NCBI GenBank assembly: GCA_027078475.1 | Contig: JALWYH010000083.1 | Span: 1-50,545, forward strand | Source: Thermoproteota archaeon | GTDB taxonomy: Archaea; Korarchaeota; Korarchaeia; Korarchaeales; Korarchaeaceae | DNA length: 50,545 bases | Direction of reading: 5' to 3' | In this document: positions 1 through 50,545 of the stretch, piece by piece | Numbering within the stretch: position 1 is the first letter of the stretch | Layout: the number at the start of each line of letters is the position of its first letter | The notes under the pieces: generated by a model | Databases searched by the model: none | Told to the model about the DNA's origin: nothing | Seen by the model: only the letters and a program-made list of their open reading frames with translations | Translations under genes and position numbers: made by a program

Positions 1-207
1 ACTTTATATTATGTAATTTTGGACCCTGTTTTATTTGTAAAGAAGAAATTCATAAAAATAATAAAATATAGTCTACCGATGATTAACTGATTTATATACT
101 TTATTGATCTGTTATTAAACTAAAGATGGTCCGGCCATAGGTCTCATATGTTGAATTCTTCATAGGGACCGCAACGGTAATTACAACTCCCCTCCCCTAA
201 GGAGCTG
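1..207. other. AT-rich intergenic leader
   Basis: This stretch is visibly richer in A and T than the coding DNA that follows and holds no convincing gene. A TATA-like element lies at about 90-98. If it drives the gene at 208, the transcript would carry a leader of roughly 90 nt, which is unusual in a window where many genes look leaderless. An AAGGAG stretch at 199-204 lies only 3 nt before the ATG. The upstream neighbour is outside the window. Confidence 0.5.
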
Positions 208-1188
208 ATGAGCGCGTCCGTGACTGCGTCGGCACCATCCCAGGCGTTCCTCATGGGGGAGCACGCAGTCCTGTATGGATCTCCCGCTCTGGCCCTCAGC
301 GTTGACAGAAGGACATACTCCACGGCGTCCGAGCTGGAGAAGGGTCACATCAGGATCCAATCTGACACCCTCGGCCTGTACGAGGAGAGGGACGGATCCG
401 TCCTGTCGGGGAATCCCGAGCTGGAGAGGGTGGCCAGGGGAGTTAGGGAGATCCTGAGGAGATACGGTATAAGGTACGGGGTGGAGCTCAGGATACGATC
501 TGAGGTTCCAGTGGGCAGCGGCATGGCCTCCTCGGCCTCGGTGGCAGCCGCCGTGTCCAAGTCCATGGATGGACTCTTTGACATGGGGATGAATCAGGAG
601 GAGCTGCTGGAGTCAGTGTACCTATTCGAGAGGATAATACATGGAAAGGCCAGCAAGACGGGCCCCGCATGCGCCGTCCTAGGCGGGGTCATATGGGTGG
701 AGTGGAGGGATAATGGTGAGATGGTCGCCAGCAGCCTGGGGTTCAGGGACGTTCCCATCGCCATCGCCTGCACCGGCAAGCCGAGTCGCACCAAGGAGAT
801 GATAGAGAGGGTGAGCGAGCTGGGCTCCCTCGCGCCGGGGGTCAGGGACAGGGTGGTCGGGGCCATCTCGGAGCTGGTGATAACAGGTAGGGAGGCCCTC
901 ATGGGGGAAGATTACCGACTATTGGGCAGATTGATGGACATTGATCAGGGTCTGCTCTACGCCTTGGGAGTCAGCAGTTGGGAGATCGAGAGGATAGTTT
1001 GGATGGCCAGGAGGGAGGGTTCTTACGGAGCCAAGCTGTCAGGTGCCGGTGGAGGAGGGTGCGTGGTCGCGCTGCACCCCCGACCCGAATCTCTGGCGAG
1101 GAGGCTCACCGACATCTCGGAGATCTCCTTCCCGGCCAGGGTGGCGAGGGAGGGGGCGAGAATTGAATCGAGCGGGGACTGGGGCTGA
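208..1188 (+). CDS. mvk: GHMP kinase, mevalonate kinase family
   Basis: The 326-residue protein has the three GHMP-kinase landmarks. The N-terminal motif GEHAVLYG is at residues 17-24, the glycine-rich ATP-binding loop VPVGSGMASSASV at about 100-112, and the C-terminal KLSGAGGGG at about 278-286. Family knowledge: mevalonate kinase phosphorylates mevalonate with ATP, the first phosphorylation toward isoprenoid lipids. One oddity is that the segment HGKASKTGPACAVLGG (145-160) aligns with the family pattern (H/Q)GxxSxxD...GG, and the catalytic Asp is Gly152 here. The enzyme may use altered chemistry or act on another substrate. It stands alone and converges on nicotinate phosphoribosyltransferase. 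ATG 208 follows AAGGAG closely; a GTG at 220 is a possible alternative start. Confidence 0.8.
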   Translation: MSASVTASAPSQAFLMGEHAVLYGSPALALSVDRRTYSTASELEKGHIRIQSDTLGLYEERDGSVLSGNPELERVARGVREILRRYGIRYGVELRIRSEVPVGSGMASSASVAAAVSKSMDGLFDMGMNQEELLESVYLFERIIHGKASKTGPACAVLGGVIWVEWRDNGEMVASSLGFRDVPIAIACTGKPSRTKEMIERVSELGSLAPGVRDRVVGAISELVITGREALMGEDYRLLGRLMDIDQGLLYALGVSSWEIERIVWMARREGSYGAKLSGAGGGGCVVALHPRPESLARRLTDISEISFPARVAREGARIESSGDWG

Positions 1189-1206
1189 GGTCTGGATGTG
1201 ATCGGA

Positions 1207-2400
1207 TCAGAGGCTCTCCCCCAGCTCCCTCAACCTCCTCAGCATGGCCTTCGTCCGCTCGTTGACCTCCTCGAGATCCCTCACCTCGTAGGTCAGCCTG
1301 CCGGAGTCGAGGATCTTACTGTAAGCGGGGACCATTCTCCTGCCGCAAACCGGGCACGTGGGGGGTTCCGAGCCCCTCGGGACGTATCCGTAGGTGAGGT
1401 GCTCCTCGCAGATGTAGAGATCCTTGGCCCCTGACTTTATGCCCCTCTTCGCCCTGGGCTCTCCCTCGACCTCCACTATGTCCATACCGAAGTCGACGGG
1501 CTTCGCTCCCATTATGTGGGAGCCGACTCCGAACGCGTCCGCCCCGGCTTCCGAGTACTCCCTCACCGTGTACTCGTTCAGGCCCCCGGACACGAAGATC
1601 TTCACGTGCTTGAATCCCCTGATGTCGAGTTCCCACCTGACCTCCCTTATTATATCGGACATCCTTCCCCTCCTCGATCCGGGCGTGTCGAGCCTCACGC
1701 CCTCGAGCCTCTCCCCGAGCGCTCGGGCCGCCATTATGGCCTCTGTCTTCTCATCGTAGAAAGTATCGACTAGGGCTATCCTAGGGACATCCGGGGGGAG
1801 CACCTCGTCGAAGGACCTCCAGGCCCTAACTTGATCCCCGAACAGAATTATCATGGCGTGCGGCATGGTCCCGACCGGCTTGAAGCCGATCTCCTCCAGC
1901 AGAATCCCGGAGGATCCGTCGAGCCCACCTATGAGGCTTGCCCTCTCGTAAGCGAGGCTGACCGCGGGGTGCTGCCTCCTTATCCCGAAGTTGACCACCG
2001 GCTTGTCGCCAGCCGCGAACTTCACCCTGGCAGCCATGGTCGCCACGCCGGAGAGGCTGCAGAGAAAGCCGAGGATGGACGTCTCCAGGGGACCTATCTC
2101 CGAGTATGGTCCCTCAATTCTCATGACGGGTATCCATGGCCTCAGGAGGCTCCCATCCGGGAGGGAATACACATCGAGATTCCTGCCCTCCAGGAGCTTG
2201 GCCACCTCCTCGACTCCGGCGAGGATACCCCAAGGAACCCCGTTGGGCAGGGACCTGGCTGCCACCTCCATGACGACGCGTTTGTCGGCCAGGTCTCTCT
2301 CCCGAAGCACCCGCATGGTCCTGAGGAAGTAGACATCTGTCACCTTGCCCTCCCTTATCTCACTCCCGGAAATCACGAAGAACTCATCCTTCCTCCCCAT
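1207..2400 (-). CDS. pncB: Nicotinate phosphoribosyltransferase
   Basis: This 397-residue enzyme would convert nicotinate and PRPP to nicotinate mononucleotide in NAD salvage. Supporting signals are the N-terminal segment after MGRKDEFF, the central NFGIRRQHPAV stretch, LVDTFYDEKTEA, RLDTPGSRRGRM and the phosphate-binding region FVSGGLNEYTV followed by GVGSHIMGA. A C-terminal zinc-ribbon-like pair (CEEH ... CPVCG) matches the zinc knuckle known in archaeal members of the family. A TATA-like element at about 2432-2440 lies 36 bp upstream. The gene is the first unit downstream of tRNA-Asn on the same strand and could be co-transcribed with it. Confidence 0.9.
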   Translation of the reverse strand: MGRKDEFFVISGSEIREGKVTDVYFLRTMRVLRERDLADKRVVMEVAARSLPNGVPWGILAGVEEVAKLLEGRNLDVYSLPDGSLLRPWIPVMRIEGPYSEIGPLETSILGFLCSLSGVATMAARVKFAAGDKPVVNFGIRRQHPAVSLAYERASLIGGLDGSSGILLEEIGFKPVGTMPHAMIILFGDQVRAWRSFDEVLPPDVPRIALVDTFYDEKTEAIMAARALGERLEGVRLDTPGSRRGRMSDIIREVRWELDIRGFKHVKIFVSGGLNEYTVREYSEAGADAFGVGSHIMGAKPVDFGMDIVEVEGEPRAKRGIKSGAKDLYICEEHLTYGYVPRGSEPPTCPVCGRRMVPAYSKILDSGRLTYEVRDLEEVNERTKAMLRRLRELGESL

Positions 2401-2445
2401 TTTCGGGACACCATGGGAGGGACCCCGATGAGCTTAAAACCGAGA

Positions 2446-2522
2446 TGGCGGCGGGGGTGGGATTCGAACCCACGACCTCCCGGTTAACAGCCGGGCGCTC
2501 TACCTGGCTAAGCTACCCCGCC
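2446..2522 (-). tRNA. tRNA-Asn (GTT), CCA encoded
   Basis: The minus strand folds as a complete cloverleaf. Acceptor GGCGGGG pairs perfectly with CCCCGCC, the D arm is GCTT...GAGC, and the anticodon stem CCCGG/CCGGG encloses CTGTTAA (anticodon GTT, Asn). The T arm is GTGGG TTCGAAT CCCAC. The discriminator is G at 2449, and the terminal CCA is encoded at 2446-2448. No intron is seen. It lies upstream of the nicotinate phosphoribosyltransferase gene. Confidence 0.97.
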
Positions 2523-2551
2523 CTTCCGATGGGCAGGTTGATGGTCCCCGA

Positions 2552-2568
2552 GATAGTATAAAAAGGTT
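2552..2568. promoter_or_regulatory. TATA element between tRNA-Asn and amidotransferase
   Basis: The sequence TATAAAAAGG (about 2557-2566) is a good archaeal TATA box. It lies about 34 bp before the amidotransferase ATG at 2595 and, read on the other strand, about 39 bp before the tRNA-Asn 5' end. It may serve both directions. Confidence 0.55.
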
Positions 2569-2594
2569 GGCTCGTCCCTCCCGTGGGGTCGATC

Positions 2595-3308
2595 ATGTGC
2601 AGGATGGCTGCCTTCCTGTCCAAGAGGCCGGTGCCCGGGTACGAGGTGGAGGATTTCTTGGATAGAGTAGCTGGGATGGCAAGCCGCGGTAGGTCGATGA
2701 GGAGGGACGGTATGGGTCATCCCCACGGCTGGGGAATGGCCGCCTTCCTCAGAGGGAGGCCCATTCTCTATGTCAGGGAGACATTTCCCTTGTGGAGGAG
2801 GAATTTCTACGCCAGATTCAGGGCGGATTCGCTCCTCATTCACGCCAGAGCCGCCTCGGTGGGCAAGGTCAGCTTCGAGAACACGCACCCCTTCTCCAGG
2901 GTGGTAGGGAGGAGGATGTGGTTCCTGGCTCACAACGGGTCAGTCAAGGGGATCAGGGATGAGAGGGCGCTGGGCAAGACCGATAGCGAGGCGATGATGC
3001 TCAGGCTCACCGATGGTGACATGGGGATCGACGGGCTGGCGGAGAAGATCAGGAAGCTGAGGGATGAGTTCTGGGACGGTCTGTCGTCCATGACTTTTCT
3101 GCTGGTGAGTGGGAGGAGGATCTACGCGCTGAAGGGTGCCAAGGAGCGGCCGGACTACTTCAACCTATACGTGAAGAGGGATGAAGGCATGATAGCCCTC
3201 TCCTCAGAGCCGTTGGACGGAGGGGAATGGGAGGAGCTGGATAACTGGACCCTCCACCTGTTCAGGAGGACCAAAGACGGGATAGAGGAGGAAGAGAGGA
3301 GGATATGA
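2595..3308 (+). CDS. Class II glutamine amidotransferase (YafJ-like)
   Basis: I place the start at ATG 2595, because this gives Met-Cys-Arg at the N terminus and Cys2 becomes the nucleophile once Met is removed, as class II amidotransferases require. A GTG at 2583 would bury it, and the TATA spacing also favours 2595. Family motifs seen are HGWGMA, the HARAAS...NTHPF block and HNGS. At 237 residues it is a stand-alone glutaminase domain without a synthase domain, so the acceptor substrate is unknown. Proteins of this kind (YafJ/EgtC-like) hydrolyse glutamine or cleave gamma-glutamyl amides. The downstream ferredoxin gene is convergent. Confidence 0.82.
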   Translation: MCRMAAFLSKRPVPGYEVEDFLDRVAGMASRGRSMRRDGMGHPHGWGMAAFLRGRPILYVRETFPLWRRNFYARFRADSLLIHARAASVGKVSFENTHPFSRVVGRRMWFLAHNGSVKGIRDERALGKTDSEAMMLRLTDGDMGIDGLAEKIRKLRDEFWDGLSSMTFLLVSGRRIYALKGAKERPDYFNLYVKRDEGMIALSSEPLDGGEWEELDNWTLHLFRRTKDGIEEEERRI

Positions 3309-3322
3309 TCTTCGCTTGCTTT

Positions 3323-3547
3323 CTACTTCTCCCATACTTCCTCCTGAACCACTATCGCGCCCACGGGACATGAGACGGCGCAGGCATGACATATGAAGCA
3401 GTCGGGCTCGTAGCCCTCCCTGGGATAGGCCTTCTTGTTCTCGTTCAGGTGCCATATGTTCGAGGGACACACGTCCACGCAGATGCCACAGCCTATGCAC
3501 TTGTTCTGATCTATATTGAGTATGACGTGGAAGTCCACCTGCACAAC
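3323..3547 (-). CDS. 2[4Fe-4S] ferredoxin
   Basis: A small dicluster ferredoxin, about 74 residues from the GTG chosen here. Two cysteine sets are intact: CIGCGICVDVCP and CFICHACAVSCP. Each would bind one [4Fe-4S] cluster for low-potential electron transfer in the cytoplasm. Start choice: a TATA-like run (minus strand, around 3577-3584) predicts a transcript start near 3554. That leaves GTG 3547 or GTG 3541 as near-leaderless starts and makes GTG 3562 unlikely. It is divergent from the beta-CASP-like gene at 3615, and no redox partner gene is adjacent. Confidence 0.85.
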   Translation of the reverse strand, partial: VVQVDFHVILNIDQNKCIGCGICVDVCPSNIWHLNENKKAYPREGYEPDCFICHACAVSCPVGAIVVQEEVWEK

Positions 3548-3575
3548 TGCCAGGACGATCACCCGTCCCCACCAT

Positions 3576-3594
3576 CATAAAAAATTGATAAAGG
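3576..3594. promoter_or_regulatory. Divergent TATA region, ferredoxin / metallo-hydrolase
   Basis: The A/T run ATAAAAAATTGATAAAG lies in the 67-bp gap between two divergent genes. Read rightward, its centre near 3589 is 26 nt before GTG 3615, predicting a leaderless transcript. Read leftward, its centre near 3580 is about 33 nt before GTG 3547. Confidence 0.55.
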
Positions 3595-3614
3595 TATCCA
3601 CGGGGTTCCTCCCC

Positions 3615-5084
3615 GTGGAGGTCAGGATATTCGGTGGGGTCGGGGAGATAGGGGGCAACAAGGTGCTCATATCGTCCCCCGACAGGAGGGCCATCATGCT
3701 CGACTTCGGGAAGAGCTTCTCCCGCGAGGATGCCTTCTTCCAGTATCCCTTCATGCCCCCCATGTTCCCGGGGGATTACTTCAAGACCGGACTGCTACCT
3801 CCCTCTGAGGGGCCGGAGTGGAGGATGAGAGGATACGAGATAGGAGGCCTGTTCATCAGCCACGCCCACCTAGACCACTGGGGGTACCTGCCGCTCATCC
3901 ACAGGGAGATACCGGTCCACCTGGGGCGGGCGGGAAGGACTATCCTCGAGGCCTACAGGTCGATGGGTTCGAGGGACTTGGCGGCCCTGGGGGAGCTCAG
4001 GATGGGGACCTTCAGTACCGGCGATGTCCTAGAGGTCGACGGGCTCACCTTGGTCCCGGTGCACGTCGATCACTCTGTTCCGGGAGCGTACGGGTTCCTG
4101 GTGGATTGCTGCTCGAAGAGGGTGGCCTACACGGGGGACCTGAGGATGCACGGCCCCAGGCGGGACATGACCGAGGATTTCATCGACATCCTAGCAGAGG
4201 AGGGTGTGGACCTCCTCTTGATGGAGGCCACCAAGGTGGCTCCCGAGAACGACCCGGAGTCCTCCCTCGTCAAGGTGCTGGAGAACAGGATATGGTACAG
4301 GTGGAGGAGGGAGCCCCCGAAGAGGGTGAACTTCGAGGTCTCCACCGAGGACGAGGTCGGGGAGAGGATGAGGGGGGTGCTCGAGGGTAGCGAAGGGCTG
4401 ATACTGGTCGAGGTTTCCCCAACCGATGTGGACAGGGTGAGGACTGTCTGCGAAGTTGCGAGGGCTCTCGGCAGGAAGCTGGTGATGGATGAGAGGGTTG
4501 GGTTCATGGCCGATGCCCTGAGCGACGTGGGAATCTCGGACCTTCCCAGACCTGGTGACTACCTCCTCTGGAGGAGGAGAAGGAGGGGGAAAGATGGGAC
4601 AGAGGTGAAGCTGGGTTCCAGGGAGCCCAGGGGCCTCCTAGATTTCATTGGGAGAGTTGAGGACAGGGGAGGCCCGGACTCGGTGCTGTGGGGCGACTCA
4701 AGGAGGAGAATCCTCGAGGACGGGGGCTCTCACTTCGTGATCACCAGCAACGCCACCAGGTTCCTCTACGAGATACCCATGGGGATGAAGCCGACCATGG
4801 AGTTCGTGATGAGTAGATCCGAGCCCTTCAGCGAGGAGACGGCCCTCTCCCTGGATAGGCTCATGAACTGGTTGCTGATCTACGGGATCCACAGGTACTA
4901 CAGGATACACGTGTCCGGCCACATCTCACCGGATCAGATATCGGATGTGCTGGAGAGGGTGAATCCCAAGAGGGTGGTCCCCATCCACACCGAGCACCCG
5001 GACCTCTTCGACCTGTACGTCCCCAAGAGCATGAGGGAAGGTGGCATCCTCCTCCCGGAGATCGGGAGGCCCATCACTCCATGA
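3615..5084 (+). CDS. Metallo-beta-lactamase/beta-CASP-type ribonuclease (RNase J-like)
   Basis: The reading frame extends upstream, but the homologous part begins at VEVRIFGGVGEIGGN, so GTG 3615 is chosen (489 residues); the TATA spacing of 26 nt agrees. The metal-binding HAHLDH motif is at residues 83-88, DHSVPGAYGF and YTGDLRMHG follow, and the C-terminal region HVSGHIS...IHTEHPDLF resembles the last motifs of RNase J-type enzymes. Family knowledge: these zinc enzymes cut or exonucleolytically trim RNA. The middle of the protein is long and Arg-rich. Whether this one acts on RNA or another phosphodiester cannot be told from sequence alone. Confidence 0.75.
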   Translation: MEVRIFGGVGEIGGNKVLISSPDRRAIMLDFGKSFSREDAFFQYPFMPPMFPGDYFKTGLLPPSEGPEWRMRGYEIGGLFISHAHLDHWGYLPLIHREIPVHLGRAGRTILEAYRSMGSRDLAALGELRMGTFSTGDVLEVDGLTLVPVHVDHSVPGAYGFLVDCCSKRVAYTGDLRMHGPRRDMTEDFIDILAEEGVDLLLMEATKVAPENDPESSLVKVLENRIWYRWRREPPKRVNFEVSTEDEVGERMRGVLEGSEGLILVEVSPTDVDRVRTVCEVARALGRKLVMDERVGFMADALSDVGISDLPRPGDYLLWRRRRRGKDGTEVKLGSREPRGLLDFIGRVEDRGGPDSVLWGDSRRRILEDGGSHFVITSNATRFLYEIPMGMKPTMEFVMSRSEPFSEETALSLDRLMNWLLIYGIHRYYRIHVSGHISPDQISDVLERVNPKRVVPIHTEHPDLFDLYVPKSMREGGILLPEIGRPITP

Positions 5085-5140
5085 TGGCGCAAATTTATCC
5101 CATCTCCCCGGAGCCTATCAGGCGCGTCGGGTGACGAGGG

Positions 5141-6268
5141 ATGTACCCAAGGAGCGAGTTGGACGCGAGGATCCGCAGGCTCAGGAGGTGGATGAGCAGG
5201 AGGGGCATCGATCTCTCGATCATCAGTTCCCCGAGCAACATGCTTTACCTGGCCGGCACGTCCGAGGCCGAGGTGCTAGTCGTGCCCCTGGATGGGGACC
5301 CCTACCTCGTGGCGAGGTACGCCTTCGGCGACGAGATAGCGCGCGAGAGGTCCCCGTATCACGTAGAGGTTCAGAGACCCTATTACGGGACCAGTGGCAA
5401 GGAGGTGAGGAACCCCAGCGTCTTCGATCTGCTGGCCGAGAGGCACGGCAGGGTCAGGAAGATAGCGGTCGACTTCCTCTCATCAGAGGACCTGGTTGAG
5501 AAGCTGAGGAAGAGGTTCAAGAGAGGAAAGAAGAGCGCGGCGATCATCAGCCTGGAGGATCAGCTGAGGAGGATGAGGATCGTGAAGAGCGACTACGAGC
5601 TCGGTCTGATGAGGGAGAGCGCCTCCATAGCGATAAGGGCGTTCCAATCCCTGGAGATAGGAGTCGGCATGACCGAGAGGGAAATAGCCAACCGCCTTGA
5701 GTTCGAGATGCGCGAGCTCGGCGCCGACGGACCCAGCTTCCCCTCGATAGTTGCCAGCGGCTCCAACTCATTCAACGCCCATCACGTCAACACCGAGAGG
5801 AGGGTGGGGGAGGGGGAGATCCTCCTCATGGACTTCGGGGCCAAGTACATGGGGTACTGCAGCGACATGACGAGGACCTTCTACCTAGGCAGGCCACCGG
5901 ATGACTTCCTCGGGAGGTACGACGCGGTCCTGAATGCCCAGCTCAGGGCTCTGGATTATATAAGGGACGGGGTTCCCATGGAGAGGCCCGATATAGAGGC
6001 CAGGAAGGTCCTCAAGGAGGCCGGGCTCTTGGAGTACTTCGTCCACTCCCTGGGCCACGGCATCGGTATAGACATCCACGAGTTCATCAGGCTTCTGGTG
6101 GGGAAGGGAGGAAGGCTTCAGGAGGGCATGACCGTCACCGATGAGCCGGGCATATATGTGAGGGGATGGGGAGGTATTAGGATAGAGGACACCGTCGTAG
6201 TGGGCAGGAACGGCGGGGTGCTCCTGACGGGGGAGCTGCCCAAGGACCCAGACTACCTGAGGAGGTAA
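5141..6268 (+). CDS. M24 metallopeptidase (Xaa-Pro dipeptidase-like)
   Basis: The 375-residue protein has an N-terminal creatinase/prolidase-like domain (about 1-135) and a C-terminal M24 'pita-bread' domain. All five metal ligands are present: Asp231 and Asp242 (MDFGAKYMGYCSDMTRTF), His306 (LGHGIGIDIHE), Glu335 (TDEPGIYV) and Glu349 (GIRIEDTVVV). Family knowledge: prolidases and Xaa-Pro aminopeptidases release residues next to proline in peptide turnover. A TATA-like element near 5090-5098 and a GGTGA Shine-Dalgarno about 7 nt before ATG 5141 support the start. The gene is followed after 9 nt by a methyltransferase gene, probably co-transcribed. Confidence 0.88.
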   Translation: MYPRSELDARIRRLRRWMSRRGIDLSIISSPSNMLYLAGTSEAEVLVVPLDGDPYLVARYAFGDEIARERSPYHVEVQRPYYGTSGKEVRNPSVFDLLAERHGRVRKIAVDFLSSEDLVEKLRKRFKRGKKSAAIISLEDQLRRMRIVKSDYELGLMRESASIAIRAFQSLEIGVGMTEREIANRLEFEMRELGADGPSFPSIVASGSNSFNAHHVNTERRVGEGEILLMDFGAKYMGYCSDMTRTFYLGRPPDDFLGRYDAVLNAQLRALDYIRDGVPMERPDIEARKVLKEAGLLEYFVHSLGHGIGIDIHEFIRLLVGKGGRLQEGMTVTDEPGIYVRGWGGIRIEDTVVVGRNGGVLLTGELPKDPDYLRR

Positions 6269-6277
6269 GCCGGGGAC

Positions 6278-7441
6278 TTGAGCTGGAGCACAACCGGGGA
6301 GGTCTTTCTGGCTGGGGAAGGTGGCGAGAGGCTCAGGAGGGGCCAGAGGAACATTTACGTCAAGTGGTTATCTTCAGTCAGGGGCCCGGTCCGAAGGGGG
6401 GATCTGGTCGTCATAAGGGGGGAGGATGGTGAGACCCTCGGGCTGGGTTTCTACGAGGATATAGGGGCCATGGCGGTCAGGGTGCTCTCCACTGAGCTGG
6501 AGGAACCGAGGCAGCTGTTCCGACGGAGGCTGGGGGAAGCCCTAGGGCTGAGGGAGAGGCTGAAACTGGACAACTTCTTCAGGTGGGTGCACAGCGAGGC
6601 GGATGCCCTGCCCGGGCTCATAGTGGACGTCTACGATGATGTGGTGGTCATCTCTTCCACATCCGTGGGGATGGATAGGCGCCTGGATGACATATCGGCC
6701 ATGATATCGGAGATATTCAGGCCAGGATCGGTGATCCTGAGGAACGACAGCAGGCCCAGGAGGGAGGTGGGCCTGCCCCAAGAGAGGAGGATTCTGATGG
6801 GCAACAGGGCCGAGGCGGTTATCAGAGAAGGGGGAGCCCTGTTTCATGTCGATGCGCTCAGGGGACAGAAGACCGGGTTCTTCATTGATCAGAGGTTGAA
6901 CAGAATGGAGGTAGACCGCCTCGCCGGTCCTGGCGACAGGGTTCTCGACCTCTACAGTTACACCGGGGGCTTCGCCGTGCACGCGGCCCTGTCTGGAGCG
7001 AGGGTCGTCGCCGTGGAGGAGTCCGAATACGCCGTCGGCGAGATGAGGAGGAACATGCTCCTAAACTCGATCGAGCTGGTGCCGGTGCAATCTAGGGTGA
7101 AGGACTTCCTAGAGGGCAGCTCGGAAGTCTATGACTTGGTGGTGGTGGATCCCCCCGCGCTGGCGCCCAGCAGGGAGATGCTGTCCCGAGCCAAGAGAAC
7201 CTACACCGCGGTGAACGCCTCGGCCATGGAGAGGGTAGCCAGCGGGGGACTGATGTTCACCAGCAGCTGCAGCCAGTTCATAACCAAGGATGAGTTCAGG
7301 AGGATAGCTACTAGGGCGGCTTCCCTCTCGGGGCGAGAGATAACGGTGCTGGGGGAGAGAGGAGCGTCGCCGGATCACCCGGTGGATCCCGCCCATCCCT
7401 GGACCGGATACCTCAAGGGGCTTCTCCTGAGGGTGGAGTGA
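6278..7441 (+). CDS. PUA-domain SAM-dependent RNA methyltransferase (RlmI-like)
   Basis: The 387-residue protein begins with a PUA-like RNA-binding domain (about 1-75, including the segment RRGDLVVIRGEDGETLGLGF). A linker and a Rossmann methyltransferase domain follow. SAM motif I is DRVLDLYSYTGGFAVHAAL, the acidic motif II is VAVEES, and motif IV is VVVDPPALAPS. This layout is that of RlmI, which makes m5C in 23S rRNA; the archaeal target is not established. The start is a TTG at 6278, with GGAGGT about 12 nt upstream overlapping the end of the M24 peptidase gene. The two genes form an apparent operon. Confidence 0.85.
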   Translation: MSWSTTGEVFLAGEGGERLRRGQRNIYVKWLSSVRGPVRRGDLVVIRGEDGETLGLGFYEDIGAMAVRVLSTELEEPRQLFRRRLGEALGLRERLKLDNFFRWVHSEADALPGLIVDVYDDVVVISSTSVGMDRRLDDISAMISEIFRPGSVILRNDSRPRREVGLPQERRILMGNRAEAVIREGGALFHVDALRGQKTGFFIDQRLNRMEVDRLAGPGDRVLDLYSYTGGFAVHAALSGARVVAVEESEYAVGEMRRNMLLNSIELVPVQSRVKDFLEGSSEVYDLVVVDPPALAPSREMLSRAKRTYTAVNASAMERVASGGLMFTSSCSQFITKDEFRRIATRAASLSGREITVLGERGASPDHPVDPAHPWTGYLKGLLLRVE

Positions 7442-7672
7442 TCACAGCTCCAATCTGGTCTGCCTGCCAGCCAGGATCTCGGGCCTCTCGCGGTGCCTGT
7501 AAATCAGTTCCCCGTTCCTGACGTAAACGTAGAGGGTATCTCCGGGCTGCCAGCCGAGCTCTTCGACTAGAGATTTGGGGGCGGTCAGCTGATAGCTCAG
7601 ATATCTCTTGCCCTCCCTCTCCCATCTCTTCACTCTTAGCTTCACGTAGGGCATAACATAATCAGTTGGCAT
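7442..7672 (-). CDS. Small AbrB/SpoVT-like protein
   Basis: A 76-residue protein whose segment LTAPKSLVEELGWQPGDTLYVYVRNGELIYRH fits the swapped-hairpin AbrB/SpoVT pattern of a beta strand, 'P.sl.eelgw.pGD.l.v' and a final strand. Such proteins are usually DNA-binding transition regulators or antitoxins. It overlaps the upstream gene by 11 nt and is its probable operon partner. An internal ATG at 7654 (MPYVKLRV) is a plausible alternative start. No toxin gene is adjacent. Confidence 0.6.
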   Translation of the reverse strand: MPTDYVMPYVKLRVKRWEREGKRYLSYQLTAPKSLVEELGWQPGDTLYVYVRNGELIYRHRERPEILAGRQTRLEL

Positions 7673-8033
7673 ACCTTATGGGCATTTCCTTTCTAGGAAT
7701 GACGAATGCTTTGCCGGCCAGCAGGTCCCTCAGGGCATCCTTCACGTACTTCGACTCGGTCAGGGCCACCTTCACATTGTTGTTGAAGAGGAGCTCGCTC
7801 AGCTCGGGCTCTATATCTTCGCTGAGCACGAGATCCGCCTCCAGTCCCATGAGAATGTCGAGCACGTTCTCCCCCTGGACCCCGCCTATCTCGAGGGAGA
7901 AGGCATCGATCACCACACCTAAATCGCTCAGATCTATGACTACCAGCCCCTTAGCAAGGCTGAAGCCCCTAGATATCCTATTGAACTTTATGTCATCGTT
8001 CCTTTCCTCGATGGGAACAACTAGCCTGGTCAT
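7662..8033 (-). CDS. NifX/dinitrogenase Fe-Mo cofactor-type domain protein
   Basis: A 123-residue protein whose strand/helix order resembles small NifX/NifB-C-terminal domains. It has an N-terminal strand MTRLVVPIEE, then FSLAKGLVVIDL, a Gly-rich turn GGVQGENVLDIL, the strand ADLVLSEDIEP and the helix plus strand NNNVKVALTES. The family normally binds Fe/S or FeMo-cofactor precursors, but no nitrogenase gene is in the window and no conserved Cys/His ligands are seen, so a binding role is speculative. A TATA-like sequence at about 8063-8072 gives a short leader. It overlaps the AbrB-like gene, and the pair is divergent from reverse gyrase. Confidence 0.5.
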   Translation of the reverse strand: MTRLVVPIEERNDDIKFNRISRGFSLAKGLVVIDLSDLGVVIDAFSLEIGGVQGENVLDILMGLEADLVLSEDIEPELSELLFNNNVKVALTESKYVKDALRDLLAGKAFVIPRKEMPIRYAN

Positions 8034-8128
8034 TCCGATCCACTATCCATCACCTCACCCAATGATATAAAGCCTCCAGACTGCATGTTGGATCGAGATA
8101 TTGCACGGGTAGTGCGCGGTGAGTTGAA

Positions 8129-11100
8129 ATGATACCAGCTGTGTTCAGGGATCTGTGCCCAGGCGGCGATCTCAGGACCCACGCGAGAACACCCTGCTTG
8201 GAGGAGGACGTATCCGAGGTGGGAATCGAGTTCGAGGATTACGTGAGATTCTTCAGGTCGTGCCTCGGATCCCCTCCGTGGGAGATCCAGAGGATGTGGG
8301 CCAGGAGGGCCCTGGCCGGTAGGAGCTTCGCCGCCATAGCTCCCACAGGGGTGGGGAAGACTGCCTTCGGCTTGGTGACCAGCTACTATCTCGCCTCCAA
8401 GGGGAGAGGTCGCTCATACCTGATATTCCCCACATCCCTGCTGGTGGATCAGGCCGTCGATACCCTGAGCAGGTACTCCGAGGCTGTAGGGGAGCCCCTC
8501 AGGGTCCTGGCATATCGCAGGGGGATGAGCAGCAGGGACAGGAGGGAGTTCTTGGAGGCGCTGGAGGCAGGGGATTTCGACGTGCTGGTGACCACATCCC
8601 AGTACCTAGCCAAGAATCATGAGAGGCTGAGGCAATCTCCGGGCCGGTTCTCCTTCATTTTCGTCGATGACGTCGATTCCTTCCTAAAGAACTCGAGGAA
8701 CGTCGATAGGGTTCTTACCCTGATGGGATTCACGGAGGAGGACGTGAGGCGAGCCCTCCGGGGGGAGGAAGTGAGCAGAAGGGTTGACAGCGTTCTCATA
8801 GTTTCCACCGCCACGGGAAGGCCCGGGTCCAGGGCGGCCCTTTTCAGGAGGCTCCTGGGATTCGATGTGGGGGTGCTCAGGCAGGAGCTACTGAGGAACA
8901 TAGCCGATATTTACACCAGGGATCGGGATGGGCTGAGGCGGTTCCTGAGGTTCATGGGGAGCGGTTTCCTCCTGTTCGTCCCCAAGCTGGAGATGGCGGG
9001 GGAGGCCAGGTCGCTGGCTGAGGGGCTGGGCTACAGGGTCCGGGTGCTGCAGGGCTACGATGAGGGGATCGTGGAGGCCTTCAAATCCGGGGAGCTGGAT
9101 GGACTGATCGGGGCGGCGAGGCCCTACGGTGTCCTAGTCAGGGGCCTCGACCTCCCCCAGAGGATCAGGTACGTGGTCTTTCTCGGGGTGCCCCGCTTCG
9201 AGATGACCGTCGGGGATGTCGATGAGATGAGCGACAGGGCGGTCGTGGCCATCCTCTCAGCACTGGCCAAGGGTCTGGGGAAGGAGGAAAGAAGGTTCGC
9301 CCTGAAACTGAGGAGGCAGCCCACCGAGAGAGACCTGAGGAGGGCCAGGGAGACGCTGAAAGATATACTCTCCAGCGAGGAGAGGCTGAGGGAGCTTGCT
9401 GGCGCGGGGGATCTGACGGTCATTCCCAAAGAGGGAAGGGTGATAATCCCCGATATCAGGACATACATTCAGGGATCCGGCCGCTCCTCTAGGCTGTATC
9501 CGGGAGGGATGACCAAGGGAGCAAGCCTAGTCTGGGATGAGGAACCCCTGCTCAGTTCCTTCATAAAGAGGGCTAGCGCGTATGACCTCGAGTTCTCGCC
9601 GATGGATGAAGTGGATCTGGAGTCACTGAGGGCGGAGATAGATGAGAGCAGGAGGAAGTACTCTTCGCTCAGAACAGGATTTGAGATGGCTGGATTGCTG
9701 AGGACCGCCCTCTTCATAGTGGAGAGCCCCAACAAGGCCAGGACCATAGCGAGATTCTTCGGGAGGCCAGCTAGGAGGATCGTGAATGGTGTGGTAGCTT
9801 ACGAGGTGACCACCGGGGACTATGTGCTCACCATAATGGCCAGCGGGGGGCACGTGGTGGACCTGTCGACCCAAGGAGGGTATCACGGGGTGCTCGTGGA
9901 GGGCGACGGCAGGAGGCTCTACATACCCATTTACGCCTCCATCAAGAGGTGCATGGACTGCGGCTACCAGTTCACCGACGGGGACCGTTGCCCGAGGTGC
10001 GGTTCCACCAACATCAGGGACAGCAGGAACAACGTGGTATCCATGAGGAGACTGGGCTTCGAGGCCTCTCGAGTGATAATAGGGACCGATCCCGACACCG
10101 AGGGGGAGAAGATAGCGTGGGACATATATCAGCTGATCAGGGATGCGGCTGAGGAGATATATAGGGCTGAGTTCCACGAGGTGACCAAGAGGGCCATCTT
10201 GGAGGCCCTGAGGGAGCTGTCAGGTACCAGCGAGCCGAGGGTCAAGGCCCAAGTGGTGAGGAGGATCGAGGACAGGTGGATAGGGTTTGAGCTGAGCTAC
10301 GAGGTGCAAAAAAGGTTCAACAGGAGGAACCTATCGGCGGGGAGGGCCCAGACGCCCACCCTTGGATGGATAATAGAGAGGTACGAGCAGCACAGGAGAA
10401 AGAAGGATGTCACGGTGATAAGCGGGGATGACATCTTCATCAGGGTGGAGGGAAAGGTGGGCTCACCCGGCAGGTCAGAGGCGATTCTGGAACCCCTAGA
10501 GGTGATCGAGGAGCGAGTGAATCCTCTCCCGCCGTTCACGACGGATGAGATGATAAGGGAGGCCAGCAGGGTTCTGAAGCTGGGGGCAAAGAGGGTGATG
10601 GACGTAGCCCAGTCCCTCTTCGAGGCGGGTCTGATCACGTATCACAGGACCGACAGCACCAGGGTCAGCGATGCCGGCCTCAGGGTTGCGGCCGAGGTGC
10701 TGGGCGACGAGTTCGTTCCTAGGAGGTGGGGCGAAGGCGGGGCACACGAGTGTATAAGACCCACCAAGCCTCTGTCAGCCAGGGAGCTTCTAGACTACGT
10801 GAGGGAGGGGTTAATAGCCGCCCCCGAGGGGTTCTCGAGGGATCACATCAGGCTCTACGATCTGATATTCAGGAGGTTCATAGCGTCCCAGGCTAGGGAA
10901 AGCGTGTTGGCGAAGCAGAGGTACAGGCTTGTTCTGGATGGCGAGGAGATTCTAGATGAGAGGGTGATCGACGTGAGGGGAGGGTGGGCCACCATCTACC
11001 CCTTCATCTACCAGAGGAGGTCCCCGGTCTCGAGAGGTAGAGTGCAGGTAGAGGTGAGGCACCTGCAGGTTCCATCCGTCCCTCTCTACAGTCAGGGGGA

Positions 11101-11404
11101 CGTTGTGGCCCTGATGAAGGAGAGGGGAATCGGGAGACCCTCCACTTACGCCACCATAATCGACAAGCTGCTTCAGAGGAGGTACGTGCTGGAGAGGAAC
11201 AACAAGCTCATCCCAACTAAGCTGGGGATTCAGGTCCACGACTTTCTGACATCGGAGTTCCCGGATCTGATAAGTGAGGAGAGGACCAGGATCCTGGAGG
11301 AGAAGATGGCGGCCGTGGAAGAGGGCAAGGTCGATTACCAGGAAGTCATAGACGAGCTCTACAACGAGATACAGGAAAAGGTGGTGAGGAGGAGGGCCGG
11401 TTGA
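8129..11404 (+). CDS. rgy: Reverse gyrase
   Basis: This 1091-residue fusion introduces positive supercoils into DNA with ATP and is the hallmark gene of hyperthermophiles. The N-terminal helicase half has a Q-like motif (SPPWEIQRMWARR), Walker A APTGVGKT (71-78) and Walker B VDDVD (179-183). The topoisomerase IA half starts near 527 with a TOPRIM domain (FIVESPNKART; DPDTEGE near 654). An intact zinc finger CMDCGY...CPRCGS lies near 608-629, and the catalytic tyrosine is Tyr838 in LITYHRTDSTR. The N-terminal zinc finger is degenerate, with only Cys10 and Cys23 remaining. An in-frame TGA at 8120-8122 rules out a longer start, and GGTGA at 8118-8122 is the Shine-Dalgarno. Confidence 0.97.
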   Translation: MIPAVFRDLCPGGDLRTHARTPCLEEDVSEVGIEFEDYVRFFRSCLGSPPWEIQRMWARRALAGRSFAAIAPTGVGKTAFGLVTSYYLASKGRGRSYLIFPTSLLVDQAVDTLSRYSEAVGEPLRVLAYRRGMSSRDRREFLEALEAGDFDVLVTTSQYLAKNHERLRQSPGRFSFIFVDDVDSFLKNSRNVDRVLTLMGFTEEDVRRALRGEEVSRRVDSVLIVSTATGRPGSRAALFRRLLGFDVGVLRQELLRNIADIYTRDRDGLRRFLRFMGSGFLLFVPKLEMAGEARSLAEGLGYRVRVLQGYDEGIVEAFKSGELDGLIGAARPYGVLVRGLDLPQRIRYVVFLGVPRFEMTVGDVDEMSDRAVVAILSALAKGLGKEERRFALKLRRQPTERDLRRARETLKDILSSEERLRELAGAGDLTVIPKEGRVIIPDIRTYIQGSGRSSRLYPGGMTKGASLVWDEEPLLSSFIKRASAYDLEFSPMDEVDLESLRAEIDESRRKYSSLRTGFEMAGLLRTALFIVESPNKARTIARFFGRPARRIVNGVVAYEVTTGDYVLTIMASGGHVVDLSTQGGYHGVLVEGDGRRLYIPIYASIKRCMDCGYQFTDGDRCPRCGSTNIRDSRNNVVSMRRLGFEASRVIIGTDPDTEGEKIAWDIYQLIRDAAEEIYRAEFHEVTKRAILEALRELSGTSEPRVKAQVVRRIEDRWIGFELSYEVQKRFNRRNLSAGRAQTPTLGWIIERYEQHRRKKDVTVISGDDIFIRVEGKVGSPGRSEAILEPLEVIEERVNPLPPFTTDEMIREASRVLKLGAKRVMDVAQSLFEAGLITYHRTDSTRVSDAGLRVAAEVLGDEFVPRRWGEGGAHECIRPTKPLSARELLDYVREGLIAAPEGFSRDHIRLYDLIFRRFIASQARESVLAKQRYRLVLDGEEILDERVIDVRGGWATIYPFIYQRRSPVSRGRVQVEVRHLQVPSVPLYSQGDVVALMKERGIGRPSTYATIIDKLLQRRYVLERNNKLIPTKLGIQVHDFLTSEFPDLISEERTRILEEKMAAVEEGKVDYQEVIDELYNEIQEKVVRRRAG

Positions 11405-11407
11405 CGC

Positions 11408-14353
11408 TCACTCCTCCAGAGATACCAGCTCGTCCCCCCTGAGCTCGAGCTTCCTCTCCGGGTGGAGCTTCCTGAACCTCTCGAGTGCGTGGATCCTGAA
11501 GCCAGCCGGGACCATGGTCAGCATGTTGGCCGGGGCCTTCCCCCAGACCCTGAGCATTATGTCTATCCTGTTCTCCACCGCGCTCCAGTTCTCGAGGAAG
11601 ACCTTCTCGGCCTCCGCTACCTCCGCCTCGAGGACATCCAGCGATTCTCTGACGCTCTCCACTATCTTCCTTGCCTCCTCCACGTCCCCCTCCTTTAGCT
11701 TGAGCTCAGCGGACACGAGGCTGGTCTCCGCGTCTACCAGCCTGTATGGGGAAAGCTCGAATCCCACGATCTCCTCCAGCCTTGATATAGACTTCCTTAC
11801 GCGATCCAGCCTCCTCTTGAGAGATTCAAGCTCCCTCTCAACGGGTCCCTTCTCTCCCTTTGACACAGCCGGGCGCTCCTCTGGGGCGGGCTTGGTCACC
11901 GGGATTTCCTCCATCTCGGGCTCGGGAATGGGTGGAGGCGCATTTTCCTTCACGATCTCTCCAGCTGAAGCGTCGGCCCTCCTCATCTCCACCGGTGTCT
12001 CCTCTGGCATCAGCTTGGGTATCTCGGGTGTTTCCTCCTCCAGCTCCGGTGGTCTAAGCGCGGGCATCCCTGAAGGTGCCTCTAGAGGGCTTATCTCAGT
12101 CCCCTCCATCGTGGGCTCGGGAGTGGGTGTCTCCTCGGGCATCTCTCTCATCCTGATCTCCTTGGGTTTTCTGGAGCCCGCGAGAATAGCTACCGCTATG
12201 ACCAATATCACAGCGCCGACCGCAACGCCCACCACGTACTCGAAGGGGATTGGGAGGGCAGATCTACCGGTTGGCGACGGGGCCTGCTGAGGAAGTTGAG
12301 GCACAGGCGACACTTGGATGGTGGAGATTCTCTCATCCACCACCTTATCCGATACGAGCACCCTGATCCTGAGCTGGAGCTTTCCTTCCTTTCTTGGAAT
12401 GAGCTTGATCGGTACCTCGGATGAATCACCGGCCTTGAGTGGATTCACCTTCCTCTCCACCGAAGAGCCATCCAGAGAGGCCGCCAGGATGAACTGAACC
12501 CCCTCCCTGTATCTATTCACCAGCTTCACCGTGAGAATCATGGTCTCGTTTACCTTCGCCTTGCTGGGGGCGTTAACCCTCTCGATCACTCTCCCAGTCA
12601 CGACCTTCAAGGGCACCCTCTTCTCATAGAGCACATCGCTCCCGTGCTTTATCACCAATGATGCGCCAGATCCCGGGTTCACCGCCTGGCTCTCCAGTAG
12701 GACGGTGAACTTCGATCCGGGGCTGATTTTCTTGATGATCTGTTCCTCCCTCACTGTGGGTCCTCTCAAGACGAACGTGAGCTCAGGCACGTTCCAAACA
12801 TTTACGCCACTGATCTTCAGGCTGAGTCTGTCTCCGACCGTTAGACTAGAGGGGACCTGAATGGTCATCATAGGCTTGACGGCCGGCATAGAGGACGTGG
12901 TTGTTGGTCCTGTAGTGGTTGAGGTGGAGGTGGTGACAGTGGCCCCACCACCCGCCAGGGACATCCACTCCTCCCTTGTTAGGCCGATGGGTACGTTCGG
13001 CGGCAGAGTCTCATCGTCTAAGATGAGTCCCAGAGCACCCTTGCCCTTCAGGAGAGTGGAGAACCTGGCGCCGCACCTTCCGGGTGAGAGGAAGCCTATC
13101 ACCTTGCTGCCCGTCACCTCCCCTTCGGTCGACATGGTGTAGAGGACCACTTTGACCCTAGATCCATTGGGGGCGGTGCTGCATATGAATCCCTCAACCA
13201 AGATGCCTCCATCCACGTTCTCGGTTCTCTGGATCTTTATCCAATGATCCGGAAGCTCTATCAGGTGAAGTGATCCGTCCAGGTCCACGTACGATAGAAT
13301 GCTCGTGTGGTTTCCCCTCCTAGCATAGACGACCCGACTGAGCGGTGGTTTGCTCACATCAAATTCATAGAGAAGAAACCTCCCGGTGTAATGGTACACC
13401 CTGATGACCCCCGACTTGGAAAAGTACAGGAGTGCCTTCCCCACCGCCACTGGCTGGATAGCAGGTGGTATCCACGTTTTCAGAGGCCTGGAGGCCGTAA
13501 GATCCGAGAGATTGAGGAAAATTATGGCCTCCCTCGAGCTGGTCAGGGCGGCTGTACCATCGAGCACGGGGAAGGTCCCGTTGGGGATGTCGTATCCTAG
13601 GATCGGGCTAACATCTCTGCTGGCAACGAGCTCACCAGTCTCCACCTTGAGAGAGATCATGGTCCCGTTCTGGAGCACTATGCCAACTAGTGACTGGTCT
13701 CCTCCACTGGCCAAAATCCTCTCCCCGAGGTCGATGCTCCAGATGACCCTTCTGTCCTTCAGGCTGACGAGGGCGGCGTCGTGATCTCCGAGGATCAGAG
13801 CCTTGTCTCCCAAGTAATTAACCCTTTTCAGCTTGAATCCCAGATCGATGGCCCAGTTGGTCGATTTGGTCCTCAAATCGACGGCCTGAAGTGAGCTGGC
13901 CAATGGAATCACGACAGTTCTGCCATCATTGAGGTAGAGCATGGGCGAGCCAGAGGGTCTGGATGGGAGCCTCAACCTCTCTATTCTGAGCTCACCGGCC
14001 GCTGAGTTGAAAGCTCTCAGCTCGAAGGAGTCGGTCACCACAACTATCCAAGATTCCTTCTTTGAATAACCGTAGAAGGCATCCGGGATTACTAGGGGAG
14101 GCGCTGAAATCCTGGCTCCCACCCTAACGCTCCACAGCTTCTTGCCCTGAAGATCGAGGGCCATCAGAGTATCTCCCTGTCCACCGACGACGTAGATCCT
14201 GTCACCACTCATGACTGGCGGCGGAACCCGCTTCAGCGGCCTAGAATCATATATCTTGATACTCGAGAACTCCTTCGGAGCTATATCAAGGGAGGAGGCG
14301 GCTACCAGACTCATGGAGAGTATCAACAGGAGGGCCGCCAGCTTCCATCTCAT
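11408..14353 (-). CDS. Large beta-propeller membrane receptor with cytoplasmic coiled coil
   Basis: This 981-residue protein is not recognised as a named family. It starts with a signal peptide (LAALLLILSMSLVAA). A PQQ-type propeller region follows (about 25-400), with repeats such as DTLMALDLQGKKLWSVRV and AVDLRTKSTNWAIDL. Next come a Thr/Ser-rich linker (about 470-490), Ig-like segments with 'KLVNRYREG'-type strands and one transmembrane helix (about 704-724, VVGVAVGAVILVIAVAILAG). The cytoplasmic tail is Pro/Glu-rich, then coiled coil (about 834-920, starting VERELESLKRRLDRVRKS). No catalytic motif is visible. The outside-in layout suggests a surface sensor or scaffold. It is a single gene with its own promoter, which contains a perfect palindrome. 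Confidence 0.75.
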   Translation of the reverse strand: MRWKLAALLLILSMSLVAASSLDIAPKEFSSIKIYDSRPLKRVPPPVMSGDRIYVVGGQGDTLMALDLQGKKLWSVRVGARISAPPLVIPDAFYGYSKKESWIVVVTDSFELRAFNSAAGELRIERLRLPSRPSGSPMLYLNDGRTVVIPLASSLQAVDLRTKSTNWAIDLGFKLKRVNYLGDKALILGDHDAALVSLKDRRVIWSIDLGERILASGGDQSLVGIVLQNGTMISLKVETGELVASRDVSPILGYDIPNGTFPVLDGTAALTSSREAIIFLNLSDLTASRPLKTWIPPAIQPVAVGKALLYFSKSGVIRVYHYTGRFLLYEFDVSKPPLSRVVYARRGNHTSILSYVDLDGSLHLIELPDHWIKIQRTENVDGGILVEGFICSTAPNGSRVKVVLYTMSTEGEVTGSKVIGFLSPGRCGARFSTLLKGKGALGLILDDETLPPNVPIGLTREEWMSLAGGGATVTTSTSTTTGPTTTSSMPAVKPMMTIQVPSSLTVGDRLSLKISGVNVWNVPELTFVLRGPTVREEQIIKKISPGSKFTVLLESQAVNPGSGASLVIKHGSDVLYEKRVPLKVVTGRVIERVNAPSKAKVNETMILTVKLVNRYREGVQFILAASLDGSSVERKVNPLKAGDSSEVPIKLIPRKEGKLQLRIRVLVSDKVVDERISTIQVSPVPQLPQQAPSPTGRSALPIPFEYVVGVAVGAVILVIAVAILAGSRKPKEIRMREMPEETPTPEPTMEGTEISPLEAPSGMPALRPPELEEETPEIPKLMPEETPVEMRRADASAGEIVKENAPPPIPEPEMEEIPVTKPAPEERPAVSKGEKGPVERELESLKRRLDRVRKSISRLEEIVGFELSPYRLVDAETSLVSAELKLKEGDVEEARKIVESVRESLDVLEAEVAEAEKVFLENWSAVENRIDIMLRVWGKAPANMLTMVPAGFRIHALERFRKLHPERKLELRGDELVSLEE

Positions 14354-14373
14354 CAGATCATCCCTTCACGCAT

Positions 14374-14387
14374 AGTCAAGCTTGACT
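14374..14387. promoter_or_regulatory. Perfect 14-bp palindrome, probable operator
   Basis: AGTCAAGCTTGACT is a perfect inverted repeat with no spacer. It lies directly downstream of a TATA-like CATTTAAAAGG (minus strand, 14389-14398) and 21 bp before the start codon of the propeller protein at 14353. That places it between TATA and transcript start, a position where a dimeric repressor would block initiation. Confidence 0.6.
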
Positions 14388-14398
14388 CCTTTTAAATG
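14388..14398 (-). promoter_or_regulatory. TATA box of the propeller-receptor gene
   Basis: On the minus strand the sequence CATTTAAAAGG is centred near 14394. It predicts a transcript start near 14368 and a leader of about 14 nt, which contains a GGGATGAT stretch ahead of ATG 14353. Confidence 0.5.
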
Positions 14399-14467
14399 GA
14401 ACTCTCGTCAATTAATAGAGCAGTATGAACGGGGTATCGATCCCCTAATACCTTTACCTTCGGACCC

Positions 14468-14476
14468 GGAAAAAGG
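14468..14476 (-). terminator. T-tract terminator after GluRS gene
   Basis: On the minus strand the glutamyl-tRNA synthetase stop codon is followed within about 15 nt by CCCCCTTTTTCC, a run of five T typical of archaeal intrinsic termination. It separates the gene from the propeller-receptor gene downstream. Confidence 0.45.
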
Positions 14477-14482
14477 GGGAGA

Positions 14483-16228
14483 TCACCTGTGGGAGAGGAT
14501 GAAGGTGAGGGGACTCGTCTTGTCCAGCCTGACGAAACCCATTCTGAGGAACTGAGCCATCTCACCCTTCCCTATTTCAGATAGGGCCGGTTCCCCGTAA
14601 CCTCCCAGCATCTGGTATGAGTAGGGAGTCCGTGGGACGAAAACTCTGGCGGGGACTCCGTTCAGGGGGGCCCATTGGATCACCCTCACACCCCTGATCC
14701 TCTGCACCTCGCTCATGGTAAGGGTAACCTCATCGGGATTCACGCTCCTCACCCTCACGGTGGCGAGCCCTCTGAGCCTGAACTCATTCCCGGGCTTGAG
14801 TCCCTCAAGATCATCCCTCGCGACGTAGACAACCGGCTCATTCACCCTTATCACCCTGCGCTCCTCAGATTGGGGATGGACCTGGACCTTAGCCTCAACA
14901 GGAACTTCCAGACCGTCTATCACCGCCCTGACCGGGTCCGGGACGAACATGTACCTTGGCACAACCGGGTCAAGCATCTTCCTGTTTATGGCGGCGAGCA
15001 TGTCCATGTTGACTGTGGCATCTACCTTGCTTGGTCCCAGTTCGTAGAAGAACCTGACTATGGCTCTCGGCAGGATTCCCCTCCTGAATAGGCCTCTGAG
15101 GGTAGGTATCCTAGGATCGTCCCAACCATCCAAGATTCCACTCTCAACCAGCGGTCTTATGTACCTCTTTGAGAGAGGGATCCCCTCCACGGTTATCCTT
15201 CCAAATTGGATCATGTGATATTCCCTGAGGCCAAGCTTTCTGAGGATCGTCCTCTGCACCTCCACGTGCGGCTCGAATTCCTTGCTCCTGAATGCGTGGG
15301 TCACTCCAGTGAGGGAATCCATTACGCTAACTGAGAAATCGTACACTGGATAGACCCTGAACCTGTCGCCGTGGATGGGGTGGGGCGCCTCGATTATCCT
15401 GAAGATGCCCGGATCCCTCATGGTCACGTTAGGATGCTTCATGTCCGTCTTCAGCCTTAGATGGGCCTCTCCCTCCCTGAAATCGCCCTTGAGCATCCTC
15501 TCCCACAGTTCAAGGTTCACTTCGATAGGCTGATTCCTGTGCTCGCACTCCCTCCCCTCCCTCCTGAATGCCCTTACCCTCTCCGGTGGGCACGTGCACA
15601 CGTAAGCGTCTCCCTGCTTTATCAGCCTCTCGGCCAGATCGTACATCTCTGGTATATGATCGGATCCTCTCACCTCCTCGTCCCGCTTTCCGGGTGAAAG
15701 CCCCAGCTCGCTCTCGGCGGCCTCCAGGAGCCTGGAGAACTCCTCCCTTATGGCGTCGTAGAACTCGAGTCTCTCAACCCTCGGATTCGTGTCCTCGAAC
15801 CTCAGGAGGAACCTCCCCTTGTAAAGCCTGGCGTATATGAAGGGGACCAAGAGGCCCTTTGCGTGCCCCAAGGTCGGATATCCGTTGGGCTCTGGCGCGA
15901 CCCTTGTGACCACCTTGCCCTCCTCCGCCCCCTCCAAGGGAGGCCAGGTTCTCTCCCTCGGTTTTTCCTTTCTCGTCTTAGGCGGTTCCGCTAACTCTCT
16001 AAGATAATCGGGAGGCATCTCGTTCACCTGGGACACGATCTCCTCAACCAAGGAAGCTATCTCCCTTGCATTGGGCCTCAGATCAGGCCGGGAGGCCATG
16101 AGCTTACCCAAGACAGCCTTTGGATTTGCCTTGCCATACTTCAACGCGTTCTCGGCGGCGAGCCTCAGTATGAGGGACCTTAGCTCCTCCAAGCTAAACA
16201 CCCTTCCCTTCAGGCTCTCTCGATCCAA
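14483..16228 (-). CDS. gltX: Glutamyl-tRNA synthetase, archaeal type
   Basis: A 581-residue class I aminoacyl-tRNA synthetase that charges tRNA-Glu, and possibly tRNA-Gln for later amidation. The HIGH-type signature is in APEPNGYPTLGHAKG (about 111-125, with TLGH at 119-122). The KMSKS-type loop is IPLSKRYIRPL near 350, as in archaeal/eukaryotic GluRS and GlnRS. An N-terminal helical extension of about 100 residues and a C-terminal beta-barrel anticodon domain are of usual length. The start is a TTG at 16228. A CCTAG-N6-CTAGG inverted repeat lies just upstream, in the divergent promoter shared with the RNA m5C methyltransferase. Confidence 0.93.
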   Translation of the reverse strand: MDRESLKGRVFSLEELRSLILRLAAENALKYGKANPKAVLGKLMASRPDLRPNAREIASLVEEIVSQVNEMPPDYLRELAEPPKTRKEKPRERTWPPLEGAEEGKVVTRVAPEPNGYPTLGHAKGLLVPFIYARLYKGRFLLRFEDTNPRVERLEFYDAIREEFSRLLEAAESELGLSPGKRDEEVRGSDHIPEMYDLAERLIKQGDAYVCTCPPERVRAFRREGRECEHRNQPIEVNLELWERMLKGDFREGEAHLRLKTDMKHPNVTMRDPGIFRIIEAPHPIHGDRFRVYPVYDFSVSVMDSLTGVTHAFRSKEFEPHVEVQRTILRKLGLREYHMIQFGRITVEGIPLSKRYIRPLVESGILDGWDDPRIPTLRGLFRRGILPRAIVRFFYELGPSKVDATVNMDMLAAINRKMLDPVVPRYMFVPDPVRAVIDGLEVPVEAKVQVHPQSEERRVIRVNEPVVYVARDDLEGLKPGNEFRLRGLATVRVRSVNPDEVTLTMSEVQRIRGVRVIQWAPLNGVPARVFVPRTPYSYQMLGGYGEPALSEIGKGEMAQFLRMGFVRLDKTSPLTFILSHR

Positions 16229-16230
16229 AA

Positions 16231-16246
16231 CCTAGATAAAGCTAGG
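16231..16246. promoter_or_regulatory. Inverted repeat over divergent TATA (gltX / m5C methyltransferase)
   Basis: CCTAG-ATAAAG-CTAGG is a perfect 5-bp inverted repeat around a TATA-like core in the 34-bp gap between two divergent genes. Its centre is about 25 nt before ATG 16263, the usual leaderless spacing. It may be only a symmetrical TATA/BRE arrangement rather than an operator. Confidence 0.45.
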
Positions 16247-16262
16247 TGGTTGTAGGAGCGAG

Positions 16263-17213
16263 ATGAGCGATGGAGTTCCGGCGGAGCTAATAAAGCCGGA
16301 GTTCGAGAGGAGGTACCGGGAGCTGCTGGGGGATGAGTACGAGATCCTGCTATCCTTCATGGCCAGGAGACCCATTCCCAGCATCAGGATCAACCCGATG
16401 AAGGTCGATCCCCACTGGCTCGTCGGGAGGCTGGAGGCGGATGGCTGGGAGCTGGAGCCCGTTCCATGGTACGAGTACGGCTACAGAGTGAGGAAGGGGA
16501 CCGAGAGACTGGGTAATACGGAATGGCACCAGCTGGGATTGTACTACGTCCAGGAGGCCGCGTCCATGATCCCACCGGTCGCCCTAGCGCCGGAGCCGGG
16601 TGAGAGGGTCCTAGATCTGGCCGCCTCCCCGGGGTCCAAGACCACCCAGATCTCCGAGATGATGCAGCATCGAGGGCTGATCGTGGCGAACGATGTGGCA
16701 CCTGATAGGGTAGACGCGCTTGTGGCCAATGTCCAGAGGATGGGATCCATCAACGTGGTGGTTACCCTCTCCGATGGAAGAAGAGCCCCACTGCTGTTCG
16801 GAGAGGGGGTATTCGACAGGGTGCTACTTGACGCTCCCTGCAGCTCCCTCGGGGAGGTCAGGAGATCCTGGGGCGCCTTGGCTAGGTGGAGTCCCAGATC
16901 GGTGAACAGGATAGCGAGGCTCCAGCTCTCCCTTGCGAAGGCCGCATACCGGACCCTCAGGGAGGGGGGCGTAATGGTGTACTCGACATGCACCCTCGAA
17001 CCGAAGGAGAACGAGTGGGTTGTTTATAATCTGCTACAGCTGGGAGCGGAGCTGGAGGAGCCTAGCATAGAGGGGCTGAGGTGGAGACCGGGACTCGAGA
17101 GGTGGATGGATTGGGAGTTCGGAGGAGAGATGAGGAGAGTGATGAGGATCTATCCCCAGGACAACGACACGATAGGGTTCTTCGTCGCCGTTCTAAGGAA
17201 GCCGATCCGGTAG
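16263..17213 (+). CDS. NOL1/NOP2/Sun-family RNA m5C methyltransferase
   Basis: A 316-residue SAM-dependent enzyme that makes 5-methylcytosine in tRNA or rRNA. Both family cysteines are present: Cys193 in DAPCSSLGEVRRS (motif IV, product release) and Cys243 in YSTCTLEPKENEWVV (motif VI, the covalent nucleophile). SAM motif I is RVLDLAASPGSKTTQISEM. An N-terminal domain of about 90 residues precedes it. TATA spacing of about 25 nt to ATG 16263 suggests a leaderless mRNA. The next gene starts 15 nt after the stop and probably encodes an RNA-binding partner. Confidence 0.9.
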   Translation: MSDGVPAELIKPEFERRYRELLGDEYEILLSFMARRPIPSIRINPMKVDPHWLVGRLEADGWELEPVPWYEYGYRVRKGTERLGNTEWHQLGLYYVQEAASMIPPVALAPEPGERVLDLAASPGSKTTQISEMMQHRGLIVANDVAPDRVDALVANVQRMGSINVVVTLSDGRRAPLLFGEGVFDRVLLDAPCSSLGEVRRSWGALARWSPRSVNRIARLQLSLAKAAYRTLREGGVMVYSTCTLEPKENEWVVYNLLQLGAELEEPSIEGLRWRPGLERWMDWEFGGEMRRVMRIYPQDNDTIGFFVAVLRKPIR

Positions 17214-17227
17214 AGTTCCTCTCTTGG

Positions 17228-17611
17228 GTGGAGAGGTGGTTTGGCGTCAGCCTGTCCGAATACAGGCTAATAAAGTCGGGAAAGAAGAGACTGCGCCTGA
17301 CCACGCCCGAGGCCTTGGAGTTCGGGGTAAAGGATGTGGTGAGGGGCGTTTACCTGGCCAAGAAGGCCCCCTACGGATACATAATCAGTATCGAGGGATC
17401 CTACCTAATAGGCAGGTGTGCTGAGAGGCATGTGGTCGAGCTCGCGTTCGATCAATTCAGGATATGGATGAGGGGTGAGGATCTGGAGGTGGATCTGCCG
17501 GAGAGGGGGATATACCTGATCAGGCATGGACGGGCATTCGCTGGATCCGGTTACTACAACGGGAAGATCCTCCAGAACCTCATCCCCAAGAGCAGGACGG
17601 TCGAGCCCTGA
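17228..17611 (+). CDS. PUA-like RNA-binding partner of the m5C methyltransferase
   Basis: The open frame extends back to 17081, but that part only shadows the methyltransferase gene. The first plausible start after that gene is GTG 17228, giving 127 residues beginning ERWFGVSLSEY. The C-terminal part, GIYLIRHGRAFAGSGYY...LQNLIPKSRTV, resembles the PUA-like tail found fused to some Nop2/Sun enzymes, and VRGVYLAKKAPYGYI looks like a beta-rich RNA-binding core. Here the tail appears as a separate gene 15 nt downstream. The fold call is tentative. No Shine-Dalgarno is obvious, so the start is uncertain. Confidence 0.6.
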   Translation: MERWFGVSLSEYRLIKSGKKRLRLTTPEALEFGVKDVVRGVYLAKKAPYGYIISIEGSYLIGRCAERHVVELAFDQFRIWMRGEDLEVDLPERGIYLIRHGRAFAGSGYYNGKILQNLIPKSRTVEP

Positions 17612-17616
17612 GGCGA

Positions 17617-17627
17617 AAAGTTTATCC
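17617..17627 (+). promoter_or_regulatory. TATA box of IMP dehydrogenase gene
   Basis: AAAAGTTTATCC is centred near 17623, 26 nt before ATG 17649. This predicts that transcription starts at or next to the start codon and supports that ATG over the longer open frame upstream. Confidence 0.6.
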
Positions 17628-17648
17628 AACCATCCGTCCACTCAGGAT

Positions 17649-19088
17649 ATGCCTTGGGATAAGTTCGCCAACGCGGAGATGGCCTTTACCTTCGGAGACG
17701 TGATCCTCCTTCCCGGTAAGACTCGGGTAGAACCCTCGGAGGTCGACCTATCCACCAAGATGGGGGACATCGGGCTGCACGTCCCAATCCTATCCTCCCC
17801 CATGGACACGGTCACGGAGGCAGAGATGGCCATTGCTGTGGCCAGGATGGGTGGCCTGGGGGTGCTGCACAGGAACTGCACTTTAGAGGAGCAGGTGAAC
17901 ATGGCTAAGGCCGTGAAGAGGGCTGAATCTTTCATAATAAGGGACGTGGTGACCGTTTCACCCGATGACAGTGTGGAGAGGGCGAGGGGAATAATGAAGG
18001 AGATGAGAATCTCCGGCCTCCCCGTGGTGGCTGATGGCAGGCTTGTAGGCATAATAACGAGAAGGGATGTTTACTTCGCGGAGAATGGTAATCAGAGGGT
18101 TAAGGATGCTATGACAAGGGATGTGATTACCGTCAGCCCGGACATAACCCCTAAGGAGGCGAGGAAGATAATGTCGAGGTACAAGATCGAGAAGCTCCCC
18201 GTAGTGGACGATTCCGGTCATCTGGTGGGCCTGATAACAGCGAAGGACGTCTTCTACAGGGAATCGCACCCCTTTGCTACTAGGGACGAGGAGGGAAGGC
18301 TAAGAGTGGCCGCGGCCATCTCTCCCTTTGATCTCGAGAGGGCCAAGGCCCTCGAACCCTATGTCGATCTCCTAGTGACGGATGTCGCTCACTTCCACAA
18401 TGAGAATGTCATCGAGGCCACCAAGAGAATAATGAGGGAGGTAAGCACTCCCTTAGTGGTTGGCAACATAGGGACCCACGAGGCCGCCGAGGAGATACTG
18501 ACTAGGCTCGATGCTGTTGGTCTGAGAGTTGGGATAGCCAGCGGCAGCATATGCACCACCGGTGAGGTGACCGGGGTTGCGGCGCCTACGCTCTTCGCCG
18601 TTGCAAAAGTATCCGATGCCGTTTCCAAGTATGACGCGCAGACGGCGGTCATAGCCGATGGTGGGATCAGGGGACCAGCCGAGGCGGCGAAGGCCTTCGC
18701 CGCCGGGGCGGATGCCGTCATGCTAGGTTTCGCGCTTGCGGGGACAAAGGAATCCCCAGGGACCCCTATGATAGTGGGGGGAAAGATGTACAAGGTCTAC
18801 AGGGGGATGGGCTCGCCGTCAGCGAGGTCCAAGAGGTTTGCCTTGGATAGATACAGCAAGCCCTCAAAGGATATAGCCGAGGGAATAGAGGGCTTGGTGC
18901 CTTACAGGGGAGATGTGGCTACCGTGATAGATAAGTTCGTGGCCGGGCTCAAGGCCGCTTTCGGCTACGTGGGCGCTGCCACTATAGACGAGATGAAGGA
19001 GAGAGCCAGGATGGCGCTCCTGTCGCCGGTAGGTGCGAGGGAGATAGCTCCTCACGATGTAAAGCCGATGGAGAAATTCTCCATCTAA
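17649..19088 (+). CDS. guaB: IMP dehydrogenase
   Basis: A 479-residue enzyme that oxidises IMP to XMP with NAD, the committed step to GTP. Residues 1-90 begin the TIM barrel (FTFGDVILLPGKT; PILSSPMDTVTEAEMA). Two CBS domains are inserted at about 95-205 (VVTVSPDDSVERARGIM and VITVSPDITPKEARKIM). The catalytic loop GSICTTGEV carries Cys302. The phosphate-binding IADGGIRG and flap regions follow (YRGMGSPSA; VPYRGDV). Length and order match bacterial/archaeal GuaB. ATG 17649 fits the upstream TATA box. A T5 run follows the stop. Confidence 0.95.
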   Translation: MPWDKFANAEMAFTFGDVILLPGKTRVEPSEVDLSTKMGDIGLHVPILSSPMDTVTEAEMAIAVARMGGLGVLHRNCTLEEQVNMAKAVKRAESFIIRDVVTVSPDDSVERARGIMKEMRISGLPVVADGRLVGIITRRDVYFAENGNQRVKDAMTRDVITVSPDITPKEARKIMSRYKIEKLPVVDDSGHLVGLITAKDVFYRESHPFATRDEEGRLRVAAAISPFDLERAKALEPYVDLLVTDVAHFHNENVIEATKRIMREVSTPLVVGNIGTHEAAEEILTRLDAVGLRVGIASGSICTTGEVTGVAAPTLFAVAKVSDAVSKYDAQTAVIADGGIRGPAEAAKAFAAGADAVMLGFALAGTKESPGTPMIVGGKMYKVYRGMGSPSARSKRFALDRYSKPSKDIAEGIEGLVPYRGDVATVIDKFVAGLKAAFGYVGAATIDEMKERARMALLSPVGAREIAPHDVKPMEKFSI

Positions 19089-19097
19089 TAACCCCCC

Positions 19098-19104
19098 CAT
19101 TTTT
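19098..19104 (+). terminator. T-tract after guaB
   Basis: CCATTTTTG (T run at 19100-19104) lies 12 nt after the guaB stop, a probable archaeal terminator. A TATA box for the next gene (CTTTATAAAC, 19115-19124) follows. Confidence 0.4.
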
Positions 19105-19153
19105 GACAGGTAATCTTTATAAACGGGATTAAGCCGACTCCCGGCTGATAAGG

Positions 19154-19867
19154 ATGCAGGGCCTTCAGGACGTCGTGGTGGCGCTGGAACAGCTGTGGGA
19201 GCTGTTCAGGATCGCAGTACCCAAGCTGCTATCGGCCGCGGTCATACTGCTGGTTGGCTACGCAGTTGGAAGGATCGTAGGAATGGCGGTCGGCGGTCTG
19301 CTCCGGAGATTTCTTGGACTCGACAAGTGGGTCAGGAGGAAGGGATTCTTGGAAGAGCTCTACGGGCTGAGACCATCCGGGTTCTTGGCCGGGCTCATCA
19401 AGTGGTACATCTACCTCCTCTTCATAGGTATAGCCGCAGAAAACTTGGGATCAGGTGTCCTATCGGACTCAGCGCGGGCCCTCGTAGAGTACTCGCCCAA
19501 GCTGCTGGCTTCCCTCTTCCTCATGTTCTTGGGGCTCCTAGCCGGAGGGATGATAAGGAGATATGTCCTAGAATCTACCCTCGCGGGCAAAGAGTTCTTT
19601 GGCTCGCTGTTTAAGTTCGCCACCGTGGCGATCTTCTCTATAGCAGCCCTCTCGACGGCGGGGGTGGATGTCAGCCTCCTCGTGCAGACCGTTGTCATAG
19701 CGGTGGCAGCCGTAACCGTGTCCTTAGGGGTGGCTGTGGGGATAGCCTTGGGTCTCGTGCTGAAGGATGAGCTTAGACCCTACATAAGGTCGGTGCTCAG
19801 GGAGATCCTAGGCGGGGAAAGGGATGGCGAGAGTGGAGAGGTGGAAAGCGGCCTCTATCCCCCATAG
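19154..19867 (+). CDS. MscS-related transmembrane-helix protein lacking the MscS beta domain
   Basis: A 237-residue integral membrane protein with about four to five hydrophobic helices, including LLSAAVILLVGYAVGRIVGM and TVVIAVAAVTVSLGVAVGIA. The Gly/Ala-rich helix patterns resemble the conserved TM-helix repeats of small-conductance mechanosensitive channel relatives. The cytoplasmic beta domain of MscS is absent and the tail is short and acidic, so channel activity is not demonstrated. TATA CTTTATAAAC is 34 nt upstream. It overlaps the next gene by 44 nt, implying coupled translation. Confidence 0.6.
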   Translation: MQGLQDVVVALEQLWELFRIAVPKLLSAAVILLVGYAVGRIVGMAVGGLLRRFLGLDKWVRRKGFLEELYGLRPSGFLAGLIKWYIYLLFIGIAAENLGSGVLSDSARALVEYSPKLLASLFLMFLGLLAGGMIRRYVLESTLAGKEFFGSLFKFATVAIFSIAALSTAGVDVSLLVQTVVIAVAAVTVSLGVAVGIALGLVLKDELRPYIRSVLREILGGERDGESGEVESGLYPP

Positions 19868-21098
19868 GCTCCTGTCCTCCATCCTGTACCAGCTGGCTCC
19901 GCTTGCGGTGATAGAGTACGGAGGAGGGCCGGAATACCTGTCGCTCTCGTTCTTCCTCATTTACTTGGGATTGATGGTGGGGAACCTAGTCTGGACTAGG
20001 GTCCTAGCTCCCAAAGAGAGGCACGTTCCCGGGATTGCCCTTGGCCATCTAGCTCTCGCGATCCCAGGCGTGGTGGTGAGCTATCCCGGCGTCCAGGCCG
20101 CCCTGCTCTCGTCCTTTCTCATTGCTTTTCTCTCCCCCATTTCTTACTTTTCCGGTTTGTTTTATGCTTACGACATACTCAGGGATCCGTCCGAGGCCTC
20201 CTCATCCTATGAATCTGTGTCAGGATGGTCCTGGCTGACCGGTCTCTTCCTGGGAGCTCTGATTCTTGAGTGGGCTGGGATAGTGGAGCTCGCCCTAATT
20301 AGCGTCGTCATGGACGTCCTACTCGCTCCAATCGTCATTCTTGCCCTCAGAATACCAATCATCAGCATCTTGAGAAGGGCCTATGAGGAGGAGATCGGCC
20401 TGCTTCCGATAATAGAGGAGGGAATCGAGGCTGTGGGAAGGGCTGAGGAGGAAGCCTTGGAGTGGACGATTGCCCTTCTATCACGTGTTGCCAGGGGAAC
20501 TCTCTTCCAGAAACCCTCCTACTTGCTGCCCGGCCTACCGAGGCAGGGGGTCCCCTTCAGCCTGAAGGTGTTCCTGGCGTTCGTAGGCCTAGGCCTAGCC
20601 TATCCACAGCTAGTTGGGGTTCAGAAGGCTCTAGGCCTAGACAACTCGCAGATATATTTGCTCTCGGCTGTGAGCTCCATGGCCTCAAGCTTACTTTACA
20701 GAAGGGCTGGAAGGGGAAACGAAATCAAGAACTTGGATCTCTCTCTAATGATCAGATCCGCCATGCTCTTTAGCGTTCTCATTGTTCTGATGGGACTCCT
20801 TTCCCCCCTAGAGTATTTCCTGTTTTTCATGATTCTAGATGGAGCGACCTGGTCCTTTATAATGGTCTCGATATCGAGGAGAGGTCTCAGGATATCTCTG
20901 GAGTACTTGGGAAAGGTAAACTTCGTGAGGTCCCTAGGGTGGTCAATGGGTGCCCTTTTGGGAGGGTTCTTAGCGGGACTCGCTGGACTCAATGTACTAT
21001 ATATGATATCAGCTACTTTGGTCATGCTCGCCTCCATAATCAAGACAAAGAACTTGGAGCATAAGGTCAAGAAGAGCCTCCTCATCCCAAGATCCTAA
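19824..21098 (+). CDS. MFS-like multi-pass membrane transporter
   Basis: The 424-residue protein has about ten to twelve hydrophobic segments and a central charged loop (about 175-235, EEEIGLLPIIEEGIEAVGR). This gives the six-loop-six arrangement of major facilitator permeases. No substrate motif is recognised. It starts at ATG 19824 inside the end of the MscS-related gene and is probably its operon partner. The 3' third looks lower in GC, as expected for Leu/Ile/Phe-rich helices. It converges on the polyprenyl synthase gene with a 9-nt gap. Confidence 0.65.
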   Translation: MARVERWKAASIPHRLLSSILYQLAPLAVIEYGGGPEYLSLSFFLIYLGLMVGNLVWTRVLAPKERHVPGIALGHLALAIPGVVVSYPGVQAALLSSFLIAFLSPISYFSGLFYAYDILRDPSEASSSYESVSGWSWLTGLFLGALILEWAGIVELALISVVMDVLLAPIVILALRIPIISILRRAYEEEIGLLPIIEEGIEAVGRAEEEALEWTIALLSRVARGTLFQKPSYLLPGLPRQGVPFSLKVFLAFVGLGLAYPQLVGVQKALGLDNSQIYLLSAVSSMASSLLYRRAGRGNEIKNLDLSLMIRSAMLFSVLIVLMGLLSPLEYFLFFMILDGATWSFIMVSISRRGLRISLEYLGKVNFVRSLGWSMGALLGGFLAGLAGLNVLYMISATLVMLASIIKTKNLEHKVKKSLLIPRS

Positions 21099-21107
21099 TC
21101 CTAGTAG

Positions 21108-22166
21108 TCAGAACTCCCTCTCAACTAGGAAGTTGGCTAGAGCTCTCAACTTCTCCTTGTACTCGTTATCTGGTAGCAGTCCTTCGACGTTGGACCAAGA
21201 TTTCCTCACCATTTCCCTCGCGAAACCCTTGGCGTAGTCTATCGACCCGTACTTCCTGAGTATGGAGATGGCCTCGTCTATCAGCTCTCTCTCCCTAGTG
21301 TGCATGGACAGTATCTGCTTGAGCCTCCTCCTGTCTCTCTCGTCAGCGTTAGACAGGGCGTGAATCACCATGAGGGTCACCTTTCCCTCGGTTATGTCCT
21401 CCCCATAGGCCTTGCCGAGCTTCTCAGCTCCAGTCACGTTTATTATGTCGTCTTGGATCTGGAATGCTACCCCTATCGTCTCGGCGAACTTCCCGAGCTT
21501 CCTCTCTCCCTCCTCGTCCAGCCCAGCCGCTATGGCCGCGAACCTAGCGGCGAGTCTGGGGAGGACGCCGGTCTTGTTGGCGCACATCTGGAGGTAGTGA
21601 TCTATTGTTATGCTCTCAGGGTCCTTCAGTCCCTTGTGCCACCCTATGTCGGTTGCTTGGCCCAAGTGTATCCTTATCATGTCCTCCAAATAGGCATCCA
21701 CCAGCCTCCTGTAGGTCCGGTCGTCAACATTCATCTCCATCAGGATGCGGAGAGGCATGAAGTACATGGCCGAGGAGAGGTTAACTGCTATATCCAAGCC
21801 GTACTTCACGTGAATGGCCTTGTCGCCCCTCCTAACCTCTGCCCCGTCCTCTATATCATCCGCCACGAGGGAACCGTTGTGGAGGAGCTCCACCACTATG
21901 GCCAGCTCCCTGTACTTATCTAGGTCCACTCCCAGATTTCTCGCCATTATCAGGAAGAGCCAGGGCCTCCACCTCTTGCCCCCCCTGGAGAGCAGATCCC
22001 ACATGGGCTCGAATATCGTCTTTTGGATCACCTCTGGGTCATATGAGTAGGACGCCTCGCCGGCCAGCCACCGCAGATAGGCCGCATCGATCTCCCTAGG
22101 GAATCTCTCCTCGATCAGGGAGTCAACGATCTTCCTGTTCTCCTTGAGCTCCCTTTCTATGTCCAT
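21108..22166 (-). CDS. idsA: Polyprenyl diphosphate synthase (GGPP-synthase-like)
   Basis: A 352-residue trans-isoprenyl diphosphate synthase that joins IPP to allylic diphosphates and supplies chains for ether lipids or quinones. The first Asp-rich motif is DDIED at 103-107 (SLVADDIEDGAEVRRG), and the second is QDDIINVTG further on, followed by KLGKAYGEDITEGK. Position -5 from the first motif is Gly rather than the aromatic residue of typical archaeal GGPP synthases, and the HNGSL context resembles eukaryote-type synthases, so product length is open. TATA-like CATATTTATG is about 38 nt upstream of ATG 22166. Confidence 0.9.
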   Translation of the reverse strand: MDIERELKENRKIVDSLIEERFPREIDAAYLRWLAGEASYSYDPEVIQKTIFEPMWDLLSRGGKRWRPWLFLIMARNLGVDLDKYRELAIVVELLHNGSLVADDIEDGAEVRRGDKAIHVKYGLDIAVNLSSAMYFMPLRILMEMNVDDRTYRRLVDAYLEDMIRIHLGQATDIGWHKGLKDPESITIDHYLQMCANKTGVLPRLAARFAAIAAGLDEEGERKLGKFAETIGVAFQIQDDIINVTGAEKLGKAYGEDITEGKVTLMVIHALSNADERDRRRLKQILSMHTRERELIDEAISILRKYGSIDYAKGFAREMVRKSWSNVEGLLPDNEYKEKLRALANFLVEREF

Positions 22167-22241
22167 TTAGTACACCGCTCCCAGTAGCTCTCCCATGCAT
22201 AAATATGTGTCGGATATGGGGCTGGCCCGTCGAGGCGGGGG

Positions 22242-22257
22242 ATAAATAGGTTTTTAT
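22242..22257 (+). promoter_or_regulatory. TATA region of herA-nurA operon
   Basis: GATAAATAGGTTTTTAT precedes HerA. The TTTTTAT element centre (about 22254) is 29 nt before ATG 22283 but only 8 nt before the alternative TTG 22262, which argues for the ATG start. Confidence 0.5.
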
Positions 22258-22282
22258 CGCGTTGAGCCTGGATCATCCCCAA

Positions 22283-23695
22283 ATGAGGAAAGTGGGATTC
22301 GTCGTGGGCAGGACCTCCACCAAGTGGGTGACCGTGAGGCTTGAGGAAGAGGTCCTTATCAATGACTTGGTCATAGTGGGCGATGAACTGCTGGGGGTGG
22401 TGAGGGGAGTCTCCTACGCCAACCCCACGATGTCCCCTTACTCACCCTTCACGCCCACCAACGTGGAGGCCGTCAGGGCATACGAGTACCTCAACGGGAG
22501 TGTCGAGCTGTACGGATCCCTCGTGGGGGGGAGGTTCGATCCCCGGGTCCTGACAGCTTCCCCGACTGGCACTCCTGTTTACAAGGTGGAGAGAGGAGAT
22601 CTGGAGAACCTCAAGTTCATGGATAATCCTATATTAGTGGGAGAGCATCCATCATCGGGATGGCCGCTTCCCCTAGATCCCAAGGCAGTGGATTACCACA
22701 TAGCCGTTGTGGGATCCACCGGCTCGGGTAAATCTCACCTAGTGAGGCTGCTCGTGAGGGAACTCACAAGGATCGGCAGAAGAGTGGTGGTATTCGATCA
22801 CACAGGAGCCGACTATGCTCCCTTCTTCCGTGATGCCACTATCCCCGACACGGAGGTATTCCCGGACTTGCTGTCGCTGGCCGAGGTGATGGCCAACAAA
22901 GTCTTGGGGAAGGAGTACTTGGACGACGTGGAGGTCGCCCTGTACGCCTACCTGTACAGTGAGGGGGATGTGAGCAGGGCTAGGAAGTTCATGGAATCGC
23001 TCGGCTTTGGTAATGGTGAGTTTGACATGTCCTCCATACTCGAGCTAAGGAACAGGAGTCCCATGGACGTCAGCTGGGACGACGAGGCTTTCATAGCAAT
23101 ACTCAGGCTCGTGATGGGTTATCTCAAGAGGAGGGAGCATACGATAGCCAAGTCTCTGTTCAGGCTGGTCAAGTCGGGGATAAGCCTGAGTTCCTTCAAC
23201 GGCAGGAGGTATGACATAGAGGGGCTCGTGGATCACGTCCTCGGGAGCGACCTGACGGTGCTGGACATCAGCTCAGAGACCCTACCCATCAGATACGGGA
23301 TCATGAGGGGGGTCGTATCGGGCCTCATGAGCAGGGCGGAGAGTAGGGGTGAGAGGCTCGACGTAGCCATCGTTGTGGATGAGGCCCAGGTTTACGCGAG
23401 GGGCCAACCCCCCACCGAGGCACTATCGGATGTGGCCAGGAGGGGCAGGAAGTGGGGGGTGGGACTAATCCTGGTCAGCCAGAGGTGGGTCTCCGATCTC
23501 GACATGAACATAAGGGCCAACATCAACAGTGTGGTGTTCAGTTCCCTCCAGTCATCCAGCGACCTGGACGACATAGGGAAGGTGGTCAGCATAGGGAGCA
23601 TAGATGTGGGCATACTGGGAACGGGTGACTTCTACGTGACAGGCCTGCTGTCCCCCTTCAGGAGACCGATCCTCCTTCACACCTTCGGTGAGTGA
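22283..23695 (+). CDS. herA: HerA DNA translocase/helicase
   Basis: A 470-residue hexameric ATPase of the HerA-FtsK family that works with NurA in resecting DNA double-strand breaks. An N-terminal beta-barrel HAS domain (about 1-100) precedes Walker A GSTGSGKSHL (about 143-152). Walker B is in VAIVVDEAQVY (near 364), and the sensor segment GVGLILVSQRWVSDLD follows. I use ATG 22283 rather than the TTG at 22262 because of TATA position. NurA overlaps its 3' end. Mre11 and Rad50, often neighbours in other archaea, are not in the window. Confidence 0.9.
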   Translation: MRKVGFVVGRTSTKWVTVRLEEEVLINDLVIVGDELLGVVRGVSYANPTMSPYSPFTPTNVEAVRAYEYLNGSVELYGSLVGGRFDPRVLTASPTGTPVYKVERGDLENLKFMDNPILVGEHPSSGWPLPLDPKAVDYHIAVVGSTGSGKSHLVRLLVRELTRIGRRVVVFDHTGADYAPFFRDATIPDTEVFPDLLSLAEVMANKVLGKEYLDDVEVALYAYLYSEGDVSRARKFMESLGFGNGEFDMSSILELRNRSPMDVSWDDEAFIAILRLVMGYLKRREHTIAKSLFRLVKSGISLSSFNGRRYDIEGLVDHVLGSDLTVLDISSETLPIRYGIMRGVVSGLMSRAESRGERLDVAIVVDEAQVYARGQPPTEALSDVARRGRKWGVGLILVSQRWVSDLDMNIRANINSVVFSSLQSSSDLDDIGKVVSIGSIDVGILGTGDFYVTGLLSPFRRPILLHTFGE

Positions 23696-24878
23696 GATGG
23701 AGGATGGGGAGTGGAGTGAGGAGGTACTGGACCCAGACGTCTACACGATAGCCCTGGAAAGGGCCAGGAGGATTGTCGATAGCATGAAAGATGCGTGGAA
23801 CTACCTCTTACCCGTCTACGAGAGGATTGCATCGGATGTGAGGGGTGATGCCCGCAGGCTGGGTGAGCCATCCCGGGAGTTTCAGGTCGTCGCCGTGGAC
23901 TCCACATTCTCCCCAACTCTCTCCCTGAGGGGTTTGAGGACGGGATTCATCCTCCTGGCGGCTGTAACCTATCCAAGACCTTCCAGACCAACCTTCAGGC
24001 TCAAGCCCGTGAGGAGTGGTTTGGGGGGTGAGGATGAGGAGCCAAGCGATACCATCGTATCTGTCAGGGCTAAGAAGGAGGAGCTCCTGCTCATAAAGGA
24101 TATACTCGCGCGCAGGGATGACTACGACGTTGTGGTAAGGGATGGGGATCTCCCGCCGGCCGATGCTCTGCTCGGGCTGAGAAGGAGCACGGGGATTATC
24201 GAACTATCTCACGAGGTACTGGAGCTAGCGAGGAGGAGGGGAAAGGGCCTAGTGGGTCTGATAAAGAGAATAAGCACGTCCCTGATTGCTTACAGGTATT
24301 TGGGGGAGGAGCTCATTGAAATAGTGGATTCTAGGCCCTCTAACCTGCCAAGGAGCGTGGTGTGGGATCTCCTCTCCGATCCGGTGATCGCCTGGCTCAT
24401 GCTGGATCCCGGTGAGTTCCTCCACCTAGGGAGGTACGGTGAGGAGTTCAACGGGATGAGGTTCATCGTTTCCTACTTCTCTTCTATGGTCCGGCGGGGC
24501 GAGAGGTACATCGAGAGGATGAACAGGAGGCTGGAATCTCATCCGATGTTCAACGAGGTGGAAGTTTCCTTCTACAGGCCCTGGGCCAGGGGCGCGCCGG
24601 TGATAAAGCTTACCGGATTCGATGTTGACATGTGGGACTTCGCCTCGTTCTCGGCGAATAGCACTAGGGGTCCCTCTTATCCGGACTTCATAAACTTGGC
24701 TGACACCGCGTGTATAGAGCATGCTAGATCAGTGAGGCCAGAGATGGTCATGCTGGAGGCCCTGAGAGTAGCATCCGAGTCCGAGGGGCTAAATAAACTC
24801 ACCTTCCGAGGAAGGAGGGCAGATCTGGTAGCTCTTCAGAATGTCCAGAAGCTCCACCTCTTCTTCAGAAGGGAGTAG
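23688..24878 (+). CDS. nurA: NurA nuclease
   Basis: A 396-residue nuclease of the NurA family, the HerA partner that degrades 5' strands at DNA ends. The RNase H-like catalytic core is recognised by VVAVDSTFSP (Asp71) and VVRDGDLPPADALL (near 147-160). The C-terminal part has IKLTGFDVDMWDF and a final DLVALQNVQKLHLFF segment of family type. The start is GTG 23688, overlapping the herA stop by 8 nt, or ATG 23697 just after it; either gives translational coupling. Followed by 160 bp without a gene. Confidence 0.88.
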   Translation: MSEMEDGEWSEEVLDPDVYTIALERARRIVDSMKDAWNYLLPVYERIASDVRGDARRLGEPSREFQVVAVDSTFSPTLSLRGLRTGFILLAAVTYPRPSRPTFRLKPVRSGLGGEDEEPSDTIVSVRAKKEELLLIKDILARRDDYDVVVRDGDLPPADALLGLRRSTGIIELSHEVLELARRRGKGLVGLIKRISTSLIAYRYLGEELIEIVDSRPSNLPRSVVWDLLSDPVIAWLMLDPGEFLHLGRYGEEFNGMRFIVSYFSSMVRRGERYIERMNRRLESHPMFNEVEVSFYRPWARGAPVIKLTGFDVDMWDFASFSANSTRGPSYPDFINLADTACIEHARSVRPEMVMLEALRVASESEGLNKLTFRGRRADLVALQNVQKLHLFFRRE

Positions 24879-24928
24879 TGTTCTTGGACAGCTTGAGCCG
24901 AGGCTTGAGACCCACTTCAGGTGCTTTG

Positions 24929-24942
24929 GCGGTCCTGACCGC
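24929..24942. repeat. Hairpin GCGGTC-CT-GACCGC between nurA and RHH gene
   Basis: A perfect 6-bp inverted repeat with a 2-nt centre lies in the gap between the convergent nurA and RHH genes; outer TGC/GCA bases can extend it past a bulge. Direct repeats GCTTGAG (24891-24897 and 24903-24909) lie just before it. It may be a transcript-end structure, and no gene is seen in 24879-25039. Confidence 0.35.
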
Positions 24943-25039
24943 AGCATGACCGGAGATTCAGGGAGAACAGGAAAATTGATAGCAAGTAAAAACGGCGGGA
25001 ATCACTGGAAATAGTTGATATAGATGAATGGAGGAGGGA

Positions 25040-25240
25040 TCACCTTCTGAAATTGGACACGGCCTCGGATATGAACTCCTCGTAGACCTGCCTAACCCTC
25101 TCCGCATTCTTGGTCCTTATGAATCCCATGAGGGCAGCCTTTATGGCCTCCGATCGGCTCTTGAACATCCCCTCTGATACTAGGGCATCGATGGCATCGA
25201 TAAGCTCCTTATCGACCTGTAGAGAGACCTGCTGGCTCAT
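25040..25240 (-). CDS. Ribbon-helix-helix (CopG-type) regulator
   Basis: A 66-residue protein with the RHH pattern: strand SQQVSLQVDKELIDAID, then helix-turn-helix ALVSEGMFKSRSEAIKAALM. It is followed by a charged C-terminal helix (KNAERVRQVYEEFISEA). Such dimers bind operator DNA through the N-terminal ribbon, either as repressors or as antitoxins; no toxin gene is adjacent. A TATA-like TATATA lies at 25274-25279. Short inverted sequences (CGAC-GTAA-GTCG at 25304-25315 and AATCGATT at 25320-25327) upstream could be self-regulatory sites, but this is a guess. Confidence 0.8.
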   Translation of the reverse strand: MSQQVSLQVDKELIDAIDALVSEGMFKSRSEAIKAALMGFIRTKNAERVRQVYEEFISEAVSNFRR

Positions 25241-25484
25241 CGTCTCACCTTACCACTTCTGGATCCCTCTCCCTATATAAGCGATTATTGTAGAAATTCA
25301 AAACGACGTAAGTCGAATAAATCGATTGGTGGGATGGGGCGACGTGCCTTATCGTGTCTGGGTCCGCTCGCTTAAAAGGTTAGGGGATCCGAGGGCGCCT
25401 TGATCCCCCTCTCTAATGGGGGCACCGGAATAGTTTATTAGGAGCCGATGCCCTAATCTCGAAGGGGGAAAAGAGGGGTCTGAG
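25241..25484. other. Regulatory intergenic region with alternative hairpins
   Basis: The gap holds the RHH promoter on the left and the RAM-protein promoter on the right (TTTATTA at 25434-25440). Between them GGGGATC (25383-25389) can pair with GATCCCC (25402-25408), and the C run 25405-25409 can instead pair with GGGGG (25418-25422). These are two mutually exclusive stems. A second TATA-like CTTAAAAGG (25371-25379) lies before them. No protein gene is seen. Confidence 0.4.
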
Positions 25485-25727
25485 ATGGGTATGTTGGAGG
25501 CGTTTATAGCCATAAGCGTCAAGCCATCCAGCACCACTGATTTGAAGAAGGTGTTCCCCGAGAACGAGAAGGTGAAGGAGGTCTTCTACGTCACCGGTGA
25601 GTTCGACTTCCTTCTCAGGGTAGAGGCAGCCAACACCTTCGAGCTTGCTAGGATAATCGAGAGCCTGAGGAGCCAAGAAGGAGTGGAGAACACGGTCACT
25701 TTCATAGTCTTGGAGAAGCTGAAGTGA
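25485..25727 (+). CDS. Stand-alone RAM (Lrp/AsnC ligand-binding) domain protein
   Basis: The 80-residue protein is only the effector-binding half of an Lrp/AsnC regulator. The alpha-beta RAM fold shows in EAFIAISVKPSS, the helix around DLKKVF, VKEVFYVTGEFDFLLRVEA and the closing strand VTFIVLEKL. The DNA-binding helix-turn-helix is missing, and the length is usual for stand-alone RAM proteins, so it is not a truncation. Such proteins bind amino acids or modulate full-length Lrp partners. AAAAGAGGGG lies upstream of ATG 25485. Its stop overlaps the GTG start of the tsr3-like gene. Confidence 0.82.
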   Translation: MGMLEAFIAISVKPSSTTDLKKVFPENEKVKEVFYVTGEFDFLLRVEAANTFELARIIESLRSQEGVENTVTFIVLEKLK

Positions 25728-26239
25728 ATCCCAAGAGTATGAGGGTCATAGTCCTCAGGCTCCACCAAGACGATCCTAAGAAGGCAACTGGTTCGAAGCT
25801 GCTCAGGCTGGGGTTGGCCGAGAGATACAGGCCCAGCAGGGGAACATCCCTCGTGGTCCTGAACCCGAAGTCCAAGTTGATGCTGTCGCCACGGGATGGG
25901 CTGGTTGCTAGGGGACTCGTGGCCGTCGACGCCTCGTGGCGCAGGATAAAGGAGGTCAGGTGGCCTCGCGGGAGGCAGAGGAGGCTTCCCTTCTTAGTCG
26001 CTGCAAATCCCATAAATTACGGCTTGCCGGAGAGGCTGTCTACGGTGGAGGCCTTGGCCGCGGCCCTCTACATAATGGGGTACAGGGAACGCGCGCTGCG
26101 GATGCTGGAACCCTTCAAGTGGGGGCCGGAGTTCATTCACCTGAACCTAGAGAGGTTGGAGGCCTACTCAAGAGAGGATATTGGAGAGGAGGATGTAAGG
26201 GAGCTGGACAGGAGATTCCGCATGGAGTTACTCGGATAG
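25724..26239 (+). CDS. tsr3: Tsr3-like rRNA aminocarboxypropyltransferase
   Basis: This 171-residue protein matches Tsr3 (DUF367), which transfers the 3-amino-3-carboxypropyl group of SAM onto the hypermodified pseudouridine of small-subunit rRNA. Characteristic blocks are RLHQDDPKKATGSKLLRLGL near the N terminus, VAVDASWRRI and RLPFLVAANPINYG followed by LSTVEALAAALYIMG. Family proteins carry 'DCSW'; here it is DASW. The start is GTG 25724, overlapping the RAM-protein stop, or ATG 25739. The 3' end overlaps the convergent PfpI-like gene by 12 nt. Confidence 0.92.
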   Translation: MNPKSMRVIVLRLHQDDPKKATGSKLLRLGLAERYRPSRGTSLVVLNPKSKLMLSPRDGLVARGLVAVDASWRRIKEVRWPRGRQRRLPFLVAANPINYGLPERLSTVEALAAALYIMGYRERALRMLEPFKWGPEFIHLNLERLEAYSREDIGEEDVRELDRRFRMELLG

Positions 26240-26734
26240 AGCCCTCTCCACCGCCTCCACGAATCCCGGAAGGTCCTTGGGATAGCGAGAGGAAATGATG
26301 TTCCCGTCTATCACCACCGGCTCATCCACCCACTCGGCGCCGGCGTTCATCAGGTCGTCTCTGACCTGCTTGGCCGAGGTGAGCTTCCTTCCCCTGACCA
26401 CTCCAGCCGAGATGAGGACCTGAGGGCCGTGACATATTGCCGCCACCACCTTACCTGCCCGGACCATCTCCCTAACGAACTTCAGGGTGTGCTCATCCAG
26501 TCTCAGCTTGTCCGGACTGTACCCTCCTGGTATTATGCATGCATCGAAGTCACTGGCCCTCAGGTCCGAGGTCTTGATGTCCGGCTTCCACCTCCTGCAC
26601 CCGTGCTTGCTTCCGAACTCCTCCAGTGGTGAGGCCACGACCACCTCGTGGCCCCTCCACCTGAAGTAGTACAGGGGGTAGGTGAACTCATCGTCCTCCA
26701 CCCTGTCGTGAACCACGATTGCTATACGCGCCAT
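26228..26734 (-). CDS. DJ-1/PfpI-family protein
   Basis: The 168-residue protein has the family nucleophile elbow AICHGPQVLISAG with its catalytic Cys, and IIPGGYSPDKLRLD carrying the partner loop. The PfpI-type tail (DEPVVIDGNIISSRYP) is present. Family members act as deglycases, glyoxalase III-like enzymes or intracellular peptidases; the role here is not decided by sequence. The start at ATG 26734 (MARIAIVV) is preferred over the longer frame, since a TATA-like GATAAATTT at about 26767-26774 lies 36 nt upstream. It converges on the tsr3-like gene. Confidence 0.88.
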   Translation of the reverse strand: MARIAIVVHDRVEDDEFTYPLYYFRWRGHEVVVASPLEEFGSKHGCRRWKPDIKTSDLRASDFDACIIPGGYSPDKLRLDEHTLKFVREMVRAGKVVAAICHGPQVLISAGVVRGRKLTSAKQVRDDLMNAGAEWVDEPVVIDGNIISSRYPKDLPGFVEAVERALSE

Positions 26735-26791
26735 GCGGCTCCACCCTTGGGGTTGAGAACCCGGCAAATTTATCGTTTTCATGGTGTCGCG

Positions 26792-27607
26792 TCAGAAGGC
26801 CGAGGTCCTCTTGTAGGTCCCCAAGACCTTCACCCATATGGATTCCCCTTCTAGCTCTTCCAGCGCCTCCTTCACGTAGTCCTCCCAGAGGGAGCCCTCG
26901 AACTCTATGAAGAAGGAGTAGTTCCAGGGTTCCCTCCTTATGGGACGTGACTCGAGCCACAGGAGGTTTATATTCCTCCTAGCGAAGACCCCTAGAGCCC
27001 TCCATAGGGCTCCCGGAACGTGCCTGGTGGCGAAGAAGGCTGACGTGGTGTCAGCGTCCCTGGGCCATTCCCCCTCAGCGGTTATTACGAAGAATCTCGT
27101 GGTGTTGTGGGGTAGGTCCTGAATGTCACGGGCGAGCACCTCCAAGTCGTAGAGTTCGGCCACCATCTCGCCAGCTATGGCGGCCATCCCCCTATCACCC
27201 CTCTCCGCGACCTCTCTAGCGGCTCCCGCTGTGTCGAAGCTAGGGATCACCACCCACCCTCTGGATTTGAGGAATCCCTCGCACTGGGATATGGCCTCCG
27301 GATGGGAGTATACAACCCTCACGTCATCGAGCTTAGCCCCCCTTACTCCGAGCAGGGCGTGCCTAACCCTCACCTTCACCTCTCCAACAACTCTCACATC
27401 CCTCTCCAGCAGGAGGTCTAGGGTCTTCCTTATGCTGCCCGTGCTGGAGTTTTCCACCGGCACAACTCCATAATCAGCTTCCCCCGATTCCACAGAGTCG
27501 AAGACCTCCTCCAAGAATCTCTTGAACAGGGGTTCGTAATCCCTGAAGAACTTAGCAGCCGCTGAATCGCTGTAGGAACCCTTCTCTCCCTGAATGGCGA
27601 CCCTCAT
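26792..27607 (-). CDS. pheA: Prephenate dehydratase
   Basis: A 271-residue enzyme converting prephenate to phenylpyruvate in phenylalanine synthesis. The N-terminal catalytic domain has VAIQGEKGSYSDSAA, VVPVENSSTGSI and the diagnostic NTTRFFVI motif. The C-terminal ACT regulatory domain carries GALWRALGVFARRNINLLWL and the ESRPIRREPWNYSFFIEF segment, implying feedback control by Phe. The frame runs upstream to 27757, but family homology starts at MRVAIQGEKG, so ATG 27607 is used; a GGAGGG abuts it. It is divergent from the AIR-synthase-like gene. Confidence 0.93.
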   Translation of the reverse strand: MRVAIQGEKGSYSDSAAAKFFRDYEPLFKRFLEEVFDSVESGEADYGVVPVENSSTGSIRKTLDLLLERDVRVVGEVKVRVRHALLGVRGAKLDDVRVVYSHPEAISQCEGFLKSRGWVVIPSFDTAGAAREVAERGDRGMAAIAGEMVAELYDLEVLARDIQDLPHNTTRFFVITAEGEWPRDADTTSAFFATRHVPGALWRALGVFARRNINLLWLESRPIRREPWNYSFFIEFEGSLWEDYVKEALEELEGESIWVKVLGTYKRTSAF

Positions 27608-27670
27608 CCCTCCACAGCCTGGGAGAGCTTTGAAAAACGTTATCATTAAGGAGGTCCGCACACCTAGAGG

Positions 27671-28663
27671 ATGGACGGGAAGGCCAAGAGATCCCTGCTG
27701 AGGGAGATAACGAAGTACGTGGGCAGGCTCAGCAGCAACATAGCCATACCGCCGCACCCTAGTCTGGATGCGGGAGCGGAGAGGCTGATGGGCCTGACAA
27801 GGGTGTACGCCACCGATCCGGCCCTAGGGGTACCGGAGGAGGATCTCGGATACTTCGCCTTCCACTTCTCCGCCTCGGACGTGGCGGTGATGGGGGCCGA
27901 GCCGAAGCTGATCACCAGCACGGTTCTGCTGCCGCCGGATGCCGGCGACGAGGTGGCACTTAAGATAGCCAGAGGAATAGACTGGGAGGCTTTCAGGTAC
28001 GGCGTGGCGGTGATAACAGGTCACACGGGAAGGTACGATTCGGTCAGAGAGCCTATAGTCGTGACCACGGTTATCGGAGAGGCGAGGGAACCAATCACGC
28101 CAAGGCTCGCTAGGGTGGGAGACAGGCTGCTGCTGGTGGGGGTACCGGGGGCTGAGCTACTCTACGGCTTGGCGCACTTCAATCCGTCGTTATTGGAGAA
28201 GATAGATCCAAGATCCCCAGCCAAGTGGAGGAGGGTAAGGTGGATGCTCACCGCTGTGGACGCGGCCAGGGATCTGGCGCTGTTCGCTCGGGTGAACGGG
28301 ATGAAGGATGGGGCTGAAGGGGGACTTATTCGCCTCCTGAACGACTTCGCCGACGCCTCTGATCTGGGTTTTGTGGTGAACCGTGATCTGATTCCCTTCC
28401 CTCCGGAGCTGATCAGGCTGGGGAGGAGAGAGGGGTTTGATCCGATGGCCGCCTCCAGCTCGGGCGTCGTGCTCGCAGCCATTCCAGGCAACCTTCCCCT
28501 CGGGTTCCTGAAGGATCTCATGGAATCCCACGGATTCGTGGTCACGGTGATAGGGGAGCTGAGGAAGGAGAGAAGGGAACTCGTAGAGGGAGGGAGCACT
28601 AGAGACTTCCCCACTCCGGAAGAGGTCCCTGATCCCTTTCCCAGGCTCATTCGAGCGAGCTGA
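27671..28663 (+). CDS. AIR synthase-related ATP-binding protein (PurM/HypE superfamily)
   Basis: A 330-residue member of the PurM/HypE/ThiL/SelD superfamily. The glycine-rich and acidic region YATDPALGVPEEDLGYFAFH followed by SASDVAVMGAEPKLI is the N-terminal ATP/metal site pattern. HTGRYDSV..PIVVTTVIGEA and the C-terminal AEGGLIRLLNDFADASDLGF correspond to the second half. It is not clearly HypE, since the C-terminal Cys that HypE uses is absent, nor ThiL, so the phosphorylated substrate is unknown. Its 3' end overlaps the convergent isoaspartyl-peptidase gene by 17 nt. Confidence 0.75.
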   Translation: MDGKAKRSLLREITKYVGRLSSNIAIPPHPSLDAGAERLMGLTRVYATDPALGVPEEDLGYFAFHFSASDVAVMGAEPKLITSTVLLPPDAGDEVALKIARGIDWEAFRYGVAVITGHTGRYDSVREPIVVTTVIGEAREPITPRLARVGDRLLLVGVPGAELLYGLAHFNPSLLEKIDPRSPAKWRRVRWMLTAVDAARDLALFARVNGMKDGAEGGLIRLLNDFADASDLGFVVNRDLIPFPPELIRLGRREGFDPMAASSSGVVLAAIPGNLPLGFLKDLMESHGFVVTVIGELRKERRELVEGGSTRDFPTPEEVPDPFPRLIRAS

Positions 28664-29513
28664 TCTTCGCCACGATCTCCCCGCCCATCGAGTAAGCCAC
28701 GGCCATCCTCTTGGAGGTGTGGGCGTAGCCAATCCTCCCTCGCCTGTCCAAGACGATGATCCCTCCCCATCCTCCCGTCCTGTCGGCCATAACCGAGAGC
28801 GAGCGCCTGGCGGCTTCGATCGGATCCAGGCCGGTCAGCATGTCGACCGCCAGTCGAGAGAGCATCACTCTCATTATCGGTCCTCCCTGGCCAGTGGAGC
28901 TCGCTCCCCCTATCCCATTGGCATAGGCCCCACAGCCGATCAGGGGCGTGTCACCAACCCTGCCGGGCTTCTTCATGGGTTTCCCACCCGTGGATGTGGC
29001 AGCTGCAATCCGCCCATCGCGATCGATCGCGACGGCGCCCACGGTACCCTCCTGCTTGGATGATCTCTCCCTCCAAGTCCGGAGCTGTCTCTCCACTATG
29101 AGGGTCCGCGGGTCTACTAGGGGGATGCCCAGCTCCATGGCCACCCTCTCGGCTCCCTCGGAGACGAACATGAGGTCGCTGGTCCTCTCCATGATGGCCC
29201 TGGCCAAGGAGATGGGATTCTTCACGCGCCTGACTGCCGCCACGGATCCGAACTTCAGGGAGGAGCCGTCCATCACCATGGCGTCCATCTCGACCTGCCC
29301 CCCTTCGTTCAGAACCGACCCGACTCCCGCGTTGAATGCCGGGTCATCCTCCATGACCATAACCGCCCTCTCCACCGCGTCCAGCGCTGATGCACCAGTC
29401 TCCAACATCCGGTATCCCTCGCTCGCGGCCCTTCTGACACCCAGAATACTCGGTTCCAGGAGGCCAGGGGGTATGTCCCACGCCCCGCCGTGCACCACTA
29501 TGACCGGGTCCAA
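28647..29513 (-). CDS. Plant-type L-asparaginase/isoaspartyl peptidase
   Basis: The 288-residue precursor is an N-terminal-nucleophile hydrolase. Autocleavage before Thr157 in QEGTVGAVAID would yield alpha and beta subunits, with Thr as nucleophile. VVHGGAWDIP at the N terminus, FNAGVGSVLNEGG and the C-terminal GGASSTGQGG...RVMLSRLAVDML are family-typical. It hydrolyses beta-aspartyl (isoAsp) peptides, a damage product that accumulates at high temperature, and L-asparagine. It starts 1 nt after the KptA stop, so the two genes form an operon. Confidence 0.92.
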   Translation of the reverse strand: MDPVIVVHGGAWDIPPGLLEPSILGVRRAASEGYRMLETGASALDAVERAVMVMEDDPAFNAGVGSVLNEGGQVEMDAMVMDGSSLKFGSVAAVRRVKNPISLARAIMERTSDLMFVSEGAERVAMELGIPLVDPRTLIVERQLRTWRERSSKQEGTVGAVAIDRDGRIAAATSTGGKPMKKPGRVGDTPLIGCGAYANGIGGASSTGQGGPIMRVMLSRLAVDMLTGLDPIEAARRSLSVMADRTGGWGGIIVLDRRGRIGYAHTSKRMAVAYSMGGEIVAKISSLE

Positions 29514-29514
29514 G

Positions 29515-30069
29515 TTATCCCCCCAGTATCTCCTCCACCTCTATATATTCTGGGGGCACCACCCTCGCAAGGAAGGTGAGCCGGGAGGGTCTGTAGACGG
29601 GCTGGCTGGCCGCTAGCTCCCTGGCCCTTATCCTCAGTATCACGTGGGGGCCTCTCCTCCTCCTTGCCACCTTCAGCGCCCTCTCTTTAGTAAGGGAGAG
29701 ATGCACGTATTCTCGGCTCATGGGCCTCAGCCCGTGCCTCATTATAAGGGGGAGGGATCTGAGGGTGGTGCCATGATAGAGCACCCTCGGTACATCCTCA
29801 GGTCGGAGAGGTTTCCCGTAGTCCACCCTGAAGCTGTGGCCGTACCTGGCTCTCACTCTGCCGTCGATCACCTCGAATCTCTCCTCATCCGCCTTGATGA
29901 CGTCCAAGATCTTCTCTCTCGATACTTCACCCCTCATCAATCTGACTACGGTATCCAGAAGATCGTCCAAGGGAACGAACCCCCTCTCATCGGGTGATAG
30001 CCCCCCTAGCTCCGGCCTGTGCCTCAGCAGCAATGATATCAATTTGCTAATTCTTACTCTCCCTCCCAT
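29515..30069 (-). CDS. kptA: RNA 2'-phosphotransferase KptA/Tpt1
   Basis: The 184-residue enzyme uses NAD to remove an internal 2'-phosphate from RNA, the last step of tRNA splicing in eukaryotes; its archaeal substrate is unsettled. The N-terminal winged region ISKLISLLLRHRPE and the catalytic parts LYHGTTLRSLP, GLRPMSREYVHLSL and HVILRIRA fit the family. I choose ATG 30069; GTG 30081 is possible. TATA-like GAGATAAAAGG (minus strand, about 30091-30100) lies 26 nt from 30069, so the mRNA may be leaderless. Confidence 0.93.
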   Translation of the reverse strand: MGGRVRISKLISLLLRHRPELGGLSPDERGFVPLDDLLDTVVRLMRGEVSREKILDVIKADEERFEVIDGRVRARYGHSFRVDYGKPLRPEDVPRVLYHGTTLRSLPLIMRHGLRPMSREYVHLSLTKERALKVARRRRGPHVILRIRARELAASQPVYRPSRLTFLARVVPPEYIEVEEILGG

Positions 30070-30100
30070 AATTGATAACACCTCTCCTTTTATCTCATGT

Positions 30101-30230
30101 GAACTTGTAATTTCCCTACTCCCTTAGATCCCGGATGTTAAATTAAATGGATTCCAATGTAAAGATGATGATAGCTCAGTTATAAGCTAATCTCCCGAGT
30201 AGAGCCCCCACCCGGGCATGAAGGGGAAAT
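30101..30230. other. Non-coding gap before histone gene
   Basis: No gene is seen. A TAGCT-N8-AGCTA hairpin (30172-30189) follows a box-C-like GATGATGA (30164-30171), and a CCCG...CGGG pair follows at about 30194-30216. No CTGA D box at usual spacing or second C box was found, so a C/D guide RNA call is not supported. Confidence 0.3.
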
Positions 30231-30240
30231 TTTTTATTTA
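30231..30240 (+). promoter_or_regulatory. TATA box of histone gene
   Basis: TTTTTATTTA, centred near 30236, is 24-25 nt before the histone ATG at 30260, the spacing of a leaderless transcript. An A/G-rich GGGGAAAT stretch just upstream may act as BRE. Confidence 0.6.
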
Positions 30241-30259
30241 ACCTGAGATCCCTTATCTT

Positions 30260-30484
30260 ATGCCCAAGACGAGATATCTACCTTTGGCTCCCATCGGGAG
30301 GATAATCCGGGAGGCTGGTGCCGAGAGGGTTAGCGACGCCGCCGTTGAGAGGCTGGAGCATTACATGGAGAAGTTCGCCATGGAAGTGAGCAAGCACGCG
30401 GTCAGTCTCGCCAAGCACGCCAACAGGAAGACCGTCACCGGTGACGATATAGAGCTGGCCGTCAGGGCCGTCTGGAAGACGTGA
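30260..30484 (+). CDS. Archaeal histone
   Basis: A 74-residue single histone fold that wraps DNA as dimers or longer polymers. It begins with PLAPIGRIIREAGAERVSD, matching the HMf-type alpha-1 helix. The long alpha-2 helix (VERLEHYMEKFAMEVSKHAV) and the terminal KTVTGDDIELAVRAV follow, with the conserved 'T.DDi.lA' loop-helix. Length is standard, without tails. It is monocistronic with a TATA box and a T-rich terminator. Together with reverse gyrase it speaks for a thermophile that keeps histones. Confidence 0.96.
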   Translation: MPKTRYLPLAPIGRIIREAGAERVSDAAVERLEHYMEKFAMEVSKHAVSLAKHANRKTVTGDDIELAVRAVWKT

Positions 30485-30508
30485 GTTCCGGCTCCTTCGC
30501 CCGGACCC

Positions 30509-30519
30509 TTTCTTTTTCT
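30509..30519 (+). terminator. T-rich terminator after histone gene
   Basis: CTTTCTTTTTCTC about 25 nt after the histone stop is a pyrimidine/T-rich run of the type that ends archaeal transcription. The ACD alpha-subunit promoter (CTTTATTAT, about 30572-30580) follows. Confidence 0.5.
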
Positions 30520-30609
30520 CGTATCTAGGTGATCACCTTATCACCAGCCCTGGCATGATATCGTGGAATCTCTTTATTATGAAGTTGGGAGGAACCACGG
30601 TGAAGTGGT

Positions 30610-32052
30610 GTGCCCTCGATAGAGAGCTTCTTCAACCCCAAATCGATGGTCATCGTTGGCGCTTCTAGAACGCCGGGGAAGATAGGGTATGAGCTGCTGA
30701 GGATTATGGTCGAGAACTCGCGGAGGGGAATTTACAGGGGGAAGCTCTACGCCGTCAATCCCAGATCTGATGAGATGATCCTCGGGGTCCCTACCTACAA
30801 GTCCGTCCTCGAGCTGCCCGAGGTGCCCGATCTGGCGGTGCTCGTGACCCCGGCCAAGTACACTCCGCCTGTGATGGAGGAATGCGGTAAGAAGGGAATA
30901 AAGCATGTCATCGTGATCAGCGGCGGCTTCGCGGAGATTGGAGGTCAGGGTGTCGAGCTCCAGAAGATGCTCGATGAGATAAGGAGGAAGTATGGGATGA
31001 GGGTCATAGGGCCAAACTGCGTCGGCGTCGTGGTCCCTTCCACCGGTGTCGACACCATGTTCCTCCCAGTTGAGAAGGAGTTCCTCGGCAGGAAGTACGT
31101 GTCCTCTCCGAGGCCGAAGCCGGGAAACATCTCTCTCAGCACGCAATCGGGAGCCTTCGGGGTGGCGTGCCTCGACTACATGCACGGGGAGGGAATAGGC
31201 CTGGCCAAATTCGTGAGCTACGGAAACAAGCTGGATGTGGATGAGGTTGACGTGCTGGAGTACCTCAAGGGGGACGAGGAAACCAAGGTCATCCTCATAT
31301 ACGCCGAGTCCATCGACAGAGGAAGGGAGTTCCTCAGGCTGGCCAAGGAGATCACCAAAGAGAAGCCGATAGTGGTCTTCAAAGCCGGAAGAACCAGTGC
31401 GGGAGCCAAGGCGGCCAGCTCGCACACCGCCGCCATGGCTGGCAGTGATTCCGTCTACGATGCAGCCTTCAAGCAGGCCGGGGTCATAAGGGTGAGGGAC
31501 ATGGAGGAGCTGTTCGACGCGGCCAAGGCACTGGTGATGCAGCCACCGGCAGGAGGGGACAGGATAGCCATACTCACCGATGGTGGTGGCGTGGGTGTGA
31601 TGGCGGCTGATGAGACCGAAGCCGTCGGCCTCAGGCTCGCGGATCTGAGCGATGAGAGCCAGGAGAGGTTCCAGGAACTGAAGGATAGGAGGATAATTCC
31701 GCCCATCGCTGCCACGGGAAATCCGGTCGACCTCACCGGGAGCGCCACCGACGACTCCTTCGTGGAGTCCATGAGGATCCTGCTGGAGGACGAGGGGGTC
31801 GACGGGGTGATAGTGCTGGCGCTTCACCATGTCCCCGGGGTGACGGCAGAACTCCCGAGCAAGCTGGCCGACCTCTCTAAGAAATACGGTAAGCCGGTGG
31901 TGGCCATGGATGTGGGGTCCTCCCAGTACGCTAGGGAGTTCAGGGAGCTCTTCGAGAGAGAGGGGATACCAGCCTATCCTGAGTCGGAGAGGGCCGTGAG
32001 AGCCATGAAGGCCCTCGTGGAGTTCGGGAGGGCTAAGAACCTCCCGAGATGA
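30610..32052 (+). CDS. acdA: ADP-forming acetyl/acyl-CoA synthetase, alpha subunit
   Basis: The 480-residue protein is the alpha chain of ADP-forming acyl-CoA synthetase, which converts acyl-CoA, ADP and phosphate to acid, CoA and ATP in peptide and sugar fermentation. The CoA-binding domain has VIVGASRTPGKIGYE, then VIGPNCVGVV. The phosphohistidine is in ASSHTAAMAGSD (His272 by my count). ILTDGGGVGVMAADE and GNPVDLTGSA belong to the third domain. The ATP-grasp beta subunit is absent here, so it must be encoded elsewhere. The start is GTG 30610. The 3' end overlaps the convergent ectodomain gene by 20 nt. Confidence 0.9.
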   Translation: MPSIESFFNPKSMVIVGASRTPGKIGYELLRIMVENSRRGIYRGKLYAVNPRSDEMILGVPTYKSVLELPEVPDLAVLVTPAKYTPPVMEECGKKGIKHVIVISGGFAEIGGQGVELQKMLDEIRRKYGMRVIGPNCVGVVVPSTGVDTMFLPVEKEFLGRKYVSSPRPKPGNISLSTQSGAFGVACLDYMHGEGIGLAKFVSYGNKLDVDEVDVLEYLKGDEETKVILIYAESIDRGREFLRLAKEITKEKPIVVFKAGRTSAGAKAASSHTAAMAGSDSVYDAAFKQAGVIRVRDMEELFDAAKALVMQPPAGGDRIAILTDGGGVGVMAADETEAVGLRLADLSDESQERFQELKDRRIIPPIAATGNPVDLTGSATDDSFVESMRILLEDEGVDGVIVLALHHVPGVTAELPSKLADLSKKYGKPVVAMDVGSSQYAREFRELFEREGIPAYPESERAVRAMKALVEFGRAKNLPR

Positions 32053-34525
32053 ACCTCTTTATGAACGGGAGCGCTATGATCGCACCCAATATCACCACGG
32101 CCAAGATCACTGTTTTCATGTAGTCGCTCGACCCCCCCCTGGGATTGAGCCTCACGGTGGTGTGAGCTGTCTGGTAGAGGGATCTCCCGTCCTGTTTCCA
32201 AGATATCTTGACATCGACTGGGATCCTGAGGGGGGCGTTCTCGTCGATGTCCACCTCCATTATGGCGGATGCGTTCGATCTGGGCGGTATCTCACCTAGG
32301 GCCAGGGAAGTGGTCCCCACCAAGTAGGGGGTTATGATCTCCAAGACCACGTCCTTGGCGGTGACCCGCCCCTCGTTCCTAAGGACCACCGTCAGCTTCG
32401 CTCCCCTGTCACCCGGCCTGGGCTTTCCGGGTATGGAAAATTCCACCAGTCGGAACCTGGCCTTCTCATCTATCTGAACGGGTATCGTCGCGTTACCCAG
32501 TTCAGACGTCAGGATTGCCTCGTACCTACCCGGCCTGGCGTTCTCGTCGATATCGACCAAGAAGGTGACATCGACCGCCTGGTTGGGGGGAAGGGCTGGA
32601 ACTAGGAAGGAGTCGGTACCCGGTGAGGAGGGCTTCATTACCCCGGACACGGGTCTCAGGATCAGCCTCAGATTCTTGGCCACGTAGTTCCCCACGTTTG
32701 TTACTACCACAATCAGCTTCACGTTGGTGTCCCCTGGGTACACCGAAGAGGGGATCGTCGATACGTGGGCCACCTCTATTTGAGGTTTTCCCACCGCCCT
32801 TATGCCGAAGGATAGAAGGTCGTTGTGGGTCACGCCCGCTTCATCCTCATAACTCACCTGGGCTAGGAGTTGAACTGCACCGTAGGCCTTGGGAGATAGG
32901 TAAATGGAGAAGACCCTATCAGCCGATTCACCTGTGTCGAGCTCGTCCACATAGGCGTAGTCCTCCCCCACCACAGCCCCGAGCTCCGGAGAGGGGAAGA
33001 TAAGCTTGAGGACCAGATTTCGAGCAACTCCTCCCTCGTTCCTTATCCTGAGCCTCATATCACTGACTTGATCCACGGCCAGCTCCGTATCTAGGGGGCT
33101 CACCGATATGAGGGGCGTATCTGGGCTCTCTGTTATAAAGGAGAGGGGAATTACTTGCTCTTGGGCCCTGTCATGATCGTCCATGTACGACACTTGTAGG
33201 GTCAGGGCAAGGCTACCGTAGCTCACGTTGGGGGCAGAGAGGAGGAGTGTCATCCTAGCACCTTGGCCCGGTTCTAGGTCCCCGACCTCCACCCCGCTGG
33301 GGGAGAGGAGGGCCAAGTCCTTGGACGGGATGAAGCTAACCCTGATAGATCTGGCCACCTCCTGTCCCTCGTTCCTCAGGATAACATCCACCATCTCCTG
33401 ACTTCCCGGCATCAGAACCTTCCTGTCTGTGTAGGCGACTAGATAGGGACCGGGTGGTGCCCTCACGTAGAAGCCCAGAGTGGCTGTGTTGGTGTGTCTC
33501 TCGGATCCGGGATCGAACCATTCAACGCTCACCGGTAGCTGAAGGGTCCCCTTCGTGCTCGGGCTCACGTAAAGCTCAAGGGGAACGCACACAGTTTTTC
33601 CTGAGGATATATTACCCAGTTCGACCCTGTTGGATCCGCGTATGGCTGCACCGGGAGGTGACTGCACGATGAGCGTCCCCCTGAAGGCATCCTCGCTTCC
33701 CTCGTTCTCCACGAAGAGGTAAACCATGTTCACCCTGCCCGGCTCCAGGGTGGTGGAGTTGGTGCGGACTGAGAGTCCCCTAGGCGGCATCTCGGATATT
33801 GCTACGTTCTGGGTGCACGTGTACTGACCCCCGGCACCCACCTGGGAATCCCAGGTAACCGTCACTGTGAGAGTGACCGCCTCGTCGGCGATGTCACCCA
33901 CGTAGAGGGTGATCGGAAAGGCCTCACTGCTGCCGGGGTCCATCATCCCGGCATCGATTGGCGAGGACACCTGAACACTGGGTGATGCAGGGGCTATGGT
34001 AGCTCTGACGTTCCTGGCCACGCCATCACCGTAATTCGAGAGGATCAGCTGGGCCCTAGCTGGTCTGCCTGGCCTTGCCATCGCCGACAGAGAGCACCTC
34101 ACCTGAGGAGACCCTCTGACGGTCACGTAGAGATCGTAGGTCTCTGTCTCCGGAACTCCGTCGACCGTGAAGCTTACATCCAAGGTGGCTCTATAATGTG
34201 AAGCGTCCGCATTGGCCGGAATGAATATGTTGAACCTCATCATGAGCACCTGCCCTTGGAAGAGGGATCCAGAGTAGGAGAAGGTTCCGGCGTAGTCAGT
34301 CCCGGCTACATCGTGAACGGTCAAGGTGGCCGATATCCCACTGATAGTCCCTCCGTAGAGGCTCTTCACCTCTACGATGAAGGTGTTCGTGATCCCCACT
34401 ATGAAGGGGGCTCTCCAGTAGGAATCCATCACCTTCAGGTAGGAGGAATCAAGACGGGTGAGCATCAAGGGGGAAGGGGTAGCGATGACCAGCATCACCA
34501 AGACTAGGAGTCGGATCCGCCTCAT
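32033..34525 (-). CDS. CARDB/NEW3-repeat surface protein with C-terminal membrane anchor
   Basis: An 830-residue secreted protein: signal peptide (IRLLVLVMLVIATPSPLML), then tandem Ig-like repeats, then one transmembrane helix (about 802-824) and a short basic tail. Six N-x-G strands mark the repeats (NYGDGVARN, NEGSEDAFR, NEGQEVARS, NEGGVARN, NVGNYVAKN, NEGRVTAKD). They fall near residues 158, 271, 384, 497, 610 and 715, a period of about 113. No enzyme domain is seen. It is third in a tight operon (ATPase, permease, ectodomain); its ATG overlaps the permease stop by 1 nt behind a GGTGA. It is probably part of, or exported by, that ABC system. Confidence 0.8.
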   Translation of the reverse strand: MRRIRLLVLVMLVIATPSPLMLTRLDSSYLKVMDSYWRAPFIVGITNTFIVEVKSLYGGTISGISATLTVHDVAGTDYAGTFSYSGSLFQGQVLMMRFNIFIPANADASHYRATLDVSFTVDGVPETETYDLYVTVRGSPQVRCSLSAMARPGRPARAQLILSNYGDGVARNVRATIAPASPSVQVSSPIDAGMMDPGSSEAFPITLYVGDIADEAVTLTVTVTWDSQVGAGGQYTCTQNVAISEMPPRGLSVRTNSTTLEPGRVNMVYLFVENEGSEDAFRGTLIVQSPPGAAIRGSNRVELGNISSGKTVCVPLELYVSPSTKGTLQLPVSVEWFDPGSERHTNTATLGFYVRAPPGPYLVAYTDRKVLMPGSQEMVDVILRNEGQEVARSIRVSFIPSKDLALLSPSGVEVGDLEPGQGARMTLLLSAPNVSYGSLALTLQVSYMDDHDRAQEQVIPLSFITESPDTPLISVSPLDTELAVDQVSDMRLRIRNEGGVARNLVLKLIFPSPELGAVVGEDYAYVDELDTGESADRVFSIYLSPKAYGAVQLLAQVSYEDEAGVTHNDLLSFGIRAVGKPQIEVAHVSTIPSSVYPGDTNVKLIVVVTNVGNYVAKNLRLILRPVSGVMKPSSPGTDSFLVPALPPNQAVDVTFLVDIDENARPGRYEAILTSELGNATIPVQIDEKARFRLVEFSIPGKPRPGDRGAKLTVVLRNEGRVTAKDVVLEIITPYLVGTTSLALGEIPPRSNASAIMEVDIDENAPLRIPVDVKISWKQDGRSLYQTAHTTVRLNPRGGSSDYMKTVILAVVILGAIIALPFIKRFISGGS

Positions 34526-35655
34526 CAGGTCACCTCCATCCTGAGGAACCTGAGGGAGAGCACGAGGAAGGCCACAGTAAACAGGGTCATCGTGGTCAGC
34601 TGGTCAACGACCATGAGGTAGCTCCACCCTTTAAGGGAGACGCTCCTGAAGGCGGTGACGAAGTAATACATCGGGACGAACGATGCTATAAGCCTGGCCT
34701 CGGAGCTGAGCACATCCACCGGAACGAGCACGCCGCTGAAGAGCATGAACACTATGAAGGAGAATATGCTGGCCTGGTAGGCTTGGAGCTGGTTCCTTGA
34801 GAAGACGGATATGAGCAAACCTAAGCTCAAGGAGTTGAGCAGGAACACTGTGGACACTATAGTCATGTCGAGGAAGGTGCCCTTAAGTCTCACATCGAAG
34901 AGCAGCATGGCCGTGAAGAGGCTCAGTATGGCGTCGGATATGGTGGCCAAGAAGTAGGCTGCTAGCTTGCCGAAGATTATGTCGAACACGCTAACGGGAG
35001 TCATTATGAATTGCTCAAAGGTTCCTTTCTCCCTCTCCCTGCAGATCGACACGGATATCAGGCTCGTGGGAACCATCTGGAGAATCATTGCCATCAGGGC
35101 GGGGATGAAGCTCTCTATCTTCTTCACCTTCGGGCCATAAACGGTATAGAACATGGGCGTGATGGCAAAGGTGCCGAACCTGTCCGCCGCCCACTCTTGA
35201 AACTGCTGGGTGACCACCCCCACGGCCTGCATTATCATCTGGGCCACAGATGGGTTGCTGGCATCGTAGTAGAGTTCCACCCTCGTGGGTCTTCCCTTCG
35301 TGAGATCCTCCGTGAAGGTCTCGGGTATCACCAAACTGGCATAGACCCTGCCCGAGTACACCGATGAGAAACCCTGCCCCTTCGACCTGTATATTGCCTT
35401 TATGTCGAACATCTTGGAGTTCCTGAGTTCCTGAATGAACTTGAAGGCCCCATCCCCTCCATCCAAGTCCACCACCGTTATGGGGTACTTCCCCGCTCCC
35501 TTACCCCCGTAACCGTAGCCAAAGAGTATGGTGACTGTTATTGGCATCAACAGGACCATGAGGATGGTCTTGGGATCCCTCACGAGCTGTCTTATCTCCT
35601 TGTCGACTATGGGGATTATCCTGAGTCCCTTACGGATCCCCTCCTCGAGGCTCAT
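34525..35655 (-). CDS. ABC-2 type exporter permease
   Basis: The 376-residue membrane protein has the ABC-2 topology. The N-terminal helix (ILMVLLMPITVTILFGYGYG) is followed by an outside domain of about 130 residues (ITVVDLDGGDGA...LVIPETFTEDL) and five C-terminal helices. The conserved ICREREKGTFEQFIMTPVS segment is typical of the second half. It overlaps the ATPase gene by an ATGA junction (35652-35655) and the ectodomain gene by 1 nt. Drug-export-type permeases of this family move lipids, polysaccharides or peptides; the substrate here is unknown. Confidence 0.88.
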   Translation of the reverse strand: MSLEEGIRKGLRIIPIVDKEIRQLVRDPKTILMVLLMPITVTILFGYGYGGKGAGKYPITVVDLDGGDGAFKFIQELRNSKMFDIKAIYRSKGQGFSSVYSGRVYASLVIPETFTEDLTKGRPTRVELYYDASNPSVAQMIMQAVGVVTQQFQEWAADRFGTFAITPMFYTVYGPKVKKIESFIPALMAMILQMVPTSLISVSICREREKGTFEQFIMTPVSVFDIIFGKLAAYFLATISDAILSLFTAMLLFDVRLKGTFLDMTIVSTVFLLNSLSLGLLISVFSRNQLQAYQASIFSFIVFMLFSGVLVPVDVLSSEARLIASFVPMYYFVTAFRSVSLKGWSYLMVVDQLTTMTLFTVAFLVLSLRFLRMEVT

Positions 35656-36599
35656 TCCGATTCACCCATGAACCTTATGAACGCTTCTTCAAGGCTCACG
35701 TGGACCGGGGATGCCAGCAGGACCCTGGCTCCCAGCTCCTCCGCCCTCTTCACTATTCTGGGGAGATCCCTTCCCGAGTCCTTCACGATGAGGAGGTACC
35801 TCCCACCCGAGTCCTCCAGAACCGACCTAACTCCAGGCAGCTCCATCGGGTTCAGATCGCCCTCAAGAACTATCTCAACCAGATCGCCACCCAGAGCCTT
35901 CCTCTTTATCTCCCTGGGAGATCCTTCCGCGATTATCCTGCCCCTGTTCATCAGCGCCAGCCTGTCGCAGTTCTCGGCCTCGTCCATGTAGTGAGTGGTC
36001 ACCAGTATCGTCTTGCCCTCTCTGTTCAGCTCCCTGAAGTGCTCCCAGAACTTCCTCCTCAGCGGAGGATCCACACCCGCTGTCGGCTCGTCCAGTATGA
36101 GCAGGGCTGGATCGTGGACAAGGGCCGTCGCGAGGGCCAGCCTCTGCTTCATCCCACCACTGAGCTTTCCCGCTAGCCTTCTCCTGAACTCCCACAGGTA
36201 GAACCTCTCCAGCAGTTCCCTTACCCTCTCTCTGAGCAGGTTTCCGGTGAGGCCCTGAAGGCGCCCGTACAGCCTTATGTTCTCCTCCACCGTGAGGTCC
36301 TCGTACAGGCTGAATCTCTGGGGCATGTATCCTATGTACCTGAGGGCCCTTTTTCTCTCCCTTGCAACGTCTATCCCGAAGACCCTGACGTATCCCTCGG
36401 AGGGCCTTATCACCCCGGTGATCATCCTTATGGTTGTGGTCTTGCCGGCCCCGTTTGGCCCCAGCAGGCCGAAGTTCTCCCCTCTCCTTATGCTTAGATT
36501 TATGTGGTTCACCGCCACGAAATTCCCGAACCTCTTGGTCAGACCCTTGGCTTCCACCGCGAGCTCTGGCAGCTCCCCCATCCTCTCCAGCTCGAGCAT
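35652..36599 (-). CDS. ABC exporter ATP-binding protein
   Basis: A 315-residue ABC ATPase with Walker A GLLGPNGAGKTTT, signature LSGGMKQRL, Walker B LLILDEPTAGVD and the switch His in LVTTHYMDEAENCDRL. The C-terminal 80 residues after the core (VEIVLEGDLNPME...) form the extra domain of NatA/DrrA-type ATPases. It powers the permease encoded next. The minus-strand TATA AAATTTATAC (36621-36630) is 26 nt before ATG 36599, so the operon mRNA appears leaderless. Confidence 0.93.
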   Translation of the reverse strand: MLELERMGELPELAVEAKGLTKRFGNFVAVNHINLSIRRGENFGLLGPNGAGKTTTIRMITGVIRPSEGYVRVFGIDVARERKRALRYIGYMPQRFSLYEDLTVEENIRLYGRLQGLTGNLLRERVRELLERFYLWEFRRRLAGKLSGGMKQRLALATALVHDPALLILDEPTAGVDPPLRRKFWEHFRELNREGKTILVTTHYMDEAENCDRLALMNRGRIIAEGSPREIKRKALGGDLVEIVLEGDLNPMELPGVRSVLEDSGGRYLLIVKDSGRDLPRIVKRAEELGARVLLASPVHVSLEEAFIRFMGESE

Positions 36600-36620
36600 C
36601 GGGGCACCATCGCTTCACAA

Positions 36621-36630
36621 GTATAAATTT
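36621..36630 (-). promoter_or_regulatory. TATA box of ABC-2/ectodomain operon
   Basis: GTATAAATTT on the plus strand reads AAATTTATAC toward the ATPase gene. Its centre at 36625 is 26 nt from the start codon at 36599. Confidence 0.6.
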
Positions 36631-36737
36631 ACATTGATTTGAAATAACTCTCGGTGGTCGCCGAGTGATCACATTCTGGTCACGGATTCGCAATCACCTT
36701 ATGAGCTCTGGTCAGGAGCTAGGATGGGTGACGGGTA

Positions 36738-37058
36738 ATGGATGAGGAGGAGGATGTCGTGAAAGTTAGGAAGGAATCCTCTATTGATGAAGATGTGGAG
36801 GAGCTCAGGGAGGTATTCTCGGTCCTCAGGAACGAGGTTCCTGGCCTGATAAGGGGTCTGATCGAACCTCTTAAGGAGTTAATGGACCTGACCTACAACC
36901 CCGAGAGAGCGAGGGAGAGGGCCAAGGCCATAGCCTCCTTCTACAAGGAGCTCGTGGATCAGGGTATACCCGAGGATCTTGCCCTGAAGATCACCAAGGA
37001 GCACTTCATCAATCCCATGTCCGTGATCAGGTCCGTCATGAAAGGGGAAGAGGATTGA
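36738..37058 (+). CDS. Small acidic helical protein, unknown
   Basis: The 106-residue protein is not recognised. It is highly charged and predicted helical, with an acidic N terminus (MDEEEDVVKV) and amphipathic VPGLIRGLIEPLKELMDL. The basic helix ERARERAKAIASFYKELVDQ is followed by a short motif ELVDQGIPEDLALKITKEHF. A related pattern occurs in the next gene (ELRASGLSEEVCRELL), so the two may be distant paralogues or partners. GGTGA at 36726-36730 precedes ATG 36738. It heads a three-gene run divergent from the ABC exporter operon. Confidence 0.7.
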   Translation: MDEEEDVVKVRKESSIDEDVEELREVFSVLRNEVPGLIRGLIEPLKELMDLTYNPERARERAKAIASFYKELVDQGIPEDLALKITKEHFINPMSVIRSVMKGEED

Positions 37059-37312
37059 GACGCCTCAGGGCCACGAAGGAGATCCTGCTGCTGATGGGAT
37101 CGCTGTCGCTGCAGGCCCTGAGGGCCCTCTACCTCTTGGGAGTGTACAAGGTGAAGAAGAGCCTAGCTAGGAGGTCAGCGCTGAAGGAGCTCAGAGCATC
37201 GGGTCTCAGCGAGGAAGTTTGCCGGGAGCTCTTGGATATAGTCGTCCCCGACATAGGAGGAGTTGTGGAATGGGGGAACTCGATGAGATCAAGGAGCTGC
37301 TGTTCAGGATAA
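37055..37312 (+). CDS. Small helical protein, unknown
   Basis: The 85-residue protein is not recognised. A hydrophobic-to-basic helix (EILLLMGSLSLQALRALYLL then VYKVKKSLARRSALKEL) is followed by ASGLSEEVCRELLDIVVPDI, which echoes the motif of the preceding gene. The TTG start overlaps the preceding stop by 4 nt, with GGGGAAGAGG as possible Shine-Dalgarno. Its last 14 residues overlap the next gene by 43 nt and look non-conserved. It might associate with the membrane through the N-terminal helix. Confidence 0.55.
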   Translation: MRRLRATKEILLLMGSLSLQALRALYLLGVYKVKKSLARRSALKELRASGLSEEVCRELLDIVVPDIGGVVEWGNSMRSRSCCSG

Positions 37313-37674
37313 TAGAGAGGCTCGACAGACTTGAGGACAGGATGAAATCGGCGGAAGCGGATCTGAGGAGCTTGGAGATGTACAAGTCACTCCTGAGGGC
37401 GTACGCCTCGATACTCGGGAGCGTCGCGAGGGTGGAGAGGATGGTCCAGCTGGTGACGGACGACATAGATAAGAGCATAGTAAGGGCCCTCGCCACAAAG
37501 GGGCCGCTCAACATATCCCAGCTCACGGAGGAGGTCAGGAAGCAGAGGGGATCGGCTTCCAGGAGGATAATATCGGGGAGATTGAGGGCCCTCGTGGAGA
37601 GGGGACTCGTGGAGAGGGTGAACGGGAGGGGGAAGGTGTACAGGGTCAGGCCGGGTATTGGGGTCAACGATTAA
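37270..37674 (+). CDS. Coiled-coil winged-helix DNA-binding protein
   Basis: The 134-residue protein has an N-terminal coiled coil (LDEIKELLFRIIERLDRLED and on to about 60). A MarR/ArsR-like winged helix follows: IVRALATKGPLNISQLTEEV, then a recognition region around RGSASRRIISGRLRALVERG and the wing VERVNGRGKVYRV. ATG 37270 is chosen; the frame upstream shadows the preceding gene. It is the third gene of the small cluster and may regulate it or the divergent ABC operon; no operator was identified. Confidence 0.75.
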   Translation: MGELDEIKELLFRIIERLDRLEDRMKSAEADLRSLEMYKSLLRAYASILGSVARVERMVQLVTDDIDKSIVRALATKGPLNISQLTEEVRKQRGSASRRIISGRLRALVERGLVERVNGRGKVYRVRPGIGVND

Positions 37675-37697
37675 TTCCCTCCACGCAACTCCTACTT

Positions 37698-38915
37698 GTG
37701 CCCTCCAGGGTTGACCCATCCCTCTGCGTCAGGTGCAAGGGGACCAAGCTGCTATGCGGCCTGCCCAAGTGTCCCATCCTTGAGAGGATCAAGTACCAGG
37801 CAGGGATCCCCAAGACGAGCTCGATGGAGGGTCCCTCACCTCCCTCGGCCCTGGTGGGCGAGAGGGGATATCCCAAGGTGTCCGTCGGTCCCATGGTTTC
37901 CCTGAGGGAGCTGGATCTCCCCGAGCGCCCTGACCTGTGGATAAGGAGACCCCTCAGCTACATGGTCTCCAGGTTCTCCTCCCAAGTTTACGCTCACTTC
38001 AGAACGGATGTGAGGAGGGTGGATGAACCTCAGGTCGAGGAGGTCAGGTGGGCCCTGCTGAGCGAGGTGCCCGTCGAGATGGAGGCCAAGCTCAGGAGAC
38101 CTCCCGCTCCGAGGATCTCCTTCGACGGTCTCCTCACACCACTAGGCCCGACAGCCCCTGCAGAGAGGGTAAAACTCGCCGAGGAGCCGAAGGTGCCGAC
38201 TCCCATAGAGAGGAGCGTTTACGACGGGGATCTGAGCGCCACCGAGGGCGTCGTGGAGCTTTACAGGAGGGGAGTGGATGTCTACTCCATCTCCAAGGTT
38301 CTCTCCTTGGGCTCTCTGGGCGTCAGGGGAAGAAGGAGATTGGTCCCCACTAGATGGGCCATAACCGCGGTGGATTCCATCGTCGGGAACTGGCTGAGGA
38401 GGCTCGTCGGGCGAATGCCCCCCTACACGGGGGACGTCTTGCTGTACCAGAGTAGCTACGAGGGGAACAGGTACTTCGTGGTGATCGCTCCCGGCCCCTA
38501 CATTCTGGAGATCGTAGAGGCTTGGCTGCCTAGGGGTCTGTGGACTCGGTCCTCCCAAGAAGCTCACGTAGTGATCAACAGGGAGCATACCCGGACGGGC
38601 CTTGATTACATGGATGGGGGTCACTACGCCATGAGAGTAGCGGTTCTGGAGAAGTTGAGGTCGATGGGAAGGCAGGCATCGGTTCTGGCCATCAGGGAGA
38701 TAGGACCGGAGTACTACGCCCCGGTGGGGGTCTGGCAAGTGAGGGAGGGGATGAGGATCGCGCTCTCCTCCGAACCCTCGCGGTTCGAGGAGATGGATGA
38801 GGCGCTCAGGTTCCTCGAGGGTAGGGTGAGGTTCGATCTAACCCCCGTCCTACGAGGTTCTCGCCTCCTGAGGTTCGTGCGGAGGTGGACCTCACTGGAG
38901 GGCTTTCTGGAGTGA
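37698..38915 (+). CDS. nreA: DNA repair protein NreA
   Basis: The 405-residue protein belongs to the archaeal Nre family of novel repair proteins. An N-terminal zinc-binding cluster (LCVRCKGTKLLCGLPKCP, residues 9-26) opens the protein, followed by the family block VGERGYPKVSVGPM. The central segments SVYDGDLSATEGV and KVLSLGSLGVRGRRRLVPTRWAIT and the C-terminal IREIGPEYYAPVGVWQVREG are characteristic. Family members bind PCNA through a C-terminal PIP box; here the end reads RRWTSLEGFLE, a PIP-like motif whose Gln is replaced. The start is GTG 37698. Confidence 0.9.
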   Translation: MPSRVDPSLCVRCKGTKLLCGLPKCPILERIKYQAGIPKTSSMEGPSPPSALVGERGYPKVSVGPMVSLRELDLPERPDLWIRRPLSYMVSRFSSQVYAHFRTDVRRVDEPQVEEVRWALLSEVPVEMEAKLRRPPAPRISFDGLLTPLGPTAPAERVKLAEEPKVPTPIERSVYDGDLSATEGVVELYRRGVDVYSISKVLSLGSLGVRGRRRLVPTRWAITAVDSIVGNWLRRLVGRMPPYTGDVLLYQSSYEGNRYFVVIAPGPYILEIVEAWLPRGLWTRSSQEAHVVINREHTRTGLDYMDGGHYAMRVAVLEKLRSMGRQASVLAIREIGPEYYAPVGVWQVREGMRIALSSEPSRFEEMDEALRFLEGRVRFDLTPVLRGSRLLRFVRRWTSLEGFLE

Positions 38916-40037
38916 TTATATCCCCAGCTTGCTCTTTATGAGGGCCCTGGGCACCCTCGAGATCGCCCACCTCCAGAAATCCCTGAACTCGACCTTGCCG
39001 ATGGACGAGAGCATGTACCTCCTGGCTATCTCCGGGTATGAGACGAATAGATCGAAGAAGAACTTCATTCTGGGCATTATCAGCCTGGCGGCCCTCCTCT
39101 TCGCCTTCAGCTCCTCCAGAATCGGTTTCATCCTCCTAGCGTAGGTCTCAGCCGGCTGGTCCGCCTCCATGGAAATGCTGGCCTCAAGGGAACTCCTGAA
39201 AGCGTAATACAGCCCCTCTCCGGTGAGGGGATCGGCGAGGCCGGCAGCGTCCCCCACCAAGATGATCCTGCCCTTGGCTATCGGTTTACCGTGTCCGCCC
39301 GCAGGTATTATCCATGAGCCCTCGTGCTTCACCCTGAATCTCGATGAGAATTCCCTGTAGGCCTCCATTATCTCCCTGGATTTGTCGAGCATGCCCCCCA
39401 CTCCGGCATTTGAGTCCTCCCTCCTGGGGAATATCCATCCGTACCCATAGGGGGCCGCATCGACCATGAAGGTCAGCCTGTCGTGGGGCGGAGCCCTTCC
39501 TTCCATGGCCACTATGATGTCCTCTCTCCCCCAGGGTCCCCTGACACCCGATGTGAGAGCCACCGCGGAGTTGGCCCCGTCGGCCCCGAAGACGTAGCGG
39601 GCGCTTTCCTCGAGTCCGATCAGCCTCACGGTTCCGTTGGACACCTTAACGCCGCTGACTCTAGCCTTGATGAAGCGGGCACCCTCGCTCACCGCCCTCT
39701 CCATGAGACGGTGGTCGAAGAGCTCCCTCCTGACTAGGGCTATGGCGAACTCGTCCGGAGGGGTGCTCACGGTGACCTCCCTCCCGTACCCGGAGACGAC
39801 GACATCCCTGTGAAGGACCTCAACGGGTTCCATTGGGAGGTCCAGGTCCCTGAGCAGCCTGGCCGCCTTCAAGGTTATCCCACCGCCGCAGGGTTTGGGT
39901 CTGGGGAGGTCCCTCATGTCCACCAGCAGGGTCTTGAAACCCATCCTAGCCAGCAGGTAAGCGGCCGTTGATCCTGATGGTCCGGCCCCAACCACGGTTA
40001 CGTCCCACATTCCCACGTTGCCGACGGGGATGGTCAT
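38916..40037 (-). CDS. Geranylgeranyl reductase family flavoprotein
   Basis: The 373-residue FAD enzyme reduces double bonds of the isoprenoid chains of archaeal lipids. The N-terminal dinucleotide motif is VVGAGPSGSTAAYLLAR. KPCGGGITLKA is the family Cys-Gly loop, FGADGANSAVA the middle motif and ILVGDAAGLADPLTGEGLYY the second FAD motif. ATG 40037 lies 21-25 nt from an A/T run (ATATATATTTT on the minus strand), hence a near-leaderless start; ATG 40010 (MWDVTVVG) is an alternative. It is divergent from an ArsR regulator across a palindrome-containing promoter. Confidence 0.9.
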   Translation of the reverse strand: MTIPVGNVGMWDVTVVGAGPSGSTAAYLLARMGFKTLLVDMRDLPRPKPCGGGITLKAARLLRDLDLPMEPVEVLHRDVVVSGYGREVTVSTPPDEFAIALVRRELFDHRLMERAVSEGARFIKARVSGVKVSNGTVRLIGLEESARYVFGADGANSAVALTSGVRGPWGREDIIVAMEGRAPPHDRLTFMVDAAPYGYGWIFPRREDSNAGVGGMLDKSREIMEAYREFSSRFRVKHEGSWIIPAGGHGKPIAKGRIILVGDAAGLADPLTGEGLYYAFRSSLEASISMEADQPAETYARRMKPILEELKAKRRAARLIMPRMKFFFDLFVSYPEIARRYMLSSIGKVEFRDFWRWAISRVPRALIKSKLGI

Positions 40038-40052
40038 TTAAAATTGAAGGGG

Positions 40053-40072
40053 AAAATATATATCTAATAAAA
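40053..40072. promoter_or_regulatory. Divergent TATA elements, geranylgeranyl reductase / ArsR
   Basis: The run AAAATATATATCTAATAA in a 61-bp gap supplies a minus-strand TATA (40053-40062) for the flavoprotein gene. It also supplies a plus-strand TATA (CTAATAAAAG, 40064-40073) about 30 nt before the ArsR ATG. Confidence 0.55.
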
Positions 40073-40084
40073 GAACAAGTGTTC
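40073..40084. promoter_or_regulatory. Inverted repeat GAACA-AG-TGTTC, probable ArsR operator
   Basis: This perfect 5-bp inverted repeat with a 2-nt spacer abuts the TATA of the ArsR-type gene and ends 14 nt before its ATG, overlapping the predicted transcript start. The location fits autorepression, and it is close enough to the divergent lipid-reductase promoter to affect both. Confidence 0.5.
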
Positions 40085-40098
40085 AACGGTGTTAAATC

Positions 40099-40479
40099 AT
40101 GAGTAGAGGAGAAGAAGTGCTCAAGAGGGTTCCCAGGAGATGTATCGAGGACATAAGGGAGTACGTGGAGAAGATAGACAGGGCACTGGACAATCTGGAG
40201 AGGCTCGAGGATAAGGAGAGGGTCGCCTGGGCCTTCAAGGCTCTTTCCAACACCACGAAGCTGGACATAATATTGCTGCTCTCGGCCACCGAGATGCCGG
40301 TTTGCCTTATATCGTACATACTCGAGAAGGATCAGTCCCTCATATCGCACCATCTCTCCGATCTGAAGACCGCGGGTCTGGTCAAGGAGACGGTAAAGGG
40401 GAAATTTAGGGTCTACAAGCTCCAGAAGGATGCCCTGATAGATTTATTCAGTAGGATAGAGTCCATCGTCAAGGGGTGA
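40099..40479 (+). CDS. ArsR-family winged-helix regulator
   Basis: A 126-residue regulator with an N-terminal helical dimerisation region (EDIREYVEKIDRALDNLERL). The ArsR winged helix follows: KALSNTTKLDIILLL, then QSLISHHLSDLKTAGLV as recognition helix and the wing VKGKFRVYKL. A single Cys (MPVCLISYI, with Cys15 outside the domain) is not a clear metal site, so it may not be a metal sensor. It overlaps a probable operator in its own promoter and is followed after 4 nt by the adenosine-specific kinase gene, an evident operon. Confidence 0.88.
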   Translation: MSRGEEVLKRVPRRCIEDIREYVEKIDRALDNLERLEDKERVAWAFKALSNTTKLDIILLLSATEMPVCLISYILEKDQSLISHHLSDLKTAGLVKETVKGKFRVYKLQKDALIDLFSRIESIVKG

Positions 40480-40483
40480 GCTG

Positions 40484-40984
40484 ATGGATCTGAGGCTGGA
40501 AGCGGTGGATGTCACCCCTCCGGAGGGAGCTAACATAATCATAGCAACCTCGCACTTCATCAAGACTGTGGAAGATGTGTACGAGGCCCTGGCTGATTCC
40601 TGCTCCAGCATAAAGTTCGGGTTCGCCTTCTGCGAGTCTTCAGGGCCTAGGCTAATAAGGAAGGCCGGGAACGACCCTGAGCTCATTGAGGCTGCTGTCG
40701 AGAGGGCTGAGAAGATAGCGGCTGGCCACTGCCTAGTGATCATCGTGAAGGATGCCTGGCCCATCAACATACTCCCCCGCCTCAGGCAGCTGCCCGAGAT
40801 GGTCACCATACACGCCGCCACCGCGAACCCCCTCAGGGTCGTGGTGGCCGACGTGGGAGATGGAAGGGGCATAATGGGAGTGATTGACGGGGGAAAACCC
40901 ACGGGGGTGGAGTCCGAGGAGGACGTTAGGGAGAGGATGGACTTCCTGAGGAAGATAGGGTACAAGCACCCCTATCCTGATTGA
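40484..40984 (+). CDS. Adenosine-specific kinase family protein
   Basis: The 166-residue protein matches the adenosine-specific kinase (DUF355) family. Matching blocks are GANIIIATSHFIKTVEDVYEAL, KFGFAFCESSGPRLIR, AAGHCLVIIVKDAWPINIL and MVTIHAATANPLRVVVAD. The family is reported to bind adenosine/AMP, but its physiological role is poorly known. A GGGGTGAG Shine-Dalgarno overlaps the end of the arsR gene, 4 nt before ATG 40484. Co-transcription with an ArsR regulator suggests ligand-linked control. It converges with the RNase HIII-like gene at 40989. Confidence 0.88.
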   Translation: MDLRLEAVDVTPPEGANIIIATSHFIKTVEDVYEALADSCSSIKFGFAFCESSGPRLIRKAGNDPELIEAAVERAEKIAAGHCLVIIVKDAWPINILPRLRQLPEMVTIHAATANPLRVVVADVGDGRGIMGVIDGGKPTGVESEEDVRERMDFLRKIGYKHPYPD

Positions 40985-40988
40985 ACCT

Positions 40989-41705
40989 TCACCCGGAATG
41001 GGACCACTTGATCCCCTCATCCACCCTTCTCACGTAGATCCTCTTCGCCACCACGCTCGCCGCCGCTACCGACGCGTACTTCAGGTCGGCCCGCGGTTCC
41101 ACGATGATCTCCAAATCCCTCAGCTGAGATAGAACTTCCTTCAGCCTTCGATCGTCGAACGAATCGACTACCACCCTGGAAGCATTCACCTCGCCTAGGA
41201 CCTCAGAGATCACATCCAGATGCCATCTGGCGAGCAACTCATTGAGATTCCCCTTCCTCCACTCGGAGCGGAGCTCCCCGGGACTCACAACCCTGTAGCT
41301 TACAGCCAGGGCCCTCGCCTCCACCAGGTCAGCGATCTCCTCCAGCCTGCGTGGGGGGATGGACTTGGACTCCAGCAGCCCCCTAGCCCTCAGAAACCTC
41401 CTCCCCTCATCGTCCAAGGCGACAGCAGCTACTACCAGGGGGCCGGTCCTCTCTCCCTTTCCGGCCTCGTCCGATCCCACCTCTATCCCCGGGGATTCCT
41501 CCAGTGAGTCCTCCACAAGGGAGACCAGAGGTTCGTGGTAGACGACCTTGCCACTGGTGTAGACCACCCCCTTGTAACCCTGCACCTCGAATCTGAAGAA
41601 CTCCCACTGGTTCTTGGGTGGGAGGATCCTCCCTCCCAGCTCCACGATCCTCGACTTCAGCCTCTCAATTTCCCCTTCTCTTAGAGAGGTACTTAGCTGC
41701 CGCAA
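40989..41705 (-). CDS. rnhC: RNase HIII-like ribonuclease H
   Basis: The 238-residue protein has an N-terminal region (about 1-75, FFRFEVQGYKGVVYTSGKVV) resembling the TBP-like domain of RNase HIII. It is followed by a type-2 RNase H core. Catalytic acidic residues are in GSDEAGKGERTGPLVVAAV, VVVDSFDDRRL and PRADLKYASVAAASVVAKRI. The enzyme cuts the RNA strand of RNA-DNA hybrids. RNase HIII is mainly bacterial, while archaea usually carry RNase HII, so this variant is notable. The start is a TTG at 41705, overlapping the preceding ectodomain gene by 41 nt; that overlap makes the start uncertain. Confidence 0.78.
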   Translation of the reverse strand: MRQLSTSLREGEIERLKSRIVELGGRILPPKNQWEFFRFEVQGYKGVVYTSGKVVYHEPLVSLVEDSLEESPGIEVGSDEAGKGERTGPLVVAAVALDDEGRRFLRARGLLESKSIPPRRLEEIADLVEARALAVSYRVVSPGELRSEWRKGNLNELLARWHLDVISEVLGEVNASRVVVDSFDDRRLKEVLSQLRDLEIIVEPRADLKYASVAAASVVAKRIYVRRVDEGIKWSHSG

Positions 41706-42873
41706 CCAGCATCACCAGCAGGAAAACCGCGGGAACAGCGATCCAATATGGGGGCCCTTCCCTCGTCACCTGGATTAGGTACTCGGTCTCATTGGACCTT
41801 CTGAGTTCCCTCGGGTATTCCTGGGTCCAGGCAACCCAGGCAACGAGCGTCTCATTGCCTCCCTTCGTGGCCTTCAGGGGGAGGCTTATGAAGGAGAAGT
41901 TTCCGGGACCGAGATCGCCTATCTCCCTCACCTCGTGACGCCCCTCGAACTTCACGTGTAGTTCCACGTCCAGCGCCTTGAAGGAAGAGGGATTGACCAC
42001 CGTCGCGTTGAGCTTGAACGCCCTCCCGAGCTCCACCCTTCTGGGAACATCGATTCTCTCTATCCTGACGGAGGAGGGTTTTATTACCCTGTATGGGTAT
42101 TCCACGTAGGTCCTCAGCCTCCTGCCCGCCACCTCGTACTCCACGGTGACCGACACCTTCTGCTCCCCGCCGGGAGCGTTCATGGGGATCTTCAGGGGTA
42201 TCCTGACTGAGAGTCCTCTGTGATAGCTCCAGTATTCAACTGTCTCGTTGTACAGCAGGCCCGATATGCTGTCCTCCACCTTCACCACCACATCCCTCAT
42301 GGCTGTGGGGTACAGGGGAGGTCCTGTGAAGACCGTGACATTGGCTATTATGATGGATGGAGGGACAACCTCGGTCTTGCTCAGGTTGAGGAAGACGAAG
42401 GGTTCCCACTTGTGCACATATATCTGCTTACTTCCGGTCACCGCGTACCTCCTGAGCTCACCGCCCTCCTTGACCATCAGGTAGCCCCTGGCGGATATGG
42501 TTCTGCTCACCTCCATGTCTTGGAGTGGGACACGAACGAGGAAGGCCACGTGAACGGCCGTCGCCCCGTCCCCCCTGTAGAAGGCCGTGTTTCCGTCCCA
42601 CTCTATGTCTATCTTCTCTCCCCTAGCGTTTATCCCGCTGGCCCCGTAGGGCTCCACCTTCCAGCTGGATGGCGTCGATATCGATAGCTTGAACTCCACT
42701 ATCGGCCTGCTGCCCGGGGAGGTCACATTTATGAAGGCGTAGAAGAAACCACCGGCCACTACCTCGGTGTCCGACACCCCTAGAAGGGCTATCTGGGCTT
42801 CCGTTGGCCTGGGAATTGGCGTAGTCAGCAGCAGCACCATGATTATAAGCGATGCAGCCGCTATGTACTTCAT
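41665..42873 (-). CDS. Secreted Ig-like ectodomain protein with C-terminal membrane anchor
   Basis: A 402-residue protein of unknown function. It has a signal peptide (MKYIAAASLIIMVLLLTTP) and an all-beta outside part with CARDB-like strands (NATVVNPSSFKALDVELHVK; GDLGPGNFSFISLPLKA). A transmembrane helix near the end (YWIAVPAVFLLVMLVAAAKY) and a short basic tail close it. The layout matches the larger protein at 32033-34525 but with fewer repeats. A TATA box (42896-42903) is 26 nt from ATG 42873, so the mRNA is probably leaderless. It is divergent, by 36 nt, from a second ABC-2 exporter operon. It overlaps the RNase HIII-like gene. Confidence 0.75.
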   Translation of the reverse strand: MKYIAAASLIIMVLLLTTPIPRPTEAQIALLGVSDTEVVAGGFFYAFINVTSPGSRPIVEFKLSISTPSSWKVEPYGASGINARGEKIDIEWDGNTAFYRGDGATAVHVAFLVRVPLQDMEVSRTISARGYLMVKEGGELRRYAVTGSKQIYVHKWEPFVFLNLSKTEVVPPSIIIANVTVFTGPPLYPTAMRDVVVKVEDSISGLLYNETVEYWSYHRGLSVRIPLKIPMNAPGGEQKVSVTVEYEVAGRRLRTYVEYPYRVIKPSSVRIERIDVPRRVELGRAFKLNATVVNPSSFKALDVELHVKFEGRHEVREIGDLGPGNFSFISLPLKATKGGNETLVAWVAWTQEYPRELRRSNETEYLIQVTREGPPYWIAVPAVFLLVMLVAAAKYLSKRRGN

Positions 42874-42893
42874 CGGGAGTTTCGGAGGGCTCT

Positions 42894-42904
42894 AGTATAT
42901 AAAC
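42894..42904 (-). promoter_or_regulatory. TATA box of ectodomain gene 41665-42873
   Basis: AGTATATAAAC in the divergent gap reads GTTTATATACT on the minus strand. Its centre near 42899 is 26 nt from ATG 42873. It is too close to the plus-strand ABC gene start (42916) to serve that gene, whose promoter is not clear. Confidence 0.55.
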
Positions 42905-42915
42905 GGGGTGTGTCG

Positions 42916-43659
42916 ATGGTCGCGGTCGAGGCGATATCACTGACGAAGGCTTTCGGTGACTTCCTGGCGGTCAGGGATCTCAGCTTCAAGGTGGAGGAGG
43001 GCTCGGTCTTCGGCCTGCTGGGGCCAAACGGGGCCGGCAAGACCACCACGCTCAGAATGATTTACGGTGTCCTCAGGCCAACCTCTGGCACGGCCAGGGT
43101 CATGGGAGTCGACGTCAGGGAGAACCCACTGGAGGTGAAGAGGATGATGGGGGTCCTTCCCGAGGACACGGGCGTGTATCCGAGACTCACCGCCGAGGAG
43201 AACCTGATCTACTTCGGCAAGCTCAGGGGAATGGAAGAGGGGAGGCTGAGGAGGAGGGTGGACAAGCTCCTGGACATCCTCGATCTCTCCGAGAAGAGGT
43301 TCGTCATCGCCGATAAGCTCTCCAGGGGTCAGAAACAGAAGTTAGCCTTCGCTAGAGCCATACTGGATGAGCCCCCAGTTCTCCTCCTGGATGAGCCTAC
43401 TCTGGGTGTGGATGTGATGAGCGCCAGGGAGATAAGGAGGATGATCGGGGAGTACGCCAGCTCGGGCAGGACCGTGATACTCTCCACCCACAACATGTGG
43501 GAGGTCGAGAGGCTCTGCGACAGGATAGCCATAATCAGTGAGGGCACCCTCAGGTACGAGGGGAGCAGGGAGGATCTGGAGAGGCTGGCGGGAGAGAAGG
43601 AGTTTGAGGACATATTCGTCAGGCTGGTCAGGGGGGAGACCGTTGGTAAGGCTGTTTAA
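42916..43659 (+). CDS. ABC exporter ATP-binding protein (NatA-like)
   Basis: A 247-residue ABC ATPase: Walker A GLLGPNGAGKTTT, signature LSRGQKQKL (a variant of LSGGQ), Walker B VLLLDEPTLGVD and switch His in LSTHNMWEVERLCDRI. The tail resembles NatA-type ATPases. I use ATG 42916; GTG 42910 is 6 nt upstream. The permease gene overlaps its end. This is the second exporter ATPase in the window; it differs from the one at 35652-36599 in signature motif and in lacking the longer C-terminal domain. Confidence 0.92.
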   Translation: MVAVEAISLTKAFGDFLAVRDLSFKVEEGSVFGLLGPNGAGKTTTLRMIYGVLRPTSGTARVMGVDVRENPLEVKRMMGVLPEDTGVYPRLTAEENLIYFGKLRGMEEGRLRRRVDKLLDILDLSEKRFVIADKLSRGQKQKLAFARAILDEPPVLLLDEPTLGVDVMSAREIRRMIGEYASSGRTVILSTHNMWEVERLCDRIAIISEGTLRYEGSREDLERLAGEKEFEDIFVRLVRGETVGKAV

Positions 43660-44938
43660 GGGTTCCTCCGGCGTGGTCAAATTCACGAGGGGCTTCGGGC
43701 AGAGGGGATACGCCCTGCCGGATGCACCCTGGTTGGTGGTTGCCTGGAAGGAGCTCCTAGAGGCGTTCAGAGATAGGAGGACGATGCTGAATGTGGTGCT
43801 CCTGCCCGTGATCCTCATGCCCGTGGTCATATCGCTTCCGGCCCTGATGCTCAATCCGAAGACCATACCCCCCAAGATCCTAGTCGTGGTAGATGATCCC
43901 GGTGGGATGGACCTAGCTAGGAGGATGAAATCCCTGAGGAACGAATCGGGGGCCCTGGTGACCGTGGTCTCAGGAGGCGGGAACTTCACCAACCTGATAC
44001 TCAGTGGGGAGGTGGATCTGATCGTCGAGATACCCAAGGGGTTCTACGAGAACGTCAGCTCCGGCAGGACGGGAGAACTCATCTACTACTACGACCCCTA
44101 CGGCGCCAGATCCTCCGTGGCGATGGGGATCGTCCAAGAGGTGGTGAACCAGTACTCAGAGGAGGTGCTGAGGGAGAGGTTGCGGGCGATAAACGTATCT
44201 GAGGAGTACATAAGACCCGTGGTGGCGGTCGCCAAGCAGATAACCAGCACGGGAGGGGAGGCCACGACCAGCGACATAATAACCGCCATGGTACTTCCCA
44301 TGATGGTCGGACTCATCGCCATAACAGGGGCTGGCACCTTCGCCATAGATATGATAGCGGGTGAGAGGGAGAGGAAGACCCTCGAGGCCCTCTTCACGAA
44401 TCCCGTCAGTAGGGGCCAGCTTCTCATGGGCAAGTTCACCGCCCTCACCCTGCTCTCACTGGTGAGCGGGCTGGCCACCCTGCTGTCCGCCCTGATCGGT
44501 GTCCTATTCGCGGTCTCCTCAGCAAGTGGATACGCATCCGCGACAGCCATACCTCAGTTGATGGAACCATCAAGGCTCCTCTATCTGAGCTTCGGCATTC
44601 TGATGACCGTGGCCTTGGGCGGGCTCACCGGAAACGCGGTTATGGTAACTGCGGCCTCGTTCGCGAAGACCTTCAAGGAGGCACAGCAATACGTTGGCTT
44701 CCTCACTCTCGTGCTTGTCGTGCCCATGATAGCCATCCCCTATGCCCCTCAATCCCTCTATCCGGTTCTGAGGCTGCTGCCCGTGTCCAGCCTGGCAATG
44801 TTCGCCAGGGATATGATAGTCAACCCGGGGGAGCTGGGCGCCGTGATCTCCTCCCTAGCGGCATCCATCCTGTACTTGATCGCATTCCTATGGTTAAGTG
44901 CAAGGATGTTCGGTAGGGAGTCGGTGATCTTCGGCTGA
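43643..44938 (+). CDS. ABC-2 type exporter permease (NatB-like)
   Basis: A 431-residue membrane protein. The first helix (LNVVLLPVILMPVVISLPAL) is followed by a large outside domain (PPKILVVVDDPGG...YYYDPYGARSS). About five C-terminal helices follow, with DMIAGERERKTLEALFTNPV as the coupling segment. The frame upstream of 43643 shadows the ATPase gene. TTG 43643 overlaps that gene by 17 nt, and GTG 43673 is an alternative start. Family members export sodium, drugs, lipids or peptides. A T5 run follows the stop. Confidence 0.85.
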   Translation: MVRLFKGSSGVVKFTRGFGQRGYALPDAPWLVVAWKELLEAFRDRRTMLNVVLLPVILMPVVISLPALMLNPKTIPPKILVVVDDPGGMDLARRMKSLRNESGALVTVVSGGGNFTNLILSGEVDLIVEIPKGFYENVSSGRTGELIYYYDPYGARSSVAMGIVQEVVNQYSEEVLRERLRAINVSEEYIRPVVAVAKQITSTGGEATTSDIITAMVLPMMVGLIAITGAGTFAIDMIAGERERKTLEALFTNPVSRGQLLMGKFTALTLLSLVSGLATLLSALIGVLFAVSSASGYASATAIPQLMEPSRLLYLSFGILMTVALGGLTGNAVMVTAASFAKTFKEAQQYVGFLTLVLVVPMIAIPYAPQSLYPVLRLLPVSSLAMFARDMIVNPGELGAVISSLAASILYLIAFLWLSARMFGRESVIFG

Positions 44939-44952
44939 GGGCCATTAGTTTA

Positions 44953-44961
44953 ACTTTTTCA
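44953..44961 (+). terminator. T-tract after ABC permease
   Basis: AACTTTTTCAA (T run 44955-44959) about 16 nt after the permease stop is a likely archaeal terminator ahead of the flavoprotein gene. Confidence 0.4.
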
Positions 44962-44993
44962 ATTACCCTCCCTCACCCTGCGCGGTGTTCTGA

Positions 44994-46172
44994 GTGAAGG
45001 TTGTCGTCGTTGGATTCGGTCTCGGAGGGCTCGGTTCAGCATGGCATATCGCTGAGCAGGTTCCCGACGCCAAGATAACGATCATCGGTGATGAGAAACC
45101 CTACGTCAGGCACAAGCTCAGGCTAGTCACCCAAGGCATGGATCTCTGGGTGAGCACGAATCACCTGGAATCCAAGGGCGTTGAGGTGATCCTCGACAAG
45201 GTGACCAAGCTGAGGAGGGAGCAGAAGGAGGTCGTCCTCTCCAATGGGGAGACCCTCCAGTACGACTACCTAGTGCTGGCCACCGGCTCGAACCCCTCGA
45301 TACCATCCAAGCTGAAAGGAGGGGAGAAGTGTGCCGTTTTCAGGAGGCTGAGTGATGTTCAGAGGCTCATGGACGAGAGGCCCAACGAGGTGGCGATAGT
45401 TGGGGCCAGCTTCGTGGCCCTCCACGTCGCGGATGCTGCAAGGGCAATAGGGGCCAAGCCGAAGGTCATAGTACGATCTAGGCTGATAAGGAGGAACTTG
45501 GAGCCGGAACTCTCTGCCAAGCTGGAGGAGTTCCTCGCGGAGAAGGGGGTCGAGTTCATCCACGGCAAGCCCAAGGAGGTCAGGGATGGAAAGACAGTTA
45601 TAGTGGACGAGAATAGGGAGGTGAGCTCCGAGATGGCCTTCGTGGCCACCGGGGTTACCCCTGAGATAACCCTAGCCAAGGAGGCCGGACTTGAACTGCT
45701 TGATGGGTGGGTCATAAGGACCGATCAGCAGGGAAGGACCTCGGATCCCAGCATATTCGCGGTTGGGGACAACGCCACTGTCATAGACATATTCACCAAC
45801 AAGCCCATCTACATGGGCATAGGCACGGCTGCCAGCATAATGTCGCTCAATGCCGCCAAGGCCCTTACGGGCTTCAAGGCCGCCTATAGGGTACCTAGAT
45901 TCCAGAAGGATGTGTTCTTCGGCGGCATTCACATGGCCTCCGTTGGGCTCACGAGCGTGGAGGCAGAAAAGGAGGGATTCGAGGCAGACAGGGTCTACCT
46001 GAGTGGGGACGGTTGGGGAGATCACGCCTACTTGGTCTACGAGAAGAAGACCAAGAGGGTGCTGGGATTCAGCGCGATATCCAAGGAGGAGGTCGGCTGG
46101 AAGGGAATGGAGGTCATGATGGCCATGATAAGGAGGTGGCCCGCCAGCAAGCTTGGCGTGGAGGTCTCCTGA
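44994..46172 (+). CDS. FAD-dependent pyridine nucleotide-disulfide-type oxidoreductase
   Basis: The 392-residue flavoprotein has an N-terminal FAD motif (VVVVGFGLGGLGSAWHIAE, near-consensus GxGxxG) and ATGSNPSIP. The central NAD(P)H motif is VAIVGASFVALHVADAA, and a C-terminal FAD motif IFAVGDNATV follows. It lacks the CxxC disulfide of true disulfide reductases, pointing to a NADH oxidase, rubredoxin/ferredoxin reductase or nitrite-reductase-like flavin subunit. The start is GTG 44994. It seems monocistronic. The electron acceptor is not determined, and the ferredoxin gene is far away (3.3 kb). Confidence 0.83.
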   Translation: MKVVVVGFGLGGLGSAWHIAEQVPDAKITIIGDEKPYVRHKLRLVTQGMDLWVSTNHLESKGVEVILDKVTKLRREQKEVVLSNGETLQYDYLVLATGSNPSIPSKLKGGEKCAVFRRLSDVQRLMDERPNEVAIVGASFVALHVADAARAIGAKPKVIVRSRLIRRNLEPELSAKLEEFLAEKGVEFIHGKPKEVRDGKTVIVDENREVSSEMAFVATGVTPEITLAKEAGLELLDGWVIRTDQQGRTSDPSIFAVGDNATVIDIFTNKPIYMGIGTAASIMSLNAAKALTGFKAAYRVPRFQKDVFFGGIHMASVGLTSVEAEKEGFEADRVYLSGDGWGDHAYLVYEKKTKRVLGFSAISKEEVGWKGMEVMMAMIRRWPASKLGVEVS

Positions 46173-46270
46173 TCGGCCATCCGCTCCCTCTTACTCCATC
46201 ATATTCGGGCCTTCGCTCCCCTGCCCCCTTCCTATCCTCTCCCAGCCCGCGGCTGAGGGCTTATCAGTCC

Positions 46271-46747
46271 CTATTTCTCCCCATCATTCAGCCTGTCGTG
46301 ATCCTTGGCCCCGATCAGGAGCTTTTCAGCTGACCTCACCATTATGTAGGCTCCCTTCATGGTCTCATCCCTCAGCTCCATCTCCCTTATCTGCTCCATG
46401 GTGAACCAGCCCCAGTCATCGTGCTCCTCCGGTCTTATCACCGGATCCATGCCGTTGTCCACGACGGCTGTGTAGAGAGGTATTATGAACTCGACCCTCA
46501 TCTCGGGGTATATTATTCCGAACGTATCCACTGGCCTCAGATCCAGAGGAGTCAGCTTGAAACCTGTCTCCTCCCTGAGCTCCCTGAGGGCCCCCCTCCT
46601 GGGAGATTCGCCGTACCTGAGACTCCCGCCGGGGACCTCCCATCTGCCCCCATTCCTCTTGCTCCGCGCCCTCTTGAGCAGCAGAACCTTGCCCTCTCTG
46701 TTGAATATGACCACGCAGGGGACCACGTGAATCTTGGTCTTCTTCAA
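46271..46747 (-). CDS. Nudix hydrolase
   Basis: The 158-residue protein has a complete Nudix box: GGSLRYGESPRRGALRELREETGF carries GX5EX7REUXEEXGU. An N-terminal strand (HVVPCVVIFNREGKVLLLKRA) precedes it. Family members hydrolyse nucleoside diphosphates linked to another moiety and include mutagenic-nucleotide sanitisers. Substrate specificity is not readable here. It lies 18 nt downstream of the zinc-ribbon membrane protein gene and may belong to the same transcript. Confidence 0.93.
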   Translation of the reverse strand: MKKTKIHVVPCVVIFNREGKVLLLKRARSKRNGGRWEVPGGSLRYGESPRRGALRELREETGFKLTPLDLRPVDTFGIIYPEMRVEFIIPLYTAVVDNGMDPVIRPEEHDDWGWFTMEQIREMELRDETMKGAYIMVRSAEKLLIGAKDHDRLNDGEK

Positions 46748-46765
46748 GTGAGGTCACCGCTCGTT

Positions 46766-47188
46766 CTAGGCCTTCTCCTTCGCCTTCTTGGGGATCTTGG
46801 CGAATATAGAGACCACCAGCATGGGAGCCCCGCACTTGGGGCACTTGTCCTGATCGGATAGCCTGCCCACGAAATCACCCTCCCTGAATGCCCTGAGCAT
46901 CTTCCTACCGCAGCTAGTGCAGTGGAGCTCCGTCAGGATCTCCTGCTGCTCCTCCTGATAAGCGAGCCTGGCCTTGGCCATGTCGTAGGCTACCTTGACG
47001 GCTATGCCCATCCCCGCCACCCCCATCACTATATTTAGGATGGCATCCGTCGTGTTTCCTTCTTGGAGTGAGGAGATCCCCATGTAGAAGAACAGGATGG
47101 ATATCAGCACTATGCCAACCATGGAGGCTACCCAGAATAGGTAGAAACCGGTGGTCGCCCTCTTCTTGCCGTTGGACTCAGAGGACAT
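46766..47188 (-). CDS. Two-helix membrane protein with zinc ribbon
   Basis: A 140-residue protein, not recognised as a named family. Two hydrophobic helices (YLFWVASMVGIVLISILFFY and AILNIVMGVAGMGIAVKVAY) precede a charged cytoplasmic helix. A zinc ribbon CTSCGRKM...DKCPKCGAPM follows, then a basic tail. Its start immediately follows the stop of the 378-residue gene (TGA then ATG), so the two are translated together. The zinc ribbon suggests contact with nucleic acid or a partner at the membrane face. Confidence 0.72.
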   Translation of the reverse strand: MSSESNGKKRATTGFYLFWVASMVGIVLISILFFYMGISSLQEGNTTDAILNIVMGVAGMGIAVKVAYDMAKARLAYQEEQQEILTELHCTSCGRKMLRAFREGDFVGRLSDQDKCPKCGAPMLVVSIFAKIPKKAKEKA

Positions 47189-48325
47189 TCATGAGGCACC
47201 TCCCATCCTGTTGCCCACGCCGACCGTGTTCCCTATCCCGGCAATCAGCACGAAATCCCCCGGCAGGGTCTTCGATCTCACGGCCATTTTGACCCTCTCG
47301 ATCACCTCATCAACTGATCTGGCTATCTCCTCTCTCATAGTGGTTATGGCGTCCAGCGGGTCCTCCTTTATCGCGATGGCATGAAGCGGAATCCTGTACT
47401 TCGTGGCCACCTCCTCTATCCTGAGCTTCTCCGGACCGGGATCCCCGATGGCGGCCCCTATGCCCTCTACTACCTCGGCCGTGGGCTCGCCCTCGAGCTT
47501 GGCGGCCGCGTCTATCATTATGATGAGGGAGACGTCTCCCTCCCTCCCCTCCACTATCCTCTCAATGGCCACTCCGGGCCTCCCGACCTCCGATCCCGGT
47601 CCCTTGGCTTTGATCACGAAGGCCCTCCTTCCCTCAATATCCACCTCGGCGCCCACGATCTTCTCGGCCACCTCACGCGGTTCAGCACCGTTCATGAGCC
47701 TCAGAGCCACCATGGGGCCGATGCTGTCTCCTATGGGTATCCCCCTCCTGAATGCCTCCCCTGCCTTCCAGTAGGCCTTGGCAATCCTCAGGATCTCCGG
47801 GAGGAGCATCTGGATCTGGGCTATATATATCAAGTTCTGGGTCCTCCTGCCTAGGATGAAGTAGTGCCTTACGATCCTATATATCATATCGAGGGCCAGG
47901 ACGCCAGCCATCTGGTCCCTCAGGTTCGATCTCTTCCATTCATCGGCTTTAGGCGCTATCTCAAGCATGAACTTATTCAGATGATCCCTAGAGCTCTCCA
48001 AGAGATGCTCCAGCCTTTTCACAGCTCCAAAGGGATCTAGGGTAACCGGCTGGATGACGAAGAACCCCTTTATCCTCTTAAACAGGGATTCGACCTCCTC
48101 CCTCGACCTGCCGTACTTGGACGCCTCCTCGACGAATTTCTTGGTTGCATCGTTCGTGTACTCCTCTAGCTTCGCCAGCGCCTTCCTTATCTCGTTTATC
48201 CAAAGCTGGGCTTGCAGCTTGCTAGCGTAGAACTGCATTATGGTTATGAATATGAGGAAGAAGATCCATGAGAACCAGTCACTCTGGTTGGTCTGCATGA
48301 GCTTCATTCCCAGCGCTTGAATCAA
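47189..48325 (-). CDS. DUF1512-like archaeal membrane protein
   Basis: The 378-residue protein resembles, by recall, the uncharacterised archaeal DUF1512 family. An N-terminal transmembrane helix (WFSWIFFLIFITIMQFYASK) anchors a large cytoplasmic part. The first half is helical (KALAKLEEYTNDATKKFVEE...). The C-terminal half is an alpha/beta domain with VSLIIMIDAAAKLEGEPTAEV, GIGAAIGDPGPEKLR and a Gly-rich ending FVLIAGIGNTVGVGNRMG. The Asp/Gly-rich strands suggest ligand binding but no known catalytic motif is seen. The start is TTG 48325 behind AAGGAGGG. It is co-directional with the deoxyhypusine synthase gene upstream. Confidence 0.7.
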   Translation of the reverse strand: MIQALGMKLMQTNQSDWFSWIFFLIFITIMQFYASKLQAQLWINEIRKALAKLEEYTNDATKKFVEEASKYGRSREEVESLFKRIKGFFVIQPVTLDPFGAVKRLEHLLESSRDHLNKFMLEIAPKADEWKRSNLRDQMAGVLALDMIYRIVRHYFILGRRTQNLIYIAQIQMLLPEILRIAKAYWKAGEAFRRGIPIGDSIGPMVALRLMNGAEPREVAEKIVGAEVDIEGRRAFVIKAKGPGSEVGRPGVAIERIVEGREGDVSLIIMIDAAAKLEGEPTAEVVEGIGAAIGDPGPEKLRIEEVATKYRIPLHAIAIKEDPLDAITTMREEIARSVDEVIERVKMAVRSKTLPGDFVLIAGIGNTVGVGNRMGGAS

Positions 48326-48367
48326 AGCACCACCCTCCTTACGGGAGCAACCCGACGATACCCCGTT

Positions 48368-49330
48368 TTAAAGCTTCCCGACCAGTTGCTTCCCCTCTCT
48401 CTTGAAGTCCCCGATCCTGTCTAGGAGCGCCGCGTAAATGAAGGGGAGAAGCGCCGTCACCTCGCCGGGAATGAAGGTCCTCATGGCCTCCTTTGAGACC
48501 TTCCCCCAGCTTATGGCCTCTCTCTCCCTGGCTCCGCTGAGGCTCCCGTCCCACTCGACAGCAGTTGATAGGTAAATCACGTAGTTCAGGCCTCCCTTGA
48601 ACTGATTCCACCATATGGTGTGGTGCTTCGATATTCCCCCTCCGAGCACCAAGGCGCCACTCACCTGCATGGTGAAGGATAGATTCGCCAGTTTCAGCAT
48701 GTCCCTCATGAAGTCCAGGTGGAAGTCAATCTCCTGGGACAGGAAGCTCAGCGCCGTGCCGAAAGAGGAATCGAGCAGGCCGGGTGAGAATATGGGTACC
48801 CCCTCGTCGTGAGCAACCCTTAGCAGGGAGCCCTGACACATTCTCTCGCCGAGGTGGTGGAGCAGCTCGCTGGGGGAGAACCTGCTCCCCAGATCTTCGA
48901 TTACCTTGGGAACCCCCTCACGCACGAAGCTCTCTATGACCGGCCCATAGTTATTGAAGGGTATGAAGATGTTCCCGAGCCTGTGTATTTCCCTCTCGTA
49001 GAGCTCGGAATCGTCAGCGTTGAAGGTGCCGTGGTAATAGTCAGCGTGACACCTAGCTATGTCGTGATCCACCGCGCCGCCCGTGGTTATGACCACATCG
49101 AATAGTCTCCTCCTGAGCATGTCAACGAGTATCCCCCTGATCCCGGTGGACACTATGTCTGCTGGGAAGGATAGGAAATTGACCGATCTGGAATCCCTAA
49201 CCATCTTCTCCATTATGGAGACGCTTTCCGCCACGAACCTGGCCGTGAAGCCGCCCGCCTTCTCCATCTCCTCAACTACATTCGACACCTTCATCCCGGG
49301 GCGCAGGGTAATATCCTCCACCTTCCTCAT
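48368..49330 (-). CDS. dys: Deoxyhypusine synthase
   Basis: The 320-residue enzyme transfers the aminobutyl group of spermidine to a lysine of aIF5A, the first step to (deoxy)hypusine. The catalytic lysine is Lys235 in LGGGISKHHTIWWNQF. NAD-binding regions include SFPADIVSTGIRG, ITTGGAVDHDIARCH and AVEWDGSLSGA. The reading frame runs back to 49408, but homology starts at MRKVEDITLRPG; ATG 49330 also fits a TATA-like CTTATTTAC 31-33 nt upstream. It is the first gene of a co-directional run with the DUF1512-like gene. Confidence 0.93.
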   Translation of the reverse strand: MRKVEDITLRPGMKVSNVVEEMEKAGGFTARFVAESVSIMEKMVRDSRSVNFLSFPADIVSTGIRGILVDMLRRRLFDVVITTGGAVDHDIARCHADYYHGTFNADDSELYEREIHRLGNIFIPFNNYGPVIESFVREGVPKVIEDLGSRFSPSELLHHLGERMCQGSLLRVAHDEGVPIFSPGLLDSSFGTALSFLSQEIDFHLDFMRDMLKLANLSFTMQVSGALVLGGGISKHHTIWWNQFKGGLNYVIYLSTAVEWDGSLSGAREREAISWGKVSKEAMRTFIPGEVTALLPFIYAALLDRIGDFKREGKQLVGKL

Positions 49331-49376
49331 GGCTATCAGGAGAGGAGGAGGGTCCACGTAAATAAGGTGGTGGCTG

Positions 49377-49631
49377 ATGGGGCGAGACCGGGTTGCTGAG
49401 GCGCTCATCAGGTACCTGAAGGTGCACGGTAGGAGGATCCTTTCGAACGCTAGTGAGCAGGAGATGGTCCGTATAGAGATCCGAGCTCTTTTCAGGTACT
49501 ACGAGAGGGAGAGCAGGGATGACAGGCTGGAGAGGCGCATAGAGGGGTTCGAGTGGAGGGGCTGCAGGGTCGATGGGGAGCACCTGATGGTTCCCCTGTC
49601 GCTGGTGAGGGAGGTGCTGGAGCTTGAATGA
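49377..49631 (+). CDS. Small conserved-looking protein, unknown
   Basis: The 84-residue protein is not recognised. It is mostly helical and basic (DRVAEALIRYLKVHGRRILS; EIRALFRYYERESRDDRLERR) with a C-terminal beta/alpha end (WRGCRVDGEHLMVPLSLVRE). The last part could be a small winged or DNA-binding element, but this is weak. AGGTGG lies before ATG 49377. It overlaps the HAD phosphatase gene by 8 nt, so they are likely co-translated. It is divergent from deoxyhypusine synthase across a 46-bp gap. Confidence 0.55.
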   Translation: MGRDRVAEALIRYLKVHGRRILSNASEQEMVRIEIRALFRYYERESRDDRLERRIEGFEWRGCRVDGEHLMVPLSLVREVLELE

Positions 49632-50283
49632 GGCCTATCTGGTGGCGTTCGACATGGATGGTACTCTAATACCGATAAGGAGCTCCTGGGAATTCGTTCA
49701 TAGGTTGCTGGGGACGGAGAAGACGGCTCTCAGGTACAGAAGGATGTACGAGAGGGGAGAGATAGACTACAGGAGGTGGGCTGAACTGGACGTTGCCAGC
49801 TGGAGGGGAAAGGATTTCTCCAAGGTGATCGGGGAGGTGGAGAGGCTGGAACCCCTCGAGGACGCCGTGGAGGCGGTCGGGATGCTGAAGTCTCATGGCT
49901 TCATCGTGGGCATAATAAGCTCGGGCTTGAACATCGTGGCCGATAGACTCTGCAGCAGGTTGGAGATGGATTTCTGCAGATCGGCGGAGCTGATCATCGT
50001 GGGGAACGAGGTCAGGGGCATAATCGAGGAGCTGGAACCTGAGAGGAAAGCGGATGAACTGGCGAGGGTGGCCAGGGAGTTCGGGGTCCCGCTGCGGAGG
50101 GTGGCGTTCGTGGGCGACGGTGAGAGCGACCTCTCGGTATTCCGCATGAGGATAGGGAGGAAGATAGCCTTCAGACCGGCATCCCAGCTCATCGTATCGC
50201 TGGCCGATCATGTGGTGGACAGCCTCATGGAGGCAGCTCGCATCCTCGTGGAGTGGAAAGGTTCGGGAGGCATCGAACCATAA
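49624..50283 (+). CDS. HAD-family phosphatase (SerB-like)
   Basis: The 219-residue protein has the four HAD motifs: FDMDGTL (nucleophile Asp9 and acid Asp11), GIISSGL with Ser, a Lys in ELEPERKADEL and GDGESDLSVF. The alpha-helical cap between motifs I and II (about 20-80) resembles phosphoserine phosphatase, but the substrate is not certain. The start is a TTG (49624) inside the end of the preceding small gene. The following gene has its own TATA box. Confidence 0.85.
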   Translation: MNEAYLVAFDMDGTLIPIRSSWEFVHRLLGTEKTALRYRRMYERGEIDYRRWAELDVASWRGKDFSKVIGEVERLEPLEDAVEAVGMLKSHGFIVGIISSGLNIVADRLCSRLEMDFCRSAELIIVGNEVRGIIEELEPERKADELARVAREFGVPLRRVAFVGDGESDLSVFRMRIGRKIAFRPASQLIVSLADHVVDSLMEAARILVEWKGSGGIEP

Positions 50284-50289
50284 CGGACC

Positions 50290-50300
50290 AGTTTATATCC
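50290..50300 (+). promoter_or_regulatory. TATA box of the last gene
   Basis: GTTTATATCC, centred near 50296, is 27 nt before ATG 50323 and predicts a leaderless mRNA. Confidence 0.55.
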
Positions 50301-50322
50301 TCGTTCCTCCCCCATCTCCCGA

Positions 50323-50545
50323 ATGGACTGGGAGATATTCACGCTGGATGACGAGAGGGTGAGGCTGTTCGGTCAGGAGATAGCGAACGAGCTGGGCAGG
50401 AAGATAATCTCCTCCCTGAGGGAGTACCCCAAGAGTCCCAACGATCTGGCCAGGGAGCTAAATCAGCCCCTGACCACGATAGTCTTCCACATGGACAAGC
50501 TGCTGGAGGCGGGGGTTATAAGGGCGGTGGGAAAGATGGCGGGGA
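50323..50545 (+). CDS. Winged-helix (ArsR-like) regulator, truncated by window end
   Basis: The first 74 codons are seen; the gene continues beyond the window. The translation opens MDWEIFTLDDERVRLFGQEI. An HTH of ArsR/GntR-like pattern follows: ANELGRKIISSLREYPKSPN, then DLARELNQPLTTIVFHMDKL and LLEAGVIRAVGKM. The pattern 'l..L..p..ti.fHl..L..aGvi' is that of archaeal transcription regulators. Its target is unknown. Confidence 0.75.
   Translation, partial: MDWEIFTLDDERVRLFGQEIANELGRKIISSLREYPKSPNDLARELNQPLTTIVFHMDKLLEAGVIRAVGKMAG

Follow-up and report, generated by a model that had tools for sequence, protein, structure and literature searches.

An anchored Ig-like surface protein is encoded beside a NatAB-like ABC exporter, and similar pairs recur across archaea

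The stretch of archaeal DNA analysed here (the window, 50,545 nucleotides) is part of a 1.71-Mb draft genome and contains two loci in which the genes of an ABC-2 exporter lie next to a gene for a secreted, C-terminally anchored protein (Table 1). The second locus raises the question of whether its anchored protein, ECTO402, works with the exporter encoded next to it or is only its neighbor, and whether pairs of this kind represent an undescribed class of exporters. The original prediction placed a 402-residue anchored Ig-like protein at 36 nt, in divergent orientation, from a NatA/NatB-like pair; the open reading frames were found at those positions, and Pfam and AF2 agree with the description. 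The distance of 36 nt is counted from GTG 42910 of the ATPase gene, and it becomes 42 nt from ATG 42916, the codon at which the ATPase orthologues align. The permease open reading frame as called covers 43538-44938 (+), with a first start at 43538 that is too early; GTG 43673 or TTG 43643 is a better start by orthologue fit. On its other side the ECTO402 gene overlaps by 41 nt with an RNase HII/HIII gene, which probably does not belong to the functional unit.

Table 1. Positions of the features of loci 1 and 2 in the window.
Feature	Position	Strand	Remarks
Locus 1 ectodomain protein, 830 aa; signal peptide, CARDB and NEW3, C-terminal anchor	32033..34525	-	
Locus 1 ABC-2 permease, 376 aa	34525..35655	-	
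Locus 1 ABC ATPase, 315 aa, with C-terminal extension	35652..36599	-	
RNase HII/HIII gene	40989..41705	-	Overlaps the 3' end of ECTO402; conserved neighbor
ECTO402, 402-aa type-I anchored ectodomain protein	41665..42873	-	Orthologue alignment (18) and AF2
Divergent intergenic region, 36 nt	42874..42909		18 upstream regions; promoters predicted
Locus 2 ABC ATPase, NatA-like, without C-terminal regulatory extension	42910..43659	+	Start GTG 42910 or ATG 42916
Locus 2 ABC-2 permease, NatB-like	43673..44938	+	Alternative start TTG 43643

In the short intergenic region a TATA-like box is found at 42896-42903, centred approximately 26 nt before the ATG of ECTO402, and the upstream regions examined in detail each carry a single TATA-like box located approximately 26-27 nt before the ECTO402 start codon. 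Given that the box is only about 26 nt from the start codon, the ECTO402 transcript is probably leaderless. The ATG of the ATPase gene is preceded by a G-rich, Shine-Dalgarno-like stretch, and the transcript of this gene is probably longer, with its start at an overlapping divergent promoter.

According to its hydropathy, ECTO402 has the topology of a type-I protein, with a signal peptide (approximately residues 1-26), no internal span, and a C-terminal anchor (helix 379-401) followed by the positively charged tail KRR; the alignment of 18 orthologues shows the same N- and C-terminal ends. The AF2 model obtained with these 18 orthologues consists of three beta-sandwiches (mean pLDDT 89.7), which correspond to Ig-like domains at approximately residues 28-154, 157-264 and 268-370. 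Eight N-glycosylation sequons are present. The proteins returned by the fold search are generic ones of the Ig-like or beta-sandwich kind, with TM-scores under 0.4, and the comparison of the ECTO402 profile with PDB sequences gave nothing useful. ECTO402 is not a recognised member of the CARDB or NEW3 families: NEW3 was matched at 3e-4 with 21.3 bits, under the Pfam cut-off of 24.4, and two distant orthologues scored 16.6 and 19.0 bits against CARDB, under the cut-off of 22.7. NCBIfam gave no match to ECTO402, and no enzyme or signalling domain was recognised in it with Pfam or NCBIfam. The ectodomains of the locus 1 type are mutually homologous across several families, and their sequence similarity to the ECTO402 orthologues is marginal (best E ~2e-6). 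ECTO402 is unlikely to be the exported cargo of the neighboring pump, since it carries its own Sec signal.

The pump of locus 2 has the composition of an ABC-2 (type V) exporter, i.e. an ABC_tran ATPase gene adjoining that of a six-helix ABC-2 permease. The ATPase (249 aa) matches Pfam ABC_tran with 2.2e-32 and the permease matches ABC2_membrane_3 with 4.5e-29, both over the cut-off. The AF2 model of the permease, of moderate confidence (pLDDT 71), shows six membrane helices and, between helices 1 and 2 (approximately residues 68-189), an extracellular alpha/beta domain with flanking helices and five strands (68-73, 95-100, 116-120, 134-140 and 183-189). The solved proteins closest in sequence to the ATPase are ABCA3 and ABCA4 (E ~1e-72). 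For the permease, the best sequence-profile match in the PDB is NosY (E 2e-5), and the extracellular domain 3cni was also matched; the fold search placed ABCH-9C first (8yzp, E 1e-6) and NosY as the next distinct protein, and also found 3cni and ABCA proteins. The part of the published account of NatAB from Bacillus subtilis used here describes a type V/VI hybrid ABC exporter that, like the pump of locus 2, has a short ATPase without regulatory extension and a large permease extracellular domain, after helix 1, in which helices flank five strands; in contrast with locus 2, that part of the account mentions no anchored Ig-like partner (PMC11466899). We conclude that the locus 2 pump is an ordinary NatAB-like type V exporter, a likeness drawn from the published description of NatAB.

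A search of 61 genomes for relatives of ECTO402 found them in the family of the window and, as a single doubtful case, in the class. The order RNase HIII, ECTO402, divergent ATPase, permease is kept in 18 out of 18 family genomes with covering contigs, which comprise five genera (13 genomes of the same genus and, outside it, G016, G018, G019, G020 and G022), and in genus g5 (G019, locus L075; G022, locus L074) the four genes are inverted as a unit relative to the neighborhood at 46271-50283, unlike in the window and the other genera. These two facts speak for the four genes being a cohesive unit and not a chance arrangement. Nonetheless, adjacency alone is weaker evidence than 18 out of 18 implies, because RNase HIII is equally part of the block and the wider region 46271-50283 is partly syntenic too. 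The overlap between the RNase HII/HIII and ECTO402 genes (approximately 40 nt) is present in nearly all family genomes, and this linkage dates back as far as that with the exporter genes. ECTO402 could instead be an independent surface or S-layer-associated protein, which we consider less probable than a partnership, whose position is held by gene-order inertia, with overlapping divergent promoters on one side and the RNase HIII overlap on the other. The constancy of this overlap, the wider synteny on the 46-50 kb side, the fact that ECTO402 evolves fastest in the block (beyond the closest relatives its identity is ~20-34% versus ~67-69% for the ATPase), and the absence of a detected ectodomain beside the nearest exporters outside the family are consistent with inertia. 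The divergent spacing, however, ranges across the family from 35 to ~200 nt without loss of the pair, and many unrelated archaea show an enrichment of such pairs, which are mostly tight co-directional operons (see below).

The exporters of locus 2 form one clade on both the ATPase and the permease trees (support 100/98 and 100/99), and their nearest relatives are found in G025 and G026, and then in families f10, f37 and f65, none with a detected anchored neighbor. This applies to G025 L058, G026 L145, G033 L093 and G055 L116, the exporters closest to locus 2 beyond its own family; in G025 the exporter is flanked by an enoyl-CoA hydratase gene and a MoaA-like gene. The nearest ectodomain-like gene of the same outgroup (G025 L079, 388 aa) was rejected as an orthologous pair, since it adjoins a methyltransferase and an M1 peptidase. 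Given that the nearest outside exporters stand without an ectodomain, the pairing of locus 2 arose, or survives, only in the family of the window, and a pump of this type needs no ectodomain in general. These relatives, together with the NatAB-like nature of the pump, speak against the idea that the exporter of locus 2 is itself a new class.

On the trees, the exporter of locus 1 clusters with two others from the family, L156 and L159, at a large distance from that of locus 2. The two loci are thus independent cases, as had been proposed, given that they fall in separate clades for both proteins, and the same trees rule out that locus 2 arose from locus 1 by recent duplication. That one exporter-ectodomain module was locally duplicated in tandem could be suspected from the fact that the loci lie within 13 kb of each other, each with a type-I ectodomain neighbor, and that these two ectodomain genes are the only type-I open reading frames detected in the window; it is nevertheless extremely improbable, since the supported clades are separated by other archaea, the permeases are only 23-28% identical, the gene order differs (the ectodomain gene is co-directional with the exporter genes in locus 1 and divergent in locus 2), and in G002 and G019 the loci occupy different contigs. 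The proximity noted originally is not general, given these separate contigs and the fact that no locus 1 turned up in G003.

Family searches, with the stretches around their hits, gave about nine surface proteins of the CARDB/NEW3 or Ig-like type in the genome of the window, three of them beside an exporter; the neighbors of the others include a glutamine synthetase, an HMGL-like enzyme, a MarC-like protein, a tRNA-synthetase-like gene and a topoisomerase. This count is only suggestive, because the genome has 54 ABC ATPase matches and chance ABC neighbors would not be rare. The third exporter-ectodomain locus of this genome (L084, contig C108 of G000, 6828-10315) encodes an ABC ATPase, a 536-aa CARDB protein with a signal peptide and a C-terminal anchor, and a MacB/LolC-type permease; the three genes are co-directional with small overlaps, and that of the CARDB protein is in the middle. 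The genome's third full-length exporter (C77, L043) was discarded as a further case, since no anchored neighbor was found on its 5.1-kb contig. In the window itself, a 981-aa protein that matches CARDB and has hydrophobic segments at residues 1 and 707 is encoded at 11408-14353 (-), with no exporter gene recognised alongside.

The enrichment of anchored ectodomains beside ABC-2 genes, a test that the original prediction had called for, was evaluated in 64 ABC2_membrane_3 permease loci from 32 other archaeal families, nearly all of them chosen by the permease match only. Neighboring open reading frames were called up to approximately 8 kb on either side, and were considered anchored if they had a signal peptide, no internal span and a C-terminal anchor. 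Such a protein is the immediate neighbor at 13 of the 64 loci, in 8 of the 32 families, versus a mean of 4.0 (shuffled within the region) or 3.6 (pooled), and none of 5000 shuffles reached 13. When four loci of the family are included, anchored proteins account for 15 of 134 immediate neighbors versus 13 of 788 genes further away (Fisher p = 9e-7). Since the 13 cases stem from 8 families and about four exporter clades, few of them are phylogenetically independent; the estimate is also conservative, because the detector misses cases such as L159. The association between exporters and ectodomains across archaea is real. In 12 of the 13 pairs the genes are co-directional and directly adjacent, as in locus 1. 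The presence of a downstream ectodomain changes 4-5 times on the trees and locus 2 adds one more change, which indicates that the pairing was gained or lost repeatedly.

In families f7, f38 and f82 (L090 8425-10795, L111 6739-9129 and L113 123-2543) the anchored neighbor is a PQQ/BamB-like beta-propeller and not an Ig-like protein; this assignment comes from Pfam for L090, and the other two proteins are 65% and 45% identical to that of L090. Exporters of the ABC2_membrane_2 type with an anchored NEW3 protein in the operon are present at L086 (5587-9565), L087 (6305-9327) and L088 (4029-7050), a biased sample since these loci were found through a NEW3 search.

Several known systems resemble locus 2 in part. 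NosD is a beta-helix periplasmic protein. NosDFY, involved in copper-site maturation (PDB 7o0y), also combines an ABC-2 exporter with a separate extracytoplasmic partner; in contrast, ECTO402 is formed by three Ig-like sandwiches, with no beta-helix of the NosD type in the AF2 model or the fold search, no nitrous oxide reductase context was seen at locus 2, and NosY is shorter (276 aa), with a match that leaves the NatB-type extracellular domain of the permease uncovered. The lipid transporters ABCH-9C of insects and ABCA of mammals have, respectively, the closest solved permease fold and the closest ATPase sequences, but they are single-chain eukaryotic proteins without a separate ectodomain protein. 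A putative archaeal secretion system (GldG-like arCOG01314 and Ig-like arCOG02884) also has membrane-anchored extracellular proteins, some of them Ig-like, as predicted members; at its core are an AAA+ ATPase, vWA proteins and a GldG relative of the flavodoxin-like kind, and no such protein was recognised beside locus 2 (PMC5898192). The operons of the locus 1 type in other archaea (L092, L109, L118, L121, L128, L129, L142 and others) likewise encode an anchored ectodomain directly beside the exporter; locus 2 is not one of them given its divergent order and separate exporter clade, whereas these operons are co-directional and carry CARDB/NEW3-type or beta-propeller ectodomains.

We propose that ECTO402 is the extracellular partner of the NatAB-like exporter and works like NosD with NosFY, a model that we regard as about as likely as not. 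Two ATPases and two permeases would form the type V exporter. ECTO402, exported by Sec and held by its C-terminal helix, would stand as a three-domain Ig-like stalk under the S-layer, beside or over the extracellular domain of the permease; it would most likely dock on the permease and take over, shield or position the exported substrate or, alternatively, couple the pump to the surface layer. Both would be co-expressed from the shared divergent region. Transport would presumably proceed outwards, and a lipid or lipid-linked molecule is favoured as substrate for the sole reason that lipids are what the nearest solved relatives transport. The observations from which the model starts are the predicted topology and folds, the linkage within the family and the enrichment across archaea. 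Supporting it, the layout was kept in 18 of 18 genomes while ECTO402 diverged to ~20-34% identity, the four-gene block was inverted as a unit in g5, no shuffle equalled the 13 of 64 outside loci with such a neighbor, the pairing was gained or lost repeatedly, partners also occur beside exporters of the MacB/FtsX (L084) and ABC2_membrane_2 types (L086, L087), and NosY, solved in complex with NosD, is the best profile match of the permease. The model is weakened by the equal linkage of ECTO402 to RNase HIII, an unlikely partner, and the partial wider synteny, by the closest outside exporters without an ectodomain neighbor, and by the marginal similarity to locus-1-type ectodomains.

An unlikely alternative is that ECTO402 acts on the pump as a sensor or regulator, or that the pump performs mechanical work on ECTO402 instead of transport, as in FtsEX- or LolCDE-like mechanotransmission. 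This would agree with the permease of L084, given that the MacB/LolC type is known for mechanotransmission (PMC11466899); the locus 2 permease, however, is of the type V/NatB and not of the FtsX kind, and ECTO402 is devoid of recognised enzyme or signalling domains. With regard to the partnership across archaea, we tentatively suggest, with less confidence than for locus 2 itself, a widespread undescribed exporter complex in which several ABC-2 lineages would have repeatedly recruited a Sec-exported, C-terminally anchored, beta-rich ectodomain as extracellular acceptor or gate (Ig-like stalks, or a beta-propeller in some families), an S-layer counterpart of periplasmic adaptor proteins, with locus 2 as an independent recruitment. 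No description of the pairing was found in the literature on CARDB, COG1361 and archaeal ABC exporters, among which few subscription papers were covered. Of the idea that the repeated association denotes an undescribed exporter class, the recurrence stands and the novelty of the locus 2 pump does not: the exporter is ordinary, and what is new is the pairing, a variant of a known theme that recurs across archaea. Little is known about how exported molecules cross the space that separates the archaeal membrane from the S-layer, and for the majority of archaeal ABC-2 exporters no substrate has been assigned. The recurrent and statistically supported link between exporters and ectodomains yields a concrete accessory-subunit candidate that can be tested, and it points to a role for a group of proteins that usually receive no label beyond S-layer-like.
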